From: Anaerofustis stercorihominis
Lineage (GTDB): Bacteria; Bacillota; Clostridia; Eubacteriales; Anaerofustaceae
Direction: 5' to 3'
Length of the DNA stretch: 64,000 bases
Assembly (NCBI RefSeq): GCF_005844425.1
Contig: NZ_SPHL01000004.1
Location: 1 to 64,000 of the forward strand
The notes under the pieces were generated by a model. That model searched no databases. It saw only the letters and a program-made list of their open reading frames with translations, and was not told where the DNA came from. The translations under genes were made by a program, and so were the position numbers. Shown here one piece after another: positions 1 through 64,000 of this stretch. Every line of letters begins with the position of its first letter. The first letter of the stretch is position 1.

Positions 1-122
1 GTGATGTAAGGAAACCAATTTAAAAAATTCCTTGTATAAAATAAAATAAATAATCCCAGTAATATTAATGATATAGATGAAATAAGCAGGTTAAATGCTG
101 AAATATTTTTCTTGTAATTCAT
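1..122 (-). CDS. Partial membrane protein, N-terminus only
   Basis: The reverse strand opens with ATG at 122-120, preceded by a good ribosome binding site (agaggga, about 6 nt upstream), and stays open for 40 codons to the window edge. The predicted start is MNYKKNISAF followed by one strongly hydrophobic stretch (LLISSISLILLGLFILFY), so this is an integral membrane protein with its N-terminus at the membrane. The family is not recognisable from 40 residues; a small multi-pass protein such as the HdeD/DUF308 type is only a guess. It lies downstream of the amidohydrolase on the same strand and has host-like AT-rich base composition. Confidence 0.6.
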   Translation of the reverse strand, partial: MNYKKNISAFNLLISSISLILLGLFILFYTRNFLNWFPYI

Positions 123-174
123 AATTTTCTCCCTCTTTTTTGTATTATATCATTTTATTTACCGGGATTTTATA

Positions 175-1345
175 TTAATTATTAATTTTTTTATATATGC
201 TTTTACCGTTCTTTATTGTTTCAAGAACATTTATATTTTGTATTTCGTCAATATTTTTTACTTTTAAAGGATTTTTATCCAAAATTATAAAGTCGGCATT
301 TTTTCCTTCTTTAATGCTTCCTTTTTCATTTTCTTCAAAATAAGAATATGCGGCATTTATTGTTGCAGCTTTTAATGCTTCTTCTATTGATATTTTTTCT
401 TCTTCTCCTAAAATAACTCCATTTTTTGTCTCTCTTTTTAAAGTTATCCATATACTTCTTAATATATTAGGTTCAACAACAGGTGTATCTTCGTGAATTG
501 TGTATACTACATTATTTTTTATAGCAGATTTAATAGGTGAGATATTAAATGCACGTTTTCCTAAATTTTTCAAATGAATATCTCCGAAAAAATATATATG
601 ATCCGCAAAGAAAGATGCTATCATTCCGATTTTAGACATTTCTTTCAGTTGGTCTTTTCTTACTGTTTGTGCATGAATCATTACAGGTCTGATATTTGTT
701 TTTTTATTTTTAAATGCACTTATTAGCTGATCTGCAGCGCTGTCTCCATTGCAATGGGTAATTATTTGAATATTTTCCTTTATGGCTGTATCTACAAAAT
801 GTTCTACTTCACTGTCTTTATAAATAGGATATCCTCTGTATTCTTTCTCGTTTTCATATGGTTTTGACATCCACGCAGTTTTACCTTGTGGCGAACCGTC
901 TAAAAATAATTTATATCCTCCTATTTTATAGCGGTTATGATATTTTAAATATTCTTTATTTTCATCTATTATTTCTTTACAATTTTTTATGTCTACATAA
1001 CTTACAACATCAATATCAAGCATATTTTTTTTAGACATTTCTTTTAAAATATTAAATTCTTCATATTTTGTAAGTCCGTCTTGAGCTGTTGTTATACCAT
1101 ATTGTAAATAGATTCTTTCTGCTTTTTTTATTGCTTCCATTAATTTTTCTATTGAAATATTCATGCATTTTTTTGTGTTATCTATAAAAGCACTTTCTTC
1201 AAGATATCCGTTTGGAATACCATTTTCTCTTCCTATTTTTCCTCCAATAGGATCTTTTGTATCCTTATTTATATTTAGTATTTCAAGTGCTTTAGTGTTA
1301 ACAACACCCATATGACCGGAAGAATGAGTAATTAAAATTAGAATT
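175..1345 (-). pseudogene. YtcJ-type amidohydrolase, C-terminal part (gene split by the ICE)
   Basis: This is the C-terminal three quarters of a metal-dependent amidohydrolase of the YtcJ/YtcJ-like family, cytoplasmic hydrolases of unsettled substrate. The frame enters from the ICE junction as ILITHSSGHMGVVN, and SGHMGVVN is the family hallmark. Later motifs are DGSPQG, HCNGDSAADQ (catalytic or metal His), HEDTPV (the usual H-x-D-x-P aspartate) and NADFIILD near the C-terminus. The matching N-terminal part with the HxH metal motif is at 52955-53366. Joined across the repeat aaattagaatt the sequence reads DKVSKEILILITHSSGHMG without a break, so the gene was intact before insertion. An internal ATG at 1311 could start translation, but the fragment lacks the first metal ligands and should be inactive. 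Confidence 0.9.
1335..1345. repeat. ICE left junction repeat (attL core)
   Basis: The 11-mer aaattagaatt occurs here and at 52955-52965, exactly where host amidohydrolase sequence stops and ICE sequence begins. One copy is needed to restore the amidohydrolase frame. Tn916/Tn1549-type integrases insert at AT-rich targets and leave short coupling sequences, so part of the identity may come from target resemblance rather than a strict duplication. Confidence 0.75.
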
Positions 1346-1645
1346 AGCCCTTTGAAATTTCACCACCTTCCGAGAGGCGTTATCGGGTGTTATTAAACCC
1401 CCGAAAACCCTTGAAAATACGCCAATTTATCCATGCAAAGGTGTTATGGGCTGTTATCGAACATTACCGCATTTTTATGGCCTCACGGACGCTCGTGAGG
1501 GAAAAATTAAGGGCAAAATACAGGGAACGACAAGAGAATGAAGTGGCAAAGAGAACTGTCGTGATGTGTGCCAGGCTCCGCCGGAGCCTTCCCCTGTGTG
1601 CAGCCGGACAACTGAATATAGCGGCTCTTGTGGGCCGATGTATTG
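1346..1645. other. ICE left end, no convincing gene
   Basis: About 300 bp between the junction and the first terminator. A frame of 89 codons (1387-1656) is open, but it has no ribosome binding site, a low-complexity basic composition and no recognisable domain, so I treat the stretch as non-coding. It contains related short words (GTTATCgggTGTTAT at 1379-1393 and TGTTATgggctGTTATC around 1443-1459) and the 10-mer CCCTTGAAAA at 1408-1417. The 10-mer recurs inverted at the right end (TTTTCAAGGG, 52925-52934). These are candidate arm-type binding sites for Int or Xis. Confidence 0.5.
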
Positions 1646-1679
1646 ACGGACATTAGTGTTTCTGCTGATGTCCGTTTTT
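1646..1679 (+). terminator. Rho-independent terminator-like hairpin
   Basis: Perfect 8-bp arms ACGGACAT (1646-1653) and ATGTCCGT (1668-1675) with a 14-nt loop, followed by a T run. It would stop transcription entering from the ICE left end before parB. Confidence 0.65.
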
Positions 1680-1703
1680 CTATGCCTAAAATCAGATGCG
1701 AAG

Positions 1704-1730
1704 GGAGGTTCCGGGCTGGGCCTCCTTTTT
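1704..1730 (+). terminator. Second hairpin with T5 tail upstream of parB
   Basis: Arms GGAGG (1704-1708) and CCTCC (1721-1725) are followed by TTTTT. It lies 25 nt upstream of the parB start. It may be a weak terminator or a leader attenuator for the transfer operon. Confidence 0.45.
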
Positions 1731-1754
1731 GTGTCTCAATGGAGGTGAGAAGCA

Positions 1755-2672
1755 TTGAGCGATAAGCCCGCGTCACCTGCCAGGGGACGAAAGAAAACCG
1801 CCCCGCCTGCCCAGCAGCCACCCCAGGAAGAAGTGGTGGTTCGCCTGCCGCTGACGGACCTTTACCCATTCCCGGACCATCCTTTTCAGGTGCGGGACGA
1901 TGAGGAAATGAAAGAGACAATCCAGAGCGTCAAAGAGTATGGCGTGATTGTCCCTGCCATCGTGCGGCCCCGCGAGGAAGGCGGCTATGAGATCGTAGCC
2001 GGACACCGGCGCAAATACGCCTGTGAGCAGGCCGGTCTGGATACCATGCCGGTTCTGATCCGCAACCTGGACCGGGATGCGGCCACCATCATCATGGTGG
2101 ACAGCAACCTTCAGCGGGAGAACATCCTTCCCAGCGAAAGGGCCAAGGCGTACAAGATGAAGCTGGAGGCTATCAAGCGGCAGGGCGCACGAAACGATTT
2201 GACTTCGCCGAAAATTTCGGCGAAGTTGAGAAGTGATGATGAGATCGGCCAGCAGATGGGGGTCAGCGGCGATACGGTCCGCAATTATATTTCCCTGACG
2301 AACCTGGTCCCGGAGCTGATGCAGATGGTAGACGAGAAAAAGATTGCCCTTTCACCCGCCTATCAAATTGCGGCGCTCAAACCGGAGGAACAGCAGATGC
2401 TCGTCACCACGATAGACTATGAGCAGGCCACCCCGTCACTCTCCCAGGCCCAGCGGATGAAGAAATTCAGCCAGGCCGGGCGGCTCAATGAGGACAGTAT
2501 GCTGGCAATCATGTCCGAGGAAAAGAAGCCGGAGAAGTTCAGCCTGACCTTTGACGGGGACCGCATACGCAAGTATTTTCCAAAATCCTATACGCCCCTG
2601 CAAATGGAAAACACCATCATCAAGCTGCTTGAGGCATGGCAGAGGAAACGCCAGCGCAGCCAGGAGCGGTAA
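1755..2672 (+). CDS. parB: ParB/Spo0J-family partition protein
   Basis: ParB-like DNA-binding protein of 305 residues, the first gene of the long ICE operon. An N-terminal ParB/sulfiredoxin-fold nuclease-like domain (about residues 30-120) holds the two family boxes GYEIVAGHRR and VDSNLQREN. An HTH region follows (about 155-185, IGQQMGVSGDTVRNYISL). The start is TTG at 1755, chosen because GGAGGTGAGA lies 5 nt upstream and no ATG fits. No ParA-type ATPase is visible in the window, so the protein may act in transcription or in maintenance of the excised circle rather than in a classical ParAB system. The C-terminus overlaps a frame that opens at 2636, but the next gene probably starts at 2741. 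Confidence 0.88.
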   Translation: MSDKPASPARGRKKTAPPAQQPPQEEVVVRLPLTDLYPFPDHPFQVRDDEEMKETIQSVKEYGVIVPAIVRPREEGGYEIVAGHRRKYACEQAGLDTMPVLIRNLDRDAATIIMVDSNLQRENILPSERAKAYKMKLEAIKRQGARNDLTSPKISAKLRSDDEIGQQMGVSGDTVRNYISLTNLVPELMQMVDEKKIALSPAYQIAALKPEEQQMLVTTIDYEQATPSLSQAQRMKKFSQAGRLNEDSMLAIMSEEKKPEKFSLTFDGDRIRKYFPKSYTPLQMENTIIKLLEAWQRKRQRSQER

Positions 2673-2740
2673 AACCGAATACACCTAACCCGCCGGACGA
2701 TCCATTTGCCCGGCCTTTTCATTTTCACAAGGAGGTATCC

Positions 2741-3349
2741 ATGTATATCAACACTTTCAAATACACACCGGCAGATGTAGACTGCAAACTTTGCACCGAG
2801 TATGTCAAAAAATTTGGCTGCACCGCCTGCGGCTGCCCCTGGATGGCCGAGCGCATTGAGGCGGGCGTTGTGGGCTATGCAGAGGTGGTCCGGCAGATGT
2901 TTCCCCACGATAAGCGCCTGATGGCCCGCCTGGAACCGCTGATCCGGGATTTCCCCGGTATGCTCTGGAAGGATGAGCGCCACCGGCAGCGCATGGAGGG
3001 CGTGAAAATCCACCTGGGACACAGCAAGCGCCGGGATACACCTGCCTTCTTTGCGGTCATGTTCCTGTTCACTTCCGATGAGGACATTTACCGCCGCGCC
3101 GGAAACTGCCTGTGCAGGCGAGGCGCAGAGTTTGACTATGCAAGGCTCCATGAGATTTCACCCCACGATTACACCCTCTATATCGCTGCGCGGGGCATTT
3201 ACACTAATGCGGGCGGCCTGACAACCCGTGACCTGGCGGATGCCGAGGTTGTGGACGCTGCGGCGCTCCGCATGATCGTGAACGCCCTGCTCATCGCCCG
3301 GTATGGCTGTGCGGCCTTGGATATTCACGAAAGGGGGCGCAAGGCATGA
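2741..3349 (+). CDS. Conserved ICE protein of unknown function, Cys-rich N-terminus
   Basis: A protein of 202 residues starting MYINTFKYTP. The ATG at 2741 is chosen because AAGGAGGTATCC lies directly upstream; an earlier in-frame start at 2636 would overlap parB and has no ribosome binding site. Near the N-terminus there is a cysteine cluster, CKLC...GCTACGCPW, which could bind metal. The rest is mainly helical with no membrane segment. I do not recognise an assigned function; similar proteins occur at this place in Tn1549-type elements. It is coupled to the next gene by a 4-bp ATGA overlap. Confidence 0.75.
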   Translation: MYINTFKYTPADVDCKLCTEYVKKFGCTACGCPWMAERIEAGVVGYAEVVRQMFPHDKRLMARLEPLIRDFPGMLWKDERHRQRMEGVKIHLGHSKRRDTPAFFAVMFLFTSDEDIYRRAGNCLCRRGAEFDYARLHEISPHDYTLYIAARGIYTNAGGLTTRDLADAEVVDAAALRMIVNALLIARYGCAALDIHERGRKA

Positions 3350-3615
3350 AACCTCTGCATCTCCCGCTGGAAGGCCACGACCTGCTGGCTGTGGAACGGT
3401 TCAAGGACGATACCCGGCACATGGCGGAATTTCTCATTCTGTCCACCCCCTGCCCCCTGGGGCGCAGGGGCCAGTATAAGCGGCTGTTTCTGACCGAGGA
3501 CGAGTATGCCCGGATGCGGTCCCTGGAACGCCAGGGCCAGCTTCAGATCCGCCGCCACGCTGCAATCATCGAGGGGCATATCCTGCCCGACAAACCCAAA
3601 AAACGCCGCCATTGA
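3346..3615 (+). CDS. Small conserved ICE protein, unknown function
   Basis: An 89-residue basic protein starting MKPLHLPLEG and ending KPKKRRH. It overlaps the preceding stop codon by 4 bp (ATGA), a sign of translational coupling. No domain, signal peptide or membrane segment is apparent. Its place between parB and the initiator suggests a maintenance or regulatory accessory role, but that is inference from position only. Confidence 0.65.
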   Translation: MKPLHLPLEGHDLLAVERFKDDTRHMAEFLILSTPCPLGRRGQYKRLFLTEDEYARMRSLERQGQLQIRRHAAIIEGHILPDKPKKRRH

Positions 3616-3645
3616 TGGCAGGCGTACCCATAGGAGGATTTAAGT

Positions 3646-4152
3646 ATGGACGCTTATGAAGCATTGAAAGAAACCTTTGACGATCTGTTTCAGCAGGCGG
3701 TTGAGGAAGGCTGCTACACCGAGGACGAGGCCACCGAGCTGGTGGAAAGCCTGGACATTTACAGTCTGTTGCAGGTGGTCCGCCATAATGCCACAACGGT
3801 GTATTCCTACATCACCCAGGGCAGGCAGGAACGGTCCTTTAACTACCGGGGCGAGGACCTGTTCCGCCAGAAAGCCACCCTGCTGTATGAGGAAACCGAC
3901 CAGGTGACAATGGAGATCGTGGTGGCTACCCGCACCTTGGAGCTGTGGCTCCTGGAAGATATGTCCCTGGCGGTTGTCTCCTGCGTGAGCGTGAACTACG
4001 ACCATGACGGTTATATCACGCAGTACCGCACCATCAAGGATACACCGGTCATGGACAGCGAGCTGTGCCTGGACCTGGGCGAGCTTGTGGAGGACTTAAA
4101 CGGGCTGTGCGGCCCGGTGTATGAACATACCCAGCCGGTCTATGAACCGTAA
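3646..4152 (+). CDS. Conserved acidic ICE protein, unknown function
   Basis: A 168-residue acidic protein (start MDAYEALKETFDDLF, end YEHTQPVYEP) with AGGAGGATTTAAGT upstream of the ATG. The sequence alternates helices and a beta-rich core (VTMEIVVATRTLELWLLED) with no membrane segments. I do not recognise the family. It lies 30 nt after the previous gene and is followed by a strong hairpin at 4160-4186. Confidence 0.65.
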   Translation: MDAYEALKETFDDLFQQAVEEGCYTEDEATELVESLDIYSLLQVVRHNATTVYSYITQGRQERSFNYRGEDLFRQKATLLYEETDQVTMEIVVATRTLELWLLEDMSLAVVSCVSVNYDHDGYITQYRTIKDTPVMDSELCLDLGELVEDLNGLCGPVYEHTQPVYEP

Positions 4153-4159
4153 CCAGTAA

Positions 4160-4189
4160 GGCGGCTGGCCCCAGGGCCGGGCCGCCCTT
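4160..4189 (+). terminator. Intergenic hairpin with C/T-rich tail
   Basis: Arms GGCGGC (4160-4165) and GCCGCC (4181-4186) enclose a second GGCC/GGCC pairing and are followed by CTTTC. Similar GC hairpins stand in front of several genes of this operon (5080, 5532, 8519). They may partially terminate or protect the transcript. Confidence 0.5.
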
Positions 4190-4209
4190 TCAGAATGGGA
4201 GTGATGAAT

Positions 4210-5091
4210 ATGGCAGTTTTTCGCGTAGAGCGCACACGGGACTACACCGTGATGAGCAACTACCACCTGAAAGATACCGGCCTGACCCTGAAAGCCAAGG
4301 GGCTTCTCTCCATGATGCTCTCCCTGCCGGATGAGTGGAATTACACAACGCGGGGCCTGGCCTCCATCTGCAAGGAAAGCGTGGAGACGATTGGCAAGAC
4401 CCTCCGGGAGCTGGAAAGCGCGGGGTATCTGACCCGCAGGCAGCTTCGGGGCAAGAATGGCCGGATCACCGATACCGAGTACACCATCTTTGAGAAGCCG
4501 GTCAAGCCCCAGCCGGAACCGGCCCAGCCAGATACGGCTTCACCAGGTACGGAAAACCCGGATATGGTAAATCCAGATATGGAAACACCAGATATGGCTG
4601 TACCAGATACGGGAAATCCGCCGCAATTAAATACTAAGAAATCAAATATCCAAAAATCAAATACTCATGGATCAAATACTCATTCATTCTTTCCTTCTGC
4701 GCCTGCGGCGGCAGAGACGGACGGACAGACGGAAGTAATGGAAAAACGAGAGGAAATCAGGGATCAGATTGAGTACGAGCATATCTGCAATTCCCTGAAC
4801 CGGGAACAGATAGACGAGTTCGTGGAAATCATGCTGGAAGTGGCGCTGACCAAAAGCCCCACCATCAAGATCGGGCGGGATGCGGAATACCCCACCGCTT
4901 TTGTTCAGCAGCGGTTTGCAAAGATCACCTGTTCCCACATCGAGAAAGTGCTGGACGGTATTCACGAAAACACCACCCGCGTCTGGAACACCAAGGCATA
5001 TCTGATGGCGGCGCTGTTCAATGCACCGTCCTCTCTGGACAACCACTACACGATGCTGGTCAATCACGACCTTTACGGAGGCGGCTCATAA
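4210..5091 (+). CDS. RepA_N-like replication initiator / DUF6017 protein
   Basis: A protein of 293 residues, start MAVFRVERTRDYTVM (ATG 4210, behind GGGAGTGATGAAT). The N-terminal 100 residues match the winged-helix N-terminus of RepA_N-type initiators and related DnaD-like proteins (LKAKGLLSMMLSLPDEWNYT, then an HTH around ESVETIGKTLRELESAGYL). A low-complexity linker of PDT/PDM repeats and KSN repeats covers about residues 105-160. The C-terminal domain (about 190-290) is of the DUF6017 type. The linker is encoded by two sets of 15-bp DNA repeats (see 4528-4612 and 4626-4685). RepA_N plasmids are known to carry their iterons inside rep. The likely job is replication of the excised circle. 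Confidence 0.78.
   Translation: MAVFRVERTRDYTVMSNYHLKDTGLTLKAKGLLSMMLSLPDEWNYTTRGLASICKESVETIGKTLRELESAGYLTRRQLRGKNGRITDTEYTIFEKPVKPQPEPAQPDTASPGTENPDMVNPDMETPDMAVPDTGNPPQLNTKKSNIQKSNTHGSNTHSFFPSAPAAAETDGQTEVMEKREEIRDQIEYEHICNSLNREQIDEFVEIMLEVALTKSPTIKIGRDAEYPTAFVQQRFAKITCSHIEKVLDGIHENTTRVWNTKAYLMAALFNAPSSLDNHYTMLVNHDLYGGGS
4528..4612 (+). repeat. Six iteron-like repeats with exact 15-bp period inside the initiator gene
   Basis: The 10-mers starting at 4528, 4543, 4558, 4573, 4588 and 4603 fit CCRGRTAYGG (for example CCAGATACGG, CCAGATATGG). The spacing is exactly 15 bp each time. They encode the Pro-Asp-Thr/Met repeats of the protein linker. Iterons inside the initiator gene are established for RepA_N-type plasmids, so this is a candidate replication origin of the ICE circle. 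Confidence 0.7.
4626..4685 (+). repeat. AT-rich 15-bp repeats next to the iterons (possible unwinding region)
   Basis: Four 15-bp units start at 4626, 4641, 4656 and 4671, with core ATCAAATA (first unit ATTAAATA). They are clearly more AT-rich than the surrounding ICE DNA. They encode the KSN/GSN repeats of the linker. AT-rich direct repeats next to iterons are typical of a DNA unwinding element; the assignment is inference. Confidence 0.55.
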
Positions 5092-5103
5092 GGGCCGCCT
5101 TTT
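5080..5103 (+). terminator. Hairpin overlapping the initiator stop codon
   Basis: Arms GGCGGC (5080-5085) and GCCGCC (5094-5099) with an 8-nt loop containing the TAA stop, followed by TTTTC. Possible intrinsic or partial terminator between the initiator and the next gene. Confidence 0.5.
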
Positions 5104-5136
5104 CTGCACCCCGGCATGGGGAGAAAGGAGTTTTGC

Positions 5137-5499
5137 ATGAAACGCCCGCTTGCGTATATCACCGCCCATTGGGGCGACAACGAGTTTGAGAACACCGAAA
5201 ACGCCGCCAAATACTGCCGCCTGGTCTACGAGGCCGGATTTTCCCCGGTCTGCCCGCTTCTGTTCCTTCCGCTGTTTTTGAAGGACAGCATCCCCCAGGA
5301 GCATAAGGACGGGATCGACATGGCCCGCGACTATCTCCGCCGCGCTTCTGTGCTGGTAGTCTGCGGCGGTACGGTGGATGAGGCCATGAAGAACGACATC
5401 GCCGTAGCCGAGCGGCTGCGGATCACCGCCACCACCCTGGACGGTATTTTGACGGTCAAGGGCCAGGGCCGCGAGGATGGCGGCAAAATGGGAGCCTGA
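5137..5499 (+). CDS. DUF4406/DUF7768-like nucleoside deoxyribosyltransferase-fold protein
   Basis: A protein of 120 residues. The ATG at 5137 is chosen because GAGAAAGGAG stands just upstream; the alternative ATG at 5116 has no such site. The fold signature is a Rossmann-like start (RPLAYITAHWGD), a central YCRLVYEAGFSPVCPLL and a later LRRASVLVVCGG and VDEAM. This is the pattern of DUF4406/DUF7768 proteins related to nucleoside 2-deoxyribosyltransferases. These are common on phages and ICEs and may act on nucleotides, but the substrate is unknown. Confidence 0.7.
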   Translation: MKRPLAYITAHWGDNEFENTENAAKYCRLVYEAGFSPVCPLLFLPLFLKDSIPQEHKDGIDMARDYLRRASVLVVCGGTVDEAMKNDIAVAERLRITATTLDGILTVKGQGREDGGKMGA

Positions 5500-5531
5500 C
5501 CCATGCGGGGGAAATACCTGCTCCGTCGTCT

Positions 5532-5565
5532 GGTGGTCCCGCCTTAGACGGGGCCGCCGCTTTCA
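5532..5565 (+). terminator. Intergenic hairpin before the PcfB-like gene
   Basis: Arms GGTGG (5532-5536) and CCGCC (5554-5558), with an inner CCCG/CGGG pairing, are followed by GCTTTC. It is the fourth GC-rich hairpin of the same style in this operon. Confidence 0.4.
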
Positions 5566-5589
5566 TCCTGACAGAAGGGAGTGATTTTG

Positions 5590-6075
5590 ATGCAGGAAGA
5601 AGTGGAAAACAGGACATTGACGCTGACGGTCAATGCCACCAAGTTCACCGGGCGGGTCCTGAAAGCGGCGCTTTCCAAGTACCTGGCCCACCGCAAGAAC
5701 AAGAAGCTGCAAAAGAGCCGGGACAGCCCGGACGATGTAAAGCCATACGGCAAGGTCAGCATGGAGGACCTGAAAAAGCAGTACGGCGACATGAAGGAGA
5801 TCGACCTGCAAGACAAGGGGCTTCGGAGTTTTGACCGGATTGCCCGCGAGTACAAGGTCCAGTATGCGGTCTATAAAACGGCAAAGGGCCAGTATCAGAT
5901 TTTCTTCAAGGCTCCCAGCGAGGCGAGTATGAACGCCGCCTTCCAGAAGTATTCCAAGAACCGGCTGAAAAAGGAGCAGCGCCGGGAGTCTGTGCTGGGT
6001 AAGCTCAAGAAGTTCAAGGAGCTGGTGAAAGCCCCGGTCCCGAACCGTGAGAAACGGAGGGAACAGGAACGATGA
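5590..6075 (+). CDS. PcfB family protein (DUF3801)
   Basis: A protein of 161 residues, start MQEEVENRTLTLTVNATKF at ATG 5590, about 9 nt after AGAAGGGAG (an in-frame GTG at 5581 is possible). PcfB-family proteins are small cytoplasmic partners encoded directly before the VirD4/PcfC coupling protein in Gram-positive conjugation systems. The recognisable features are the conserved DLKKQYGDMKEIDL region, the FDRIAREYKVQYAVYK core and a strongly basic C-terminal tail (NREKRREQER). It overlaps the following coupling-protein gene by 4 bp, consistent with coupled translation. Confidence 0.85.
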   Translation: MQEEVENRTLTLTVNATKFTGRVLKAALSKYLAHRKNKKLQKSRDSPDDVKPYGKVSMEDLKKQYGDMKEIDLQDKGLRSFDRIAREYKVQYAVYKTAKGQYQIFFKAPSEASMNAAFQKYSKNRLKKEQRRESVLGKLKKFKELVKAPVPNREKRREQER

Positions 6076-6527
6076 GACAGCTCGATTTGAAAAAACTTCT
6101 GCTCCCCAACCTGCCTTATCTGCTGATCGGCCTATATGCTACCAAGCTGGGCGAGGCGTGGCGGCTGGCTCCGGGCGCGGACGCTTCGGCCAAGCTGCTG
6201 GGCTTAATGGATGGATTTGCCGCCGCTTTTCAGTCAGCACTCCCCAGCTTTCACCCGGTTGACCTGCTGGTGGGCCTCTGCTGCGGGGCTGCCCTGCGTC
6301 TGGCTGTTTACTTCAAGGGCAAGAACGCCAAGAAGTACCGCAAGAACATGGAATACGGTTCGGCCCGCTGGGGTACGGCGGAGGACATCAAGCCGTTTAT
6401 GGACCCGGTGTTTGAGAATAACATCATTCTCACCCAGACGGAACGGCTGACGATGAACAGCCGCCCCAAGGACCCCAGGACAGCCAGGAATAAGAATGTT
6501 TTGATTATCGGCGGATCTGGAAGTGGT
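6072..6527 (+). pseudogene. TraG/VirD4 coupling protein, N-terminal part (interrupted)
   Basis: The N-terminal 152 codons of the type IV secretion coupling ATPase (PcfC/TraG/VirD4 family), which brings the relaxase-DNA complex to the mating channel. Two N-terminal membrane segments are visible (about residues 10-28 and 60-80), then GSARWGTAEDIKPFM and the start of the nucleotide-binding loop, NVLIIGGSGSG. The frame then runs into foreign sequence and stops at 6578. The missing residues K and T of Walker A resume at 6866. Joining 6527 to 6866 gives GGSGSGKTRFWLKPN in frame. As it stands, this part is a truncated product without ATPase activity. Confidence 0.88.
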
Positions 6528-6865
6528 AGAAGGCCCCCACCTGACCCTGCATGGGGTACGGGCCGATTGCCGTCTTAACCGAAGCCAGCAAGTAAGTTAA
6601 GAGTATCAGCGCGGAAGAAATCTGGAAGGGTTTTGCAGTCCTGACCGGAGTGGAAGGCCCGCCTTAAAAAGCGGGACACACGCAACGCATAGGGCTTGAG
6701 CCTGCCTTGCAGAATATAACAGCCCCACGAGGCCGCGCTGCCGGCTGGCCTGCCGGATACGGCAGGGCAAAAAGATATGCTATGCTGGGCGTGAATGGAC
6801 ACGCCGCTGAAAATGGGCGAAAGCTCCAGAGGGGCTGATAAAAAGCGGCCCGGTAATCACATCAG
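6528..6865 (+). ncRNA. 338-bp structured insert in traG, HEARO/omega-RNA-like candidate
   Basis: A non-coding insert that splits the Walker A codons of the coupling-protein gene. Its edges are fixed to within one base, because excision of 338 bp (6528-6865 or 6529-6866) restores the frame. It is dense in perfect stems: GGCCC/GGGCC (about 6532-6564) enclosing ACCC/GGGT, CTTAAC/GTTAAG (about 6574-6601), CCCGC/GCGGG (about 6658-6676), CCTGCCG/CGGCAGG (about 6750-6768) and GGCGTG/CACGCC (about 6788-6806). A closing pair AGCCCC (about 6720) with GGGGCT (about 6833) holds the last two. There is no ORF, and no group II domain V or group I core was recognised. Size, insertion behaviour and motifs such as GGGGCTGATAAAAAG recall HEARO RNAs, the guide RNAs of IscB/IsrB elements, but I could not run a covariance search. 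Confidence 0.5.
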
Positions 6866-8212
6866 AAAACACGCTTCTGGTTGAAACCCAACCTGATGCA
6901 GTGTACTTCCAAGACCTATCCGACATCCTTCGTAGTCACCGATCCAAAGGGCAGTATCCTCATCGAGTGCGGGAAAATGCTGCAAAAGTTCGGCTACCGC
7001 ATCCGTTTCCTGAACACCATCAACATGAAAAAATCCATGCACTACAATCCTTTCGCCTACATCCACTCGGAGAAGGACATCCTGAAATTGGTGACAACGC
7101 TGATTGCGAACACCAAAGGCGAAGGCAAAGGCGGGGACGATTTTTGGGTCAAAGCCGAGACGCTATTGTTTACGGCGCTGATCGGCTACATCCATTATGA
7201 GGCCCCAACGGAGGAACAGAACTTCTCCACCCTGCTGGAAATGATTAATGCGATGGAGGTCCGGGAGGACGATGAGGAATTTGAAAACCCTGTGGATTTG
7301 ATGTTCAAGGAGCTGGAAAGCCGCCAGCCCGGACACTTTGCGGTACGCCAGTATAAAAAATACAAGCTCGCCGCAGGTAAGACAGCCAAAAGTATCCTTA
7401 TCAGCGCGGCGGCCAGAACCTCTATTTTTGACATTCAGGAGGTCCGGGACCTGACTGCCTATGACGAGCTAGAATTAGACACCCTCGGAGATCGCAAGAC
7501 AGCGTTGTTTTTGATAATGAGCGACACCGAGGACAGTATGAATTTTTTGATCGCTATGGCCTATTCCCAGCTTTTCAACCTGCTGTGCGAGAAGGCTGAT
7601 GATGTGTATGGCGGCAGGCTGCCGGTTCATGTGCGCTGCCTCATAGACGAGGCCGCCAACATCGGGCAGATCCCCCGGCTGGAGAAACTGGTCGCAACCA
7701 TCCGAAGTCGTGAGGTATCCGCCTGCCTCGTCCTCCAGGCGCAGAGCCAGCTTAAAGCGATTTACAAAGACAACGCCGACACCATCATCGGAAATATGGA
7801 TGCCACGGTATTCCTGGGCGGCAAGGAGCCGACCACCTTAAAGGAGCTGGCGGCATCCCTTGGGAAAGAGACAATCGATACCTACAATACCGGCGAAAGC
7901 CGTGGGCGGGAAACTTCCCACTCTCTCAATTACCAGAAGCTCGGAAAAGAACTGATGAGCCAGGATGAGCTGGCCGTTATGGATGGCGGCAAGTGCATCC
8001 TGCAACTGCGCGGCGTAAGGCCGTTTCTTTCGGATAAGTTTGACATCACCAAACATCCGAACTACAAATATCTATCCGACTACGACAAGAAAAACGCCTT
8101 CGACATAGAGCGTTTTCTGTCTGCCAGGCTCAAATTGAGGCCGGACGAACAATTTGCAGCCTATTCGATTGACCTGTCCGGGGACGAAGCCGCCGAGGAA
8201 ACCGGCGGCTGA
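6866..8212 (+). pseudogene. TraG/VirD4 coupling protein, C-terminal part
   Basis: The remaining 448 codons of the coupling protein. It begins with the last Walker A residues (KTRFWLKPNLMQ) and continues with VTDPKGSILIECG, the conserved STF/NTINMKKSMHYNPF region, Walker B-like VRCLIDEAANIGQ and CLVLQAQSQLKAIY, all typical of VirD4/TraG. A TTG at 6881 could open translation, but there is no ribosome binding site in front and the product would lack the P-loop. The gene is otherwise undamaged, so the interruption looks recent or reversible. Confidence 0.88.
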
Positions 8213-8281
8213 TTACCTTCGAGGAAAATGTGTGCCTTCCGTAATCAATCAAAAATCAATCAAATTTTATGGAGGTACATT

Positions 8282-8497
8282 ATGGAATTCTTTAACTCTG
8301 CTGTGGATGTTCTTCAGACTCTCGTGATTGCCCTGGGCGCTGGCCTTGGTATCTGGGGCGTGATTAACCTTCTCGAAGGCTACGGCAACGACAACCCTGG
8401 TGCAAAAAGCCAGGGTATGAAACAGCTCATGGCGGGCGGCGGCGTTGCCCTGATCGGTATGCTGCTCGTTCCGCAGCTCACCGGGCTTTTCGGCTAA
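8282..8497 (+). CDS. Maff-2 family mobile element protein
   Basis: A 71-residue hydrophobic protein starting MEFFNSAVDVLQTLV (ATG 8282 behind TATGGAGGTACAT; the longer in-frame version from 8228 has no ribosome binding site). Two membrane segments flank a conserved loop, LLEGYGNDNPGAKSQG, the signature of the Maff-2 family. This family sits between the coupling protein and the VirB6-like gene in Tn1549-type ICEs and is thought to resemble the VirB2/TrbC pilin-like subunit. It is presumably part of the mating channel in the cytoplasmic membrane. Confidence 0.85.
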   Translation: MEFFNSAVDVLQTLVIALGAGLGIWGVINLLEGYGNDNPGAKSQGMKQLMAGGGVALIGMLLVPQLTGLFG

Positions 8498-8518
8498 TCT
8501 GTCACCCCAAAACCCCAG

Positions 8519-8543
8519 CCCCTCCCGTCCTGTGCGGGAGGGG
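8519..8543 (+). terminator. Strong GC hairpin between maff-2 and the VirB6-like gene
   Basis: Perfect 9-bp arms CCCCTCCCG (8519-8527) and CGGGAGGGG (8535-8543), 7-nt loop, no T run. Without a T run it may stabilise the upstream mRNA or attenuate, and so help express the pilin-like gene at a higher level than the genes behind it. Confidence 0.5.
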
Positions 8544-8564
8544 CAGAAAGGAGGGTAAACCCCT

Positions 8565-9434
8565 ATGGATTTTCTGTGGGATGCCATAACCGAATGGCTC
8601 AAGGAGCTTCTGGTGGGCGGTATTACGAGCAACCTGTCCGGGATGTTCGATTCCGTCAACCAGAAGGTGGCTGAAATCTCCGGCCAGGTGGGTATGACCC
8701 CCCAGGGCTGGAATGGCAGCATCTATAACATGATCCACAACCTTTCGGAGACGGTCATTGTCCCCATCGCCGGAGTGATTTTAGCGTTTGTTATGACGCT
8801 GGAATTGATCCAGATCATCACCGACAAGAATAACTTCCACGAGATCGAAACAGCGGTCTTTTTCAAGTGGATTTTCAAAACGGCCTGCGCCATCCTGATT
8901 GTCACCAATACCTGGAACATCGTCATGGGTGTGTTTGATGTGGCGCAGGGCGTTGTCAATCAGGCATCCGGCGTTATCATCTCGGATGCAAGCATCGACA
9001 TCAGCTCCGTTGTCACTGACATGGAGAGTCGTCTGATGGAGATGGAGCTGGGGCCGCTGTTCGGCCTGTGGTTCCAATCCCTGTTTGTGGGCATTACCAT
9101 GTGGGCGCTCACCATCTGCATATTCATCGTCATTTATGGTCGGATGGTGGAAATCTATCTCGTGACCTCTGTGGCTCCCATCCCGATGGCGGCCATGATG
9201 GGTCGGGAATGGGGCGGCATGGGCCAGAACTACCTGCGCTCCCTGATGGCCCTGGGCTTTCAGGCATTTCTCATCATCGTCTGCGTGGGCATCTATGCGG
9301 TCCTGGTGGAGAATATCGCCCTGGATGATGACATCATCGGCGCGATCTGGAGCTGTGTGGGCTATACGGTGCTGCTGTGTTTTACCCTGTTCAAAACTGG
9401 AAGCCTCGCCAAGAGCATTTTCTCGGCGCACTAA
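8565..9434 (+). CDS. TrbL/VirB6-like conjugal transfer membrane protein
   Basis: A 289-residue polytopic membrane protein starting MDFLWDAITEWLKEL. Hydrophobic segments lie near residues 63-85, 103-125, 160-200 and 225-280. The pattern and the motif VAPIPMAAMMGREWGGMGQNYLR match the CD1112/TrbL/VirB6-type subunit of Gram-positive type IV secretion systems, which forms the inner-membrane part of the channel. AGAAAGGAGGG lies before the ATG. It is followed after 20 nt by the PrgI gene. Confidence 0.82.
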   Translation: MDFLWDAITEWLKELLVGGITSNLSGMFDSVNQKVAEISGQVGMTPQGWNGSIYNMIHNLSETVIVPIAGVILAFVMTLELIQIITDKNNFHEIETAVFFKWIFKTACAILIVTNTWNIVMGVFDVAQGVVNQASGVIISDASIDISSVVTDMESRLMEMELGPLFGLWFQSLFVGITMWALTICIFIVIYGRMVEIYLVTSVAPIPMAAMMGREWGGMGQNYLRSLMALGFQAFLIIVCVGIYAVLVENIALDDDIIGAIWSCVGYTVLLCFTLFKTGSLAKSIFSAH

Positions 9435-9454
9435 ATCGGGAGGGAGGTTTCTAA

Positions 9455-9889
9455 ATGGCTTATGTACCAGTACCAAAAGACCTGACCAAAGTAAAAACGA
9501 AGGTCATGTTCAATCTCACCAAGAGGCAGCTTGTCTGCTTCGGGAGCGGGGCGCTTCTCGGCGTGCCGCTTTTCTTTCTGCTCAGAGGGCCTGTGGGGAC
9601 CAGCACAGCGGCCATGTGCATGGTCATCCTCATGCTGCCGTTTTTCCTGCTGGCGATGTACGAGAAGAACGGCCAGCCGCTGGAAAAAATACTCCGCAAC
9701 ATGATACGGGTGTGTTTCCTGCGGCCCCGGCAGCGGCCCTATAAAACCAAGAACTTTTACGCCGTTGTCATGCGGCAGAACCAGTTAGACAGGGAGGTGT
9801 ATCACATTGTCAACGGAAAAGCGAAAACTGACCCGCACCGAGAGAAAGCAGATCGAGGCCGCCATCGCCAGGGCGAACCAGACCGATAA
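9455..9889 (+). CDS. PrgI family conjugation protein
   Basis: A 144-residue protein with two closely spaced membrane segments (residues about 28-46 and 50-68) and the family start MAYVPVPKDLTKVKTKVMFNL. PrgI-family proteins are small VirB3-like membrane subunits encoded next to VirB4. GGGAGGGAGG precedes the ATG. The last 28 codons overlap the start of the VirB4 gene in another frame, an unusually long overlap. The low-complexity basic tail (DPHREKADRGRHRQGEPDR) therefore probably reflects the constraint of the VirB4 frame. Confidence 0.85.
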   Translation: MAYVPVPKDLTKVKTKVMFNLTKRQLVCFGSGALLGVPLFFLLRGPVGTSTAAMCMVILMLPFFLLAMYEKNGQPLEKILRNMIRVCFLRPRQRPYKTKNFYAVVMRQNQLDREVYHIVNGKAKTDPHREKADRGRHRQGEPDR

Positions 9890-12188
9890 AAAGCATCTTT
9901 CGGCGCAGGACAGCATCCCTTATCAGCGGATCTTCCCGGACGGCATCTGCCGTGTCACCGATACCTTTTACACCAAGACGGTCCAGTACCAGGACATTAA
10001 CTACCAGCTTTCGCAGAATGAGGATAAAACCGCCATCTTTGAGGGCTGGTGCGACTTCCTCAACTACTTCGACAGCTCCATCAAATTTCAGCTTTCCTTC
10101 CTCAACCTGACCGCCAGCCGGGACAGCTATGCGAACAGCATCAACATCCCGCCCCAGGGCGATGTATTTGACAGCATCCGGGCCGAGTACACGGAAATGC
10201 TGCAAAACCAGCTTGCCAAGGGCAACAACGGCCTTATCAAGACCAAGTACCTGACTTTCGGGATTGAGGCGGCCAGCCTGAAGGCGGCAAAGCCCCGTCT
10301 GGAACGCATTGAGACGGATGTGATAAACAACTTCAAGCGGCTGGGCGTGGTGGTGGAACCGTTAAACGGAAAGGAGCGCCTGCGGGTGCTGCATCAGATT
10401 TTCCACATGGACGGGCAGGAGCCGTTTCAATTCTCCTGGGACTGGCTGGCCCCTTCCGGCCTCTCCACCAAAGACTTTATTGCGCCCAGCTCCTTCTCCT
10501 TCCCCAACGGCAAGACCTTCTGCATGGGGAGAAAGTTCGGGGCTGTCTCTTTCGTCCAAATCCTCGCGCCGGAGCTGAATGACCGGATGCTGGCGGACTT
10601 TCTGGACATGGAAAGCAGCCTGATCGTGAACCTGCATATCCAGTCGGTAGACCAGGTGAGCGCCATCAAGACCATCAAGCGCAAGATTACCGACCTGGAC
10701 CGGGCAAAAATCGAGGAACAAAAGAAAGCGGTCCGCAGCGGCTATGACATGGACATCATTCCCTCCGACCTTGCCACTTACGGGACGGAGGCGAAAAAGC
10801 TCTTGCAGGACTTGCAGAGCCGGAACGAGCGAATGTTCCTTTTGACCTTCCTGGTCCTCAACACCGCAGACAGCCAGAGGCAGCTTGCCAACAATGTGTT
10901 TCAGGCCAGTTCCATCGCTCAAAAGCACAACTGCCAGCTCACCCGGCTGGACTTCCAGCAGGAAGAAGGGCTGATGAGCAGCCTGCCCCTGGGCTATAAC
11001 CAGATCGAGATACAGCGGGGCTTGACGACCTCAAGCGTCGCTATTTTTGTACCCTTTACCACGCAAGAGCTTTTCCAGGATGGCAGGGAGGCCCTGTACT
11101 ATGGGCTGAACGCGCTCTCCAACAACCTCATCATGGTGGACCGAAAACTCCTGAAGAACCCCAACGGGCTGATACTCGGTACACCGGGCAGCGGAAAGTC
11201 CTTCTCGGCAAAACGCGAGATTTCCAATGTGTTCCTGGTGACGAATGATGATGTCCTGATCTGTGACCCGGAGGACGAATATGCCCCGCTGGTGATCCGC
11301 CTGGGCGGGCAGGTGGTGAAAATTTCTCCCACCAGCAACCAGTATGTGAACCCAATGGACATCAACCTCAACTACTCGGACGATGATAACCCGCTGGCTT
11401 TGAAAGCCGACTTCATCCTCTCCCTGTGCGACATTGTGGTGGGGAGCAAGGACGGATTGCAGCCGGTGGAAAAGACCGTCATTGACCGCGCGGTGCGGAA
11501 TGTGTACCGGCCTTATCTGGCCGACCCGGACCCGGAGAAAATGCCTATCCTGCAAGACCTCTATGACGAGCTGCTGAGCCAGCCGGAGCCGGAGGCCAAG
11601 CGCGTGGCGGCGGCCTTGGAGCTGTATGTGACCGGCTCCCTCAATGTGTTCAACCACCGTACCAATGTGGAGCTGGAAAACCGGCTGGTGTGCTTCAATA
11701 TCAAGGAACTCGGCAAACAATTAAAACAGCTCGGTATGCTGGTCATCCAGGACCAGGTGTGGAACCGCGTCACCGTCAACCGGGCGGCTGGCAAGACCAC
11801 CCGCTACTACTGCGATGAGTTCCACCTGCTTTTGAAGGGGGAGCTTGCAAGCTGGAGCGTGGAAATCTGGAAACGCTTTCGGAAATGGGGCGGCATCCCC
11901 ACCGGCATCACCCAAAATATCAAGGACCTGCTGGCCTCCCGCGAGATTGAGAACATCTTTGAGAACAGCGACTTCATCTATATGCTCAATCAGGCATCCG
12001 GGGACCGGCAGATATTGGCGAAGCAGCTCAACATCAGCCCGCACCAGCTTTCCTATGTGACCCACTCCGGCGAGGGCGAGGGGCTTCTGTTCTACGGGAA
12101 TGTCATTCTGCCTTTCCTGGATCGGTTCCCGAAGGACACCGAGCTGTACCGCATTATGACCACGAAGCCCCAGGAGGTATCGGCATGA
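9807..12188 (+). CDS. VirB4/TraE-type conjugation ATPase
   Basis: The 793-residue motor ATPase of the mating-pair complex, acting at the cytoplasmic face of the membrane. It starts at TTG 9807, chosen because AGGGAGGTG lies 8 nt upstream inside the PrgI gene. The N-terminal half is the VirB4 N domain. Walker A is GTPGSGKSFSAKRE (about residue 455), followed by VLICDPEDEYAPLV, and Walker B is RYYCDEFHLLL (about 668). A late conserved region reads WGGIPTGITQNIKDLL. Length and motifs are normal, so unlike the coupling protein this ATPase looks intact. It overlaps the next gene by 4 bp. Confidence 0.92.
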   Translation: MSTEKRKLTRTERKQIEAAIARANQTDKKHLSAQDSIPYQRIFPDGICRVTDTFYTKTVQYQDINYQLSQNEDKTAIFEGWCDFLNYFDSSIKFQLSFLNLTASRDSYANSINIPPQGDVFDSIRAEYTEMLQNQLAKGNNGLIKTKYLTFGIEAASLKAAKPRLERIETDVINNFKRLGVVVEPLNGKERLRVLHQIFHMDGQEPFQFSWDWLAPSGLSTKDFIAPSSFSFPNGKTFCMGRKFGAVSFVQILAPELNDRMLADFLDMESSLIVNLHIQSVDQVSAIKTIKRKITDLDRAKIEEQKKAVRSGYDMDIIPSDLATYGTEAKKLLQDLQSRNERMFLLTFLVLNTADSQRQLANNVFQASSIAQKHNCQLTRLDFQQEEGLMSSLPLGYNQIEIQRGLTTSSVAIFVPFTTQELFQDGREALYYGLNALSNNLIMVDRKLLKNPNGLILGTPGSGKSFSAKREISNVFLVTNDDVLICDPEDEYAPLVIRLGGQVVKISPTSNQYVNPMDINLNYSDDDNPLALKADFILSLCDIVVGSKDGLQPVEKTVIDRAVRNVYRPYLADPDPEKMPILQDLYDELLSQPEPEAKRVAAALELYVTGSLNVFNHRTNVELENRLVCFNIKELGKQLKQLGMLVIQDQVWNRVTVNRAAGKTTRYYCDEFHLLLKGELASWSVEIWKRFRKWGGIPTGITQNIKDLLASREIENIFENSDFIYMLNQASGDRQILAKQLNISPHQLSYVTHSGEGEGLLFYGNVILPFLDRFPKDTELYRIMTTKPQEVSA

Positions 12189-13894
12189 GGCAGGAACCCC
12201 GCTTACAGTTTACCAAAGAGGAACGGGCTGCCCCGGCACTGGAAAAGCCCATCCGCAAGGCAGACCGGGCGGCGGACAAGGCAGAAAAAGCGCGGGCGAA
12301 AATCCCTAAGAAGAAAATCCGCTTCGAGGAAACGGTAACGGACCCTGCCACCGGCAAGACCGTCACCCGCCTGCGCTTTGAGGAAGTGGATAAGAAAAAG
12401 CCGCCTTCCAAGCTGTCCCATGCAGTACGGGATGCGCCTGGGAACGCGGTTCTCTCCAAAGTACACAAGGAAATCCGGGAGTCCGAGGAAGATAATGTGG
12501 GCGTGGAGAGCGCCCACAAGATGGAAGAAGCCGCCGAAACGGGCGGGCGCATGATTGAGAGCGCCTACCATTCCCACAAGCTGAAACCTTACCGGGAGGC
12601 CGCCAAAGCCGAGAAAAGGCTGGAAAAGGCCAACATTAACGCCCTTTACCACAAAAGCCTGCGGGATAATCCCCAGCTTGCCAGCAATCCGCTGTCCCGA
12701 TGGCAGCAAAAGCACGCCATCAAAAAACAGTATGCCGCTGCCAAGCGTGCGGGCCAGACCGCAGGCAGTACCGCCAAAGCTGCGGAACAGACGGCAAAGA
12801 CCGCCAAAACCGCCGCCAAAAAGAGTGAACAGGCGGCACAGTTCGTCTGGCGGCACCGGCGGGGCTTTCTGGTGGGCATCGCCCTGGTGGTGATGCTCTG
12901 TTTCCTGCTCAACACCATGTCCTCCTGTTCCATGATGTTTGAAAGCGTGGGTTCCGGCGTTGCCGGTTCCACCTATCCCTCCCGCGATGAGGATATGCTG
13001 GGGGCCGAGGCCGCCTACGCGCAGATGGAGGCAGAGTTGCAGGACTACCTGGATAACTACGAAGCCACCCATGACTATGACGAGTATCACTTTGATCTGG
13101 ATGAAATCGTCCATGACCCCTATGTGCTGATCTCCATTCTCACCGCCTACCATCAGGGGGAATGGACCCTTGCCGAAGTGGAAGGAACCCTCTCCATCCT
13201 CTTTGAGCGGCAGTACATTCTCACCGAGGAAGTGGTGGTGGAGACACGCTACCGCACCGAAACCTCAACGGACCCGGAAACCGGCGAAACCACCAGCGAG
13301 CAGGTCCCTTACGATTACTACATCTGTTATGTGACTCTGGAAAACTTTGACCTGTCCCATCTACCTGTCTACATCATGGGCGAGGAACAGGTGAGCCTCT
13401 ATGCGGTCTATATGGCAACGCTGGGCAACCGGCCCGATCTCTTTGAGGGCAATCCCAACGCCTCCAACAGCGGCAGCCTGGAATTTACCGACTATGACAT
13501 TCCCCCGGAAGCCCTGGAGGATGAAACTTTCCGGGCCATGATTACCGAGGCGGAAAAATACCTGGGCTATCCCTATGTGTGGGGCGGCAGCTCTCCCAGC
13601 ACCAGCTTTGACTGCTCCGGCTTCATTTCATGGGTCATCAATCATTCTGGCTGGGATGTGGGGCGGCTGACCGCCAACGGGCTTTTGAACATATCCACCC
13701 CTGTTTCCCGCGAGAACGCCCGGCCCGGCGACCTGATCTTTTTCCAGGGGACCTATGACACCGCCGGGGCCTCCCATGTGGGGCTGTATGTGGGGGACGG
13801 AATGATGATCCACTGCGGGTCCCCGATTTCTTACGCAAATATCAACACCTCTTACTGGCAGCAGCATTTTTACACCTTTGCGAGACTGCCGTAA
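12185..13894 (+). CDS. CD1108-type mobile element protein with NlpC/P60 peptidase domain
   Basis: A 569-residue bitopic protein. Residues 1-225 are charged, Ala/Lys-rich and probably coiled-coil. One membrane helix (about 228-248, GFLVGIALVVMLCFLL) is followed by an extracellular part. The last 120 residues are an NlpC/P60 cysteine peptidase: YLGYPYVWGGSSPSTSFDCSGF carries the nucleophile Cys (about 475), GASHVGLYVG the His, and MIHCGSP closes the site. Such proteins open peptidoglycan locally for the conjugation channel, like VirB1 in Gram-negatives. The lysozyme domain found in some relatives is not seen here. Confidence 0.88.
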   Translation: MRQEPRLQFTKEERAAPALEKPIRKADRAADKAEKARAKIPKKKIRFEETVTDPATGKTVTRLRFEEVDKKKPPSKLSHAVRDAPGNAVLSKVHKEIRESEEDNVGVESAHKMEEAAETGGRMIESAYHSHKLKPYREAAKAEKRLEKANINALYHKSLRDNPQLASNPLSRWQQKHAIKKQYAAAKRAGQTAGSTAKAAEQTAKTAKTAAKKSEQAAQFVWRHRRGFLVGIALVVMLCFLLNTMSSCSMMFESVGSGVAGSTYPSRDEDMLGAEAAYAQMEAELQDYLDNYEATHDYDEYHFDLDEIVHDPYVLISILTAYHQGEWTLAEVEGTLSILFERQYILTEEVVVETRYRTETSTDPETGETTSEQVPYDYYICYVTLENFDLSHLPVYIMGEEQVSLYAVYMATLGNRPDLFEGNPNASNSGSLEFTDYDIPPEALEDETFRAMITEAEKYLGYPYVWGGSSPSTSFDCSGFISWVINHSGWDVGRLTANGLLNISTPVSRENARPGDLIFFQGTYDTAGASHVGLYVGDGMMIHCGSPISYANINTSYWQQHFYTFARLP

Positions 13895-13911
13895 CAGAAA
13901 GGAGCTTTTGT

Positions 13912-14160
13912 ATGAACGCCAAAATCAAGAAAATCAATGCCGAGTATGAGAAGAACGCCGCGAAAATCGCGGAGCTTCAGGCCCGGCAGAAGGAACTGGA
14001 CAAACAGCGCACCGAGCTGGAAAACCTGGACATTGTGGGCATGGTCCGCAGCATGGGCATGACGCCGGAGGAACTGGCGGCCCTGATCGAAGCGTCCAAA
14101 AGCGGCCAGATGGCCCCTGCCATGACGGAGAAGGAGGAAACCGGCGATGAAGAAAACTAA
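13912..14160 (+). CDS. DUF4315 family protein
   Basis: An 82-residue, highly charged helical protein ([19 protein letters not shown]..., start after AAAGGAGC). The coiled-coil part covers about residues 1-45, then [15 protein letters not shown] is the most conserved element. DUF4315 proteins are found in Tn1549-type ICEs between the peptidase gene and the DUF4366 gene; their role is not known. It overlaps the following gene by 14 bp. Confidence 0.82.
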
Positions 14161-15376
14161 ATCTCGTATCCTTGCCAGCTTTGTGGCCGTGATGCTCTGC
14201 TTCACGGCTTTTTCTACGGTGGCTTTTGCCAATGGGAACGACCCGGAGGCAAAGCCGGAAACCACGGCCAGCACCGAACAAGCCGAGGAAACAAAGACTC
14301 CCACCACCGGCGGCATCGAAGATACTGCGGATGCAGACGAAAATGCCTCTGATACGGCAGAAACCGAAACCATGACCGAGGAAGATTTGGCCGGGCTGCT
14401 TTCTTCCCTGTTCGGCTCCCAGGTGGAAGTCACCATTACGGACAGCGGCCTTCAGATCACTTCCAGCGGCGAGGCGGCCAGCATCAGGACCGGGACCGTC
14501 ACTACCAACGGCGGCAACTTAAATGTCCGCACCGGCGCAGGGACCGACAATGCCGCCATCACCCAGCTCCCCAATGGGACCGAGGTGGAGGTGATCGGCA
14601 CCGAAGGCGGCTGGGTGAAAATCCTCCTGCCGGAGCGCGAGGGCTATGTGTGCGGCGATTACCTCACCATCAGCGATACCAGTACCGGCGATGGCAGCTT
14701 TTCCCTCTCTCTTGGAGAAGATGAACTTTCTTCCCTGATGGGACTGCTTGGCGGCGGGGGCGGCAGCGCCCTGACCCCGGACGGGAACCTGACCCTGGTT
14801 GACGATTACGGCAGCACAACCGGCACCGGCAAGCAGTTTATCACGCTGGAAACGAAAGCCGGGAATGTCTTTTACCTGATTATTGACCGTGACGATAAGG
14901 GAGAGGAAACGGTCCACTTCTTGAACCAGGTGGACGAGGCGGACCTGATGGCCCTGGCCGATGATGGCGAACCGGCCACCTGTTCCTGCACCACCCGCTG
15001 CCAAGCCGGAGCGGTCAATATGAACTGTGAAATCTGCGCTTCGGATATGACCGCCTGCGCTGGCCCGGAACCAGAGCCGGAGCCGGAAGAAACGCCTGCT
15101 GCCGAGGAAACCGAGCCAGAGCCGGAGGAAGAAAGCGGCGGCATGGGCGGCCTGCTGATTATCCTGCTGATCGCGGCCCTGGCGGGCGGCGGCGCGTTCT
15201 ACTACATCAAATTTATCAAGAATAAGCCCAAGACCAAAGGCGACACCGACCTGAATGATTACGACTACGGCGAGGACGAGGAACCCGCCGGGGAGGAAGA
15301 TCTGGACGAGGACGCAGAGGAAGAAATGGACGATGAGTTTACTATGGATGCGGAGCCGGAGGATGAGAAGCTATGA
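14147..15376 (+). CDS. CD1107-type surface protein (DUF4366) with SH3 domain
   Basis: A 409-residue cell-envelope protein. It has a signal peptide (residues 1-28, [18 protein letters not shown]...VAFA), an acidic Thr/Glu-rich spacer, and a bacterial SH3 domain (about 113-175; [19 protein letters not shown], then [10 protein letters not shown]). A DUF4366 region follows ([10 protein letters not shown]...[19 protein letters not shown]), then a Cys-rich stretch ([10 protein letters not shown]...[11 protein letters not shown]), a Pro-Glu linker, one membrane helix (about 334-356) and an acidic cytoplasmic tail. This is the usual domain order of CD1107-family ICE proteins. It probably supports cell-wall contact of the mating channel. 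Confidence 0.85.
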
Positions 15377-15576
15377 GATATTTCACTGACAACCCTCTGG
15401 AGCGCATGATGATGCAGGTCCCCCGCCAGGAGCGGGGGCCTGACCTGTCCCGTCCGGCCAAAGGCCACCCCTGCCACGGCTGCAAACGCTACGGGGAGGG
15501 CTGCATCCTGCCCTGTTACCGGGGCGTGATGGAACCGGCGGCGATGAAACCCAAAGGAAGGAGCGTGAACCTATGA
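15373..15576 (+). CDS. Small Cys-rich ICE protein, unknown function
   Basis: A 67-residue protein starting [17 protein letters not shown]. It contains a compact cysteine cluster, [20 protein letters not shown], which could bind a metal ion. It overlaps both neighbours by 4 bp (upstream ATGA, downstream ATGA), so it is translated as part of the operon. Proteins of this kind occur just before topoisomerase III in related elements; no function is assigned. Confidence 0.7.
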
Positions 15577-17630
15577 GCCGCTTAGTGATTGCAGAGAAGC
15601 CCTCTGTGGCGCAGAGCATCGCCTCTGTGCTGGGGGCTGCGAACCGAAAGGACGGCTACCTGGAAGGCGGCGGTTATCTGGTGAGCTGGTGTTTCGGCCA
15701 CCTGGCAGAGCTTTCGGATGCCTCCGCCTATAACCCGGACTATGCCAAGTGGCGCTATGAGGACCTGCCGATCCTGCCGGAGAAATGGCAGTATTCGGTG
15801 GCCGCCGACAAGAAAAAGCAGTTTAACCTGCTGAAAAAACTAATGGAGCGGTCCGATGTGACCGAGGTGGTGAACGCCTGCGATGCCGGGCGCGAGGGAG
15901 AGTCCATCTTCCGCACCGTCTACAACCTGACCGGCTGCAAGAAACCCATGCTCCGGCTGTGGATTTCCAGCATGGAGGATGCCGCCATTCGGGAGGGCTT
16001 TTCGGCCCTCAAACCGGGCGGCGACTATGACGGGCTGTATGCGTCCGCCCTGTGCCGGTCCAAAGCCGACTGGCTGGTGGGCATCAATGCCACCCGTCTT
16101 TTCAGCGTACTGTACCACCGCACTTTGAACATCGGGCGTGTGATGTCCCCGACGCTGGCCCTGATCGTCCAGCGGGAGGCCGAGATCAGCGCCTTCAAGC
16201 CGGTCCCGTTTTATACGCCGGTTCTGGACTGCGGCGGATTTTCTGCCGCCGGTGAGAAATGTGCCGAGAAAGCGGCGGCCCAGGCGGTGGCGGATGCCTG
16301 CAAAGGCCAGCCCGCCCTGGTCCAGACTGTGGAGCAGAAAGAAAAATCAGAAAAACCGCCTGCCCTCTATGACCTGACAACCCTCCAGCGGGATGCCAAC
16401 CGGCAGCTTGGCTACACGGCCCAGCAGACCCTGGACTATCTCCAGGCATTGTATGAAAAGAAGCTCTGCACCTATCCCCGCACCGACAGCCGATATTTGA
16501 CCGCCGATATGGAAGGGACGGTTCCGGCTCTGGCGGCTGCGGCGGCGAAGATCTGCGGGGTGGCTGTGCCGGACACCGTTCTGGCCGCCCAGGTATGCAA
16601 CAGCGCCAAAGTCACCGACCACCATGCCATCGTCCCCACCGAGGGAGCTGGCCGGGCGGATGTGGAGGCCCTGCCTGCCGGGGAACGGGAAATCCTGCGT
16701 CTGGTGGCGCGGGAGCTTCTGTGTGCCACCGGCTCCCCTTACCGCTACCAGGAAACGGCTGTCACCCTGTCCTGCGGCGGGAACCAATTTTTGGCCAAAG
16801 GAAAGGCCATCACCGATCCGGGCTGGAAAGCCTATCAGCGGGAAAAGGTAGACCCTGCAAAAGAAAGCGTCCTGCCGGACGGACTGACAGAAGGAATGAC
16901 GCTCCCCGTCACCGCTGTCACCATCAAAGAGGGCAAGACCACCGCCCCCAAGCACTACACCGAGGACACGCTGCTCTCCGCGATGGAAACGGCTGGCGCA
17001 AAGGATATGCCGGAGGATGCGGAGCGCAAGGGCATCGGCACACCGGCCACCCGCGCCGGTATTTTGGAAAAGCTGGTGTCCACCGGCTTTGTGGAGCGCA
17101 AGAAACAGAAAAAGACCACCAACCTCATCCCCACGCAGATTGGCGTTTCCCTGATTACTGTCCTGCCGGAGCAGCTTCAATCGCCGCTTCTGACTGCGGA
17201 ATGGGAACACCAGCTCAAAGAGGTGGAGCGCGGTGAAGTGAAGCCCAGCGAGTTCATGGACGGTATCTGCAATATGCTCCGGGACCTGGTGGGGACCTAC
17301 AAGGTGATTGACGGTTCCCAGGTGCTTTTCCCCTCTGACCGGGAGACGGTGGGCAAATGCCCCCGCTGCGGCGGGGCTGTCACCGAGCGCAAGCAGGGAT
17401 TTTTCTGCGAAAACGCTGGCTGCCGGTTTGCCCTTTGGAAAAACAGCAAGTTTTTCACAGCCAAGAAAAAGAACCTTACCAAGGCGGTGGCCGCCTCTCT
17501 CCTGAAGGATGGCCGTGTGAAGCTCACCGGCTGCTACTCGGAGAAAACCGGCAAGACCTATGATGCAACGGTGGTGATGGAGGACACCGGCGAAAAGACC
17601 AACTTCAAGCTGGTGTTCGGGAATGGATAA
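15573..17630 (+). CDS. topB: DNA topoisomerase III (type IA)
   Basis: A 685-residue type IA topoisomerase. The N-terminal TOPRIM domain opens with LVIAEKPSVAQSIASVLG and continues with VVNACDAGREGESIFR (acidic metal site). The catalytic tyrosine lies in LCTYPRTDSRYLT (about residue 301). The later GIGTPATRAGILEKL and a C-terminal zinc-ribbon-like CPRCGGAVTERKQGFFCENAGC are also typical. Conjugative elements of this family carry topB to resolve strands during transfer replication. The length is complete and all key residues are present. It overlaps the next gene by 8 bp. Confidence 0.93.
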   Translation: MSRLVIAEKPSVAQSIASVLGAANRKDGYLEGGGYLVSWCFGHLAELSDASAYNPDYAKWRYEDLPILPEKWQYSVAADKKKQFNLLKKLMERSDVTEVVNACDAGREGESIFRTVYNLTGCKKPMLRLWISSMEDAAIREGFSALKPGGDYDGLYASALCRSKADWLVGINATRLFSVLYHRTLNIGRVMSPTLALIVQREAEISAFKPVPFYTPVLDCGGFSAAGEKCAEKAAAQAVADACKGQPALVQTVEQKEKSEKPPALYDLTTLQRDANRQLGYTAQQTLDYLQALYEKKLCTYPRTDSRYLTADMEGTVPALAAAAAKICGVAVPDTVLAAQVCNSAKVTDHHAIVPTEGAGRADVEALPAGEREILRLVARELLCATGSPYRYQETAVTLSCGGNQFLAKGKAITDPGWKAYQREKVDPAKESVLPDGLTEGMTLPVTAVTIKEGKTTAPKHYTEDTLLSAMETAGAKDMPEDAERKGIGTPATRAGILEKLVSTGFVERKKQKKTTNLIPTQIGVSLITVLPEQLQSPLLTAEWEHQLKEVERGEVKPSEFMDGICNMLRDLVGTYKVIDGSQVLFPSDRETVGKCPRCGGAVTERKQGFFCENAGCRFALWKNSKFFTAKKKNLTKAVAASLLKDGRVKLTGCYSEKTGKTYDATVVMEDTGEKTNFKLVFGNG

Positions 17631-17982
17631 GCCTCGCATGACGGAGGGCCAGCTCCGGCGCGCCCGGAAACTGATCCGCCGCCTGTGCGCCAACTATGAT
17701 GAAGGAAACTGCCTGGCCCTGGATGAAGGCGAGGGATGCGTCTGTGTGCAGAGCATTTCCTACTCCCTTCTCTGCCGGTATTTTAAGGAGGCGGTTCTGC
17801 CTGCGGATGCGGAGCTGTGCGCGGCCATCGGCCAGGGAGCCGATGATCTGAAACGCTGCCGGGCCTGCGGCAAGCCCTTCCAGGCCAGAAGCAATCGGGC
17901 TTTGTACTGTCCCCGCTGCGCCGCTTTTGAACAGCGGAAGAAAACCCGTGAACGGGTGCGCCGCCACCGGGGGCAGATGTAA
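17623..17982 (+). CDS. Cysteine-rich VLP domain protein
   Basis: A 119-residue basic protein starting MDKPRMTEGQLRRARKLIRRLCANYDEGNC. Paired cysteines (C-ANYDEGN-C, GCVCVQ) and a C-terminal zinc-finger-like CRACGKPFQARSNRALYCPRC are the signature of the cysteine-rich VLP family found in ICEs and plasmids. The RERVRRHR tail is basic. It is probably a small nucleic-acid-binding accessory factor; the exact role is unknown. Confidence 0.82.
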   Translation: MDKPRMTEGQLRRARKLIRRLCANYDEGNCLALDEGEGCVCVQSISYSLLCRYFKEAVLPADAELCAAIGQGADDLKRCRACGKPFQARSNRALYCPRCAAFEQRKKTRERVRRHRGQM

Positions 17983-18096
17983 CGCTTTCGGGGCCGGAAA
18001 GCCCAGGTATTTCAAGGCATTTCCGGCCCCGTTTGTGCGTTGCCGTATGTTTTCCCCTGAACCCCTCAAAACCGTGTTTGAAACCGTTACATTTCC

Positions 18097-18143
18097 GCCC
18101 CCGCAAGGGATGAGTTTTCTTCCCCTGCGGGGGCCTATTTTTT
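18097..18143 (+). terminator. Strong intrinsic terminator before the ArdC-like gene
   Basis: Perfect 9-bp arms GCCCCCGCA (18097-18105) and TGCGGGGGC (18126-18134) followed by TATTTTTT. It separates the mating-channel genes from the DNA-processing block, either as a terminator or as an attenuator, because no obvious promoter follows before 18165. Confidence 0.75.
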
Positions 18144-18164
18144 CAGGAAAGGAGCTGAACTCTC

Positions 18165-20657
18165 ATGGCCGATAAGCCCACCAACAAGGAACGCCTGAAA
18201 GAACTGGGTGAGAAGATCGAGGCAGGCATCCGGGAAGTGTTTGACAGCGGCAAGTATGCCGAGTATCTGAAAGTCATGTCCCGCTTTCCCACCTACTCCG
18301 TCAACAACCAGATGCTGATCCGCTTACAGCGCCCTAACGCGACCAAAGTGGCCGGTTATAACAAGTGGCAGCAATTTGAGCGCCATGTAAAGCGGGGCGA
18401 ACATGGCATTACGATTATCGCCCCCACACCCTACAAGAAGAAAATCGAGGAACAGAAGCTCGACCCGGACACCAAGGCCCCGGTGCTGGATGCCAACGGC
18501 AAGGTAGTGATGGAGGAAAAGGAAATTGAAATCCCCACGTTCCGGCCCATCAAAGTGTTTGACTACGCACAGACCGAGGGAAAGCCGCTGCCCCAGCTTG
18601 CCGCCGACCTGTTCGGGAATGTCCAGCATTACGAGGCTTTCATGGAGGCCCTGCGGCGCACTTCGCCAGTTCCCCTGACCATCGAGCCGATGCAGGACAA
18701 CATGGACGGCTTTTTCAGTCCCACCGCCCAGCGCATCGCCATCCGACAAGGGATGAGCGAGGTCCAGACCGTATGCGCCTGCATCCATGAGATGACCCAT
18801 GCCACCCTGCACAACTATGAAAAGCAGCGGATGGAGGCCGCTGCCGGGGACCCGTCCAAGGAGCCGCCAAAGCCCAAGCCCCACCAGATTGAGGAAATCG
18901 AGGCGGAAAGCACTTCTTATATGGTCTGCCAGTATTTCGGCATCGAAACCGGGGAGAACAGCTTCGGCTATGTGGCCTCCTACTGCAAAGACCGGGAGCT
19001 GTCGGAGCTTCGGGCCTGCCTGAATACCATCAATAAAACCGCTGGCAGCATGATCGCCGGTATCGAAAAGCACTTTGCCGAGGTCTGCAAGGAACAGGGC
19101 ATTGACCTGTCCGAGCAGAAAAATGAGCCGGAGCAGACGGTCCCGGCTGCGGAAGAACCGGCAGCGGAGGAACCCGCTGCGCCGGAGCTGGACCCCATCG
19201 ACCAGCTTGCCTCCGACATCGACCAGTTTGCCTTTGATTTCGACCCTTATGAATACCGGGACCAAGTGGAGGACCGGGAGGCTGCGGTGAAGGACCTGGC
19301 GGCTTCTCTCCGGCATGGCGGGGCGCGAGGTGTTCAGGACTGGCTCCAAAGCGTCCTGGATGAAAACGAACCCGGTGAAGATACCGCAAAGGCTGCGGAG
19401 CTGATGCAGCGGCTGGACCAGCTTGCGCCTGTGCAGGAAAAGCTGCTGCTTCTGGATGAGGCGGTGTATCTGCATCTGCAAACCACCGAGGATGGCTATG
19501 ACTACACTCTCTATGATAAAGACACCCTCCGCCAGATGGATGGCGGTCAGTTGGACGCGCCGGAGCTGCCCATCTCCACCGCCGCCCTGGAAATCTGTGA
19601 GATGCACGACCTGGGAGGCCAGTCCATCAAGTATGCGCCCCTTGCCATGATTGAAACTTTGCAGGAGGCGGCCTACCGGCAGATGCAGGAGGCAGCGACC
19701 CAGGCTGCCGTCCCGGAAAGTACCATGCTGCCGGATGCCCCGGAGCAGACGCTGGATGAGTACCCCATGCCGGACCCGATGCTCACGCTGGATGATCTGG
19801 AAAAGTGCGGCTACCGGGACGGGGATATGCTCCCCCTCTCCAAAGAGCGGGCGATGGAGCTTTATGAGCGGGATCTGACCGTGTATGCGGTGGTGGATGG
19901 CGGTAGCGCGGAGATGCTGTTTGACCGGGAAGAATTTGACACCCAGGCCGCCGGGACCATGTATGCCGTTTCCCGCGAGGAATGGGAGGAAAGCCCGGAG
20001 TTCGATGCGCGGGTGCAGAACCGCCTGAACCACCAGGAAGAACGGGAACGGGCATTTCTTTCCCATGAGGGGGACTGCTTCGCCATTTACCAGGTGGCCG
20101 AGAATGACCCGCAGAGGCTTCGTTTTATGAATATGGACTGGCTGAACGCCCATGACCTTTCTGTGGAGCGGGGCAACTATGATCTGGTCTATACCGCCCC
20201 GCTCCCGGAAACCGGCAGCATGGACGGGCGGCTTCACAAGCTGTTTGAACAGTTCAATTTCCACCGCCCGGCAGACTTCCACAGCCCATCCATGAGCGTC
20301 AGCGACATCGTTGCGATAAAAAGGGATGGCGTGGTATCCTGCCATTACTGCGACAGCGTTGGCTTTCAGGAAATCCCCGGCTTTCTTCCGTCCAATCCGC
20401 TGAAAAATGCGGAAATGACCGTTGAAGATGATTACGGCATGATTGACGGCATCATCAACAACGGCCCCAAAGCAACGGTGGCGGAGCTGGAGGCGCAGGC
20501 AAGAAGCGGACAGCCCATTTCCCTGATGGACCTGGCAGATGCCGTCCACCGGGAGGAACGGGACAAGAAAAAATCTGTGATGGAACAGCTCCGGCAGAGT
20601 CCGAAACAGGAGCGGAAAAAGACAGCGCCCAAAAAGAGCGCGGAAAGGGAGCTTTGA
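18165..20657 (+). CDS. ArdC-like ssDNA-binding/metallopeptidase protein with YodL and DUF4316 domains
   Basis: An 830-residue multidomain protein starting behind AAAGGAGC. Residues 1-150 form an ArdC/LtrC-type N-terminal domain (FPTYSVNNQMLIRLQ, RPNATKVAGYNKWQQF). A zincin-type HEMTHATLHNYE (about 208) follows, with ESTSYMVCQYFGI further on. The middle region is acidic. Near the C-terminus are a YodL domain (about 640-690, CFAIYQVAENDPQRLRFMN) and a DUF4316-like part ending in a basic tail. ArdC relatives coat incoming single strands and counter restriction, so a protective role during establishment is likely but inferred. Confidence 0.82.
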   Translation: MADKPTNKERLKELGEKIEAGIREVFDSGKYAEYLKVMSRFPTYSVNNQMLIRLQRPNATKVAGYNKWQQFERHVKRGEHGITIIAPTPYKKKIEEQKLDPDTKAPVLDANGKVVMEEKEIEIPTFRPIKVFDYAQTEGKPLPQLAADLFGNVQHYEAFMEALRRTSPVPLTIEPMQDNMDGFFSPTAQRIAIRQGMSEVQTVCACIHEMTHATLHNYEKQRMEAAAGDPSKEPPKPKPHQIEEIEAESTSYMVCQYFGIETGENSFGYVASYCKDRELSELRACLNTINKTAGSMIAGIEKHFAEVCKEQGIDLSEQKNEPEQTVPAAEEPAAEEPAAPELDPIDQLASDIDQFAFDFDPYEYRDQVEDREAAVKDLAASLRHGGARGVQDWLQSVLDENEPGEDTAKAAELMQRLDQLAPVQEKLLLLDEAVYLHLQTTEDGYDYTLYDKDTLRQMDGGQLDAPELPISTAALEICEMHDLGGQSIKYAPLAMIETLQEAAYRQMQEAATQAAVPESTMLPDAPEQTLDEYPMPDPMLTLDDLEKCGYRDGDMLPLSKERAMELYERDLTVYAVVDGGSAEMLFDREEFDTQAAGTMYAVSREEWEESPEFDARVQNRLNHQEERERAFLSHEGDCFAIYQVAENDPQRLRFMNMDWLNAHDLSVERGNYDLVYTAPLPETGSMDGRLHKLFEQFNFHRPADFHSPSMSVSDIVAIKRDGVVSCHYCDSVGFQEIPGFLPSNPLKNAEMTVEDDYGMIDGIINNGPKATVAELEAQARSGQPISLMDLADAVHREERDKKKSVMEQLRQSPKQERKKTAPKKSAEREL

Positions 20658-20658
20658 T

Positions 20659-20901
20659 ATGAACAACTTTACCTTTGAAGAAATCAACCTGATGTGCATT
20701 TACAATTCCGGGGACGGGACCCGCCAGGAGCTGATCGAGGCCCTCACCGAGATGCGCGGCTACCTGGGCGCAGATGAAACGGAGCTTTTGGAGCTTACCG
20801 ACTCTGCTCTTTCAAAGCTGTCCGCCATGACCGATGAAGCATTTGCCGAGCTGGAACTGTACCCGGATTTTGACAGCGAGGACAATGCCTATGATGAGTA
20901 A
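20659..20901 (+). CDS. Transposon-transfer assisting protein (TTRAP family)
   Basis: An 80-residue acidic protein, MNNFTFEEINLMCIYNSGDGTR..., matching the small TTRAP family of Tn1549-like elements. The pattern is a helix, then an acidic tail (DFDSEDNAYDE). It begins one base after the previous stop codon and its last codons overlap the start of the giant helicase gene, so it is translationally coupled to both. The molecular role is not established. Confidence 0.8.
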   Translation: MNNFTFEEINLMCIYNSGDGTRQELIEALTEMRGYLGADETELLELTDSALSKLSAMTDEAFAELELYPDFDSEDNAYDE

Positions 20902-23900
20902 CCTGGAATTTTATTCTGCGATGGCCAGCTACACCGCCACCCATCTGACGGATAGCTGGCAGAGGTGGACCGCATTTCTCACCACCGCCTCCCGGCTGTA
21001 TAAGTACCCCTTCCACGAGCAGCTTATGATCTTCGCCCAGCGCCCGGATGCAACAGCCTGTGCGGAATATGACCTCTGGAACGACACCATGCGCCGGTAT
21101 GTGCGGCGCGGCTCCAAGGGCATCGCCCTTGTGGACAATTCCCGCGAAAAGCCCCGGCTTCGGTATGTGTTCGACATTTCCGACACCGGCCTGCGGAAAA
21201 ATTCCCGCCACCCCTTCCTGTGGGAGCTTCGCCCGGAGCATGAGGCGGCGGTGGCTCAGGCGCTTGCCGAGCGGTTTGGTGCGCCGCCCGAAAACAACCT
21301 GGCGGAACAGCTTGAAAGCATCGCGGCCCAGCTTGTCAGCGAGTATTGGGTGGAACACAAGCGGGACATCCTCGACATCGTTGACGGGAGCTTTCTGGAA
21401 GGCTATGATGAATTTAACATCGGAGTGCAGTTCAGAAATGCCGCAACGGTCAGCATTACCTACTCGCTGCTGTCCCGGTGTGGACTGGAGCCGGAAGGCT
21501 ACTTCGACCATGAGGACTTTTTAAGTATCTTCGATTTCAACACCCCGGAGGCGGTAGCTGCCCTGGGAACGGCGGTCAGCCAGAGCAACCAACAGGTGCT
21601 GCGGCAGATCGGCATTACTATCCAAAACTATGAACGAGCCAAATTCGCGGAAAGGAGCGTCACACATGGAGAACAACCTGACTTACACCAAGAACGGAGA
21701 TTATCTGATCCCCGACCTGAAGCTGGAGGAAACGAAGCCCCTGGGCCGGTACGGGAGGATGCGCCGGGATTATCTGAAGGAGCATCGGCCGGTCCTGTTC
21801 AACGCCATGATGGTGAGCGGGAAATTGTACCCGCACTTGAACGAGATCGAGCAGACCATGAACCGGCGGCTGGAGCAGATGATGCCGGAGCTGATGCAGG
21901 CGGCGGGCGTGACGGAGGAACTGAAAGCCCGCGATCCGATGACCTGGGTGGGGCTGATGAACAACTGCAAAGCCCAGGCGGAGGAAATCCTTCTGACGGA
22001 ACTTATATACAGCTAACCCTGTTTCCCTCGGAACAGGAACAAATACGGCGGATTGATGAAGGGCCAGGCGTTTTCGCGTCTGGCCCTTCTGCTGTCCCGG
22101 AGCCGGAACCGGCCCCGCCAACACCAGCGGTCCCTCGCCGGGCGCTTACCCAGGCTGACATTGATGCCGCCATCCAGGAATGGAACGGCAATATCGAGAG
22201 CAAGCACGCGGTTGTCCGCTACATGAAGGACCATGCCCGTGAAAAGGACACCGCTACTTGGCTGCGGCAGGAATACGGCGATGCGCTGCCTGCCTTTCCT
22301 GTCACGGCGGATGGCGCGGCGGGCGATGTGCCGTGGCCCAAAGTGCAGCGCCGGATCGCCCAGCTCATTAAGGAGGACCGCTTCTATACTCAAGAAGAAC
22401 AGGACCGCTTTGACAACATCGACCCTATCGCCATCCGGGAGGCCCTGGCCGAGCGCGGGATTGTGAACGGTCAGGTGGCAGACCCGGAAAAGCTGGACAA
22501 CGACCTGTTCATCCAGCAGGTGATGCAGGATGTGGAGGCTGTCGCAGCCGAGGAACACGCCGAGCCGGAGCCAGAGCCGCCTGCGCCGGACTTATCCGGC
22601 CAGCCTGTCACCCGCGAGGGAGACACCATCACCATTGGGAATGGGGAGCCGACCCATGAGATCGACATTACCGTTTCCGATGAGGAATACGAGGCCATCC
22701 AGCAGGCCATCCCGGAGAAAAAGGTCTATGACCCCTCCGCACCGGTCTACCATGTAGGCGATATGGTCTATCTGGACAATCAGGAATACCAGATCACAGA
22801 GCTGCGGGAGGATACGGTACAGCTTCTTCCCGCTGGCATGGCTTACCCGATCTTCCGGGCCGAGAGCCGGGAACGGTTTGAGCAGCTTCTGAAAAACGAC
22901 CTGCGAAACGGCCCCATTACCGAGTTCCTTTCTGCTGACCCGGAGAAAACGGACCAGGACCTGCGGGAAGTGCTGACTTCCGGGCTGTTTACCTGGCAGG
23001 ACAAGGAGTACATTTCCCGCTGGCTGCGGGATGGCGAGGGCAATACCAAAATCGCCCAGCGCCTTTCTGAGCTGTATTCCGGGCGCGTGGAGACGATGGA
23101 CTTTGTGACCGGGGATATAGCAGACTACCGCACCTTCACCACCAGCGTTGAGGTGGAGATCCTGGACCATGAGGAACGAAAACTTGCGACCCTGGCATAC
23201 CGATGGGATGAACTGGCTCCGCTTCTTCGGGGAATGTATGTAAAGGAGCTGGACGGCTTCTTTCAGGACCCGGAAGGCTTCGCAGACCGGCACACATCCC
23301 CATTGGAAGGAACTCCATCTTACCAGGTGGGCGATCAGGTAACGCTCCCTGCGCCTGACCACCCCATCACCGGCACGATTGATGCCATTGAAGATACAAC
23401 GGTCCGCATTTATACCGGGCCTTATGCCTGGAGCTATGATGTCATCAGCCGGGAACAGTTTGAAACCTGGCTACGCCAGGATGAGCGAAACGCCGGACTG
23501 TTCACGCAGGAGGAAAAAGAACCCCCTGCGCCGGAAATCACCTCCGAGCCGGTAACGGTCTATCCGGGGGACAAAAACGGACTTCCCTATGATGTGGTGG
23601 TGGAACGGCTGCACATAGACGAGCCGGAACCCACGCCGCCGGAACCGGCCTTTTCTGCGGAGCAGGCTGACCATCAGGAAAACACGGACCAGCCCCGCCG
23701 AACCGGGCAGAACTTCCACATCACAGACGACCACCTGGGGGAAGGCGGACCGAGGCTCAAATATCAGGCCAATATCACGGCCATCCGGCTGTTGAAGGAG
23801 CTTGAGACTGCGGGCCAGCAGGCCAGCCCGGAACAGCAGGAAGTGCTGTCCCGCTATGTGGGCTGGGGCGGCGTGCCGGAGGCTTTCGACCCGGCCAAAA

Positions 23901-26900
23901 CCGCCTGGGCCAAGGAGTATGCCGAGCTGAAGGAGCTTTTGACCCCGGAGGAATACGAGGCGGCCAGGGCCTCCACCCTGAACGCCCACTACACCAGCCC
24001 TATGGTGATCCGCGCCATTTATGAGGCCGTGGAGCAGATGGGCTTTCACAGCGGCAACATTCTGGAACCGTCCTGCGGCGTGGGCAACTTCTTCGGGATG
24101 CTCCCGGAGAGCATGAGCGAAAGCAAGCTGTACGGCGTGGAGCTGGACAGCATCACCGGGCGTATCGCCCGCCAGCTCTATCCCAATGCCCGCATCGAGG
24201 TCAACGGCTTTGAGAAAACGCAGTACCCTGATGGCGTTTTTGACCTTGCCATCGGAAATGTACCGTTTGGCAACTACCGGGTGAGTGACCGGCCCTATGA
24301 CCGGCACAATCTGCTGATCCACGATTACTTCTTTGCCAAGACCATCGACAAGGTGCGGGCTGGCGGCATCATTGCTTTCATCACTTCCAACGGCATCAGC
24401 GGCGGCACAATGGATAAAAAGGACGCGCACGCCAGAGAGTATATGGCCCGGCGCTGCGACCTGCTGGGCGCGGTCCGCCTGCCGAACACCACCTTCCGGG
24501 CCAATGCCGGGACAGATATTGCGATGGACATCGTTTTCCTGCAAAAGCGGGAGGTTCCCCGGATGCAGGGAGAGCCGCTGCCGGAATGGGTGGAGACAGA
24601 CCTGTTACGCACAAACACTTATACAGATAAGGACGGGCGGGAACGGCACGACCATGTGACCATGAACCGCTACTTCCGTACCCACCCGGAAATGGTGCTG
24701 GGCGACCTGGATATTGTGACCGGGCCGTTTGGCCCCCAGCTCGTCTGCAATCCGAGGGAAGGCGCAGACCTGGAACAGCAGCTCCGTGAAGCGATGCAGC
24801 ATATCCAGGGCCGCTATACCGAAGCCGCGCTGCCGGAGCTGGGCGAAGGCGAGGACATCGACACCTCCCTCCCGGCAGACCCGGATGTGAAAAACTATTC
24901 TTACACGGTGGTCGATGGCGCGGTGTACTACCGGGAAAACAGCCGCATGGTGCGCCCTGACTTAAACGCTACCGCCGAGGCCCGCATCAAGGGGCTGGTG
25001 GAGCTGCGGGACTGTGTGCAGCGGCTCATCGACCTGGAAATGAACGCCGCCATGCCGGATGCCGCTATCCGGGAACAGATGGCGGAGCTGAACCGGCTCT
25101 ATGATACCTTTTCTGCCAAGTACGGCCTTATCAATGACCGGGCGAACCGGCTGGCCTTTTCCGATGACAGCAGCTATTACCTGCTCTGTGCGCTGGAAGT
25201 GTTGGACGAGGATGGCAGGCTGGAACGAAAGGCGGATATGTTCACCAAGCGGACCATTAAGCCCCATGAGGCGGTGGCCTCCGTGGACACCGCCGCCGAA
25301 GCCCTGGCAGTCTCCATTTCGGAGAAAGCCTGTGTGGATATGGGCTATATGGCTTCGCTCACCGGCAGGACCGGGAACGAGCTGGCCGAGGAACTGCGGG
25401 GCGTGATCTTCCAGGTGCCGGGGATTACGGAGCCGGATGGAACACCCCATTATGTGACCGCCGATGAATACCTGTCCGGTAATGTCCGGCAGAAGCTGCG
25501 CCAGGCACAGCGGGCGGCGGAGCGCGATCCGGCGTTTTCCATCAATGTGGAGGCGCTCACTGCCGCCCAGCCCAAGGACCTGGATGCCTCTGAGATTGAG
25601 GTGCGGCTGGGTGCGACCTGGATTGATAAGGAATACATCCAGCAGTTTATGTACGAGACTTTCAAGACCCCGCCCTATCTGCGGGATGTGATCGAGGTGA
25701 AGTATGTCCCTTACACCGCCGAATGGCAGGTGACGGGGAAAAACTCTGTGGGCTACAACAATGTGGCCGCCTACACCACTTACGGGACCAACCGGGCCAA
25801 CGCCTATAAAATCCTGGAGGACAGCCTGAACCTGCGGGATGTCCGTATCTATGACACGGTGGAGGATGCGGACGGAAAAGAGCGCCGGGTGTTAAACGCC
25901 AAGGAAACCACTCTGGCCGCGCAGAAGCAGCAGGCCATCCGGGAGGCATTTAAGGACTGGATTTGGAAGGACCCGGAGCGGCGGCAGGCATTGGTCCGCC
26001 AATACAATGAAGAAATGAACAGCACCCGCCCCCGCGAGTATGACGGCAGCCATATCGTCTTTGGCGGCATGAACCCGTCCATCACCCTGCGGGAGCATCA
26101 GAAAAACGCCATCGCCCATGTGCTGTACGGCGGCAATACGCTGCTGGCCCATGAGGTGGGCGCGGGCAAGACCTTTGAGATGGTGGCCGCCGCGATGGAG
26201 GCCAAGCGCCTGGGGCTGTGCCAGAAATCCCTTTTCGTGGTCCCGAACCACCTGACCGAACAGTGGGCTTCGGAGTTCCTGCGGCTGTACCCTTCGGCCA
26301 ATATCCTGGTGACAACCAAAAAGGACTTCGAGAAGCACAACCGCAAGAAGTTCTGCGCCCGCATCGCCACCGGCGACTATGATGCCATCATTATCGGACA
26401 CTCGCAATTTGAGAAAATCCCCATCAGCAAGGAACGCCAGGAGCGGCTTTTACAGGAACAGATATGGGAAATCACCGAGGGCATCTCCGAGGTGGAGTCC
26501 AGCGGCGGGGAACGCTTCACGGTGAAACAGTTGGAACGGACCAAGAAATCCCTGGAGGCCCGGCTGGAAAAGCTGCAAGCGGAAGGCCGCAAGGATGATG
26601 TGGTAACTTTTGAACAGCTCGGCGTGGACCGGCTCTTTGTGGACGAGGCGCACAACTACAAAAACCTGTTCCTCTATACCAAGATGCGGAATGTGGCGGG
26701 CCTCTCTACTACGGACGCGCAGAAATCCAGCGATATGTTTGCCAAGTGCCGCTATATGGATGAGATCACGGGCAGCCGGGGCGTTATCTTTGCCACCGGC
26801 ACGCCGGTTTCCAACAGTATGACGGAGCTTTACACCATGCAGCGGTATCTCCAATATGACCGGCTTCAGGAGCTGGGCATGGCGCACTTTGACTGCTGGG

Positions 26901-28684
26901 CCAGCCGCTTCGGGGAGACGGTGACCGCTTTGGAGCTTGCCCCAGAAGGAACCGGCTACCGGGCGCGGACCCGTTTCTCCAAGTTTTTCAATTTGCCGGA
27001 ACTGATGAACCTGTTCAAAGAGATCGCGGATATAAAGACCGCCGACCAGCTCCATCTTCCCACCCCGGAGGTGGAATACCACAATATCGTGGCCCAGCCC
27101 ACCGAACACCAGAAAGAGATGGTGAAGGCCCTCTCCGAGCGGGCGGCCAAGGTACACGGCGGGAGCATTGACCCCAGGGAGGACAATATGCTCAAGATTA
27201 CCAGCGATGGCCGCAAGCTGGGGCTGGACCAGCGGATCATCAATCCGCTGCTGCCGGATGAGCCGGGAACCAAAGTCAATCAATGCGTGGACAATATCAT
27301 GCAGATCTGGCGGGACGGGCAGGCGGATAAGCTGACCCAGCTCGTATTCTGCGATATTTCCACACCCCAGGCAAGCTCCGCCAGAAAGGTGGCGAAGGCG
27401 CTGGACAATCCGACCCTGCACGCCCTGGAAGATGCGGTGCCGCTGCCGGAGCCGGAACCGGCCTTTACGGTGTATGAGGACATCCGGCAGAAGCTCATCG
27501 CCCAGGGGATGCCCGCCGAACAGATCGCGTTTATCCATGAGGCCAATACTGAAGTGCGGAAAAAGGATCTGTTCTCTAAAGTCCGTACCGGCCAGGTGCG
27601 CGTTTTGCTCGGCAGTACCCAAAAGATGGGGGCCGGGACCAATGTGCAGGATCGCCTTGTGGCGCTGCATGACCTGGACTGCCCCTGGCGGCCCGGCGAC
27701 CTGGCCCAGCGGAAAGGCCGCATTGAGCGCCAGGGCAACCAGAATGAAAAGGTCCATGTATTCCGCTATGTGACCGAGGGGACCTTTGATGCCTACCTCT
27801 GGCAGACGGTGGAGAACAAGCAGAAATTCATCAGCCAGATCATGTCCTCAAAATCGCCGGTGCGAAGCTGTGATGATGTGGATGAAACGGCGCTCTCCTT
27901 TGCCGAGATTAAGGCCCTTTGCGCCGGGGACCCCCGCATCAAAGAGCGCATGGACCTGGATGTGGATGTGTCCCGTCTGAAGCTGATGAAGGCCGACCAC
28001 CAGAGCAAGCAGTACCAGATGGAGGATAATCTTCTGAAATACTTCCCGGAGCAGATCGAAAAGCACAAAGGCTTCATTAAGGGGCTTGAGGCGGATATGG
28101 AAATACTGGCCGCCCATCCCCACCCGGAGGACAGCTTTGCCGGGATGGAGGTGCGGGGCGATACCCTTACCGACAAGGAGAATGCCGGTGCCGCCCTTTT
28201 AGACGCCTGTAAGGAAGTGAAAAACGCCGAGCCGGTCCAGGTGGGAAGTTACCGGGGCTTTGTCATGTCGGTGTCCTTTGATGCCTTCCGCCAGGAATAC
28301 ACCCTGCAACTGAAAGGCCAGATGACCCATCAGGCCACTCTTGGCGTAGACCCGCGCGGCAACCTGACTCGCATTGACAATGCCCTGGCGCAGATGCCCC
28401 AGCGGTTGGAAAGCGTGAAAGCCCAGCTTGATAACCTCTACCAGCAGCAGGCCGCCGCAAAGGAAGAAGTCGGCAGGCCCTTCCCCTATGAGGATGAACT
28501 GCGGGAGAAATCGGCCCGGCTTACAGAGCTGGACACGCTGCTCAATATCGACAGCAAGGCCCCCGGCCCCCAGGAAACCATCGTTGCCAAAAGTACACGC
28601 CCCTCCGTCCTGGAGGGGCTTCGCCGTCCCATGCCGCCGAGAGCGGCAGACAAAAAATCCAAAAACCATGAGGAGGTGCGATAA
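20891..28684 (+). CDS. Giant N6-adenine methylase / SNF2-type helicase fusion
   Basis: About 2,597 residues. ATG 20891 overlaps the preceding stop; a longer frame from 20834 would run through that gene. Order of parts: an N-terminal LtrC-like region (1-250); a low-complexity linker (about 255-375) overlapped by tnpV in another frame; acidic beta-rich repeats (400-950); a methylase with SAM motif LEPSCGVGNFFG (about 1055) and catalytic NVPF in IGNVPFGNYRV (about 1122). The helicase has Walker A HEVGAGKTFEMV (about 1757), DEAH box VDEAHNYKN (about 1917), ATGTPVSNS, and motif VI QRKGRIERQGN (about 2275). Such proteins are a hallmark of Tn1549-type ICEs. They probably modify or remodel element DNA; a role against restriction is inferred. 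Confidence 0.88.
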   Translation: MMSNLEFYSAMASYTATHLTDSWQRWTAFLTTASRLYKYPFHEQLMIFAQRPDATACAEYDLWNDTMRRYVRRGSKGIALVDNSREKPRLRYVFDISDTGLRKNSRHPFLWELRPEHEAAVAQALAERFGAPPENNLAEQLESIAAQLVSEYWVEHKRDILDIVDGSFLEGYDEFNIGVQFRNAATVSITYSLLSRCGLEPEGYFDHEDFLSIFDFNTPEAVAALGTAVSQSNQQVLRQIGITIQNYERAKFAERSVTHGEQPDLHQERRLSDPRPEAGGNEAPGPVREDAPGLSEGASAGPVQRHDGEREIVPALERDRADHEPAAGADDAGADAGGGRDGGTESPRSDDLGGADEQLQSPGGGNPSDGTYIQLTLFPSEQEQIRRIDEGPGVFASGPSAVPEPEPAPPTPAVPRRALTQADIDAAIQEWNGNIESKHAVVRYMKDHAREKDTATWLRQEYGDALPAFPVTADGAAGDVPWPKVQRRIAQLIKEDRFYTQEEQDRFDNIDPIAIREALAERGIVNGQVADPEKLDNDLFIQQVMQDVEAVAAEEHAEPEPEPPAPDLSGQPVTREGDTITIGNGEPTHEIDITVSDEEYEAIQQAIPEKKVYDPSAPVYHVGDMVYLDNQEYQITELREDTVQLLPAGMAYPIFRAESRERFEQLLKNDLRNGPITEFLSADPEKTDQDLREVLTSGLFTWQDKEYISRWLRDGEGNTKIAQRLSELYSGRVETMDFVTGDIADYRTFTTSVEVEILDHEERKLATLAYRWDELAPLLRGMYVKELDGFFQDPEGFADRHTSPLEGTPSYQVGDQVTLPAPDHPITGTIDAIEDTTVRIYTGPYAWSYDVISREQFETWLRQDERNAGLFTQEEKEPPAPEITSEPVTVYPGDKNGLPYDVVVERLHIDEPEPTPPEPAFSAEQADHQENTDQPRRTGQNFHITDDHLGEGGPRLKYQANITAIRLLKELETAGQQASPEQQEVLSRYVGWGGVPEAFDPAKTAWAKEYAELKELLTPEEYEAARASTLNAHYTSPMVIRAIYEAVEQMGFHSGNILEPSCGVGNFFGMLPESMSESKLYGVELDSITGRIARQLYPNARIEVNGFEKTQYPDGVFDLAIGNVPFGNYRVSDRPYDRHNLLIHDYFFAKTIDKVRAGGIIAFITSNGISGGTMDKKDAHAREYMARRCDLLGAVRLPNTTFRANAGTDIAMDIVFLQKREVPRMQGEPLPEWVETDLLRTNTYTDKDGRERHDHVTMNRYFRTHPEMVLGDLDIVTGPFGPQLVCNPREGADLEQQLREAMQHIQGRYTEAALPELGEGEDIDTSLPADPDVKNYSYTVVDGAVYYRENSRMVRPDLNATAEARIKGLVELRDCVQRLIDLEMNAAMPDAAIREQMAELNRLYDTFSAKYGLINDRANRLAFSDDSSYYLLCALEVLDEDGRLERKADMFTKRTIKPHEAVASVDTAAEALAVSISEKACVDMGYMASLTGRTGNELAEELRGVIFQVPGITEPDGTPHYVTADEYLSGNVRQKLRQAQRAAERDPAFSINVEALTAAQPKDLDASEIEVRLGATWIDKEYIQQFMYETFKTPPYLRDVIEVKYVPYTAEWQVTGKNSVGYNNVAAYTTYGTNRANAYKILEDSLNLRDVRIYDTVEDADGKERRVLNAKETTLAAQKQQAIREAFKDWIWKDPERRQALVRQYNEEMNSTRPREYDGSHIVFGGMNPSITLREHQKNAIAHVLYGGNTLLAHEVGAGKTFEMVAAAMEAKRLGLCQKSLFVVPNHLTEQWASEFLRLYPSANILVTTKKDFEKHNRKKFCARIATGDYDAIIIGHSQFEKIPISKERQERLLQEQIWEITEGISEVESSGGERFTVKQLERTKKSLEARLEKLQAEGRKDDVVTFEQLGVDRLFVDEAHNYKNLFLYTKMRNVAGLSTTDAQKSSDMFAKCRYMDEITGSRGVIFATGTPVSNSMTELYTMQRYLQYDRLQELGMAHFDCWASRFGETVTALELAPEGTGYRARTRFSKFFNLPELMNLFKEIADIKTADQLHLPTPEVEYHNIVAQPTEHQKEMVKALSERAAKVHGGSIDPREDNMLKITSDGRKLGLDQRIINPLLPDEPGTKVNQCVDNIMQIWRDGQADKLTQLVFCDISTPQASSARKVAKALDNPTLHALEDAVPLPEPEPAFTVYEDIRQKLIAQGMPAEQIAFIHEANTEVRKKDLFSKVRTGQVRVLLGSTQKMGAGTNVQDRLVALHDLDCPWRPGDLAQRKGRIERQGNQNEKVHVFRYVTEGTFDAYLWQTVENKQKFISQIMSSKSPVRSCDDVDETALSFAEIKALCAGDPRIKERMDLDVDVSRLKLMKADHQSKQYQMEDNLLKYFPEQIEKHKGFIKGLEADMEILAAHPHPEDSFAGMEVRGDTLTDKENAGAALLDACKEVKNAEPVQVGSYRGFVMSVSFDAFRQEYTLQLKGQMTHQATLGVDPRGNLTRIDNALAQMPQRLESVKAQLDNLYQQQAAAKEEVGRPFPYEDELREKSARLTELDTLLNIDSKAPGPQETIVAKSTRPSVLEGLRRPMPPRAADKKSKNHEEVR
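21666..22016 (+). CDS. tnpV: TnpV family protein, encoded inside the helicase gene in another frame
   Basis: A 116-residue protein starting MENNLTYTKNGDYLIPDL at ATG 21666, with GGAAAGGAGCG about 8 nt upstream. Conserved parts are KPLGRYGRMRRDYLKEHRP, SGKLYPHLNEIEQ and the end ARDPMTWVGLMNNCKAQAEEIL. This matches the TnpV family named after Tn4451, where it was compared with excisionase-type proteins. The gene lies wholly inside the methylase-helicase gene, in the +1-shifted frame. There the helicase frame encodes only a Gly/Glu/Arg/Ala-rich linker, a sign that tnpV is the constrained frame. The function is uncertain. Confidence 0.8.
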   Translation: MENNLTYTKNGDYLIPDLKLEETKPLGRYGRMRRDYLKEHRPVLFNAMMVSGKLYPHLNEIEQTMNRRLEQMMPELMQAAGVTEELKARDPMTWVGLMNNCKAQAEEILLTELIYS

Positions 28685-28686
28685 CT

Positions 28687-29496
28687 ATGACACAGGAAGA
28701 AATGCTGACAGCCCTTTATGAAAAGATGGCTGCTGAACAGGACAAGTACCGCGACTGGCTGAAAAACCAGCCTGCGGCGGAGGTCTTAAACCATGCCTAC
28801 GAGTACACGGTCCGGGAGGACATCGTGATGTGCATGGAGGAATTGGAGCTGACCGAAGCCCAAGCAAAGGCGCTTCTGGCTTCGCCCGCGCCGCTGGCCG
28901 ATGTTTACAAGGACTTTGAGAAGCTGGAAACCAGCTACATGGATGTGATACGGGACACCATCGAAACCAGGGCAAACGAGCTGTATCAGGCCCAGGAAAC
29001 ACTGAAAAATACGCCCCTCTATCCCCATTCGGCGGCGTATGCGTCCGAGCATGGGGAGATGGCACAATACAACGCCTCGTTTCAGGCAAGCCATGCCTGC
29101 AAGGAGGCCATCGAACAGGCAATCGGCCGCCATTACAGCAATAACCGGCTGGATGCCGAAGCCGCTGTGAACGATGTATTAGAACAGTTCGGGGCGGACC
29201 GGGTACAGTATGTGCTGGCCAACACGGTCCGGCATAAGGAATGGGATGGGCGCATCTCCCGCGACAATAAGGCATGGGCCAGCACGATGCCCCTGCCGGA
29301 GGGCAGCCCCCAGGACCGGCACAGCGAGTATCTGGTGGTGGACCGCTGCAATCCCGGTCTGACCGACCTGTTTCTGAAGCAGGTGCGGCAGCTTGCCGGA
29401 GAACGAGAAAAACCCTCTGTCCGGGAGAAACTGCAAAAGGCTCCGGCGGCTCCCCGGCGCTCTGCCCCAGCCAGGAAGAAAGAGGCGGAGCGTTGA
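28687..29496 (+). CDS. DUF3848/DUF3849 fusion protein
   Basis: A 269-residue cytoplasmic protein starting MTQEEMLTALYEKMAAEQDKY two bases after the helicase stop. Residues about 5-95 follow the DUF3848 pattern (LNHAYEYTVREDIVMCME, ADVYKDFEKLETSYMDVIRD). Residues about 115-235 follow DUF3849 (LYPHSAAYASEHGEMAQYNAS, FGADRVQYVLANTVRHKEWDGR, SRDNKAWA). Both are ICE-associated domains of unknown function. The C-terminal tail is basic. The position between helicase and MobC suggests a role in DNA processing or relaxosome control. Confidence 0.8.
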   Translation: MTQEEMLTALYEKMAAEQDKYRDWLKNQPAAEVLNHAYEYTVREDIVMCMEELELTEAQAKALLASPAPLADVYKDFEKLETSYMDVIRDTIETRANELYQAQETLKNTPLYPHSAAYASEHGEMAQYNASFQASHACKEAIEQAIGRHYSNNRLDAEAAVNDVLEQFGADRVQYVLANTVRHKEWDGRISRDNKAWASTMPLPEGSPQDRHSEYLVVDRCNPGLTDLFLKQVRQLAGEREKPSVREKLQKAPAAPRRSAPARKKEAER

Positions 29497-29497
29497 T

Positions 29498-29836
29498 ATG
29501 GCGAACCGGGAACGGGAAATCCAACTGAAATTCCGCGTCACTCCAGAGGAAAGGGAGCTGATCGAGGCAAAGATGGCCCAGCTCGGCACACAGAACATGG
29601 CGGCCTATCTGCGGAAGATGGCCCTGGATGGGTATGTGGTCCGTCTGGAACTGCCGGAGCTTCGGGAGATGGTATCCCTGCTGCGCCGGAGCAGCAACAA
29701 CTTAAACCAGCTCACCCGGCGCGTCCATGAGACAGGACGCATCTATGATGCCGACCTGGAAGATCTACGGCAGGGACAGGAAAAGCTGTGGGAGGCGGCG
29801 GAACATATCCTCTCGGCATTGGCGGCCCTGAAATAA
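29498..29836 (+). CDS. mobC: MobC-type relaxosome accessory protein
   Basis: A 112-residue protein starting MANREREIQLKFRVTPEERELIE (ATG 29498, two bases after the previous stop, behind GGCGGAGCG). The N-terminus has a ribbon-helix-helix-like element, and the C-terminal half carries the MobC motif LLRRSSNNLNQLTRRVHETGRIY. MobC proteins bind near oriT and help the relaxase to nick. The partner relaxase is at 37556, separated from mobC by cargo 1. In related elements the two lie close together, so the cargo appears to have been inserted between them. Confidence 0.88.
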   Translation: MANREREIQLKFRVTPEERELIEAKMAQLGTQNMAAYLRKMALDGYVVRLELPELREMVSLLRRSSNNLNQLTRRVHETGRIYDADLEDLRQGQEKLWEAAEHILSALAALK

Positions 29837-29842
29837 GGGTGC

Positions 29843-29886
29843 GGGCGGCGGCCAGAACTTTGGCTTGCCGCCCCTCTTTCTTTTTT
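29843..29886 (+). terminator. Terminator after mobC
   Basis: Arms GGGCGGC (29843-29849) and GCCGCCC (29867-29873) followed by a T-rich tail (CTCTTTCTTTTTT). It probably ends the long DNA-processing operon. Confidence 0.65.
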
Positions 29887-29973
29887 GGCCGCATCCTTGC
29901 AAAAAGAAGCTGGGGCCGCTATGCTGAAATCAGAAACGAAAACAGCGCACGAGGTAAAGGAGCTGATTGCGAT

Positions 29974-30279
29974 ATGCTGACACATGAAAAAGTGCTGAAG
30001 GTGTTCGGCCCGTATCTGGATGCTGACCCTGACTATGAGGTGGTAAAGACCAGCCGGGGCTATACGCTGCTGGCCTGGAACAACCGCCGGGAGGAATGGT
30101 TCAGCGCCGAGTTCTGCAAGACCCCGGAGGACCTGCGGGATGCCCTGTTAGATGCCTATGTGAATTACCTGGAATATGTTGTCACCGATGAGGACCGGGA
30201 CCCCACCGAGCAGGAAATGCGGGAAATCCAAAAGAAGCGGCAGGCGATGTATGAGGAATGTATGAAGGAGGGACTGTGA
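29974..30279 (+). CDS. Small conserved ICE protein, unknown function
   Basis: A 101-residue acidic protein starting MLTHEKVLKVFGPYLDADPDYEVV. The ATG at 29974 is chosen because GGTAAAGGAGC stands upstream; an open frame reaches back to 29788 but overlaps mobC and the terminator and looks non-coding. The protein has a beta-rich centre (SRGYTLLAWNNRREEWFSAEF) and a helical C-terminus. No family function is known to me. Its stop codon overlaps the next start (TGATG). Confidence 0.7.
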   Translation: MLTHEKVLKVFGPYLDADPDYEVVKTSRGYTLLAWNNRREEWFSAEFCKTPEDLRDALLDAYVNYLEYVVTDEDRDPTEQEMREIQKKRQAMYEECMKEGL

Positions 30280-30569
30280 TGAGACTGATTTTGAAGATTT
30301 TGGCCGCGCCCCTGGTGGTCGCCCTGACCCTGTTCGTCTGGATTTGTACCATCCTTTTGTACTGCACCGGCATGGTCCTTGGGCTGGCCGCTTTGGTAGT
30401 CGCCCTTTTAGGGGTGGCTGTGCTTGTAACCTACTCCCTGCAAAATGGCATCATCCTGCTGGTGATTGCCTTTCTTATCAGCCCGATGGGACTGCCGACT
30501 GCGGCGGCTTGGTTGCTGGGAAAGGTCCAGGGATTGCGGTATGCAATTCAGGACCGCATTTACAGGTGA
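30279..30569 (+). CDS. CD1845 family membrane protein
   Basis: A 96-residue, almost entirely hydrophobic protein starting MRLILKILAAPLVVALTLF. It has two to three membrane helices (about residues 7-30, 33-52 and 58-72) and a short basic C-terminus (YAIQDRIYR). It matches the CD1845 family, small membrane proteins that accompany Tn1549-type transfer regions. The function is unknown. It is coupled to the preceding gene by a one-base overlap of stop and start. Confidence 0.78.
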   Translation: MRLILKILAAPLVVALTLFVWICTILLYCTGMVLGLAALVVALLGVAVLVTYSLQNGIILLVIAFLISPMGLPTAAAWLLGKVQGLRYAIQDRIYR

Positions 30570-30619
30570 ACGCGCCGCCCGGATATGGTATAATCGGAAC
30601 ATGGAAAGGCGGTGGCGTC

Positions 30620-30823
30620 ATGGGGGCCAGCAACAAGGTCTGCCCGGTCTGCGGCAGGAAAATGAAACAGCAGTTCATCGGCTTGCAGCACTGTAAATGC
30701 GGCATGAGCTGGAAAAAGGACATCGGATTTTTTGAGCGCACCAGCGACATGGTGTTTGCTCTGGAACGGCGGACTGTGGGGAAAAAGGTAAAACAGGTTC
30801 CCGTGATCCGGCGCAAAGACTGA
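30620..30823 (+). CDS. Small zinc-ribbon protein
   Basis: A 67-residue protein starting MGASNKVCPVCGRKMKQQF, ATG 30620 behind GGAAAGGCGGT. Two cysteine pairs, CPVCG and CKCG (with H before it), form a likely zinc ribbon; the C-terminus is basic (GKKVKQVPVIRRKD). A DNA- or RNA-binding accessory role is possible. It is the last ICE backbone gene before cargo 1 and is directly followed by a palindromic hairpin. Confidence 0.65.
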   Translation: MGASNKVCPVCGRKMKQQFIGLQHCKCGMSWKKDIGFFERTSDMVFALERRTVGKKVKQVPVIRRKD

Positions 30824-30824
30824 A

Positions 30825-30866
30825 CAGAATACCATCAACAAAGGCGGCCTGCAGATGCAGGCCGCC
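30825..30866. repeat. Palindrome-bearing repeat at left edge of cargo 1
   Basis: The sequence cagaat...atcaaca followed by the palindrome GGCGGCCTGC-AGAT-GCAGGCCGCC recurs at 37485-37531. The palindrome has perfect 10-bp arms. The two copies enclose cargo 1. Between the converging zinc-ribbon and kinase genes it can also act as a bidirectional terminator. Confidence 0.7.
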
Positions 30867-30875
30867 TTGATTATA

Positions 30876-32276
30876 TCACTTTGAATGAATAGAGACATTA
30901 TTTTTTCCACTTTTTAGAAGCGGAGAGAAAGACAGTGTTACCTCATAACCTTGCATTGGCGCACTATCTATTTTCATAGAACCATCATGCGCCTCAACAA
31001 TTTGACGCACAAGCAAAAGCCCCAGTCCATGCCGCAAATCAAGTCGTTCATCGGTGCTTTCCATATAGTGGGGTTTTTCCTCTAATTCTTGTAACTTTTC
31101 AGGGGTAAGCCCTACTCCATTATCAGCAACAGATAGAGTAAGCGTTTCTTCGGTGTATTTAAGGGAAAGCAGGATTTTGCAACCTTGCGGATTATGCTTG
31201 ATGCTGTTCTGAACAAGGTTGTTGATTGCCCGTGAAATCAAGCGTGCATCACATTCCAACATGGCATTTTCTGCTTCTGGTGCAATATCAATTTCAATCG
31301 TATAGGCATCAGAAATCCCGGAGTTGAGCAATTCGGCTACATAGGAACGAATGAGTTTGGACAGGCGTATCTGCTCCTTGTGAAGTGGCTGCATTTCGTA
31401 TTCCAGTTGGGATACTAAATTCAAATCCTGCACAAGTTCTTTGATTTTGACGCTTTGCTTTCGCACGATTTCGGCCTGTTCTCTAACCTTATCAGTGGTT
31501 GCTTCATTTGCGGCTATCCGACCAGCATATCCCATAATCATAGAAAGCGGTGTACGGATGTCATGGGAGACGCCGCTGATCCAGTTGGCGCGGGCTTCGT
31601 TCTGCCTGCTTATTATCTGAGAGGCTTTATTTACACTGGCTGCAATTTCGGATAGCTCTCCGTCAATATGGAGCGAAGCGGGTTTGCCATCTGCCAATGT
31701 TTCAATGGCTTCTACAATCGGCTCTGTATTCTGGATGATCCTGCGTTTTGAAAAGTAATAGGCCAAAAACAGGCACAGCGCATCCATGCCTAACATTCCC
31801 ATCACATAGAAAGGGATTTTTTGAATTGCCTCAATGGAATAGTAGTTGCTGGTGATCTTCATGTAGCTATCCTTTGGATACCCCAAAACCAACAAGCCCT
31901 CGTCCGTATTCCAGACAAAAACAGGATAATCTTCCAGATAACCTTTTGAAAACAAAGCTACATCCTGAATGTTGTAATTTCGCGGCACTTCTTCTGGCAC
32001 ATCGAGGGTCCAAAAGCACTTTCCATTTGGTGTCAAATACATAGCCCAGATATTGTACTGACGCAATTTCTGTACCGCATCATCCGTCAGGCCCTCTGTG
32101 GTTGCCGCAGCGGAGGCCATCTCAAGCATAGCGCGTGGGGACGCTTCTCCGTAATCCTCTGAAACTGTGTGATAGAAGGTCGCTCCAAACAGAATAATAT
32201 TGATAAGCACCAGTATCAGGAGAAACGCAGCGAAAGACGCCAAATGTTTTGAAATATATGTTCCAAAAGATTTCAT
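30876..32276 (-). CDS. Sensor histidine kinase
   Basis: A 466-residue membrane histidine kinase. Two membrane helices (about residues 13-33 and 165-185) enclose an extracellular sensor domain of about 130 residues. A HAMP-like region follows, then the H-box SHDIRTPLSMIMGYAGR (phospho-His about 237) and the catalytic domain with N-box LISRAINNLVQNSIKHN, G1 VADNGVGL and G2 HGLGLLLVRQI. The gene follows the response regulator by 4 nt on the minus strand. The pair is divergent from a LanFEG-type exporter, which is the usual arrangement of CprK/SpaK/NisK-like kinases sensing antimicrobial peptides. The peptide sensed is unknown. Confidence 0.88.
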   Translation of the reverse strand: MKSFGTYISKHLASFAAFLLILVLINIILFGATFYHTVSEDYGEASPRAMLEMASAAATTEGLTDDAVQKLRQYNIWAMYLTPNGKCFWTLDVPEEVPRNYNIQDVALFSKGYLEDYPVFVWNTDEGLLVLGYPKDSYMKITSNYYSIEAIQKIPFYVMGMLGMDALCLFLAYYFSKRRIIQNTEPIVEAIETLADGKPASLHIDGELSEIAASVNKASQIISRQNEARANWISGVSHDIRTPLSMIMGYAGRIAANEATTDKVREQAEIVRKQSVKIKELVQDLNLVSQLEYEMQPLHKEQIRLSKLIRSYVAELLNSGISDAYTIEIDIAPEAENAMLECDARLISRAINNLVQNSIKHNPQGCKILLSLKYTEETLTLSVADNGVGLTPEKLQELEEKPHYMESTDERLDLRHGLGLLLVRQIVEAHDGSMKIDSAPMQGYEVTLSFSPLLKSGKNNVSIHSK

Positions 32277-32280
32277 GGCG

Positions 32281-32982
32281 TCACTTCCTTGTAATCAGTT
32301 TATAGCCCAGCCCCTTGATCGTAATCAAAGAAACCGGCTTTGATGGATCGGCTTCAATTTTTTCCCGAATACGCCGCACATGGGCATTCAGGCTGTTTTC
32401 ATAGCCGAAAGGGTTGTCACCCCATAACGCTTCACAAAGAGCGTCAAGCGTGACGATCTTTCCCTCATTGCGGGCCAGCGTTTCCAGCAGGGTATGCTCT
32501 TTTGCGGTCAGGGAGATAACCTCGCCCCCTTTGTTGACCTCTGCCCGACTAAAATCAATCGTACATCCATCCAGGATAACCAGCGGGCTGTCCTCTTTAT
32601 AAGTGCGGCGCAAGACCGCATAGACACGCAGCAATAGTTCCTGCGGCATAAACGGTTTTGAAATGTAATCATCCGCACCAAGGCCAAGACCGGCCAGCTT
32701 GTCTGCGGCTTCGTCTTTTGCTGTTAAAAAGATTACCGGCACATCTGTAAATGTACGGAGCTGCTCCATCAGGGAAAAACCGTCTCCATCTGGCAGCATT
32801 ACATCCAATATCATCAAATCAGGTTTTTCCTGTTTTGCCACCATGACGGCTTCTTTCACGGATGCGGCAGCAAGGACGGCTTCAAAACCGGCATCCTTCA
32901 AAATATCTGATACCATTTTCAGCAAATCCGGCTCATCATCTACAAGCAAGAGCTTTTTTCGATGCAGAAAAGAGTTATCCAT
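32281..32982 (-). CDS. OmpR-family response regulator
   Basis: A 233-residue regulator: receiver domain (acidic pair VDDEP, phospho-acceptor Asp60 in LMILDVMLPDGDG, Lys in DYISKPF) and a C-terminal winged helix (LNAHVRRIREKIEADPSKP...TIKGLGYKL). It starts behind GGAGGTGAAGCT. A -10-like TATAAT on the minus strand lies at about 33001-33006. In the gap to the divergent exporter there is an 11-bp tandem repeat (33042-33062), the spacing typical for OmpR-family operators, so it probably controls the exporter operon and perhaps its own gene. Confidence 0.9.
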   Translation of the reverse strand: MDNSFLHRKKLLLVDDEPDLLKMVSDILKDAGFEAVLAAASVKEAVMVAKQEKPDLMILDVMLPDGDGFSLMEQLRTFTDVPVIFLTAKDEAADKLAGLGLGADDYISKPFMPQELLLRVYAVLRRTYKEDSPLVILDGCTIDFSRAEVNKGGEVISLTAKEHTLLETLARNEGKIVTLDALCEALWGDNPFGYENSLNAHVRRIREKIEADPSKPVSLITIKGLGYKLITRK

Positions 32983-33041
32983 AGCTTCACCTCCTGAAAT
33001 TATTATAGCACAGGATGACTAGCCTGCGGTGGGTATCCCGA

Positions 33042-33062
33042 AAAAGTAAGGTAAAAGTAAGG
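33042..33062 (+). promoter_or_regulatory. Tandem operator for the response regulator
   Basis: The 10-mer AAAAGTAAGG is repeated at 33042-33051 and 33053-33062, one helical turn apart, in the divergent gap between regulator and exporter genes. This spacing is typical for OmpR-family dimers. Confidence 0.65.
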
Positions 33063-33124
33063 ACGCGAGAATGTAGAAGTCAGGTTAATGTTTTATGATG
33101 GAGTCAATGAAAGGAGATGTTCTT

Positions 33125-33889
33125 ATGGATTACATTATCACTACGGAACAGTTGACGAAGAAATATAAGAACTTCACTTCTGTCAACCATGTTTCGCTTC
33201 ATATCCGCAAAGGCAGTATTTATGGTTTTCTCGGCCCGAACGGAGCAGGCAAATCCACCACTATGAAAATGCTGCTGGGCCTGACAGCTCCCACAAAAGG
33301 CAGTTTTACCATTGATGGAAAGCAATTCCCGGCTGACCGGATTGCGATTTTGAAGGAGGTCGGCTCGTTTATTGAGTCCCCTTCGTTTTATGCGAACCTG
33401 ACTGGCCGGGAAAATCTCGATATTATCCGTAGGATTTTGGGACTGCCGAAAAGTGCTGTGGAGGACGCACTGGACCTTGTGGGCTTGACGGAATTTGGTG
33501 ACAGGCTGGCAAAGAAATATTCGCTGGGAATGAAACAGCGTCTCGGCCTCGCCGGTGCGCTGCTGGGCAGGCCCCCTATCCTTATTTTGGATGAGCCGAC
33601 AAACGGACTTGACCCTTCCGGCATCCATGAGATCCGCAACCTGGTGAAATCTCTGCCGGATCTGTACGACTGCACAATCCTGATCTCGTCCCATATGCTG
33701 TCCGAGATTGAGCTGATAGCGGATGACATTGGCATTCTCAATCATGGCCGGCTTTTGTTTGAAGGAAGTCTGGATGAGCTTCGCCAAAGTGCTTTACGGG
33801 CTGGTTTTGCGGCGGACAATCTGGAGGATATGTTCCTCTCGATGGTGGAGAAAGATAACGCGGCCAGAAAGCAGAGGGCACAGCTATGA
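33125..33889 (+). CDS. LanF/CprA-like ABC transporter ATPase
   Basis: A 254-residue ATPase of the BcrA/LanF family. ATG 33125 is chosen for the AAAGGAGATG before it; the longer start at 33095 lies in the promoter region. Walker A is GPNGAGKSTTMKM, the Q-loop region lies near SFIESPSFYANLTG, the signature is YSLGMKQRLGLA, Walker B is ILILDEPTNGLD and the H-loop is ISSHMLSE. The typical E-loop replaces the Q-loop (SFIESPSFY), a known mark of lantibiotic-immunity LanF proteins. With the two permeases behind it, it should export or expel lantibiotics or cationic peptides from the membrane. Confidence 0.88.
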   Translation: MDYIITTEQLTKKYKNFTSVNHVSLHIRKGSIYGFLGPNGAGKSTTMKMLLGLTAPTKGSFTIDGKQFPADRIAILKEVGSFIESPSFYANLTGRENLDIIRRILGLPKSAVEDALDLVGLTEFGDRLAKKYSLGMKQRLGLAGALLGRPPILILDEPTNGLDPSGIHEIRNLVKSLPDLYDCTILISSHMLSEIELIADDIGILNHGRLLFEGSLDELRQSALRAGFAADNLEDMFLSMVEKDNAARKQRAQL

Positions 33890-34611
33890 ATGTACTGTCA
33901 ATCGAACTTCGGAAAGAAAAGCGGACCGGCGTCATTCCTGTGTTGCTGGCGGTTGGAGTGTTAGGAGCTGCATACGCATTTGTTAATTTCCTTGTGCGGA
34001 AAGATACGCTTTTGAATTTGCCGCTGGCCCCGATGGATGTTCTGCTGACCCAGCTTTACGGTGTGATTATGATCCTGAACCTGTTCGGTATCGTGGTTGC
34101 CACCTGCATGGTCTACAACATGGAGTTTAAGGGCAGCGCCATCAAGAAGATGTATATGCTCCCCATGAGCGTTCCGGCTATGTACCTGTGCAAATTCCTG
34201 ATTCTGACGGTCATGTTTTTGGTTGCAATCGTACTGCAAAATTTAGCACTTATGCAGATCGGCATGACAGATTTGCCGGAAGGAGCATTTGAGATGGGAA
34301 CACTGGTGCGCTTTGCCGGATATTCTTTCCTCACATCTATGCCGGTGTTGTCGTTTATGCTGCTGATTTCTTCGCGCTTTGAAAATATGTGGATACCTCT
34401 CGGTGTAGGGGTCGCAGGATTTTTAAGCGGTATGGCGCTGGCCAGTTCAAATCTTGCTGTCCTGATGGCTCATCCTTTTGTGCTTATGCTGAAACCGGCA
34501 GTTGCCATGAGCGCCCAGCCCGATATGACTGTGAGCGCGGTATCTTTGATGGAGACTGTTTTGTTCCTTGCTATTGCACTGTGGCTGGCGAAAAGCAAAC
34601 GCTATGAGTAA
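33886..34611 (+). CDS. LanE/CprB-like ABC transporter permease
   Basis: A 241-residue membrane protein with about six hydrophobic segments, starting MNVLSIELRKEKRTGVIPVLLAVGVLG. It overlaps the ATPase gene by 4 bp. Composition and size are those of the LanE/MutE-type permease that pairs with a second, different permease. There is no extracellular loop of the large BceB type, which argues against a bacitracin-type BceAB system. Confidence 0.82.
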   Translation: MNVLSIELRKEKRTGVIPVLLAVGVLGAAYAFVNFLVRKDTLLNLPLAPMDVLLTQLYGVIMILNLFGIVVATCMVYNMEFKGSAIKKMYMLPMSVPAMYLCKFLILTVMFLVAIVLQNLALMQIGMTDLPEGAFEMGTLVRFAGYSFLTSMPVLSFMLLISSRFENMWIPLGVGVAGFLSGMALASSNLAVLMAHPFVLMLKPAVAMSAQPDMTVSAVSLMETVLFLAIALWLAKSKRYE

Positions 34612-34626
34612 GGAGGGATTGAGAAA

Positions 34627-35391
34627 ATGAGCTTTTTGGAATTGCTCAGAATTGAGTTTATGAAGGTGAAACGCTCAAAGATCGTACCACTGATCTTTAT
34701 CGCACCACTGTTGGTGGTTGCCTCCGGGGTTGCAAGCCTGAGCCGCTATTTCACCCCGGAATATACAAACGCATGGCCTGCCATGTTCATTCAAAGCGCA
34801 TTGGTTTATGCGTATTACCTGTTGCCGTTCAGTATGATTGTTGTCTGTGTGATGATTGCAGGCCGGGAAACCGGTAACAATGGCATCTTAAAAATGCTGG
34901 CGTTGCCGGTCAGCCGATACGCGCTTTCGATTGCCAAGTTCTGTGTGCTGGCATTTTACCTGTTCATGGAAATGGTGGTGTTTCTTGCAGTGTTTGTAAT
35001 TGCGGGATTGATTGCGACACAGACGATGGGAGTAACAGAAACCTTGCCGATCCTGTATCTGCTGAAATGGTGCTTGGGGCTGTTTCTGACAATGCTGCCG
35101 TGTATTGCGGCTATGTGGGCAATCACGGTTCTGTTTGAAAAGCCGCTTCTTTCCGTTGGGTTGAATTTGCTGCTTGTAATTCCCGGTATCTTGGTTGCGA
35201 ATACGCCGCTGTGGATTGTTTATCCGTACTGTTACAGCGGTTATCTCGTTTCCTGCTCTCTCCATGATTTTACAGCAGAAGCTTCCGACGCCGCTTTTTC
35301 GATGTTTCCGTTCCTGCCCTGCGCGATTATAGTGTTCGGTCTGTTTTTCGCGTTGGCCGTCACCCGATTTGGGAAAAAAGAAATGAGGTAA
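34627..35391 (+). CDS. LanG/CprC-like ABC transporter permease
   Basis: A 254-residue membrane protein (start MSFLELLRIEFMKVKRSKIVPLIFIAPLLV) with about six membrane helices, 15 nt after the first permease and behind AAGGAGGG. It is the second half of the heterodimeric channel of a LanFEG-type immunity transporter. Motif matches are limited to the general ABC-2 permease pattern, so substrate assignment depends on the neighbours (two-component system and lipoprotein). Confidence 0.82.
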   Translation: MSFLELLRIEFMKVKRSKIVPLIFIAPLLVVASGVASLSRYFTPEYTNAWPAMFIQSALVYAYYLLPFSMIVVCVMIAGRETGNNGILKMLALPVSRYALSIAKFCVLAFYLFMEMVVFLAVFVIAGLIATQTMGVTETLPILYLLKWCLGLFLTMLPCIAAMWAITVLFEKPLLSVGLNLLLVIPGILVANTPLWIVYPYCYSGYLVSCSLHDFTAEASDAAFSMFPFLPCAIIVFGLFFALAVTRFGKKEMR

Positions 35392-35396
35392 ATACT

Positions 35397-35693
35397 ATGG
35401 AAAAGAAAAAACTTCAATCAATCAGTATAGCTGCGCTCATTGTGAGCATCCTGCCGCTGGCGGCCCTTATTCCGTCATTTCTGCACCTTTCGCTGTCGGA
35501 CGGCATCCGAACTGTTTGGGCCGGAGCCAATATCGTTTTTGTTCTGCTGGGCCTGATTCTTTCGGTAATTTGTGTGCGTAACAGGGAAAGCCGTAGCGTT
35601 ATCAATATCGTATCAACAGCAATCAGTGCTTTTTGGTTGTTGCTGATGGTGGGAATTGTTGCACTCGCTTTGTTCCTTACTTTCGTTCAGTGA
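35397..35693 (+). CDS. Small membrane protein of cargo 1
   Basis: A 98-residue protein with three hydrophobic segments (about residues 9-30, 40-60 and 72-97) and a short basic N-terminus (MEKKKLQSIS). It starts 5 nt after the permease gene. No family is recognised. It is possibly an accessory of the exporter; the only evidence is position and membrane character. Confidence 0.65.
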   Translation: MEKKKLQSISIAALIVSILPLAALIPSFLHLSLSDGIRTVWAGANIVFVLLGLILSVICVRNRESRSVINIVSTAISAFWLLLMVGIVALALFLTFVQ

Positions 35694-35703
35694 GGAAATG
35701 GTT

Positions 35704-36195
35704 ATGCACAAAATTGGAAAAATCTTTGGATGTTGTCTGATTGCTGTTACTTTGCTGGCCTGTACTGCCTGCTCTGGCCTCGATAGATTAAGCGAAAATC
35801 TAAAAGACGGAGCAACGCAGCTAAGTGACGATGTGGTGATCGGGAAAAGCAACGCGCTCATAACGCCTTATCAGTCCTTTGAGGGCAGTCGTACTTCGGA
35901 TAGTTATGCTTTTCAAGCTACTTATGACGCTTCTGTAATGGGCTTCGATGGACAGGATATTTTGGTAGCGGATACCGACCTCAAAGAAAATGAGTGCCGG
36001 GAAATCACCATCCAGTATAGTTTTGATGTTCAATCTGGAAATTGCCAACTCATTTACATTTCCCCGGAATTAGAGGAAAAAGTGCTTTCTAAATCCGACA
36101 GCGGTAGCGTTACCGTCCAACTTCAAGCGGGAGCTAACTATATTGGGATCACCGGCACAGACTATTCAGGCGCTATCCAGATTGATGTGGAATAG
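35704..36195 (+). CDS. Lipoprotein of cargo 1, possible immunity-type partner
   Basis: A 163-residue secreted protein. The signal peptide ends in a lipobox (VTLLACTACSGLDRL), so it is anchored to the outer face of the membrane. The mature part is acidic and beta-rich (QITIQYSFDVQSG, VTVQLQAGANYIGITGTDYSG), reminiscent of small beta-sandwich domains. In lantibiotic immunity a lipoprotein (LanI) often joins LanFEG, so a peptide-binding function is possible; sequence alone does not show it. Confidence 0.7.
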   Translation: MHKIGKIFGCCLIAVTLLACTACSGLDRLSENLKDGATQLSDDVVIGKSNALITPYQSFEGSRTSDSYAFQATYDASVMGFDGQDILVADTDLKENECREITIQYSFDVQSGNCQLIYISPELEEKVLSKSDSGSVTVQLQAGANYIGITGTDYSGAIQIDVE

Positions 36196-36208
36196 ACGGT
36201 AGAAAGTT

Positions 36209-36562
36209 ATGAAACGACTATTAGTAGTGGACGATAATACGGAATATCTGCAATTCCTGTCATCCGTGTTATCAGGTGATTTTGATACGATTAAGGCTAC
36301 GGGCGTCAAGGACGCATTGGATATTCTTCAAGCGATTACAGTAGATGCGATATGTTCCGATTTCAATATGAAAGACGGCACAGGATTGGATTTGCTTGAA
36401 GATATTCGTCAACGAGGGATCTCCGTTCCTTTCCTACTTATGTCTGGCAATGACGATTACCTGCTTGTACAACAGACAAAACTTTATGGCGGCGTTTTTT
36501 GCTGCAAAACCGATTATGATTTGATTGCGAAAATAAAAGCACTGAATAACCCCGAACCATAA
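36209..36562 (+). CDS. Single-domain response regulator (receiver only)
   Basis: A 117-residue CheY-like protein. Acidic pair VVDDN, phospho-acceptor Asp51 in AICSDFNMKDG, Ser in LLMSGND and Lys100 in VFCCKTDYD complete the receiver site. There is no output domain, and the frame ends in NNPEP before a hairpin. No kinase lies next to it; the only kinase in cargo 1 is at 30876-32276, so this protein may take phosphate from it as a sink or connect to another system. Confidence 0.82.
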   Translation: MKRLLVVDDNTEYLQFLSSVLSGDFDTIKATGVKDALDILQAITVDAICSDFNMKDGTGLDLLEDIRQRGISVPFLLMSGNDDYLLVQQTKLYGGVFCCKTDYDLIAKIKALNNPEP

Positions 36563-36574
36563 TGCTCTATCATC

Positions 36575-36740
36575 TGCCGGACGACGGCAAAAGAAAAAAA
36601 GCCGTCGTTCAGCAGGCAATCATCATGCCATCATTATATATCACGGCGGCTTTGAATAAATCAGGGCCGCCGCTCTTTTGTCCCTCAAAGGAATGACGAC
36701 CACAAGCTAAAGATCACGGCGGCTTTAGGAGGGAGCCGCC
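36575..36740 (+). promoter_or_regulatory. Structured leader, copy 1
   Basis: Three consecutive hairpins. First, GACGACGGC (36580-36588) pairs with GCCGTCGTT (36601-36609) around an A-rich loop. Second, GGCGGC (36645-36650) pairs with GCCGCC (36666-36671), with the tail GCTCTTTT. Third, CGGCGGCT (36717-36724) pairs with AGCCGCCG (36734-36741), with the ribosome binding site AGGAGG in its loop, directly before the GTG at 36741. The same order of hairpins is found at 49685-49865. Confidence 0.65.
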
Positions 36741-36985
36741 GTGAAGCGAGAACAGCTTCGACATAATTCGGCAGGAATTTACCTGTCAAAAAAAGCCTGT
36801 CCCCGGCAGCGGGGACATATACCCAAGAAGATGAACTATACTATGTAGGTAAGCAGCAAAACACACCAGATAGCGTCTGGCTGGCGTATGACCAGTCAGG
36901 CGTTTTTTGTCGCATCCTGCGGTTTTCCGTGGGGTGTCGTTCTCCACCGTCCCCATTTCAATTCACCCGTCAACCCCTGAATTGA
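36741..36985 (+). pseudogene. Short leader ORF, copy 1, frame broken at an A7 run
   Basis: GTG 36741 opens a frame that matches the intact 79-codon ORF at 49865 for 15 codons and then leaves it at the run of seven A (36788-36794), ending at TAG 36848 after 35 codons. The conserved frame continues one base back (-1) through NTPDSVWLAYDQSGVF... and ends at TGA 36983-36985, 14 nt before the sigma-like gene. The A run is a canonical slippery heptamer in the zero frame (codons AAA AAA). A hairpin GTCCCC/GGGGAC (36799-36816) starts 4 nt later. It is either a simple 1-nt deletion or programmed -1 frameshifting. Confidence 0.55.
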
Positions 36986-36990
36986 AATGG
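36953..36990 (+). promoter_or_regulatory. Inverted repeat next to the ribosome binding site, copy 1
   Basis: Perfect 13-bp arms CCATTTCAATTCA (36953-36965) and TGAATTGAAATGG (36978-36990) with a 12-nt loop. The right arm runs into the ribosome binding site GGAGGA and ends 9 nt before the ATG at 37000. The identical element occurs at 50077-50114. It could be a protein operator or an RNA hairpin that controls translation. Confidence 0.75.
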
Positions 36991-36999
36991 AGGACAAGT

Positions 37000-37482
37000 A
37001 TGTTCAATAAGAAAAGTGAATACGCGCAGAATAAGCGCGAGAAAGATAGCATCATCTACATAAGTGTGAATGGACGCATCCGGCTCACCCGCGCAGACTT
37101 TTCCAGTGAGGAAGAATTTCTTCGCTGGAAACAATGGTCCGATGAGGACTACTATGAGACGGAACGCCGGGGGCGTGGATACTACGATAACGGGGTTCCT
37201 CTGGATGAAAACATAAGCGCGGCAGGTGCGGTGGAGTCTGCGGAGGATGCTTATTTCCGTGAGCTTCTGGCTGATGAAATCGAAGCGGCTCGGAAAGCTC
37301 TGTGTCAGGAGCGCATGGCTAAGGTGAAAGCCCTTCTGACCGCCAGGCAGTACCGCCGGATCTGGATGTGTTTGGCCGAAGAAAAATCCATCACAGAGAT
37401 CTCCAGGATTGAAGGACGGTCTAAAGCCAGTGTGTCCCGTTCTATTGCTGCGGCGCTCCATAAGCTCCGCAAACTGCGTTAA
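37000..37482 (+). CDS. Sigma-70 region 4-like regulator, copy 1
   Basis: A 160-residue protein starting MFNKKSEYAQNKREKDSIIYI (ATG 37000 behind GGAGGACAAGT). The N-terminal half is acidic (RLTRADFSSEEEFLRWKQW). The last 55 residues carry an HTH of sigma region 4 type (ARQYRRIWMCLAEEKSITEISRIEGRSKASVSRSIAAALHKL). It is a paralogue of the protein at 50124. Comparable small sigma-like proteins (Orf7-like) occur in Tn916/Tn1549 elements and act in control of transfer genes; whether this one guides RNA polymerase is not known. Confidence 0.78.
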   Translation: MFNKKSEYAQNKREKDSIIYISVNGRIRLTRADFSSEEEFLRWKQWSDEDYYETERRGRGYYDNGVPLDENISAAGAVESAEDAYFRELLADEIEAARKALCQERMAKVKALLTARQYRRIWMCLAEEKSITEISRIEGRSKASVSRSIAAALHKLRKLR

Positions 37483-37484
37483 GG

Positions 37485-37531
37485 CAGAATAAGAAACTAT
37501 CAACAGGGGTGGCCTGCAGATGCAGGCCGCC
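37485..37531. repeat. Palindrome-bearing repeat at right edge of cargo 1
   Basis: Second copy of the repeat at 30825-30866: cagaat...atcaaca and the palindrome GGCCTGC-AGAT-GCAGGCC, here with GGTGGCC in place of GGCGGCC at the outer left arm and a 5-nt insertion in the spacer. It lies 25 nt upstream of the relaxase gene, a position where a relaxase or MobC binding site would be plausible. Confidence 0.68.
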
Positions 37532-37555
37532 CTCATCATGGAAGGAGGCTTTTTC

Positions 37556-38980
37556 ATGGCAACCACGCGGCTCATGCCCCTGCACACCGGCAAAGGCCGG
37601 ACGGTGGGGACGGCCATCAGCGACATCATCGACTATGTTCAAAATCCGCAGAAAACAGATAACGGCAGGCTCATTACCAGCTATCAATGTGACAGCCGGA
37701 TTGCAGATGCGGAGTTCCTTTTCAATAAGCGGCAGTACATCGCCGCCACCGGCCGGGTACGGGGTGAGGACGATGTGATTGCCTATCATATCCGACAATC
37801 CTTTGTCCCTGGTGAGATCACGCCGGAAGAAGCAAACCGGCTGGGCTGTGAGCTGGCGCGGCGCTTCACCAAGGGGAAACACGCCTTTATTGTCTGCACT
37901 CACATTGATAGAAAACACATCCATAATCACATCATTTTCGATGCCACCGCGCTGGACTACCAGCGAAAGTTTCGGAACTTTTGGGGCAGCACCCGCGCGG
38001 TCCGGCGGCTTAATGATACCATCTGTATAGAGAACGGATATTCCATTGTAGAGAACCCGAAGCCGCATGGAAAGAGCTATAACAAGTGGCTGGGTGATCG
38101 GGCCAAACAATCTCAGCGGGAGACGCTGCGTGTGATGATCGACCAGGCCCTGGAGCATAAACCCGCCGACTTCGATGCCCTGCTGAAGCTGCTGGAAGGG
38201 ATGGGCTGCGAGGTGTCCCGCCGTGGGCAGTCGTACAGCATCAAAGCACCTGGATGGGACAATGCCGCCCGCATGAGTAAGAAGCTGGGCAAAGGGTACA
38301 GTGAAGCCGAGCTTCGTGCGGTTCTGGCCGGAGAAAAGGAACATACCCCCACCAGGACCACGCCCCACCCGGAGCCGAAACAGGCTGTGAGCCTGATGGT
38401 CGATATTCAGGAAAAGCTTCGCGCTGGCAAGGGGGCCGGTTATCAGCGATGGGCCACCGGCTTCAATCTGAAGCAGATGGCGCAGACCATGAATTATCTC
38501 TCCGAGCATAAACTGCTTGATTATAAAGTGCTGTCGGAAAAGACAGCGGCAGCCACCGCCCTGTACAATGAATTGTCCGCGCAGATCAAGGCAGCGGAAA
38601 AGCGAATGACGGAGATTGCGGTCCTCCGCACCCACATCATCAACTACGCCAAAACGCGGGAGGTCTATGTCGCATATCGCAAGGCCGGATATTCAAAGAA
38701 GTTCCGCGCCGAGCATGAGGCAGACATCCTTTTACACCAGACCGCAAAGAAAGCATTTGATGAGCTGGGAATGAAAAAGCTCCCCACCGTCAAGAGCTTG
38801 CAGGCGGAATATGCGGAGCTGATGGCACAAAAAAAGGCAGCCTATTCCGGCTACCGAAAGGCCCGTGATGAGATGAAGGAGCTTCTGACCGTCAAGGCCA
38901 ATGTAGACCGCATCATGGGCTATGAGGAAGAAAAGCAGACAGAAAAAGAACACGCCCAGGAGCAGAGCCAGGGACGATGA
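37556..38980 (+). CDS. MOBP-type relaxase
   Basis: A 474-residue relaxase of the MobA/VirD2-like (PF03432) family, ATG 37556 behind GGAAGGAGGC. The likely catalytic Tyr lies in the N-terminal part (YVQNPQKT or YQC region). The metal-binding three-His motif is CTHIDRKHIHNHIIFDA (about residues 115-130). The C-terminal half is helical, Lys/Glu-rich and probably coiled-coil. The protein should nick at oriT and pilot the single strand through the channel. It is separated from mobC by 7.7 kb of cargo. No damage is visible. Confidence 0.9.
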   Translation: MATTRLMPLHTGKGRTVGTAISDIIDYVQNPQKTDNGRLITSYQCDSRIADAEFLFNKRQYIAATGRVRGEDDVIAYHIRQSFVPGEITPEEANRLGCELARRFTKGKHAFIVCTHIDRKHIHNHIIFDATALDYQRKFRNFWGSTRAVRRLNDTICIENGYSIVENPKPHGKSYNKWLGDRAKQSQRETLRVMIDQALEHKPADFDALLKLLEGMGCEVSRRGQSYSIKAPGWDNAARMSKKLGKGYSEAELRAVLAGEKEHTPTRTTPHPEPKQAVSLMVDIQEKLRAGKGAGYQRWATGFNLKQMAQTMNYLSEHKLLDYKVLSEKTAAATALYNELSAQIKAAEKRMTEIAVLRTHIINYAKTREVYVAYRKAGYSKKFRAEHEADILLHQTAKKAFDELGMKKLPTVKSLQAEYAELMAQKKAAYSGYRKARDEMKELLTVKANVDRIMGYEEEKQTEKEHAQEQSQGR

Positions 38981-39006
38981 CTGACTCATGGATTTGGGCT
39001 TTTCGG

Positions 39007-39290
39007 GAGGGAAAGCCTGCGGCGGCTTTCCCTCTTGTCTGCTCACCGGCGCAGGACGGGAACCGGGTCAAGAGTGCGAAGCATCCGCCCACCGGCGGCT
39101 TGCTCTTGATGCGGTTTCTGTCCTGTGCTATCCATCGCCTGGGCGATGGAAAAAGCGTTCTACCAGAACGCGCAGCCAGCTCCAAAATGGAGCTGTTTAT
39201 GGGGGTTTGGGGGCAGCGCCCTCAACAAGCAACCTGGGATCTTCGCGCCAGCGAAAATCCCAGGTTTGGCCTCGGTGGGTCCCACGAGGC
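39007..39290. other. Hairpin-rich non-coding region behind the relaxase (oriT candidate)
   Basis: The 385 bp between relaxase and XRE gene hold no gene but six perfect stems: GAGGGAAAGCC/GGCTTTCCCTC (39007-39034), TCCATCGCC/GGCGATGGA (39131-39150), GCGTTCT/AGAACGC (39155-39171), CAGCTCCA/TGGAGCTG (39177-39195), AACCTGGGAT/ATCCCAGGTT (39231-39266) and GCCTCG/CGAGGC with inner TGGG/CCCA (39269-39290). An imperfect inverted repeat, CAAGAGtGC...GCTTGCTCTTG, lies at about 39069-39109. The first hairpin may be the relaxase terminator. The remainder has the look of an oriT or of a structured RNA. Confidence 0.5.
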
Positions 39291-39365
39291 ATTGCTTGCC
39301 GGTTTCTCGTACCCCGTATTTTTGCCCTTTCGGGCGGTATTTCTTCAAATGAGAAAAGAGGACGC

Positions 39366-39734
39366 TTACACATCCTCCTTCTCATCATCCGCATCTTTTA
39401 ATTTGATGGCTCCGTCAATGACGCCTTCCACAATGGGCAGATACTTCTCCGGGCAAAGCTGTAATTTGTGGCTTGTCCGTTGGCGCAGCTCACTGTCCTC
39501 CCGAAGTAACTCCGGGTTGAAGTAGCGTTCTGCGGGCAGCTTGCAAATGCGGATGAGCTGCATCACAACCGGCACGCTGGGTATTGTGCCGCACAGCTCA
39601 ATATTTGCAAGATAGCGCGGGTCGATACCGACCTTTTCAGCCAGCTCCCGGCGGGACATTTTTACAGCTTCACGCGCCTGCTGAACATCTGCTCCGAAGG
39701 TTTCAAATCCAGGGCAATCTTTCACATTCGGCAT
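39366..39734 (-). CDS. XRE-family HTH regulator
   Basis: A 122-residue regulator with an N-terminal Cro/CI-type HTH (about residues 14-70: ADVQQAREAVKMSRRELAEKVGID, then RYLANIELCGTIPSVPVVMQL). A C-terminal part follows (KLQLCPEKYLPIVEGVIDGAIKL) that ends in an acidic tail. It faces the relaxase gene and is divergent from the TetR operon. Similar XRE proteins in Tn1549-type elements lie near the relaxase and probably repress transfer genes. Confidence 0.82.
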   Translation of the reverse strand: MPNVKDCPGFETFGADVQQAREAVKMSRRELAEKVGIDPRYLANIELCGTIPSVPVVMQLIRICKLPAERYFNPELLREDSELRQRTSHKLQLCPEKYLPIVEGVIDGAIKLKDADDEKEDV

Positions 39735-39934
39735 ATCACATCACCCTATTACATTCTATTGTTCATAGGATGCGCTGGGAATGATATGATATGCGCTTTA
39801 GCTTCATTTTATAATTCCGCCAATGTAAAGAATTTTATGATGAAAGTCAGCGGATTACACTGAGGATACCGATAGAGAAAACTCAACCTGTTAATGCACT
39901 GTTAGCTTTGACTACTCAAAGTTAGAATGACCTA

Positions 39935-39963
39935 TTGACACCGGTTACTCGATATGATATATT
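39935..39963 (+). promoter_or_regulatory. Sigma-70 promoter for the TetR gene
   Basis: TTGACA (39935-39940), 17-bp spacer, TATATT (39958-39963), 48 nt before the ATG at 40012. It lies in a relatively AT-rich 277-bp gap between the divergent XRE and TetR genes. The rest of the gap shows no gene. Confidence 0.72.
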
Positions 39964-40011
39964 AAGACCGATGGATTGAAACTGGTGGTCTTGAATGAAG
40001 GGAGGCGAACT

Positions 40012-40647
40012 ATGGCAAAAAGAGTGGCGGGAGTGACTGAAAAGCTCATGGAATGTGCTAAAGAGGAGTTTTTAGCAAATGGATATGAAAATGCTTCTCT
40101 CCGGATAATTGCAGAAAAGGCTGGATCGAGTAAAGGCGCAATCTATATTCGCTACCCTGATAAAGAAAGCCTATATCGGTCCCTGGTTCAACCGGCGGCG
40201 GACGGTTTTTGTGAATTGTTACAAACCGTATTATCCGGGTTTACCACGATGCCAGGTAATGAGCAGACAGAGCAAATGCTTCGATATTCCAATGATGGCT
40301 TTCCTAAAGTAGTGGACTATCTTTACGATCATTTCGATGAATTTAAGCTGTTGCTTACCAGTGGAGAGAATAGTGTCTATCAAGAGTTTATTCATCGTGT
40401 TGTTGAGCTGGATACAGAATGTACTGCAAAGTATATTGAGGCATCTGGAAATGATGCAATAACAAGCGGCCGGCTCACGCCGGAACTAAATCATCTTCTT
40501 TCCAGTGCTTTCTATACGGGAATGTTTGAGGTTATCATTCACGATATGCCGAAAGCCCAGGCATTGGAGCATATCCGCAAAATGCGGCGTTTCTATACCG
40601 CTGGATGGCAGACCATCTTTTCTACGGATGGAGGTGATGTCGTATGA
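40012..40647 (+). CDS. TetR/AcrR-family regulator
   Basis: A 211-residue regulator. The ATG at 40012 is preceded by GAAGGGAGGCG; the longer start at 39976 lies on the promoter side and is unlikely. The HTH lies at about residues 22-46 (NASLRIIAEKAGSSKGAIYIRYPDKESLY), and the remainder is the ligand-binding helical domain. It is co-transcribed with the KTR protein and placed in front of the transporter operon, so it probably responds to a substrate of these transporters. Confidence 0.85.
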   Translation: MAKRVAGVTEKLMECAKEEFLANGYENASLRIIAEKAGSSKGAIYIRYPDKESLYRSLVQPAADGFCELLQTVLSGFTTMPGNEQTEQMLRYSNDGFPKVVDYLYDHFDEFKLLLTSGENSVYQEFIHRVVELDTECTAKYIEASGNDAITSGRLTPELNHLLSSAFYTGMFEVIIHDMPKAQALEHIRKMRRFYTAGWQTIFSTDGGDVV

Positions 40648-40841
40648 GTGGTTGGATTGACCGCAACGGTTGGATTCACTGTCCTACCTGCGGCAACAAA
40701 ACCCGCACGAAAGTAAATCCGGATACTGTTCTCAAACACTTTCCGCTATTTTGTCCTAAATGCGGGAAAGAACACATCGTAGATGTGCAGGGACAAAGCA
40801 TCATATTATCAGAGCCAGACGCCAAGACGCAGAGCCGATAA
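40644..40841 (+). CDS. Cysteine-rich KTR zinc-ribbon protein
   Basis: A 65-residue protein with two CxxC pairs (CPTCGNKTRTKVN and CPKCGKE) forming a zinc ribbon and the KTR motif right after the first pair. The KTR family is widespread on mobile elements next to TetR regulators. It overlaps the tetR stop by 4 bp (ATGA). The role is unknown; RNA or DNA binding is plausible. Confidence 0.82.
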   Translation: MSGWIDRNGWIHCPTCGNKTRTKVNPDTVLKHFPLFCPKCGKEHIVDVQGQSIILSEPDAKTQSR

Positions 40842-40876
40842 TTTACAGGATAAATCCTGTGGATTGTCGGCTTTTA
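40833..40876 (+). terminator. Terminator of the tetR-KTR operon
   Basis: Outer arms AGCCGA (40833-40838) and TCGGCT (40867-40872) enclose the perfect inner palindrome ACAGGAT-AA-ATCCTGT, followed by TTTTA. The inner palindrome could also serve as an operator. Confidence 0.65.
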
Positions 40877-40909
40877 CTTTTAACCTATGGTTAGGTTCTG
40901 CTAACTAAA
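40864..40909 (+). promoter_or_regulatory. Promoter with DtxR-like box in front of the transporter operon
   Basis: Weak promoter TTGTCG (40864-40869), 16-bp spacer, TATGGT (40886-40891). The 19-mer at 40891-40909 (TTAGGTTCTGCTAACTAAA) agrees at 14 of 19 places with the classical DtxR/IdeR box TTAGGTTAGCCTAACCTAA. It lies between the -10 region and the ribosome binding site. The last gene of the operon encodes a DtxR/MntR-family protein, so metal-dependent self-control of the operon is likely. Confidence 0.6.
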
Positions 40910-40922
40910 AGGAGGGAATTGT

Positions 40923-42683
40923 ATGCAGCGACAAAAAGATTCTGTAAATCTGATGACATTCATTAAACCGCATCAATCAGGCTTTTTGCTTTCTATCATT
41001 CTTGCTGTTATCAGCGTCACAAGTGGTATCGTGCCATATTTCGCTGTGGCAAGGATCGTAAATCTGCTGATTGGAGGTGAAACGAATTTTTTTGCTTATT
41101 TAACATGGGGAATTGTTGCCCTTATAGCTTATCTGATGAAGTCCGTTTTTCATGGGTTATCTACCAGATGTTCCCATGAAGCGACATTCCATGTGCTTTC
41201 AGAAATACGACAGGCGATTGCGGATAAATTAACGCGTGTTTCTATGGGATATTTGACGGATACACCTTCGGGACGGCTGAAAACAACAATGGTAGAGCGT
41301 GTAGAGCAAATGGAAGTCCCTCTGGCACATATCATCCCGGAAATGACTTCTAACCTGCTTGTCCCCATCGCCATCATTATTTACCTGTTTGTGTTGGATT
41401 GGAGAATGGCACTGGTATCCCTGATTACGATACCCATCGGGATGCTCTGTTACATGGCCCAGATGAAGGAATACCCTAAAAAATACGGTGCTGTTGTTCA
41501 GGCAAGTAAGTATATGAGCGCCACCACTGTGGAGTACATCAATGGGATTGAGGTTATCAAGGCGTTCAATCAAAGTGCTGCCTCCTATGGAAAGTTTACA
41601 CAGGCTGTCCGTCAGAGCGTGGATCTCATGCTGGACTGGATGAAATCCACCCAGGGCTATTCTGCTCTGATGATGACGATTTGGCCTGCTGTACTGATTG
41701 GTGTGTTGCCTGTGGGATGCCTGTTCTATATGAACGGCTCTTTGTCTGCTCCGGACTTTATCACCATTGCCATTCTTTCTCTTGGCATTATGGGGCCGCT
41801 GGTTGCCGCTATCTTTCTGACGGATGATTTTTCTAAAATTGCAACTATCACCGGAGAAATTACTGCTGTATTGTCCGAGCCTGATCTGAATCGTCCGTCC
41901 CAGAGGAAAAATCTCAAAGGATTGGATATTTCTCTGCGGGATGTGACTTTTGCTTATAAGGATACGCAGGTTCTGAACGGTATCAATCTGGACATCAGAC
42001 AAGGAACCACAACGGCGTTAGTAGGACCGTCCGGCTCTGGTAAATCCACGATTGCGAAACTCATCGCCTCTTATTGGGATGTAGGAGGCGGGCATATCAC
42101 CATTGGTGGTGTTGACGCAAAAGAACTTCCTCCAGAGCAGGTAATGGATCTGATTGGTTATGTATCCCAGGATAATTTTCTGTTCAATTTGTCCGTCCGT
42201 GAGAATATCCGCATGGGCAGGCCAGAGGCAACGGATGCCGAAGTTGAGGCGGTGGCAAAGGCTGCGGGCTGTCATGAGTTTATCATGGGATTGGATCACG
42301 GCTATGACACGATTGTGGGAGGTGCTGGCGGACATCTTTCCGGCGGCGAACGGCAACGAGTAGCTATTGCACGCGCCATGATGAAAAATGCACCCATTGT
42401 TATCTTGGATGAGGCAACTTCTTACACGGACCCGGAAAACGAGGCGGTCATTCAGGATGCCATAGGACGGCTGACTCACGGAAAGACACTCATTGTGATT
42501 GCCCATCGCCTGTCCACCATTACCGGAGCGGAACAAATTGCTGTGGTAGATCACGGTAAGATTTTGGATGCCGGGACGCATGGAGAACTGTTGGAGCGGT
42601 GTCCGCTATATCAGCAAATGTGGGCAGCTCACACGCAGGCGCGAGACAACGATCAGATGGAAGGAGGTGCGGCGTATGTTTGA
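40923..42683 (+). CDS. ABC transporter half-molecule 1 (membrane domain + ATPase)
   Basis: A 586-residue type IV-fold ABC protein with six membrane helices in the first 310 residues and an ATPase domain behind. Walker A is GPSGSGKSTIAKL (about 369), the Q-loop lies in VSQDNFLFN, the signature is LSGGERQRVAIA, Walker B is IVILDEATSYTDPENE and the H-loop is IAHRLST. Pairs of such proteins include the YbtPQ and IrtAB siderophore transporters, which import although built like exporters. The DtxR-like box in front fits that group, but peptide or drug export cannot be excluded. It overlaps the next gene by 8 bp. Confidence 0.85.
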   Translation: MQRQKDSVNLMTFIKPHQSGFLLSIILAVISVTSGIVPYFAVARIVNLLIGGETNFFAYLTWGIVALIAYLMKSVFHGLSTRCSHEATFHVLSEIRQAIADKLTRVSMGYLTDTPSGRLKTTMVERVEQMEVPLAHIIPEMTSNLLVPIAIIIYLFVLDWRMALVSLITIPIGMLCYMAQMKEYPKKYGAVVQASKYMSATTVEYINGIEVIKAFNQSAASYGKFTQAVRQSVDLMLDWMKSTQGYSALMMTIWPAVLIGVLPVGCLFYMNGSLSAPDFITIAILSLGIMGPLVAAIFLTDDFSKIATITGEITAVLSEPDLNRPSQRKNLKGLDISLRDVTFAYKDTQVLNGINLDIRQGTTTALVGPSGSGKSTIAKLIASYWDVGGGHITIGGVDAKELPPEQVMDLIGYVSQDNFLFNLSVRENIRMGRPEATDAEVEAVAKAAGCHEFIMGLDHGYDTIVGGAGGHLSGGERQRVAIARAMMKNAPIVILDEATSYTDPENEAVIQDAIGRLTHGKTLIVIAHRLSTITGAEQIAVVDHGKILDAGTHGELLERCPLYQQMWAAHTQARDNDQMEGGAAYV

Positions 42684-44412
42684 CGCATATAAACGGTTCT
42701 TTCGATTTTCCGGGACAGAGAAAGGCACCTGGTATAAAGGCATGGCCTTTGAACTGCTGCGGAGCATTTTTGAGGCGTTACAATTTGTCGCTCTATTGGT
42801 AGTGCTGCGGGCATTGGTAGAACAGAACATGACCGGAACCACCGCATGGACAGCTTTGGGAATCATGGCGATTAGTGTGGCTGGTGCCGCGTTCTGCTGG
42901 TATCTGGCCCACAATAGCGAGGGACATGCCAACTACCGAATGTGCGGAGAAAAGCGTATTCACATCGGTGAACGCATGAAATATATGCCGATGGGTTATT
43001 TCAACGCACAGAGCCTTGGCAGTCTTACTGCGGCAGCCACCTCTACAATGTCCGATTTGGAGAGTATGTCTTTTGCAGTGATCGCCCGGACAGTTGTGGG
43101 TATGATCCGGACTACGATTTTTTCTCTGGCGACCATGTGCTTCGACTGGAGAATCGGTCTGGTGTTCTTTGTTGGGATACTGCTGTTCCTTTGGGTCAAT
43201 TCCCGACTACTTAAGAAATCCCGTGAGCTTTCCCCAGGGCGATTGACTGCACAGACTAAATTGGTGGATGCTGTGCTGGAATACATACAGGGCATGAGTG
43301 TGGTGCGCGCTTTCCACGGGGATAAAGCGGCAAAACAAACTCTAAACAATACCATCAAAGAAACAGAAAATCAAAACTTCAAATTGGAGCGCAAACGCAT
43401 CCCCTACAATGTGCTGGAGCAGGTTGTTTTGCGTGTTACTTCTGTATTGGCAATCCTGCTTTCCATCTGGCTTTTCCTGCAAGGGAATATGTCGCTGTTC
43501 ACCTGCTTGATGATGGTGGTATCTGCGTTCCTGGTATATAGCGAATTGGAATCGGCTGGTGAGATGTTCTTTATGCTGCCGATGATTGATACTTCCATTG
43601 ACCGGGTAGAGGAAATTGACCGGGCACCCAGGATGGATGAGGGCGGCTCTGTTCAGGTGCCGAAAAGCCATGACATTTCATTTGAGCATGTGGACTTCTC
43701 CTATGGAGATCGGAAAATCATTGATGATGTGAGCTTCACAATTCCAGAAGCCACGACTACCGCTATTGTGGGACCCTCCGGTTCCGGCAAAACAACGCTT
43801 ACCAGCCTTATGGCCCGGTTCTGGGATGTGAACAAAGGCTCCGTGAAATTGGGCGGTATTGATGTAAAAGACTATTCGCTGGACAGCTTGATGAGCAATT
43901 TCAGTATGGTCTTTCAGAATGTGTATTTGTTCAACGACAGTATTGAAAATAACATCAAGTTTGGTAAGCCGGCGGCCAGTCATGAAGAAGTGGTGGCTGC
44001 GGCAAAAGCCGCCCGGTGCCATGATTTCATTATGGCGCTGCCTGACGGCTATGACACGGTGATTGGTGAAGGAGGAGCCACAATATCCGGCGGTGAGCGT
44101 CAGCGGCTTTCCATAGCCAGAGCCATGCTGAAGGATGCTCCCATCGTAATTTTGGACGAGGCAACCGCAAATGTTGATCCGGAGAATGAGGCGGAACTTC
44201 AAGCGGCCATTGAAGCATTAACCGGAGGCAAGACCATTATTATGATCGCCCATCGACTGAAAACGGTGCGCCATGCAAACCAGATTTTAGTGGTGGATCA
44301 CGGAAGGATTGTTCAACACGGCACCCACGACCAACTCATCCAGCAAAAGGGCATTTACGCTGATTTCATTTTGAATCGTAAAGCTGCGATTGACTGGAAA
44401 ATCAACGCATAG
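42676..44412 (+). CDS. ABC transporter half-molecule 2 (membrane domain + ATPase)
   Basis: A 578-residue partner of the preceding protein, ATG 42676 behind AAGGAGGTG. The membrane domain covers about residues 1-320. The ATPase has Walker A GPSGSGKTTLTSL (about 365), Q-loop VFQNVYLFND, signature ISGGERQRLSIA, Walker B IVILDEATANVDPENE and H-loop IAHRLKT. All catalytic residues are normal in both halves, so both nucleotide sites could hydrolyse ATP. The two genes overlap, as expected for a heterodimer. Confidence 0.85.
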   Translation: MFDAYKRFFRFSGTEKGTWYKGMAFELLRSIFEALQFVALLVVLRALVEQNMTGTTAWTALGIMAISVAGAAFCWYLAHNSEGHANYRMCGEKRIHIGERMKYMPMGYFNAQSLGSLTAAATSTMSDLESMSFAVIARTVVGMIRTTIFSLATMCFDWRIGLVFFVGILLFLWVNSRLLKKSRELSPGRLTAQTKLVDAVLEYIQGMSVVRAFHGDKAAKQTLNNTIKETENQNFKLERKRIPYNVLEQVVLRVTSVLAILLSIWLFLQGNMSLFTCLMMVVSAFLVYSELESAGEMFFMLPMIDTSIDRVEEIDRAPRMDEGGSVQVPKSHDISFEHVDFSYGDRKIIDDVSFTIPEATTTAIVGPSGSGKTTLTSLMARFWDVNKGSVKLGGIDVKDYSLDSLMSNFSMVFQNVYLFNDSIENNIKFGKPAASHEEVVAAAKAARCHDFIMALPDGYDTVIGEGGATISGGERQRLSIARAMLKDAPIVILDEATANVDPENEAELQAAIEALTGGKTIIMIAHRLKTVRHANQILVVDHGRIVQHGTHDQLIQQKGIYADFILNRKAAIDWKINA

Positions 44413-44429
44413 TGCAGGGAGGCGGAGGT

Positions 44430-45362
44430 GTGAGTACAAAAAGATTTCTACTCCAAAAAATTTTACAACTTTTTTTAACCTTATTTCTGGTAACGGCGAT
44501 CACTTTTATCCTGATGCAGCTTTCGCCCATCGATGCCGCCGAAGCCTACTCGCGCCGTATATTCACGGTCGATGAGACGCGTATTGAAGCAGTGCGTGAG
44601 CAGATGGGATTGAATCGCCCGATTGTCGTCCAGTATCTGGACTGGCTGAACGATTTGCTTCATTTTGACTTGGGAAATTCATATGTGGACAATCGGGATG
44701 TTTTCCTTATTGTCGGGTCAGCCCTAAAGGAAACTGCCTGTATTGTGCTACTATCTGCGGTTCTTCAAGCGGTTGGGGCACTGATATTGGGGGTTCTGCT
44801 CTATCTGACACGAAAGAATGTGATCGGCAAAATCCTGGCATTTGCGTCCATCGCGGCAATATCAATCCCAGCGTTTTATTTGGCAACTTCATTTATTGAT
44901 GTGGTAGCCGTGAGGTGGAACCTGATTAGTGTATCCGGAAATACAGGTTTAATGAGATACCTTCCGGCGGCACTCTGTCTGGCGGTTGGCGGGATTGCTT
45001 TTTTCGGACAAATGCTTTCAAAGGCAATTCAGCAGGCCATGAGCGAGGACAGTGTTCTCTACGCCCGTTGCAGGGGGTTAAGCGATCCTTATATTGTAGT
45101 GCGCTACGCTATGCCCCAGGCTATCATCTCTACGGTTCCGACATTTATGCAGATGATGGGAATGTGTATGGCGGGGTCCGCCATAGTGGAAAACATTTTT
45201 TCTCTTCCAGGATTGGGGTATCGGATTGTAAACAGCCTGACAAATCGTGATCTGCCCGTGATTTATGCAACGGTGCTGTTTCTTGCTTTTGCACTGGTGA
45301 TTTTCAACATTCTGGCAGACATTATCCAGCGCCTGCTCCAGACACGAAAGGGGGACCTGTAA
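44430..45362 (+). CDS. Nickel/peptide ABC transporter permease (NikB/DppB-like)
   Basis: A 310-residue permease with about six membrane helices. GTG 44430 is chosen because AGGGAGGCGGAGG lies before it; the GTG at 44412 overlaps the previous stop and has no separate ribosome binding site. The EAA-type loop shows in YARCRGLSDPYIVVRYAMPQAI, and the end has the conserved VENIFSLPGLGYRIVNSLTNRDLPVI of the DppB/NikB family. It works with the next four genes as one uptake system. Confidence 0.85.
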   Translation: MSTKRFLLQKILQLFLTLFLVTAITFILMQLSPIDAAEAYSRRIFTVDETRIEAVREQMGLNRPIVVQYLDWLNDLLHFDLGNSYVDNRDVFLIVGSALKETACIVLLSAVLQAVGALILGVLLYLTRKNVIGKILAFASIAAISIPAFYLATSFIDVVAVRWNLISVSGNTGLMRYLPAALCLAVGGIAFFGQMLSKAIQQAMSEDSVLYARCRGLSDPYIVVRYAMPQAIISTVPTFMQMMGMCMAGSAIVENIFSLPGLGYRIVNSLTNRDLPVIYATVLFLAFALVIFNILADIIQRLLQTRKGDL

Positions 45363-46144
45363 TGAAACATTTGAAATGGATAATTCCGGTCCTCATCATT
45401 ATTTTTTGTTTTCTCGGATTTCTTATCGCACCACATGACCCGGAGGCGATGGATATTGTTAACAAGTATGCGCCATTCAGTGCAGAGTTCCCTTTGGGGA
45501 CCGACCAGTTTGGTCGCTGTGAATTATCCCGACTTTTGTATGGCGGTTATGTGACCCTCGGTATTGTGTTGCTGGGCGGAGGCATTGTGCTTGTTCTTGG
45601 TACGCTGATCGGATTATGGCTGGGCAGAGCAAATGCCGCCAGAAGTTTGGTGTTCAGTAGCTTGCTGGACGCTGTGACAGCGATCCCACCTTTAGCTTAC
45701 CTTATCATTTTTGTCGGGATATGGGGAAACAGCATCCCTACGATGCTGGTGGCGCTGACGGTCTCTCTGATTTTGAGGATGATTAAACTGGTCAAAACAC
45801 AGACAGAGATTGAACTGGATAAGGCTTATGTATTGTGCGCGGTGTCCTCCGGGGCCTCCCGCAGCAGGGTGTTATTTGTCCATATCTTGCCGAACATTAT
45901 CCGACCCTTGGTACATTTCCTCTGCCTGTCCTGCGCGGAAATGATTATGAATATCTCGGCGTTTTCCTTTATCGGGCTAACCTTGGGCGATGATGTGATT
46001 GACTGGGGTTCGATGCTCTCCGAGGGGCGCAGTATGCTGATGACCCATCCATCGTTGCTTTTCCTGCCGATACTATTTATTTTCCTGTGTACCTTGGCCT
46101 TTAATTTGTTGGCAAAACAGTTGGAGGGAGGTGACGCGGCATGA
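45362..46144 (+). CDS. Nickel/peptide ABC transporter permease (NikC/DppC-like)
   Basis: A 260-residue second permease. Start and previous stop overlap (TAATG). Typical DppC/NikC marks are APHDPEAMDIVNKYAPFS followed by FPLGTDQFGRCELSRLLYG near the N-terminus, and the EAA loop in YVLCAVSSGASRSRVLFVHILPN. About six membrane helices. It overlaps the next ATPase gene by 4 bp. Confidence 0.85.
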   Translation: MKHLKWIIPVLIIIFCFLGFLIAPHDPEAMDIVNKYAPFSAEFPLGTDQFGRCELSRLLYGGYVTLGIVLLGGGIVLVLGTLIGLWLGRANAARSLVFSSLLDAVTAIPPLAYLIIFVGIWGNSIPTMLVALTVSLILRMIKLVKTQTEIELDKAYVLCAVSSGASRSRVLFVHILPNIIRPLVHFLCLSCAEMIMNISAFSFIGLTLGDDVIDWGSMLSEGRSMLMTHPSLLFLPILFIFLCTLAFNLLAKQLEGGDAA

Positions 46145-46944
46145 TAGAGGTCAAAAACCTGTCTGTTCAAACATCAAAAGGAGTCGTTCTGCTGGATCAT
46201 GTGGAGTTTACCTTGACCCCTGGTGTCTGTACTGGATTGACCGGTGCCAGCGGCTCCGGCAAAACCACCCTCTTAAAGGCGCTGATGGGGGTATCAGATG
46301 GGGATGTATCCATTAACTCTGGACAAATATTGCTGGATGGAGAGGACCTGCTAAAAAAGCCAGAAAAAGTGCGGCGGGATCTCTGCGGGACAACTTTGGG
46401 ATTTATTCCGCAAAACCCGATGACTGCTTTCAATCTCCATGTGCCAGTTGGGACACAGATGTCAGAGACATTTCGGAAACGGCTTCGATTAGACAAAAAT
46501 GCTGCCCGCAAACTTAGTATGGATGTTTTGCAAAAGGTCAATCTTCTGGATACGAATCGGGTTTATCGTTCCTATCCCGGCCAGCTATCCGGAGGTATGC
46601 TTCAGCGGGCAACTATGGCGATTTTAATTGGCCTTTCCCCTCGGTACATCTTTGCAGATGAGCCGACCTCCGCTTTGGATGAAGAAAACAAGGCGTATCT
46701 GAACCAAGAGTTGACGCAAATGAAACAAAAGGCAGCAATTCTGTTTGTGTCCCATGATGATGCAGCTATTCGCACTCTCTGTGATGAGCTGCTTGTGATG
46801 CAGAGCGGAATCATTGTGGAGCGTGGCACAACGGCAGATTTGTTTGCCACCCCTCATAAGGAGTGGACAAAAGAGTTCGTGCGTCTGGCTATGGTTGAGG
46901 AAGGAGGTGGCTGGACATGGAAGAAATCCAAGTCCGAAATGTGA
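46141..46944 (+). CDS. Nickel/peptide ABC transporter ATPase 1 (NikD/DppD-like)
   Basis: A 267-residue ATPase. Walker A is GASGSGKTTLLKA, the Q-loop lies in FIPQNPMTAFNL, the signature is LSGGMLQRATMA, Walker B is YIFADEPTSALDEE and the H-loop FVSHDD. It lacks the long C-terminal oligopeptide-binding extension with the iron-sulfur Cys motif seen in many DppD proteins, and so is closer in length to NikD. It overlaps the next gene by 28 bp. Confidence 0.85.
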   Translation: MIEVKNLSVQTSKGVVLLDHVEFTLTPGVCTGLTGASGSGKTTLLKALMGVSDGDVSINSGQILLDGEDLLKKPEKVRRDLCGTTLGFIPQNPMTAFNLHVPVGTQMSETFRKRLRLDKNAARKLSMDVLQKVNLLDTNRVYRSYPGQLSGGMLQRATMAILIGLSPRYIFADEPTSALDEENKAYLNQELTQMKQKAAILFVSHDDAAIRTLCDELLVMQSGIIVERGTTADLFATPHKEWTKEFVRLAMVEEGGGWTWKKSKSEM

Positions 46945-47645
46945 GCAAAGACTTTCTGGACGCCTCTGGCAAGCCCTTTCATGCGATAAGAGACATTTCA
47001 TTTACATGGGTAAAAGGGGAAAATATCAGTTTTACCGGGGAAAGCGGTAGTGGAAAAAGCACAATGGCCCGCCTCTTAATCGGTTTGGAACGCCCCACCA
47101 GTGGCGAGATTTTGCTGGATGGCGAGAACATTGCCAAATGGAGTTATGGACAGTGGCGTAGCCATCGCACAAAGATACAGGCCGTTTTCCAGGATGCCAC
47201 TGGCAGCCTGAACCGCAGGCTCTCCGTAGGGCATAACTTGGAGGAAGCATTGCGCAATTTGACCAAGTTATCTTCCGAGGAGCGTAAAAAGAGAATTTTA
47301 GAACTGATGGATCTGACGGCCACCAGCAGAAAACTATTGGATACGCCAACCAAAAACCTATCCGGTGGTGAGCAGCGGCGCGTTGCACTGCTGCGGGCGC
47401 TGGCTGTGCGGCCTGACTATCTTATTTTGGATGAGTTAACCAGCGGACTTGATCTGATCTCTCAAAAGGCGATTCGGGAGGTTCTGGAGGCATACCATCG
47501 GGAATACCGGTGCAGTTATTTCCTTATCACCCACGATATGAAATTCGCCTATCGCCTGTCCCAGCGCATTTATGAGCTGGAAAGCGGGCAAATCGTTAAT
47601 ATCGGTCAATCTAATATTGACATAAATTCACAAGAAAGGAAGTAA
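46917..47645 (+). CDS. Nickel/peptide ABC transporter ATPase 2 (NikE/DppF-like)
   Basis: A 242-residue ATPase starting MEEIQVRNVSKDFLDASGKPF behind GAAGGAGGTGG. Walker A is GESGSGKSTMARL, the Q-loop VFQDATGSLNRR, the signature LSGGEQRRVALL, Walker B YLILDELTSGLD and the H-loop LITHDM. In Walker B the usual EP pair is EL (DELTSGLD), a mild deviation that keeps the catalytic Glu. It forms the ATPase pair with the preceding protein. Confidence 0.85.
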   Translation: MEEIQVRNVSKDFLDASGKPFHAIRDISFTWVKGENISFTGESGSGKSTMARLLIGLERPTSGEILLDGENIAKWSYGQWRSHRTKIQAVFQDATGSLNRRLSVGHNLEEALRNLTKLSSEERKKRILELMDLTATSRKLLDTPTKNLSGGEQRRVALLRALAVRPDYLILDELTSGLDLISQKAIREVLEAYHREYRCSYFLITHDMKFAYRLSQRIYELESGQIVNIGQSNIDINSQERK

Positions 47646-47648
47646 ACC

Positions 47649-49274
47649 ATGAAAAAATCAAAACTTGCTCGTCTCATTGCGGCCATTTGTTGTTTCGCCA
47701 TGCTCCTTGCTGCTTGCAGCAGTAATCAGACACCTGCGGAGTCTGGCGGCGATGGATCAACTACGGCAGACTCTGAAAAGAAAGTGCTGACCTACGCTAT
47801 TGGAGCAGAAACCACAGACCTCTCCACCCTCTACATGAACAACTCCCTGTGCTGCACATCCAAGTTGGTGTATGAGAATCTGGTGGACTTTGACAACGGA
47901 GAAATTGTCCCCGGCTTGGCCGAAAGCTGGGAATACAATGATGACCAGACAGAGCTCACCTTCCATCTGCGGCAGGGAGTTACCTTCCACAATGGAGAGC
48001 CGTTCAATGCGGAGGCGGTCAAGACCAACCTGGAACATAAGCAATCTAACCCGTCCTTTTACAGTTTGAAGGGCATTACCGATATTCAAGAGATTGAGAT
48101 TGTCGATGAATACACCATCACGCTCCATTACGACCATCCTTTCTATGCCTACCTTCAGGATTTTTGCTGGCCAGATGTAAACCCCATGAGCGCGCCAGAG
48201 TACATCATCCCCGGTGACTTCCAGACTATCTCCGGCGTGGCAGGCACCGGCCCTTATATCTATGACGAGTATGTGGCCGGCGAGTACACTCGCTTTGTTC
48301 GGAACGAGGACTATTGGGGAGAAACACCCTATTGGGATGAGATTATCGTCAAATACATTCCTGACTCGACCTCCCGCCTCCAGGCTCTCCAGACCGGCGA
48401 GATTGACATGATCTACGGGGGCACGCTTCTGACCTATGAGGAATACGACCAGGCTCTTGCTATGGATGGTATCGACGGGCAGATGGCCGAAAAAGATACC
48501 CGTGTGCAAGTAATCACGACCAATGCTACCAGCCCCTATTTGTCTGATATTCGTGTACGGCAGGCCATAGCCTATGCCATTGATAAAGAGGAAATGTCCG
48601 TAGCTATTTCTAACGGTTATGAACCTCCGGCAGACATCCCGGCCACCCGTGATACTCCCTATGCGGATGTGGAGTTGGAAACAACTTATGACTATGATCC
48701 GGATATGGCAAATCAGCTTCTGGATGAGGCTGGATGGTTGATGAATGAAAGCACCGGTATCCGTGAAAAAGATGGAGAACCGTTGAGTCTCTTGCTCACA
48801 CTGGAGACTGGCAGCACATCTGTTAGTATGCCTACTGCCGAAGTCATCAAGAGCCAGCTTGCAGAAGTGGGAATGGATATTACGATTTACGGGACTGAGC
48901 AGATGCAATGGTATGCCGATTATCTGGAAGGCAAGTTCGATCTGACCTTGTGGCATTGCCAGTACGCCTTTGCATCTCCCCATTGCTGGTTTACCCCTAT
49001 GGACAGCATGGTGCCGCAAACGCCCTCTCTGCCTGGTATTGAAGGCTCTGACGAGTTCCTTGCTACCATCAAAGAATTGACCAATATGTCGGATGAGCAG
49101 GAAGTCCGGGATACTTATACCTACCTGTTTAACTACGATGTAGGCAATGTGCTGGATATTCCGCTTACTTATCAAAAGGATATGCTTGTTTATAACACTG
49201 ACAAGATTGCAGGCTATACCTTCACAGGTACACCTTGCTTCTTTGATATTCTGTCTCTGGAACCCGCAGAATAA
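47649..49274 (+). CDS. Substrate-binding lipoprotein (NikA/OppA family, SBP_bac_5)
   Basis: A 541-residue extracellular lipoprotein. A signal peptide with lipobox FAMLLAACSSN (lipidated Cys23) is followed by a Thr/Ser-rich linker and a full SBP_bac_5 domain: LTYAIGAETTDLSTLYMNN, LAESWEYNDDQTELTFHLRQ, VTFHNGEPFNAEAVKTNLEH, GTGPYIYDEYVAGEYTRFVRNEDYWG. These motifs are shared by dipeptide, nickel and metallophore binders, so the ligand is open. With a DtxR-type regulator in the same operon, a metal chelate is more likely than a nutrient peptide. Confidence 0.85.
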   Translation: MKKSKLARLIAAICCFAMLLAACSSNQTPAESGGDGSTTADSEKKVLTYAIGAETTDLSTLYMNNSLCCTSKLVYENLVDFDNGEIVPGLAESWEYNDDQTELTFHLRQGVTFHNGEPFNAEAVKTNLEHKQSNPSFYSLKGITDIQEIEIVDEYTITLHYDHPFYAYLQDFCWPDVNPMSAPEYIIPGDFQTISGVAGTGPYIYDEYVAGEYTRFVRNEDYWGETPYWDEIIVKYIPDSTSRLQALQTGEIDMIYGGTLLTYEEYDQALAMDGIDGQMAEKDTRVQVITTNATSPYLSDIRVRQAIAYAIDKEEMSVAISNGYEPPADIPATRDTPYADVELETTYDYDPDMANQLLDEAGWLMNESTGIREKDGEPLSLLLTLETGSTSVSMPTAEVIKSQLAEVGMDITIYGTEQMQWYADYLEGKFDLTLWHCQYAFASPHCWFTPMDSMVPQTPSLPGIEGSDEFLATIKELTNMSDEQEVRDTYTYLFNYDVGNVLDIPLTYQKDMLVYNTDKIAGYTFTGTPCFFDILSLEPAE

Positions 49275-49293
49275 AAAAAGGGGGAATAATACA

Positions 49294-49665
49294 ATGAAAC
49301 TCCATGCATCGGGAGAAGATTACCTGGAGGCTATCCTCGTTCTCCATAAGAAGATGGGCATGGTGCGCTCCGTAGATGTAGCCCGGTACATGGAGGTTAC
49401 AAAGCCCAGCGTGTGCCATGCGGTGGCTACCTTGCGGGATGGAGGCTTTCTCATAATGGACGAAGATCGCTTTCTCCATCTGACAGATGTGGGCCGTGAG
49501 GTCGCTGAGAAAATCTACGAGCGCCATTGCTTCTTTACCGAGCAGCTTATTGCGGCGGGTGTTGACCCCAAGACTGCGGAGGCCGATGCCTGCCGGATTG
49601 AACACATCATCAGTAATGAGAGCTTTGCGCGGTTGAAAGAGGCGGCCACGCAGGAACAGAATTGA
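49294..49665 (+). CDS. DtxR/MntR-family metal-dependent repressor
   Basis: A 123-residue regulator starting MKLHASGEDYLEAILVLHKK (ATG 49294 after AAGGGGGAATAAT). Residues about 1-60 form the winged helix (VDVARYMEVTKPSVCHAVATLRDGGFL). Metal ligands follow: Glu11 region EDYLEAI, His in YERHCFFTEQL and EADACRIEHIIS. The Cys in DACRIEH corresponds to the iron-sensing Cys of DtxR rather than the second Glu of Bacillus MntR. There is no C-terminal SH3-like domain, as in the MntR-size proteins. It ends the transporter operon and probably binds the box at 40891-40909. Confidence 0.86.
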   Translation: MKLHASGEDYLEAILVLHKKMGMVRSVDVARYMEVTKPSVCHAVATLRDGGFLIMDEDRFLHLTDVGREVAEKIYERHCFFTEQLIAAGVDPKTAEADACRIEHIISNESFARLKEAATQEQN

Positions 49666-49684
49666 ACCGAATACGCCAAACTAT

Positions 49685-49864
49685 CCTGCCCCGCTAAACG
49701 GGGAAAGAAAAAAACCGTTGCGGGGCAGGTGGTTTCGTGCGCGCAATTCGCATTTTCACCCAAGCGGCGGTTTTGAAATACATTTCAAGGCCGCCGTTCT
49801 TCATGCCCTTATGAGAATGACGACCCTATGCTGAATGTTACGGCGGCTTTAGGAGGGAGCCGCC
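49685..49864 (+). promoter_or_regulatory. Structured leader, copy 2
   Basis: Same layout as copy 1. CCTGCCCCG (49685-49693) can pair with CGGGGCAGG (49721-49729), or its CCCCG half with the nearer CGGGG (49699-49703), giving mutually exclusive hairpins around an A-rich segment. A second long hairpin at about 49764-49795 (CGGCGGTTTTGAAAT with ATTTCAAGGCCGCCG) ends in TTCTT. The third, CGGCGGCT/AGCCGCCG (49841-49865), carries AGGAGG in its loop and touches the GTG start at 49865. Confidence 0.65.
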
Positions 49865-50104
49865 GTGAAGCACAGAGAGCTTCGACATAATCCGGCAGGA
49901 ATTTACCTGCCTCAAAAATGCCTGTCCCTGGCAGCGGGGACTTATACCCAAGAAGATGAACTATACGATGTAAGTCAATATCAAAATACACCAGATAGCG
50001 TCTGGCTGGATTATATCCAGTCAGGCGTTTTTTGTCATATCCTGCGGTTCTCCGTTGGGTGCCGTTCTCCACCGCCCCATTTCAATTCACCCGTCAACCC
50101 CTGA
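49865..50104 (+). CDS. Short leader ORF, copy 2 (intact)
   Basis: 79 codons from GTG 49865: MKHRELRHNPAGIYLPQ..., later QYQNTPDSVWLDYIQSG and the Pro-rich end RSPPPHFNSPVNP. The ribosome binding site AGGAGG lies in the loop of a GC hairpin 6-11 nt upstream. The stop TGA (50102-50104) is the first codon of the right arm of the inverted repeat, 19 nt before the next ATG, so its translation would open that repeat. Conservation of the encoded sequence in both copies argues for a real peptide. No known domain. Confidence 0.6.
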   Translation: MKHRELRHNPAGIYLPQKCLSLAAGTYTQEDELYDVSQYQNTPDSVWLDYIQSGVFCHILRFSVGCRSPPPHFNSPVNP

Positions 50105-50114
50105 ATTGAAATGG
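50077..50114 (+). promoter_or_regulatory. Inverted repeat next to the ribosome binding site, copy 2
   Basis: Identical to 36953-36990: arms CCATTTCAATTCA (50077-50089) and TGAATTGAAATGG (50102-50114), 12-nt loop, adjoining GGAGGACAAGT and the ATG at 50124. Confidence 0.75.
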
Positions 50115-50123
50115 AGGACAAGT

Positions 50124-50627
50124 ATGTTTGATAAGAAAAGCGAATACGCCCTGAACAAATACGATCAGGACAGCATTATATACATAAGTGTAAGCGGCCG
50201 CATCCGGCTCACTCGCGCGGACTTTTCCAGTGAGGAAGAATTTCTGAAATGGAAAACCTGGTCTGATGCAGACTACCACGAGACTGAAAAGAAAGGTCGG
50301 AGCTTCAACGATAATCGGGTGGCTCTGGATGATTACCTGGATGTGGTCGGAGCGGTTCAGTCTGCCGAGGATGAATTTTTCTCTGAGCTTCTGAAGGCGG
50401 ATGTCCAGGCAGAGGAAAAGGCTTTGCGTGAGAAACGGCTGGCTGCATTGAAAGCCATTCTGAACGCAAAGCAGTACCGCCGGATCTGGCTGTACTATGC
50501 TGAAAGGAAGTCTGTCACCGAGATTGCCAGGCTTGAAGGAGTGACGAAGGCCAGCGTCTCCCTCTCACTTGCCAGGGCAATCAAAAAAATTTCAAAAAAG
50601 TTCGCGGCGGGCCTCAAAAATAGCTAA
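50124..50627 (+). CDS. Sigma-70 region 4-like regulator, copy 2
   Basis: A 167-residue paralogue of the protein at 37000, starting MFDKKSEYALNKYDQDSIIYI. The acidic N-terminal half has RLTRADFSSEEEFLKWKTW almost identical to copy 1. The HTH reads AKQYRRIWLYYAERKSVTEIARLEGVTKASVSLSLARAIKKI. The N-terminal 45 residues are more similar than the rest, so the copies have diverged in the HTH and may recognise different sites. It lies before the excision-integration genes, as small sigma-like regulators do in Tn916-type elements. Confidence 0.78.
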   Translation: MFDKKSEYALNKYDQDSIIYISVSGRIRLTRADFSSEEEFLKWKTWSDADYHETEKKGRSFNDNRVALDDYLDVVGAVQSAEDEFFSELLKADVQAEEKALREKRLAALKAILNAKQYRRIWLYYAERKSVTEIARLEGVTKASVSLSLARAIKKISKKFAAGLKNS

Positions 50628-50687
50628 CAAACGGCCTTAAAAAATGTGATAGGTGAAGGACACATTTTCCTCACCCTTCACAGAACC

Positions 50688-50843
50688 ATGACAACTGAAT
50701 ATACGGTATTGCAGGTACGAAACTCGCGTGATGAGCGACATAAGGTGCGCCGCCAGGACGATAGCTTCAAGGAGGTGATGGGACAAGCTATCCGAGCGAT
50801 CAACGCATACCTTAGACCCGGACAGGCACTCCGGGCGCGATGA
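50688..50843 (+). CDS. Possible small ORF, 51 codons
   Basis: An open frame from ATG 50688 encodes MTTEYTVLQVRNSRDERHKV... and a basic end. There is no clear ribosome binding site and no known domain. Codon composition is protein-like (QDDSFKEVMGQAIRAINAYL looks like a helix), so it may be a real small gene of the Int-Xis region, but the support is weak. Confidence 0.35.
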   Translation: MTTEYTVLQVRNSRDERHKVRRQDDSFKEVMGQAIRAINAYLRPGQALRAR

Positions 50844-51090
50844 CAGCGCGGGGGTTAAAGATACTTTCTCACGACCTCCCACAGACTTGAGGGGGAACCC
50901 TGCGGCACACGCTTTGAGCGATGCTGCGGAGTTATGACAGCCCTGCCAAGGGCGGCCTGTAATATCCCCACCGCTGGGGATGCGTGGCAAATACAGCGGG
51001 CTTGAAGTTACTGAAAAATCAAGGTAGCCGCGCCGAAGTGCGCCGTATGTTACAACGGCTCCAACCAGATCGGCGCGGCTGCTTTTTTGT
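50844..51090 (+). promoter_or_regulatory. Structured leader with terminator upstream of xis
   Basis: About 250 bp without a gene but with several short hairpins: CTCCC/GGGGG at about 50875-50895, GCAGCATCG-type pairing near 50905-50930, CCCTGCC/GGGCGGC near 50941-50957, and CCCC/GGGG near 50965-50980. It ends with a strong stem AGCCGCGCCG (51026-51035) with CGGCGCGGCT (51071-51080) and TTTTTT (51083-51088), a classical intrinsic terminator 24 nt before the xis start. An attenuator controlling excision is plausible. Confidence 0.6.
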
Positions 51091-51111
51091 TCTCGAAGGA
51101 GGCGAACAATT

Positions 51112-51417
51112 ATGACTTCAAATTCGCCTGTTTGTTATGCGAATATTCCGTCCGGGAGTTCCGGGCGTACTCATACAGAAAGATACTCCGCTGTTCAGCC
51201 TGCGGGCTTTGGTAAGATCGGCATGACGATTGAAGAAGCTGCCGACTATACCGGCATTGGACGCAACACTCTCCGCCGCCTTGTGGATTGGGGGAAAATC
51301 CCGGTCTTGCGGATTGGGCGTAAGTCCATAGTCCGTGTGGATGTGATTTGCTGTTTCATGCAGATCAACGAGGGCCGTGACCTTCTGGACCGCAATCAGG
51401 TCCTTGCGGTGGATTGA
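51112..51417 (+). CDS. xis: Excisionase (Xis), Tn916/Tn1549 type
   Basis: A 101-residue protein with a MerR/excisionase-type winged HTH: GMTIEEAADYTGIGRNTLRRLVDWGKIPVLRIGRKSIVRV (about residues 37-77). The 35-residue N-terminal extension is Ser/Pro-rich. GAAGGAGGCG stands before ATG 51112. Placed directly before the integrase, it should bend the ends of the element for excision. It lies behind the terminator at 51026-51088, so its expression may need read-through. Confidence 0.88.
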   Translation: MTSNSPVCYANIPSGSSGRTHTERYSAVQPAGFGKIGMTIEEAADYTGIGRNTLRRLVDWGKIPVLRIGRKSIVRVDVICCFMQINEGRDLLDRNQVLAVD

Positions 51418-51451
51418 ACATAGAAACTTTGAAATTTAGCAAGCGGTATGT

Positions 51452-51480
51452 TTGATAGGAAAGCCACCCTTTGCTATAAT
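51452..51480 (+). promoter_or_regulatory. Promoter of the integrase gene
   Basis: TTGATA (51452-51457), 17-bp spacer, TATAAT (51475-51480). It lies behind xis and 52 nt before the int start, giving int expression independent of xis. Confidence 0.75.
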
Positions 51481-51532
51481 CAGGGTGACACATCACTACG
51501 GTTCCGTTTGCCAGCATAGAAAGGAGTTTGCT

Positions 51533-52837
51533 ATGGCAAAAGGATCTGTAAGAAAGAAAGGAAAGAAGTGGTACTATCGCTTTTATGTAGAGGATGCCAG
51601 CGGCAACCGTGTCCAGAAGGAATTTCCGGGAACGGAAAGCAAGAGTGAAACCGAGTCTCTGCTCCGCAAGGCGATGGAGGACTATGAAACCAAAATGTTT
51701 CTGGCACAGGCCAAGAACATCACTTTGGGAGATATGCTGGATATGTGGGTGGAGGAAGAACTGAAACCCGGCTCGTTGAGTGATGGGACGGTGACAGCCT
51801 ACATCAACACTGTTTCCCGCATCAAGAAGCACCCCATTGGTAAGCGCAAGCTCAAGACGGTAACTTCCGACCATCTGCAAAGCTACATGGATTTGTTGAG
51901 CTTCGGAGGGACAAGCCCCGATGGAAAAACCGTTGAGGCGTTGAGCAAAGGCTCGCTGGGCCAGTATTCGGCAGTGCTTCAAAATTCCTTCCGCTTTGCG
52001 GTTTTCCCCAAAAGGCTGATTACCTTCAATCCGATGCAGTATGTGGTGAAGCGGGTCAAAGACGATGAATATGAGCTGTTCACCGAAGATGGCACAGGCG
52101 ACCTTCCCGTTGAAACGCCGACAATTTCCCATGAGCAGTATTTGGCGCTGAATGAGCTTTTGAAGAAAAAGCACAATCCCGCGTTACTGCCTATCCAGAT
52201 TGCCTATTACGCCGGGCTTCGTATCGGCGAGGTGTGCGGGCTGACTTGGCAGGACATCGACCTGAAGGAACAGTGCCTTACCATCCGCCGGAGTATGCGG
52301 TATGACTCCGTAAGGAAGAAAACGCAGATCGGCCCCACCAAGCGCAAAAAAATCCGTACAGTGGATTTCTGCGACACCCTGGCGGCCATCCTGCGGGAAG
52401 CCAAAAAGGAGCAAATGCTGAACAGCATCAAATACGGGCCGTTGTACTCCCAAAACTACTATCGCATCATCAAGGAAAAGAACCGCACCTACTACGAGGT
52501 CTATTCCTTGCCCCGGACAGAGACACCGCCGGAAGATTACACCCAGGTTTCCTTTGTTTGCCTGCGGCCCGATGGAGCTTATGAAGCCCCTGCAACGGTC
52601 AGCAGCGTATGCCGATACTCCCGAAAGAAGATCGGGGATATGGATGATTTTCACTTCCATCTGTTGAGGCATACATATACGACCAACCTTCTCTCCCACG
52701 GGGCGGCACCCAAGGATGTGCAGGAGCTGCTGGGACATTCTGATGTAAGTACCACGATGAACATTTACGCCCACGCCACCAGAGAGGCCAAGCGAACTTC
52801 CGCAAGGCTGCTGGATAAGGTTGTAGGGACGGCCTGA
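51533..52837 (+). CDS. int: Tyrosine integrase, Tn916/Tn1549 type
   Basis: A 434-residue tyrosine recombinase, ATG 51533 behind GAAAGGAGT. Residues 1-60 form the AP2-like arm-binding domain (GSVRKKGKKWYYRFYVEDASGN). The core-binding domain covers about 70-175. The catalytic part carries Arg in YYAGLRIGEVCGLTW (about 226), His and Arg in FHLLRHTYTTNL (about 376-380), a second His in LLGHSDVSTTM and the nucleophile Tyr in NIYAHATREA (about 411). All residues are present, so the element should be able to integrate and, with Xis, excise. Confidence 0.93.
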   Translation: MAKGSVRKKGKKWYYRFYVEDASGNRVQKEFPGTESKSETESLLRKAMEDYETKMFLAQAKNITLGDMLDMWVEEELKPGSLSDGTVTAYINTVSRIKKHPIGKRKLKTVTSDHLQSYMDLLSFGGTSPDGKTVEALSKGSLGQYSAVLQNSFRFAVFPKRLITFNPMQYVVKRVKDDEYELFTEDGTGDLPVETPTISHEQYLALNELLKKKHNPALLPIQIAYYAGLRIGEVCGLTWQDIDLKEQCLTIRRSMRYDSVRKKTQIGPTKRKKIRTVDFCDTLAAILREAKKEQMLNSIKYGPLYSQNYYRIIKEKNRTYYEVYSLPRTETPPEDYTQVSFVCLRPDGAYEAPATVSSVCRYSRKKIGDMDDFHFHLLRHTYTTNLLSHGAAPKDVQELLGHSDVSTTMNIYAHATREAKRTSARLLDKVVGTA

Positions 52838-52843
52838 AAAAAG

Positions 52844-52883
52844 TTTCCCTCATTTCTTCTCGCAAGGGAAAAAATGAGGGAAA
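52844..52883 (-). terminator. Hairpin at the right ICE end, oriented against inbound antisense transcription
   Basis: Perfect 12-bp arms TTTCCCTCATTT (52844-52855) and AAATGAGGGAAA (52872-52883). Only the minus strand has a following T run (CTTTTTT), so it would stop transcription that enters from the split amidohydrolase promoter. Confidence 0.55.
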
Positions 52884-52954
52884 AGGGCCAAACCGAGGTG
52901 GCGAAAACGCTGGAAACACCAGTGTTTTCAAGGGGTATAGAAATTTTAACTGAG
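52884..52954. other. ICE right end with inverted terminal word
   Basis: Non-coding end of the element. TTTTCAAGGG (52925-52934) is the inverse of CCCTTGAAAA near the left end (1408-1417). Probable integrase or excisionase binding region. Confidence 0.5.
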
Positions 52955-52965
52955 AAATTAGAATT
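52955..52965. repeat. ICE right junction repeat (attR core)
   Basis: Second copy of aaattagaatt; see 1335-1345. To its right the amidohydrolase frame begins at once (minus strand: ATT CTA ATT codons for I-L-I). Confidence 0.75.
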
Positions 52966-53366
52966 TCTTTACTTACTTTGTCAAGAATATCTCTTGTAGG
53001 ATGTTTTCTTTCTTTTAAGAAGTTATGATCATATCCAAACCCTATTAAGAATTCTCCTTCTTTTATTTTATTATTCTCTTTATATTCATTTAAAAAATTA
53101 ATAATATCATCAAAATTTTTTGCATTTGATAAGTTTGCTATAAGAAGAGATTTTGCTAGTGCTGTAATATGACTGTGGGCATCTATGAAAGAAGGCATTA
53201 GACAATTATCTTCATAGTCTTTTATTTGTGTATTTTCATCCTTTAATTTTAAAATATCTTCTTTTGTTCCTACTTTTTTTATTATTCCGTTTTCTGTTAG
53301 AATTGCGTTACAATGTATATTATCTTCCATTTTAATAATATTGTTTGATAAAAATATTGTTTTCAT
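52955..53366 (-). pseudogene. YtcJ-type amidohydrolase, N-terminal part
   Basis: The first 137 codons of the amidohydrolase cut by the ICE. MKTIFLSNNIIKMEDN begins behind GAGAGAAAGGA. The metal motif is MPSFIDAHSHIT (HxH), followed by EGEFLIGFGYDHNFLKE. The host sequence ends at DKVSKEILI in the junction repeat. Beyond the junction the frame stays open in antisense of int down to about 52599, so a fusion product with an unrelated C-terminal tail could be made. The rest of the enzyme is at 175-1345. Confidence 0.9.
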
Positions 53367-53420
53367 TTTTTTATATCCTTTCTCTCTGTAATTTTATTAT
53401 ATCTTATTTTTTATAATTTT

Positions 53421-53452
53421 ATAAAAAAAAGAGAGAACATTTTGTTCTCTCT
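53421..53452 (-). terminator. Terminator of the lysozyme gene
   Basis: Arms AGAGAGAAC (53430-53438) and GTTCTCTCT (53444-53452) with a T-rich run on the minus strand (53422-53430). It overlaps the last bases of the lysozyme gene. Confidence 0.85.
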
Positions 53453-55340
53453 AAAATTTAAGGTATTTACTATGTACATATCCATAATAAGTTTTTTTCC
53501 CTTTTTTAAAGGTAATTTTATACCATCTTTTGCCTTTGCTGTCATTTTTATATCCGTAGGCTGTAACTTTCTTATTATATGTTATTGTTGTTATTCTTTT
53601 TGAACTTGTTCCTGCATTGCTTCTTACATTTAAAACTAAAGCTTTTACTTTTGCTGTTTTTTTAGTCATTGACAAGTATGTTTTTAGCACGGCTTTTGCT
53701 TTTAACGAAGAAGAATATGAACCATAATAGTTTTTACCGCTTAAAGTTCTATAAGCTCTTACTTTATAATAATAAGTTTTATTTTTTGAAACTTTTTTAT
53801 CTTGATATGTATTTCCTTTTACTGTTGCAAGGTATACATAGGTTTTTGATTTAGAATTATATTTATATATTCTGTATCCGCTTGCTCCATATACTTTTGA
53901 CCATGTAAGATTTATTTTATTTGTATATGTTGTAGTTACTTTTAAACCACTAACTTTTTTAGGATCTGTTGTTGCATAGGTTGCAGAAGATGCACTGCTG
54001 TATATTCTAGAACCTGATTTGTCTGTATAAAAACTTCTTATTTTATAAATATATGTTGTAGCACTACTTCTTTTTGAGTCAGTATAATTTGTGGTACTTC
54101 CCGATGTTATGTCTTTTAATACATCATATTTTTTTGTTTTAGAATTATATCTATAAATCCTATAACCTGTTGCATTGCTTATTTTATTCCAAGTTAATTT
54201 TATTGCATTATCACTACTTGAATAAAAAGTTAGTTTTGGAGTAGATATTGATGGTTCAGATGATTTTGGAGTATACCAAACATTTATATCTACTCTCCCT
54301 GAAATACCATCAACACTTCCACTGCTTGTATGTTGCCAAAATTCATATTTACCGCTATATGATGTAGAGCTTGTATAATGAGCAAGCCATACTTTATATG
54401 TGGAATCTATTGTTGATTTGTTTAAATCATAATTAAGCATGCTGTAATTTGCATATACCATAGGAGTGTATCCTGCATTTTTTACTGTTTTGCAAAATTC
54501 CATAACAATATTTGTTGCTGCAGTTTTAGATAAATTTGCATTGGTTAATCTACCATCGCTTCCGCCGGCATATTCATAGTCGATTACAACAGGCATATCT
54601 AAACCATAACCTTTTATTTGCTTTAATGTGTAATTAGCCTCTTGTCTTGCTTCCGCAGTTGTTATTGCTTGGGAGAAGAAGTATACTCCTACCTTTATAC
54701 CATATTTTTTAGCTTCTGTGATGTTTCTTTTAAAAGTTGAATCGTTGTCGATTGTTCCCATTTTCCCATATCCTCTGTATCCAACTCTGATAAATGCGTA
54801 TTTAATACCATCGTTTTTTACTTTTTGCCAGTTAATTGTTCCATTCCAATAAGAAACATCAATACCATACGTTACATTATAATCTTTAAATTTACTGTTA
54901 TGAGTATATGTTTTATTATCATATGGACTTTTTAAATTAAATCCGCTATTTGTACTTCTTGCCATTGGACCTGTTGAATAAAATTCATCAGAAATATCTC
55001 CGTTTGCTCTAAATTGTTGAGGGTCATCATTAGTAATATCTTTTTCTTCTGTTAAGTTATTTTGAGAAGATACAGAGTCATTTTGATTTTGTGTTTTTTG
55101 GCTATTTTCTGTTTCTTGATTAGATTGTTTTTCAGTTTCTTTATTTGTATCTGAACCTTCTTTTTTTTCATCTTCTTTTGTTGTTGTTTGAACTTCTTGA
55201 TTTATTGTATTGTTTTCGTCTTCATTTATTTCTTCTTGATTTGTTGATGTATTTTGATTTTGTGTTTGAGCCGAAATAGGTACAATAAAAATATTCATTG
55301 CAAAAATAATTGCTAAAATAAAAGTTAAAAATTTTTTCAT
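53451..55340 (-). CDS. GH25 lysozyme with two FnIII-like repeats and SH3 domain
   Basis: A 629-residue secreted muramidase. Signal peptide (1-24), then a long Gln/Asn/Glu/Thr-rich spacer (25-110), then the GH25 domain (about 155-350) with YGIDVSYWNG (catalytic Asp161), MPVVIDYEY (Asp/Glu pair) and VWLAHYT. Two fibronectin III-like repeats follow (about 365-455 and 460-550; paired motifs ITLTWNKISNATGYRIYRYNSKTKKY and INLTWSKVYGASGYRIYKYNSKSKTY). A bacterial SH3 domain closes it (about 560-629; LNVRSNAGTSSKRITTI, YYGYVHSKYLKF). It should cleave peptidoglycan at the cell surface. Composition is host-like. Confidence 0.9.
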   Translation of the reverse strand: MKKFLTFILAIIFAMNIFIVPISAQTQNQNTSTNQEEINEDENNTINQEVQTTTKEDEKKEGSDTNKETEKQSNQETENSQKTQNQNDSVSSQNNLTEEKDITNDDPQQFRANGDISDEFYSTGPMARSTNSGFNLKSPYDNKTYTHNSKFKDYNVTYGIDVSYWNGTINWQKVKNDGIKYAFIRVGYRGYGKMGTIDNDSTFKRNITEAKKYGIKVGVYFFSQAITTAEARQEANYTLKQIKGYGLDMPVVIDYEYAGGSDGRLTNANLSKTAATNIVMEFCKTVKNAGYTPMVYANYSMLNYDLNKSTIDSTYKVWLAHYTSSTSYSGKYEFWQHTSSGSVDGISGRVDINVWYTPKSSEPSISTPKLTFYSSSDNAIKLTWNKISNATGYRIYRYNSKTKKYDVLKDITSGSTTNYTDSKRSSATTYIYKIRSFYTDKSGSRIYSSASSATYATTDPKKVSGLKVTTTYTNKINLTWSKVYGASGYRIYKYNSKSKTYVYLATVKGNTYQDKKVSKNKTYYYKVRAYRTLSGKNYYGSYSSSLKAKAVLKTYLSMTKKTAKVKALVLNVRSNAGTSSKRITTITYNKKVTAYGYKNDSKGKRWYKITFKKGKKTYYGYVHSKYLKF

Positions 55341-55406
55341 TATTTCCCTTTCCTTTAGACATTTTTATTTAGTATATCATAAAAAATATAAAAGTCTATA
55401 TTTTTT

Positions 55407-56276
55407 TTATAAACCCCTTAAATATTCCTCTTTTAAAGCTATTTCTCCATTTATTGCATCATCTAAGGTTTTTAATAGATTTTCTTTATCTTTATTTAAA
55501 GTACCTTTTAAGTTTAAATAGTTTGAGGCATGATTTGAACGAAATACTGCATTTGAACAGTTTAGATTTTCAATTAATAATCTCGTTTCTTTTAAAATAT
55601 CCTTAGGTTCCAATAAATTAAATTCGCCATTTTCAATTTGTTGTTTTAATACTGTACCCTCTTCAACCATAAGAGTTAATAGCCCTATATATTCAGGATC
55701 CATTTCAGATAAAACTTCTGCAGTTTTAATGGCATGTTCTTCCCATAATTCACATCCTCCAAGACCAGATATAACAGTCACAGATATTTTTAGTCCTGCA
55801 TCTTTAGCTTGTTTTGCTGCTTTTATCATTTCTTTTGCAGATGTTCTTTTTTTAACTTTCTTTAGTATTGTGTCACTTCCTGATTCAAGTCCTATATATA
55901 AAAGTTTTAATCCTTTTTCTTTTAATACTCTTAAATCTCTTGGCTTTTTAAATAAAATACTTTTTGCTGTTGCATAACATGATACTTGCTTGCATTCCGG
56001 AAAAGTTTCTTTTATATAATCTAGAACTTCGTTTAAAGTTTCCATGTCGCTAAATAGTGCGTCGCCGTCAGCTAAAAATATTTTTTCTACATTATCATAT
56101 GTCCTTCTTGCTTCGCTTAAATCTGCAAGTATATAATTTAAATTTCTTATTCTGAATTTTTTATCTTTATACATACTGCAAAAAGTACAGCTGTTTTGTG
56201 AACATCCTATTGTTACTTGAACAATAAGGCTATATGCTTCGCTTGGTGGTCTGTATACAATTCCTTCGTATCTCAT
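55407..56276 (-). CDS. Radical SAM protein
   Basis: A 289-residue radical SAM enzyme. The 4Fe-4S motif is TIGCSQNSCTFCSMY, with cysteines spaced C-x4-C-x2-C, one residue longer than the canonical CxxxCxxC when counted from the first Cys. Later parts are FLADGDALF, LYIGLESGSDTILKKV and TVISGLGGCELW, typical of the Elp3/HemN-like uncharacterised group. The reaction is unknown. It lies between the lysozyme and DJ-1 genes on the same strand. Confidence 0.85.
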   Translation of the reverse strand: MRYEGIVYRPPSEAYSLIVQVTIGCSQNSCTFCSMYKDKKFRIRNLNYILADLSEARRTYDNVEKIFLADGDALFSDMETLNEVLDYIKETFPECKQVSCYATAKSILFKKPRDLRVLKEKGLKLLYIGLESGSDTILKKVKKRTSAKEMIKAAKQAKDAGLKISVTVISGLGGCELWEEHAIKTAEVLSEMDPEYIGLLTLMVEEGTVLKQQIENGEFNLLEPKDILKETRLLIENLNCSNAVFRSNHASNYLNLKGTLNKDKENLLKTLDDAINGEIALKEEYLRGL

Positions 56277-56298
56277 ATTATCTCCTTCTTTTTAAAAT

Positions 56299-56323
56299 AA
56301 GAAGCTTCTTTAAGAAGCTTCTT
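56299..56323 (-). terminator. Terminator of the DJ-1/PfpI gene
   Basis: Arms AAGAAGCTTC (56299-56308) and GAAGCTTCTT (56314-56323) followed on the minus strand by ATTTT. It overlaps the stop codon of the gene. Confidence 0.75.
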
Positions 56324-56855
56324 AATAGTATATTTCTTCTTTTATTTCCTTTTCTTTTTCTTCGCCTTCTAACGCTTTTAGAATTTCAAATCCAAAATCA
56401 ATACTTGCTGCTGCAGATCTTCCTGTTATAAAGTTTTTATCTTTTACAACATACTTATCAACATATGTTCCACCAAAATCTTCATTCATTGATGTAAAAC
56501 ATGTGTAATTTTTGTCTTTTAAGTATCCAGCTCTGCCTAAAATAGTAGGACCAGCACAAATTGCACATATTAATTTATCTTTATCATTAAATTCTTTTAT
56601 TAATGCTTGTACTTCTTTACTTGCTTCTATTGTAACATATTCCGGTCCGCCAGGTAATATTAAAGCACTGTAATCATCACCGTTTAGTTTTGAGAAAGGT
56701 TTTAAATTTGTGCATGTAAGACCGAATCTTCCTGTTGCATCTTTATCAAGTAGTGAATAAATATCAACTTCAACTCCGCCTCTTCTTAAAATTGCATATG
56801 TTCCGATTGCTTCAACTTCTTCAAATCCGTCTGTTATTACCATACATACTTTCAT
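56322..56855 (-). CDS. DJ-1/PfpI family protein
   Basis: A 177-residue protein of the DJ-1/ThiJ/PfpI fold. The N-terminal MVITDGFEEVEAIGTYAILRRGG contains the conserved Glu; LILPGGPEY and ICAICAGPTILGRAG hold the nucleophile-elbow Cys. It probably acts in stress protection (deglycase or chaperone-like activity has been proposed for the family). The length is normal, followed by an unusual Glu/Lys tail (EGEEKEKEIKEEIYY). Confidence 0.87.
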   Translation of the reverse strand: MKVCMVITDGFEEVEAIGTYAILRRGGVEVDIYSLLDKDATGRFGLTCTNLKPFSKLNGDDYSALILPGGPEYVTIEASKEVQALIKEFNDKDKLICAICAGPTILGRAGYLKDKNYTCFTSMNEDFGGTYVDKYVVKDKNFITGRSAAASIDFGFEILKALEGEEKEKEIKEEIYY

Positions 56856-57057
56856 ATTTATATATCTCCTTTATCATTATTATCATATTAATAATTATAT
56901 TATATCACTTATTCTTGATAATAGGGGATAGATTTTATGTATATGATATTTATTTAATATGTGTAAACGAATAAAATATATTTGTTGATTTATATATAGA
57001 TAGTGTGTATTATATTATATATAGAATATCGAGTGTGTAAAATGGAGAGGTAAACTT

Positions 57058-59790
57058 ATGAACAGAAAGGAGTTAGTATATGATATTTTAAGAAAATATC
57101 AATATGAACGAGAAAATGTAAAAAGTGTAGAAGATATTGGTCTTGATGCCAGTGAAATATCTGAGCTAATTAATGCTGATAGAAGTAATACAAGTAGGTA
57201 TCTTAACGAACTTGTGAAAGAAGAAAAAATTATAAAATTAGATGGAAGACCTGTAAAGTTTGTTGAAAAAGAAATATACAATAATTTTATAAACGAAAAA
57301 AATAATGATATAGACGATATGGATCCTTTTAAAAATCTAATTGGTTTTAACTCATCTTTAAAATCTCATATTGAGCAGGCAAAGTCAGCAGTATTATATC
57401 CGCCAAGAGGGCTTCATACTTTAATTACAGGTCCCACAGGTACAGGAAAAAGTACTTTTGCGGAAAAAATATATGAATATGCAATGGAAATGAAGACAAT
57501 AGATAGCGATGCAAAATTTGTTGTTTTTAACTGCGCTGAATATGCAGAAAATCCTCAACTTGTAATGTCTCAGCTTTTTGGTCATATTAAAGGAGCTTTT
57601 ACGGGAGCAGATAAAGAAAAAAGCGGACTTATTGATGAAGCGAACGGCGGAGTTCTTTTTTTAGATGAAATTCATAGACTTTCTCCCGAGTGTCAAGAAT
57701 TACTGTTTATGTTAATGGATAAGCATGTATTTAGAAGACTTGGAGAAACAGGAGGACAAAGAAAAGCAGATGTTCTTATTATTGGTGCAACCACCGAAGA
57801 TATAAATGCTTCTTTGCTTCAAACTTTTTTAAGAAGAATGCCTGTTACAATTAATCTCCCTTCGTTAAAAGAAAGGCATTTATCTGAAAGATTGCAGCTT
57901 ATAGAAAGCATATTGTCAAGTGAGCAGACAAATATGGATGTTTCCATAAGAGTTCATAAAGATGCTTTGATTGCTCTTTTATTATATGAGTGTAAGGGTA
58001 ATGTCGGACAGCTTAAAGCTGATATTCAACTTTTGTGTGCAAGAGGCTTTTTGGATTATAAAGTGCACAATAAAAAATACGTGGAAATTTGTACATCTAT
58101 ACTTCCTGAACATATACAAGAAGGTCTTTTATATTCAAAGAATAAAAATGATTTGATTGACTTTATCAAAAATTCGGAAGAATATCATTATTTTAATAAT
58201 AAAGAATTTGCAGTAGAACAAAATAGTGATTCTAATCTTGTTGCTCATATCAATGATAAATATAACGATTTTATCAAAATGGGAAGAAGCAGCATGGAGA
58301 TAAGCAATATAATAAATTCTGATTTGGACGAATATTTCAATCAAATTTTTGAAAAATACAAAATAGATGAAAGAGATATTCACAAAGAAAGTTTATTAAA
58401 AATTGTTGATATTAAAGTATTGGAAACTTGTGAAGATGCAATTCAATTTGCGGAAATGAAGCTTGGAAGAAAGCTTTCTGACAGAATAAAAATAGGAATG
58501 ATAATGCATATTAATTCCATGGTTGCAAGAGTTTCAAACGGAACATACATAAAAAATGATAAGATAAATGAAATTGTACTAAATAATCCAAAGGAACTAA
58601 AGATTGCCAAATTTATTTTTGCTTTACTGGAAGAGGATTTGAGTATAAAAATTCCAAAACATGAAATTGGATTTTTAACTATGTTTTTATGTGCGCCGGA
58701 AGAAATAGAAAACAAAAGTAATATAGGCGTTATTGTAATGGCTCACGGAAACTCTACAGCAAGCAGTATGGCTGATTTTGTAAATAATTTATTAAATACG
58801 CACCATTGCAGAGCTTTGGATATGCCTATGGATATGAGTACAAGCACTGCATTAAATAACCTTTGCGATATGATAAATGATACCGATGAGGGCAGAGGGG
58901 TACTTCTTCTTGTAGATATGGGTTCTCTTAATATGATGGGAGAAATGGCCATGAAAAAAACAGGAAAGAATATTTGTACTGTAGAAATGGTGTCTATCTT
59001 ACTTGTTATAGAGGCTGTCAGAAAGGCAAGCCTAAGAGATACGGATCTAATTTCCTTAAAAAATGATTTAGAAAATATTTATCAAAATTTACACAGTAAA
59101 ATAAGTGTTTTACCTGCACCTTATGAAAAACAAAAAACAATTATAACAACCTGTATTTCCGGAAAAGGTGTTGCAGTAAAAATTGATAATATAATAAAAG
59201 AATCCATTGATGTAAACAAATATAATGTAGTAATAAAACATTTGGATATATTAAGTGCAGACAATATTGACAAGGTTTTAGAAGAAAAAGGAATAAGCGA
59301 TGTTATAGCTGTTGTTGGAACAGTGGATTTAAAAATTAATAATATTCCATTTATTCCAATAAATGAACTTATAGTAGGAAACGGAATAAGTATTTTGCAT
59401 CAGTTGTTAAATGGACAAAAGTATATTCAAAATCAAGAAGATACAATTATTAATAAAACAGTTGTTAAAGAAACTTTAAAAAATATACTTACATTTTTAA
59501 ATTATGAAAAAGCAAGTGTACTTTTGATTGACGCTTTTAATGATATCTTTTCTAAATTGGCACTTTCTGTGGGGAAAGATGTATTTTTAAGATTTATTAT
59601 GCATACAGGATGTATGCTTGAAAGAGTCATAAAAAATGAATCTATTCCCCATCTTAATGCAGGAGAATTTATAGAAGAACATAAAGAAGAGTATAAAATA
59701 ATAAAAGAAGCTTTCTTTAAATGCGAAGAAGATTTTAATATTTTTATACCAAAGGATGAAATTTCTTATATAATAGAGCTTTTACATTGA
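57058..59790 (+). CDS. LevR-type sigma-54 activator with PTS regulatory domains
   Basis: A 910-residue activator. Order: N-terminal winged helix (about 1-70); AAA+ domain with Walker A GPTGTGKSTFAEK (about 124), the sigma-54 contact loop GAFTGADKEKSGL (about 180) and VLFLDEIHRLSP; first PRD (about 440-540, His in IGMIMHINSMVARV); EIIA-Man-like domain (about 555-680, HGN in VIVMAHGNSTASS); an EIIB-like part; and a second PRD at the end (His in FIMHTGCMLERV, about 848). Phosphorylation of these His residues by the PTS links activity to sugar supply. It should activate the sigma-54 promoter at 59918 in front of the PTS operon. A 200-bp AT-rich gap precedes it, with only a weak TATA-rich promoter area. 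Confidence 0.92.
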   Translation: MNRKELVYDILRKYQYERENVKSVEDIGLDASEISELINADRSNTSRYLNELVKEEKIIKLDGRPVKFVEKEIYNNFINEKNNDIDDMDPFKNLIGFNSSLKSHIEQAKSAVLYPPRGLHTLITGPTGTGKSTFAEKIYEYAMEMKTIDSDAKFVVFNCAEYAENPQLVMSQLFGHIKGAFTGADKEKSGLIDEANGGVLFLDEIHRLSPECQELLFMLMDKHVFRRLGETGGQRKADVLIIGATTEDINASLLQTFLRRMPVTINLPSLKERHLSERLQLIESILSSEQTNMDVSIRVHKDALIALLLYECKGNVGQLKADIQLLCARGFLDYKVHNKKYVEICTSILPEHIQEGLLYSKNKNDLIDFIKNSEEYHYFNNKEFAVEQNSDSNLVAHINDKYNDFIKMGRSSMEISNIINSDLDEYFNQIFEKYKIDERDIHKESLLKIVDIKVLETCEDAIQFAEMKLGRKLSDRIKIGMIMHINSMVARVSNGTYIKNDKINEIVLNNPKELKIAKFIFALLEEDLSIKIPKHEIGFLTMFLCAPEEIENKSNIGVIVMAHGNSTASSMADFVNNLLNTHHCRALDMPMDMSTSTALNNLCDMINDTDEGRGVLLLVDMGSLNMMGEMAMKKTGKNICTVEMVSILLVIEAVRKASLRDTDLISLKNDLENIYQNLHSKISVLPAPYEKQKTIITTCISGKGVAVKIDNIIKESIDVNKYNVVIKHLDILSADNIDKVLEEKGISDVIAVVGTVDLKINNIPFIPINELIVGNGISILHQLLNGQKYIQNQEDTIINKTVVKETLKNILTFLNYEKASVLLIDAFNDIFSKLALSVGKDVFLRFIMHTGCMLERVIKNESIPHLNAGEFIEEHKEEYKIIKEAFFKCEEDFNIFIPKDEISYIIELLH

Positions 59791-59807
59791 TACACAGTAA
59801 AATTATT

Positions 59808-59832
59808 TTACAGTAAAACTTACACACTGTAA
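59808..59832 (+). promoter_or_regulatory. Candidate upstream activator site for LevR
   Basis: Inverted repeat TTACAGT (59808-59814) and ACTGTAA (59826-59832) with an 11-bp spacer; a further half site ACAGTAAAA lies just upstream near 59793. The distance of about 90 bp to the -24/-12 promoter suits an enhancer-type site. Confidence 0.6.
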
Positions 59833-59917
59833 TTAAAAAAAATTTTTTAAAAATTTTTTTAAGTCAAATACCTGTTATTTGGCTTATTTTTTTATAAATT
59901 CTAATTACACACAAAAG

Positions 59918-59934
59918 TTGGCACGCTTTTTGCA
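59918..59934 (+). promoter_or_regulatory. Sigma-54 (-24/-12) promoter of the PTS operon
   Basis: TTGGCAC (59918-59924), 5 nt, TTGCA (59930-59934): matches the consensus TGGCAC-N5-TTGCA exactly. It lies 46 nt before the PTS IIA start and behind a LevR-type activator. Confidence 0.9.
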
Positions 59935-59979
59935 TTATATATGGCAAATGATAAAAGAAAAATGAAAGGGGGTAAATTC

Positions 59980-60381
59980 ATGATTGGGATATTAGTAGTA
60001 ACACATGGAAATGCCGGAATAGAATTAGTAAAAAGCAGCGAGTTAATTATCGGGCATCAAGAAAAAATAGATGCGTTATCTTTAAATCATGGGGATGATA
60101 TTAATGAACTTGAACAAAAGGTAGCAAAGAAATCAGCCGAGCTTGATGATGGAAGCGGAGTTCTTGTATTGGTTGATTTACTTGGCGGAAGTCCGTGCAA
60201 CGTAACAGGTAAGAATATAAAAGGTTCTGACAATATCGAATGCTTGACCGGTGTAAACTTACCTATGTTAATAGAAGCGATTGCTTCAAGAGAAAATAAT
60301 TCCTTAAAAGATTTGGTAAATATTGCAAAAGATTCATCTCTTCAAGGAATTAAAGATTTAAGAAATCTTATGTTTAATTAA
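59980..60381 (+). CDS. PTS EIIA, mannose family
   Basis: A 133-residue EIIA-Man protein. ATG 59980 has GAAAGGGGG in front; an earlier ATG at 59941 lies at the transcription start area and is not used. The phospho-His lies in VVTHGNAGIELVKS (His9 region); further marks are ALSLNHGDD and VLVDLLGGSPCNV. It passes phosphate from HPr to IIB and can also report sugar supply to LevR. Confidence 0.9.
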   Translation: MIGILVVTHGNAGIELVKSSELIIGHQEKIDALSLNHGDDINELEQKVAKKSAELDDGSGVLVLVDLLGGSPCNVTGKNIKGSDNIECLTGVNLPMLIEAIASRENNSLKDLVNIAKDSSLQGIKDLRNLMFN

Positions 60382-60427
60382 TTTTTTATATTGTCATTAT
60401 TCGTAAAAATAAAAGGAGGAGGTAAAA

Positions 60428-60925
60428 ATGGCAAAAATCAATCTTGTTAGAATCGACAGCAGACTTATTCACGGGCAGGTAATAACAAAATGGTTAAAAA
60501 TGTCAGGTGCGGACAGAATAATCATCGTTGATGACGAACTTGCAAAAGATGACTTTATGTCTATTATCTATACAACTGCAGCTCCAAAAGACGTTAGCGT
60601 AGAAATACTTAGTGTAGAAGATGCTAAAAAGGGCTGGATGGAAAATGAACTTGGAAACGGAAGTTTATTAATTTTATTTAAAGATATTAAAACATGTTAT
60701 GAACTTAAAAATGAGGGAGTGAATATTGAAAATATCCAAATTGGAGGACTTCCAAGTGCTCCGGGCAGAACTGTTATTTTAAGAGCAGTATCATTTGATG
60801 AAGATGATGTTTCAAAATTAAAAGAACTTCATGATGCAGGAGTTGAAATAAATATACATATTATTCCTGAAGAACCAAAAATGAACTATGAAAATATGAT
60901 TAAAAAATTCGAAGAAAAAAAATAA
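60428..60925 (+). CDS. PTS EIIB, mannose/sorbose family
   Basis: A 165-residue EIIB protein. The active His is in VRIDSRLIHGQVITKW (about residue 15), then RIIIVDDELAKDDF and the end MNYENMIKKFEE. AAAGGAGGAGG precedes the ATG. It transfers phosphate to the incoming sugar at the membrane complex. Confidence 0.9.
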   Translation: MAKINLVRIDSRLIHGQVITKWLKMSGADRIIIVDDELAKDDFMSIIYTTAAPKDVSVEILSVEDAKKGWMENELGNGSLLILFKDIKTCYELKNEGVNIENIQIGGLPSAPGRTVILRAVSFDEDDVSKLKELHDAGVEINIHIIPEEPKMNYENMIKKFEEKK

Positions 60926-60948
60926 GAAATAATTAAGGAGAAAAAATT

Positions 60949-61698
60949 ATGTTATTAACATTAGCGATTGTAGCCGGTCTTTGGTACTGGATTAGTCAAA
61001 GTAAATTAGGTTATACATTCCACTGGGCGATTTGTCAGCCGATCGTTATGGCACTGCCTTTTGGTCTTATATATGGAGATGTTGCAAAAGCAATGATTAT
61101 AGGGGCATCTCTAGAAATGGTATATCTTGGTATGGTTGCTGCCGGAGCAAATATTCCAGCAGATGAAAGTTTAGCAGGAGTTATTGCTATTCCAATAGCT
61201 TTAGTTTCAGATATTCCTGCTGCAACAGCAGTTACACTTGCAATTCCTTTTGGTTTACTTGGTGTATTACAAGATCAAATCAGAAGAACAATTCAAGCAA
61301 GTTTTGCTCATAAAGCAGATAAATATGCAGAAGAATGCAATATTAAAGGAATAGAAAGATGTGCGATATTATTCCCTTTAATTTTAGGATTTTTCTTAAG
61401 ATTCCCACCTGTATTTTTAGCTAATTATTTTGGAGCGGGTGTTGTTGAAAATATTTTAGCGGCTATACCGGTTTGGTTAACTCATGGTTTAGAAGTTACA
61501 GGCGGCGTATTACCTGCACTTGGTTTTGCTATTACAGTATTTATTATTGGAAAGAAAACATATTTACCATTCTTTATTTTAGGATTCTTTATGGTTCAAT
61601 ACTTACAAATTAGTGTAATGGCAGCTGCAATATTCGGAACATGTATGGCATTACTTATCATATTCTTAAGAAGAGAAAATCAAAATACTACAACCTAA
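60949..61698 (+). CDS. PTS EIIC, mannose family
   Basis: A 249-residue membrane protein with the EIIC-Man start LLTLAIVAGLWYWISQSKLGYTF and the conserved GASLEMVYLGMVAAGANIPADES. About seven membrane helices. It forms the transport channel with IID. Confidence 0.88.
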   Translation: MLLTLAIVAGLWYWISQSKLGYTFHWAICQPIVMALPFGLIYGDVAKAMIIGASLEMVYLGMVAAGANIPADESLAGVIAIPIALVSDIPAATAVTLAIPFGLLGVLQDQIRRTIQASFAHKADKYAEECNIKGIERCAILFPLILGFFLRFPPVFLANYFGAGVVENILAAIPVWLTHGLEVTGGVLPALGFAITVFIIGKKTYLPFFILGFFMVQYLQISVMAAAIFGTCMALLIIFLRRENQNTTT

Positions 61699-61710
61699 AA
61701 GGAGATTAAA

Positions 61711-62592
61711 ATGAAACAAGAAAATATGGAAAAAAATTTAGTTAACGAAGAAGTTAATGAAGTTGTTGAAAATAAAGAAGAACAAGCAGAAAAAATAACA
61801 CAAAAAGATATTAATAAAGCATTTTTTAGATGGTGGGTTGACGTTGAAGTTGCAAGCTCATATGAAAGAATGCAAGGTATTCCATTTTGTTATTCAATGA
61901 TACCAATTCTTAAAAAGTTATATAAGAAAAAAGAAGATTTAAGTTATGCTTTGAAAAATCACTTAAACTTCTTTAATACTCAAGGTACATGGGGAACACC
62001 TATTCACGGTATGGCTATTGCCATGGAAGAAGAACTTCATGACGGTGATAGAGAAATGAGAGAAAATGCAATTACAGGTATTAAAACCGGCTTAATGGGA
62101 CCTCTTGCAGGTATTGGAGATACCATTGACTGGGGCACATTAAAAACAATTATTGCAGGTATTGCGGTTACTTTCGGTATAACAGGTAGTATTCTTGGTG
62201 CGATTATTCCATTTGTATTCACAATCATTACATTCTTAATTGGTAAATATTTATGGAATATGGGATACAAACTTGGAAAAGAATCAGTTAAGAATATTCT
62301 TCAATCTGGTTGGATTAATGAACTTATTTCAGGTACAGCTATTTTAGGGTTATTCATGATGGGTGCTTTAGCATCAAGTTACGTTAAATTGACTATTCCA
62401 ATAGCCTTTACAGTTGGCGGCACGGAAATGACAATTCAAGGTATCTTGGATAGTATTGCTCCTGGATTATTACCTCTTGGTGTTGTATTTGGTATTTATT
62501 ACATTCTTAAAAATAAAACACAAAAATATGGACTTATTTCAATCGGTATAGTTGCAATATCAATTTTAGGTGCAATGATAGGATTATTTTAA
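61711..62592 (+). CDS. PTS EIID, mannose family
   Basis: A 293-residue protein with a Glu/Asn-rich extension of about 30 residues at the N-terminus. Then follows the family core: FFRWWVDVEVASSYERMQG, NTQGTWGTPIHGMAIAMEE, ITGIKTGLMGPLAGIGDTIDWGT. The C-terminal half has membrane helices. It is the partner of IIC; the start codon follows 12 nt behind the IIC stop. Confidence 0.9.
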   Translation: MKQENMEKNLVNEEVNEVVENKEEQAEKITQKDINKAFFRWWVDVEVASSYERMQGIPFCYSMIPILKKLYKKKEDLSYALKNHLNFFNTQGTWGTPIHGMAIAMEEELHDGDREMRENAITGIKTGLMGPLAGIGDTIDWGTLKTIIAGIAVTFGITGSILGAIIPFVFTIITFLIGKYLWNMGYKLGKESVKNILQSGWINELISGTAILGLFMMGALASSYVKLTIPIAFTVGGTEMTIQGILDSIAPGLLPLGVVFGIYYILKNKTQKYGLISIGIVAISILGAMIGLF

Positions 62593-62652
62593 ATAGATAC
62601 ATATATAAATAATAGATAAATTAGATGAATTTTTAGGAGGATTTAGACGGAT

Positions 62653-63531
62653 ATGTTAGTCAGAATGGATGAAATTTTAAAGAAAGCCAAAGAAGGAAAG
62701 TATGGGGTTGCGGCGCCAAATGTTTATAACGATATTAGTGTAAAAGCTTGTTACGAGGCTGCTGATAAATTAAACTCTCCAATTATTTTAGATTGTGCCG
62801 GACTTCCTTTCCTTGAAGAAACTGCGGATATCGTAAGATTTTATGAAAGAAAATACCCACATGTTGTTGCAGCATTAAACTTAGATCATGGCGGTCCTTT
62901 TGAAGAGATTGTTCATGCGATTAAATATGGTTTCACATCTGTAATGATAGATAGATCAACTCTTGAATTTGATGAAAATGTAAGAGAAGTAAAAGAAGTT
63001 GTAAAAATTGCCCATGGTGCTGATGTTTCTGTTGAAGCTGAACTTGGGCATGTAGGACAAGGCTTTGAATATGAGCAAACAAGAGATGCTGGTCTTACAA
63101 AAAAAGAAGATGCTTTAAGATATATTGACCTAACAGGTGTTGATTGTCTTGCTGTTGCAGTTGGAACATCACATGGTACATATAAGGGAACTCCACATTT
63201 AGAGTTTGAATTATTAGATGATTTAAGTAAATCAATTGATATTCCTCTTGTATTACATGGTGGTTCAGGTACAGGAGATGATAACTTACAAAAAGCAGTA
63301 CAAACAGGTATTCAAAAAGTTAACTTATTTACAGACTTAAGTACAGCAGCATTAAATGCAATGGTTAAATATCTTGACTTTGATTGGGACGGTATGAAAC
63401 AAGACGGTTCAAAAGGTGAATTTGGTAACTTAAAAGCTAATTTATGCGATATTTCAATTGCCGCAAAAGATGGTTTTGTTGAATCTTTAGAACATTACAT
63501 TAAACTTTTTGGTTCAAACGGAAAAGCTTAA
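62653..63531 (+). CDS. Class II ketose-bisphosphate aldolase (GatY/KbaY/Fba type)
   Basis: A 292-residue zinc aldolase. Zinc ligands: LNLDHGGPFEE (His about 82), GTSHGTYKG and LVLHGGSGTG; catalytic Asp in NLDHGG; Glu in VEAELGHVGQ. The length and the motif GHVGQGFEYEQTRDAGLT differ somewhat from typical GatY, so the substrate could be a ketose 1-phosphate or a bisphosphate. In the operon it would cleave the sugar phosphate delivered by the PTS into dihydroxyacetone phosphate and an aldehyde. Confidence 0.87.
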   Translation: MLVRMDEILKKAKEGKYGVAAPNVYNDISVKACYEAADKLNSPIILDCAGLPFLEETADIVRFYERKYPHVVAALNLDHGGPFEEIVHAIKYGFTSVMIDRSTLEFDENVREVKEVVKIAHGADVSVEAELGHVGQGFEYEQTRDAGLTKKEDALRYIDLTGVDCLAVAVGTSHGTYKGTPHLEFELLDDLSKSIDIPLVLHGGSGTGDDNLQKAVQTGIQKVNLFTDLSTAALNAMVKYLDFDWDGMKQDGSKGEFGNLKANLCDISIAAKDGFVESLEHYIKLFGSNGKA

Positions 63532-63573
63532 TTTATAAAAAATTGATTAAAATAAACTATATAAGGAGATATT

Positions 63574-64000
63574 ATGAACAACTTTAATTTTTTATGTGAT
63601 ACTAAGTTTATTTTCGGTAAAGAAACCGAAAAAACTGTAGGTAGTGAAATAAAACAATATGGTAAAAAAGTCTTATTTGTAAATGACGGCGGGGATTATT
63701 TAAAAACAACCGGTTTATACGATTCTGTTGTAAATTCTTTAAATGAAGAAAATTTAGAATTTATAGAATTAAGCGGTGTTAAAGCAAATCCCGAAGTTGA
63801 ACTTGTAAGAGAAGGTATTGACATTTGTAAAAAAGAAAACATTGATTTTATTTTGGCAGTGGGTGGCGGAAGTGTTATAGATACTGCAAAATCAATTGGT
63901 ATAGGTATTTTCTATGATGGTGATGTATGGGATATTTATGAAGGAGTTGGAACAATAAACGATACTTTGCCAGTAGGTGTTGTTCTTACAATTCCTGGAA
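63574..64000 (+). CDS. Iron-containing alcohol dehydrogenase (partial, N-terminus)
   Basis: 142 codons from ATG 63574 (behind AAGGAGATATT) to the window end. The sequence MNNFNFLCDTKFIFGKETE and LAVGGGSVIDTAKSIGIG (nucleotide-binding GGGS) are typical of group III iron-dependent alcohol dehydrogenases of the YqhD/BdhA (butanol dehydrogenase) kind. It probably reduces the aldehyde made by the aldolase before it. Metal ligands lie beyond the window. Confidence 0.88.
   Translation, partial: MNNFNFLCDTKFIFGKETEKTVGSEIKQYGKKVLFVNDGGDYLKTTGLYDSVVNSLNEENLEFIELSGVKANPEVELVREGIDICKKENIDFILAVGGGSVIDTAKSIGIGIFYDGDVWDIYEGVGTINDTLPVGVVLTIPG

Follow-up and report, generated by a model that had tools for sequence, protein, structure and literature searches.

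The window, by which we mean the whole 64-kb stretch of DNA analysed here, contains an ICE that spans approximately positions 1335 to 52965 and carries the same 11-bp core, AAATTAGAATT, at both ends; when the flanks are joined, a single amidohydrolase ORF results. The conjugation module comprises relaxase, MobC/NikA-like and VirD4/VirB4-like genes in a Tn1549-like order and, with the integrase gene, bears out the proposal of an earlier note on this DNA that the repeat array described below is carried by a Tn1549-like ICE. The Tn1549-like element in pMG2200 shows a gene order (initiator, PcfB/DUF3801, VirD4) similar to that of the window, and the array recurs with its DUF6017 protein in a version of its own. 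The cargo (39976-49274) encodes a TetR regulator, two ABC exporter-type proteins and a peptide/nickel-type ABC importer with an SBP_bac_5 binding protein. The ParB-like gene is situated near the left end, and no ParA gene was noticed in the left part of the element. The principal features are:

1335-1345, no strand: left end core AAATTAGAATT, end repeat
1755-2672, plus strand: ParB-like partition gene of the ICE (Pfam)
4210-5091, plus strand: initiator-like gene, 293 aa (Pfam HTH_36 and DUF6017; PHROGs initiation families)
4276-4431, plus strand: HTH_36 winged-helix DNA-binding domain (Pfam; modelled recognition helix, residues 58-71)
4513-4522, plus strand: degenerate iteron CCGGAACCGG, CC-N6-GG retained, in phase
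4528-4537, plus strand: iteron 1, CCAGATACGG, motif match
4543-4552, plus strand: iteron 2, CCAGGTACGG, motif match
4558-4567, plus strand: iteron 3, CCGGATATGG, motif match
4573-4582, plus strand: iteron 4, CCAGATATGG, motif match
4588-4597, plus strand: iteron 5, CCAGATATGG, motif match
4603-4612, plus strand: iteron 6, CCAGATACGG, motif match
4626-4679, plus strand: four AT-rich 15-bp repeats, candidate DNA-unwinding element
4708-5082, plus strand: DUF6017 C-terminal domain, proposed to recruit the replisome (Pfam; shared with RepA_N proteins)
29393-29836, plus strand: NikA/MobC-like mobilisation protein
37520-38980, plus strand: relaxase (MobA/VirD2-like)
51452-52837, plus strand: tyrosine integrase of the ICE
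52955-52965, no strand: right end core AAATTAGAATT, end repeat

Within the initiator-like gene (ATG at 4210, with an alternative ATG at 4195), a motif scan of the window recovered the six CCRGRTAYGG repeats at exact 15-bp steps (4528-4612) that the earlier note had reported, and a seventh, degenerate iteron lies one period upstream. The 64-kb window holds 11 matches to this motif where 0.82 are expected, a number that no shuffle reached. The four AT-rich 15-bp repeats said to adjoin the iterons are likewise present, without loss of phase, with cores ATTAAATAC at 4626, ATCAAATAT at 4641 and ATCAAATAC at 4656 and 4671, and both blocks do fall within one ORF, where they code for the linker of the protein. 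Over 4513-4685 the period-15 base matches amount to 100 of 158, compared with 85.0 ± 3.6 in synonymous-codon shuffles within the gene, none of 5000 of which reached 100, so that the periodicity of the DNA is stronger than the repeated peptide requires. No good DnaA box was found near the array, DnaA-box counts being at chance level, and an Rfam search of 1300-9000 gave no match above threshold.

The 293-aa product contains two Pfam domains, HTH_36 (PF13730; residues 23-74, E = 1.1e-9, 38.4 bits against a cut-off of 25) and DUF6017 (PF19481; residues 167-291). Its description in the earlier note as RepA_N-like is not supported as worded: by Pfam the protein is not RepA_N, its N-terminal domain being HTH_36, and its kinship with RepA_N initiators runs through the C-terminal DUF6017 domain. 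The RepA_N family PF06970 was matched neither in this protein nor in its genome, a search in which no control genome was positive either, yet the family was detected among the relatives; the pSK41-type C-domain PF18008 likewise gave no Pfam match in the window protein. That DUF6017 belongs also to true RepA_N proteins is seen in two loci, L108 and L113, where it stands behind PF06970. In L108, a related element, the RepA_N and DUF6017 gene directly follows a ParB gene, which resembles the window in that ParB lies upstream of the DUF6017 gene in both, although the N-domain of the window protein is HTH_36. As a side observation, the RepA_N and DUF6017 proteins of L108 (1417-2592, minus strand), L113 and L138-L151 have repeated linkers of their own and also a recurring NNTDINNTD-type stretch, which corresponds to a 5-codon AT-rich repeat like that of the pUSA03 rep. 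An hhalign comparison of DUF6017 with the pUSA03 RepA_N protein was not significant, and the name DUF6017, whose proteins carry no functional annotation, had no mention in the literature searched. The PHROGs matches of the window protein are to replication initiation, O-like and DnaD-like helicase loader families, its N-terminal half matching phage replication-initiation families. In the AlphaFold2 model residues 1-95 form a winged helix and residues 171-290 a helical C-domain; residues 104-170, modelled at low confidence and without structure, coincide with both repeat blocks, and the linker is predicted to be disordered. The best PDB fold match of the C-domain model, weak at E = 0.28, is 4pqk, titled C-terminal domain of DNA binding protein, which we take to be the staphylococcal RepA C-domain. 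With the whole model Foldseek returned generic winged helices, DnaB, DnaD and a Rep-DNA complex, all at E > 0.01, and PDB sequence searches yielded weak, unrelated matches only. The reading of DUF6017 proteins as putative hybrid initiators is new.

The collected relatives number 115 unique sequences, of which 60 have non-redundant linkers with 339 repeat units, and in these 60 the general site is CC-N6-GG, once per 15 bp. Of 314 informative third codons of the unit, 284 have G as their last base (113 expected): Thr at this position is ACG in 93 of 97 cases (25% in gene bodies), Ser is TCG in 28 of 35 (13% in gene bodies) and Gln is CAG in 35 of 35, while the codon that follows begins with G in 305 of the 339 units. 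The residues found here are mostly T, L, Q, S, M and R, which are chemically unlike and have NNG codons in common. Iterons and AT block choose opposite codons for the same residue (Leu TTG/TTA, Gln CAG/CAA, Thr ACG/ACT, Ser TCG/TCA), and the mean GC content of the AT block is 21% against 46% for the gene body, being lower in 56 of 56 genes. Furthermore, 23 genes contain units whose peptides differ although their DNA is a single site read from opposite strands, as exemplified by CCAGATACGG (PDT) and CCGTATCTGG (PYL); such reverse-complement pairs number 50, with none for the reverse-only and none for the complement-only control. The sites are nevertheless asymmetric with flips rather than palindromes, since the Pro wobble base and position 8 are complementary in only 120 of 268 units, fewer than the mean of 131 obtained by shuffling within genes (89.5 with a global shuffle); a strict palindrome reading was accordingly rejected.

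These observations bear on whether the DNA repeat might be a by-product of a proline-rich protein linker grown by slippage. The unit is five codons long and tandem, and slippage can copy such units, yet this explanation deserves almost no credence: codon choice in divergent relatives far exceeds gene usage, the neighbouring block uses the opposite codons, and no protein-only account explains why units with different peptides are one site on opposite strands. The alignment of relatives that the earlier note had proposed thus finds the DNA repeats kept, with synonymous codons that are not randomised. Codon choice, the reverse-complement units, the opposed codons of iterons and AT block, and the covariation of site and recognition helix described below together establish in silico that an initiator-type gene contains a DNA element under selection at the nucleotide level.

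Iteron similarity among the relatives follows the HTH domain when the C-domain is corrected for (partial Mantel 0.475, reached in 0 of 999 permutations) and does not follow the C-domain (partial Mantel -0.03). Pairs with similar HTH and dissimilar C-domains have an iteron likeness of 0.87 (n=74), compared with 0.44 (n=12) for pairs with dissimilar HTH and similar C-domains. The best predictor of the site beyond overall HTH identity is residue 62 (0.48; null 95%, 0.15), which sits in the modelled recognition helix and is mainly G, R or C/T/S. A natural swap is provided by L049, which carries another HTH and other iterons on nearly the AT block and C-domain of the window (DNA identity to the window 67% for the HTH, 48% for the iterons, 89% for the AT block and 82% for DUF6017). 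Part of the covariation reflects linked inheritance, because HTH and iterons are adjacent; the comparison nonetheless gives strong support, short of proof, for recognition by the initiator HTH of the iterons in its own gene. It also bears on a parS-like centromere for the upstream ParB, to which the ParB gene 1.5 kb upstream and the frequent occurrence of partition sites as arrays might point. However, the sites vary together with the HTH encoded by the gene in which they lie, and the same kind of array is found in HTH_36 initiator genes of phages and plasmids, whose context is quite different; a centromere is accordingly very improbable.

Origins inside rep genes are a known kind. In phage lambda the iterons lie inside the initiator gene O and are followed by an AT-rich stretch, and the window protein matches the PHROGs 'replication initiation O-like' family, although the lambda O iterons and C-domain differ from those of the window. 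Among RepA_N (PF06970) plasmids, pSK41 has its origin inside rep; the linker peptide encoded there can be dispensed with, and it is the N-domain that binds the sites (PMC5703833). The RepA_N initiators of pSK41 and pUSA03 resemble the window protein in that the origin, with its iterons, occupies the linker-coding part of rep, the iterons being followed in pUSA03 by an AT-rich block of 15-bp period; they differ in their PF06970 N-domain, where the window protein has HTH_36 and lacks a PF18008 C-domain, and the iteron period of pUSA03 is 23 bp rather than the 15 bp of the window. Although pUSA03 is cited as a pPR9-type hybrid, the sequence record examined carries PF06970, and it therefore serves here as a RepA_N comparison only. 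In pPR9 itself a pfam13730 N-domain and its ori, a region of ~500 bp, together replaced the RepA_N counterpart, and the mini-replicon replicates (PMC5703833). Compared through its published description, the pPR9 hybrid Rep is like the window protein in its HTH_36 N-domain and in the joint exchange of domain and ori, as for HTH and iterons here, and unlike it in having a C-domain of the pSK41 type rather than DUF6017 and in belonging to a plasmid rather than an ICE. Like the RepA_N class, the initiator gene of the window has iterons and an AT-rich block where the linker is encoded; like the HTH_36 class, it has the PF13730 N-domain and, immediately downstream of the HTH, a CC-N6-GG array of 15-bp period.

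The initiator-type families, the AT block, the occurrence of DUF6017 on RepA_N proteins and the pSK41 and pPR9 precedents suggest, with a probability that we put at roughly 0.77, that the stretch is a replication origin inside its own initiator gene and serves the excised ICE, whose circle it would probably allow to replicate, as the earlier note had supposed. By the mechanism that we infer, the HTH_36 winged helix would bind the CC-N6-GG iterons spelled by the codons of its own linker, several bound copies would strain and melt the adjoining AT-rich repeats, and the DUF6017 C-domain would recruit the host helicase loader and primase. The circular ICE would then replicate after excision, in a mode assumed to be theta, adding to relaxase-driven rolling-circle copying at oriT. 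No plasmid with a window-type protein as its sole initiator was found.

The array could instead consist of autoregulatory or copy-control sites (roadblock, handcuffing), with replication proceeding via relaxase and oriT only. Tandem sites within a gene could block its transcription, the window ICE has a relaxase gene, and relaxase-dependent replication from oriT is known for ICEBs1, a member of the Tn916 superfamily (PMC4701971). The very AT-rich block is, however, invariably beside the array, in 56 of 56 genes, and the lines of evidence just given for an origin weigh against this alternative, which we consider unlikely; an origin array may also be regulatory, so that the two readings overlap. 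A genuine ancestral origin now disused in a decaying ICE seems more doubtful still. The VirD4-like coupling-protein gene (6072-8212) is split into frames of 168 and 443 aa, compared with a single frame of about 595 aa in many relatives, and transfer of this copy may be impaired because of the split; yet the ORFs for initiator, integrase and relaxase are intact, as are the iterons and the AT block, and near-identical copies of the initiator gene occur in other genera (L032-L034). In several other loci the VirD4-like gene is interrupted at other points.

Numerous Tn1549-family ICEs have RepA_N genes and are suspected of episomal replication, and plasmid-like replication has been predicted for TnGBS, Tn5252 and some Tn1549-family ICEs with RepA_N (PMC4701971). 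The window initiator differs from these in having no RepA_N domain, and is for that reason missed by a RepA_N search; DUF6017 proteins as initiators would thus give Tn1549-type ICEs a plausible replicon that such searches overlook.

Beyond this element, in-phase 15-bp CC-N6-GG arrays with AT-rich runs are present in initiator genes of Parageobacillus, Alistipes and Lactobacillus phages and of an Aneurinibacillus plasmid, where they follow an HTH_36-like domain whose scores are below Pfam's own cut-off, and some of these genes are followed by a DnaC/DnaI-type gene. Like the window protein, the phage initiators have an HTH_36-like N-domain and are encoded by a gene that contains both the array and an AT-rich run; they differ in a DnaB_2 C-domain and, in several, in having a helicase-loader or replication gene next to them. 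In a Legionella plasmid the layout is weaker, and there is no Pfam match. A first viral scan with a single-protein query gave no confirmed relatives. At least three in-phase sites were found in 25 of 48 non-redundant viral relatives, where 7.2 are expected from synonymous shuffles, and the HTH-coding control gave none. What appears to be new is a recognisable code, CC-N6-GG at 15 bp, which the window gene has in common with phage and plasmid HTH_36 initiators and which is seemingly wider than this element; in many of those initiator genes the layout is looser. We lean towards the view that HTH_36 initiators of ICEs, phages and plasmids in several phyla share one origin code, CC-N6-GG at 15 bp and then an AT-rich run, written in their own linkers; the linker peptide would be essentially a by-product of the sites, and HTH and array would form one cassette that switches origin specificity between elements. 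Such a rule would make it possible to locate the origins of many phages, plasmids and ICEs from their sequence, and residue 62 opens specificity and compatibility groups to direct testing. Several other viral relatives show, by eye, other repeated linkers; among the viral HTH_36 relatives L192, L229, L183 and L188 these are tandem pentapeptides of VQN- and ENRPS-type, which probably represent different iteron codes.

What the first reader, a model, noticed from the sequence alone, without database searches (positions are those of the whole stretch)
36575..37482. Duplicated regulatory cassette (leader hairpins, short ORF, inverted repeat, sigma-like gene) behind each cargo
36575-37482 and 49685-50627 share the same order of hairpins, a short ORF with the same peptide motif, an identical 13-bp inverted repeat and paralogous sigma region 4-like proteins. 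Each copy closes one cargo module. This may show how cargo is added to the ICE, or it may be a double switch controlling transfer and excision.
Basis: partly seen in the sequence, partly recalled or inferred. Interest (0 to 1): 0.65.

Follow-up and report, generated by a model that had tools for sequence, protein, structure and literature searches.

The report
Frameshift-gated switch in conjugative elements
Behind each block of passenger genes in this mobile element lies a regulatory stretch that seems to let a transfer regulator be made only when a ribosome slips one letter backwards, and the same arrangement is present in well-known antibiotic-resistance elements such as Tn916 and the vanB element.

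Summary
The two cassettes are real: leaders 86-94% identical, sigma-like proteins 63% identical, the 13-bp inverted repeat identical. The leader is a multi-part RNA device found at 128 sites, mostly in gut Clostridia. A Shine-Dalgarno hairpin starts a leader ORF with an in-frame A AAA AAA heptamer (77 of 94 leaders detected without requiring it). In frame 0 the ribosome stops just before an intrinsic terminator. In frame -1 reading stays open through the terminator (62 of 63) and up to or through the hairpin over the sigma ribosome site (48 of 50). Lys-Lys pairs written this way are 0 of 67 in this element's genes. Best reading: a -1 slip opens both gates, so ribosome state controls the sigma-like regulator. 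Copy 1 (before the relaxase) needs the slip; copy 2 (before xis/int) carries the same product in one frame. The device also sits before orf7 of a Tn916-type tet(M) element and in a vanB element. "Each cassette closes one cargo" is not a rule: a relative has one cassette behind two transporter sets. No experiment was done; transcriptional slippage is not excluded.

The parts
36574..36615 (+). copy 1, hairpin H1 with purine-rich A loop, about a dozen nt after the last cargo stop codon
   Evidence: z -6.1; motif found at 128 sites
36644..36681 (+). copy 1, hairpin H2 followed by CTCTTTT (terminator-like)
36714..36744 (+). copy 1, hairpin H3 with AGGAGG in the loop and the leader start codon at its 3' end
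   Evidence: 94 of 128 sites
36741..36848 (+). copy 1, leader ORF frame 0, VKREQLRHNSAGIYLSKKACPRQRGHIPKKMNYTM, stops 23 nt before the terminator stem
36788..36794 (+). copy 1, A7 slippery heptamer in frame (TCA AAA AAA GCC)
36788..36985 (+). copy 1, -1 frame continuation, 65 codons, through the terminator, stop inside the right arm of the inverted repeat
36798..36817 (+). copy 1, 8-bp hairpin a few nt after the slip site (possible stimulator; not general in relatives)
36872..36908 (+). copy 1, intrinsic terminator
36953..36990 (+). copy 1, 13-bp inverted repeat; RNA hairpin that runs into the GGAGG of the sigma gene
37000..37482 (+). copy 1, sigma region 4-like protein, 160 aa (weak on its own: Pfam E 0.016)
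37520..38980 (+). relaxase (MobA/VirD2-like) directly behind copy 1
49685..49729 (+). copy 2, hairpin H1
49763..49798 (+). copy 2, hairpin H2
49840..49866 (+). copy 2, Shine-Dalgarno hairpin H3
49865..50104 (+). copy 2, leader ORF, 79 aa in one frame through the terminator; equals the fused -1 product of copy 1 at 58 of 78 aligned residues
49914..49918 (+). copy 2, position of the lost slippery site (A5; one base more than in copy 1)
49997..50033 (+). copy 2, intrinsic terminator
50077..50114 (+). copy 2, 13-bp inverted repeat running into the sigma Shine-Dalgarno
50124..50627 (+). copy 2, sigma region 4-like protein, 167 aa
51112..51417 (+). excisionase-like gene behind copy 2
51452..52837 (+). 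tyrosine integrase behind copy 2

Best explanation
The cassette is a leader that gates a sigma-like regulator by reading frame. The cargo transcript runs into it (inferred: H1 starts a few bases after the last cargo stop). A ribosome starts at the hairpin-embedded Shine-Dalgarno site and reaches A AAA AAA. If it keeps frame it stops 6 to about 57 nt later, short of the intrinsic terminator, so the terminator forms, and any transcript that gets past keeps its sigma ribosome site inside a hairpin. If it slips -1, it translates through the terminator and into or up to that hairpin, next to or straight into the sigma gene. One slip therefore opens both gates. Slipping should rise when ribosomes are slowed or Lys-tRNA is short, so the leader would report ribosome stress to the transfer genes. 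Shown here: anatomy, conservation, frame geometry, codon choice. Inferred: that slipping happens, that it is ribosomal, what signal changes it, and that the sigma-like protein drives mob, xis or int.
For: A7 in the right phase in 77 of 94 leaders detected without asking for it, against 1.4% of control windows. Of 78 such leaders, >=50 codons open in -1: 68; frame 0: 3; frame +1: 4; 44, 4 and 4 of 49 clusters at >=40 codons against a mean of 10.5 and a maximum of 18 in dinucleotide shuffles. Terminator found in 63 of 75, in most about 75-80 nt after the slip: frame-0 stop before it 58, -1 stop after it 62, +1 stop after it 2 of 63. -1 reading reaches the sigma start region in 48 of 50: 13 fused in frame, 17 within -8 to +40 nt, 18 into the gene out of frame. 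Sigma-site hairpin >=7 bp in 38 of 42, shuffles 9.5%. Single-change codons synonymous in -1 0.42 against 0.19 and 0.14 (immediate-stop class). Lys-Lys pairs written NNA AAA AAA: 0 of 67 in window genes, 13 of 233 in neighbour genes. Copy 2 has the -1 product in one frame. Same device before orf7-like genes of tet(M) and vanB elements: 6 of 8 fetched plasmid regions.
Against: No expression data. A strong hairpin after the slip is not general (mean z -0.58, 32% below -1). Nine sites have the long frame in +1, not -1. Copy 2 and the Tn916-type third copy in this genome (L163) pass the terminator without any slip, so slipping is not essential in every member. Five of 78 leaders have a true early -1 stop. 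In the dual-coding overlap the -1 frame is only slightly more synonymous (0.35 against 0.28), and between the frame-0 stop and the terminator it is less so than frame 0 (0.23 against 0.46). Pairs used are not independent.
Confidence: 0.72

Rival explanations
1. Transcriptional slippage: RNA polymerase adds or drops an A in the A7 run, so a fraction of transcripts carries the long frame; the gates work the same way but the sensor is the polymerase, not the ribosome.
For: Same A7 runs. It would also explain the nine sites whose long frame is +1.
Against: A7 is short for polymerase slippage (general knowledge, recalled). Run length is almost always exactly 7 and the phase is fixed to two Lys codons preceded by NNA, with synonymous interruption avoided, as for a ribosomal heptamer; slippage needs no phase, though the frame architecture would also fix it.
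Confidence: 0.16
2. Ordinary leader-peptide attenuation: ribosomes stall at the Lys-Lys codons or are slowed by drugs, which shifts the balance of the hairpins; the open -1 frame is a relic of an ancestral one-frame ORF (as in copy 2 and L163).
For: H1/H2/H3 arms can pair with each other (>=7 perfect bases: H1-H2 in 23 of 50, H2-H3 in 32 of 50 clusters); one-frame relatives exist.
Against: A relic would fill with stops and lose the A7; instead -1 stays open past the terminator in 62 of 63 and the heptamer is kept. Lys-Lys alone would not fix AAA over AAG.
Confidence: 0.08
3. The cassettes are mainly recombination joints that mark where cargo was added, with no shared regulatory role.
For: Cargo upstream is very diverse; leader DNA is the most alike part of the two copies; a decayed cassette ends a cargo set in Intestinimonas.
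Against: Structure, frame geometry and sigma-site hairpins are kept in diverged copies next to different sigma proteins; Christensenella has one cassette for two transporter sets.
Confidence: 0.04

Closest known systems
Tn916 regulation region: orf12-tet(M)-orf6-orf9-orf10-orf7-orf8-orf5-xis-int
   Same: Same place (behind the cargo, before a sigma-like gene, then an HTH gene, xis, int); the same leader with A7, -1 frame and terminator is found before the orf7-like gene of a tet(M) element with this gene order (L196). The gene after sigma is HTH_16, the family of the Orf8-like gene of L163, in 18 of 61.
   Different: In passages read, Tn916 control is described as attenuation at the tet(M) leader orf12 and antisense to orf9 (PMC7288454) and Porf7 with canT downstream of orf8 (PMC11658703); a frameshift leader before orf7 was not mentioned in them. 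Copies 1 and 2 carry diverged sigma proteins without an orf8 partner.
ermC leader: telithromycin-induced frameshifting
   Same: A slip in a leader ORF lets the ribosome run on and unfold RNA that hides a downstream start (PMC5009743 section 28, read in full).
   Different: There the slip is drug-induced and largely independent of peptide sequence, and the gate is translational only. Here a conserved heptamer, a transcription terminator and a translational hairpin lie together in the -1 frame.
Transcription attenuation by leader peptides (trp/his/pheL type)
   Same: Leader ORF, competing hairpins, intrinsic terminator before the regulated gene (general knowledge).
   Different: In pheL frameshifting is held to be incidental (PMC5009743); here the frame change decides whether the ribosome enters the terminator.
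canT processive antiterminator of Tn916
   Same: RNA element of the same elements that deals with terminators.
   Different: canT lies 126-577 bp behind orf8 (PMC11658703); this leader lies before orf7.

Membership tests
Tn916-type orf7 regulatory module | sigma region 4-like protein behind the leader | tested here: met
   61 of 63 match Sigma70_r4_2 at E<=0.01 (12 of 75 downstream ORFs were left out beforehand as not sigma-like); profile matches solved sigma factors over region 4
Tn916-type orf7 regulatory module | HTH_16 (Orf8-type) gene next to it | tested here: not met
   window: relaxase after copy 1, Xis-like gene after copy 2; met in 18 of 61 relatives
Tn916-type orf7 regulatory module | place between cargo and mobilisation or xis/int genes | tested here: met
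programmed -1 ribosomal frameshift site | in-frame slippery heptamer X XXY YYZ | tested here: met
   copy 1 A AAA AAA; 77 of 94 leaders; copy 2 not met (A5)
programmed -1 ribosomal frameshift site | conserved open -1 frame with selection | tested here: met
programmed -1 ribosomal frameshift site | 3' stimulatory structure | tested here: inconclusive
   strong in copy 1, mean z -0.58 over 50 clusters
programmed -1 ribosomal frameshift site | measured frameshift product | not testable with these tools
   needs reporter, mass spectrometry or ribosome profiling
leader-ORF transcription attenuation | intrinsic terminator between leader start and regulated gene | tested here: met
leader-ORF transcription attenuation | signal-dependent read-through | not testable with these tools
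   needs expression data
known Rfam RNA family | match at gathering score | tested here: not met
   window 0 matches; no leader match in 14 further sources
canT | position behind orf8 | tested here: not met
   leader lies before the sigma gene
bona fide sigma-70 factor | regions 2 and 4 | tested here: not met
   Pfam match (weak) only over the C-terminal region 4 in copies 1 and 2; best stretches of the family profile in solved sigma factors centre on about positions 80-158

The most novel reading that the evidence does not exclude
Across the Tn916/Tn1549 superfamily the sigma-like activator of transfer is under a frame-gated switch: a -1 slip at A AAA AAA in a leader ORF carries the ribosome through an intrinsic terminator and through the hairpin over the activator's start, in many members straight into the activator as an N-terminally extended fusion, so that the state of the ribosome (drug, amino-acid supply) decides whether the element prepares to move.
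Probability: 0.6. Interest if true: 0.87.

Novelty: new variant of a known kind. Interest (0 to 1): 0.78.

Why it matters
Tn916-like and vanB elements spread resistance in gut and clinical bacteria, and ribosome-targeting drugs are reported to raise Tn916 transfer (a reference title and text passages in PMC9154091). A second ribosome sensor directly in front of orf7 would explain that link in elements whose cargo has no tet(M)-type leader, and it gives single-base predictions that can be tested in laboratory strains. It would also be a case in which frameshifting, not stalling, sets transcription attenuation.

Tried and rejected
The 38-bp inverted repeat as a protein operator: no match in viral contigs, and in relatives the sequence differs while the hairpin over the sigma start is kept. 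A known riboswitch or Rfam family: none. The leader as canT: wrong place. H1 as a strict cargo boundary: other DNA, in some cases apparently insertions, follows H1 in part of the sites outside the set. Promoter between cargo and leader: no plus-strand promoter-like site in the leaders by the scan, one chance-level hit inside the end of the cargo gene in copy 2. A general stimulatory hairpin after the slip: not supported. Weak R1 hits (about 26-35 bits) were not counted as family members; by the bits listed, 12 of 393 genomes, own included, have a match of at least 60 bits.

Rows dropped before counts: one search kept 97 of 128 sites because an A-run was required (repeats without that: 94 of 128); and those built on it (47, 48, 84) used 75 of 78 A7 rows (-1 reading of at least 17 codons, beginning KK); one search was given 63 of 75 downstream ORFs and 61 of 69 next genes (rows without a sigma-like protein left out by eye); could assign a sigma start in 50; the gene 36209-36562 was given for copy 1 instead of the automatic pick.

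Full report
What was given. Both cassettes are there. Aligned, they are 86-94% identical from the third hairpin to the sigma start, while much of the sigma coding region is 60-82% identical. The proteins are 63% identical over 158 residues. The 13-bp inverted repeat is identical. Ten window hairpins have folding z-scores of -4.9 to -7.3. Copy 1 follows a two-component and ABC-transporter cargo and precedes the relaxase; copy 2 follows an ABC/peptide-transporter and DtxR cargo and precedes an excisionase-like gene and a tyrosine integrase. No other close copy exists in the genome; a diverged third one does.

The leader is a family. Enterococcal bcrABD plasmids and a Pusillibacter plasmid carry the same leader before quite different sigma-like proteins. 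With the window and two plasmids this gives 128 sites. Upstream genes, where one was assigned (87 of 98), are cargo-like: FtsX-type permeases 14, DtxR-type repressors 10 (C-terminal domain), ABC-2 permeases (ABC2_membrane_4) 7, and a few ABC-F, Vat and BacA proteins among 87. The cargo stop lies within 60 nt of the H1 motif in 59 of 87, and no promoter-like site was seen in the two leaders, so read-through from the cargo operon is the likely source of transcription (inference). Of 63 downstream proteins given to the scan, 61 match sigma region 4. The next gene is an HTH_16 protein in 18 of 61, and relaxase, Xis or integrase in single cases.

The hidden frame. Hairpin H3 holds the Shine-Dalgarno sequence in its loop and ends at the start codon. 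Detected by that hairpin alone, 94 of 128 sites have a leader ORF. In 77 of 94 it carries A7 in the phase NNA AAA AAA, in 5 more A6 in the same phase; A7 occurs in 142 of 10,091 control ATG windows. Among 78 such leaders the -1 frame is open for at least 50 codons in 68, frame 0 in 3, frame +1 in 4; five of the ten short ones run off the contig. Among 49 clusters at 80% identity, 44, 4 and 4 are open for at least 40 codons, against a mean of 10.5 and a maximum of 18 in 200 dinucleotide shuffles.

The gates. A terminator hairpin was found in 63 of 75 leaders, in most about 75-80 nt after the slip. The frame-0 stop precedes it in 58, the -1 stop follows it in 62, the +1 stop follows it in 2 of 63. 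The frame-0 stop lies 6 nt or about 54-57 nt after the slip in most, just short of the terminator. Behind the terminator a second hairpin runs into the sigma ribosome site: at least 7 bp in 38 of 42 distinct regions, against 9.5% of shuffles, with changing sequence. In 48 of 50 leaders with an assigned sigma start the -1 reading reaches it: 13 fuse in frame with the sigma gene, 17 stop within -8 to +40 nt of its start (8 overlap it by 1-4 nt), 18 run into it out of frame; 2 stop far upstream. In copy 1 the -1 stop is at 36983-36985, 14 nt before the sigma start.

Selection on the nucleotide level. Lys-Lys pairs are written NNA AAA AAA in 0 of 67 cases in 24 window genes and 13 of 233 in neighbour genes of all loci. 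In leaders with an immediate frame-0 stop, single-change codons are synonymous in -1 in 253 of 607, in frame 0 in 121 of 651, in +1 in 88 of 614; behind the terminator 65 of 167 against 37 of 170 and 46 of 181. In the overlap the contrast is small, and in the short stretch before the terminator frame 0 is the more synonymous one. The pairs are not independent. The weak amino-acid conservation suggests that passage of the ribosome matters more than the peptide (inference).

Copy 2 and the third copy. Copy 2 has one base more before the slip position and only A5, and its leader ORF reads the long frame directly: 58 of 78 aligned residues equal the fused -1 product of copy 1. A third, diverged copy (G000:C84, L163) lies before a sigma gene, an HTH_16 gene, a Tn916-type Xis and Int; its leader also passes its terminator in one frame. 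So the same element carries one leader that needs a slip, before the relaxase, and one that does not, before xis/int.

Tn916 and vanB. An orf7-like search of plasmids gave 50 records (12 listed as a spread); eight were fetched. Six of the eight have the A7 leader in the right phase: two tet(M) Tn916-type regions with identical leaders (L196, L198), three further tet(M) elements (L199-L201), and a vanB element (L202) in which the -1 frame fuses with the sigma start. L197 (Clostridioides) and L203 lack it. In L196 the leader is MKYIIYNKFPYIGFLSKKVVYLQ and the -1 frame runs through the terminator into orf7. The naming of L196 as Tn916-type rests on its annotated gene order. I take the -1 frame to be the orf10 named in PMC7288454 (passages), and L202 to be Tn1549-like; both identifications are inferences from recall.

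Relatives of the window element. Intestinimonas (G431:C24) has the sigma (93%) and relaxase (97%) with a complete cassette, and a second cassette at 113146, cut off behind the leader, at the end of another cargo set. Christensenella (G432:C41) has a 71% relaxase without a cassette in front and one cassette behind two regulator-kinase-transporter sets. Cassettes thus often close cargo, but not one for one.

Frequency. A covariance model of H1-H2 matched 36 of 393 class genomes at E<=1e-4; many of these are weak, and by my count 12 reach 60 bits. Independent finds such as L135, L137, L142, L151 and both sites of L164 again show A7.

What is known. The frameshifting review PMC5009743 (section 28 in full; passages) names drug-induced frameshifting in the ermC leader as unfolding a downstream start, and calls pheL frameshifting incidental to attenuation. 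PMC11658703 (abstract and passages) describes Porf7 and canT; the words leader and attenuat- do not occur in its held text by the find. PMC9154091 (passages) and PMC7288454 (passages) describe attenuation in Tn916. PMC3711429 (find) had no conjugative or sigma case. Ten searches of the open library (listings seen) showed no paper titled or abstracted for a frameshift leader before orf7; subscription papers are mostly not covered.

Limits. Nothing here measures frameshifting. Nine sites have the long frame in +1. A general stimulatory hairpin is absent. Transcriptional slippage would give the same anatomy.

Noticed in passing
L163:6471-6534; also L060, L023, L044, L164: Rfam pemK RNA (RF02913) matches; in L163 it lies between the Orf8-like gene and xis, 253-316 nt behind orf8, inside the interval given for canT in PMC11658703. 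pemK RNA may be part of canT.
   Followed up: partly
L016, L037, L051, L054, L062, L084, L086, L096, L101: Leaders whose long frame is +1 relative to the start, with AAA AAG instead of AAA AAA or a base lost near A7 in most.
   Followed up: partly
L017, L122, L124, L127: H1 is followed directly by other DNA, apparently insertions, instead of the leader.
   Followed up: no
G431:C24:112962-113146 (L188): Decayed cassette: hairpins and leader start intact, terminator and sigma gene missing, other cargo genes follow.
   Followed up: partly
G304:C23 (L164): Two cassettes about 5 kb apart in opposite orientation.
   Followed up: no
L199 and L201: Two near-identical tet(M) elements differ by one T in the terminator tract; this decides whether the -1 frame stops just behind the terminator or runs on into orf7.
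   Followed up: partly
window 1-1400 and 53000-64000: Flanks near 30% G+C against 45-61% inside, so the element spans about 1.4-52.9 kb.
   Followed up: no
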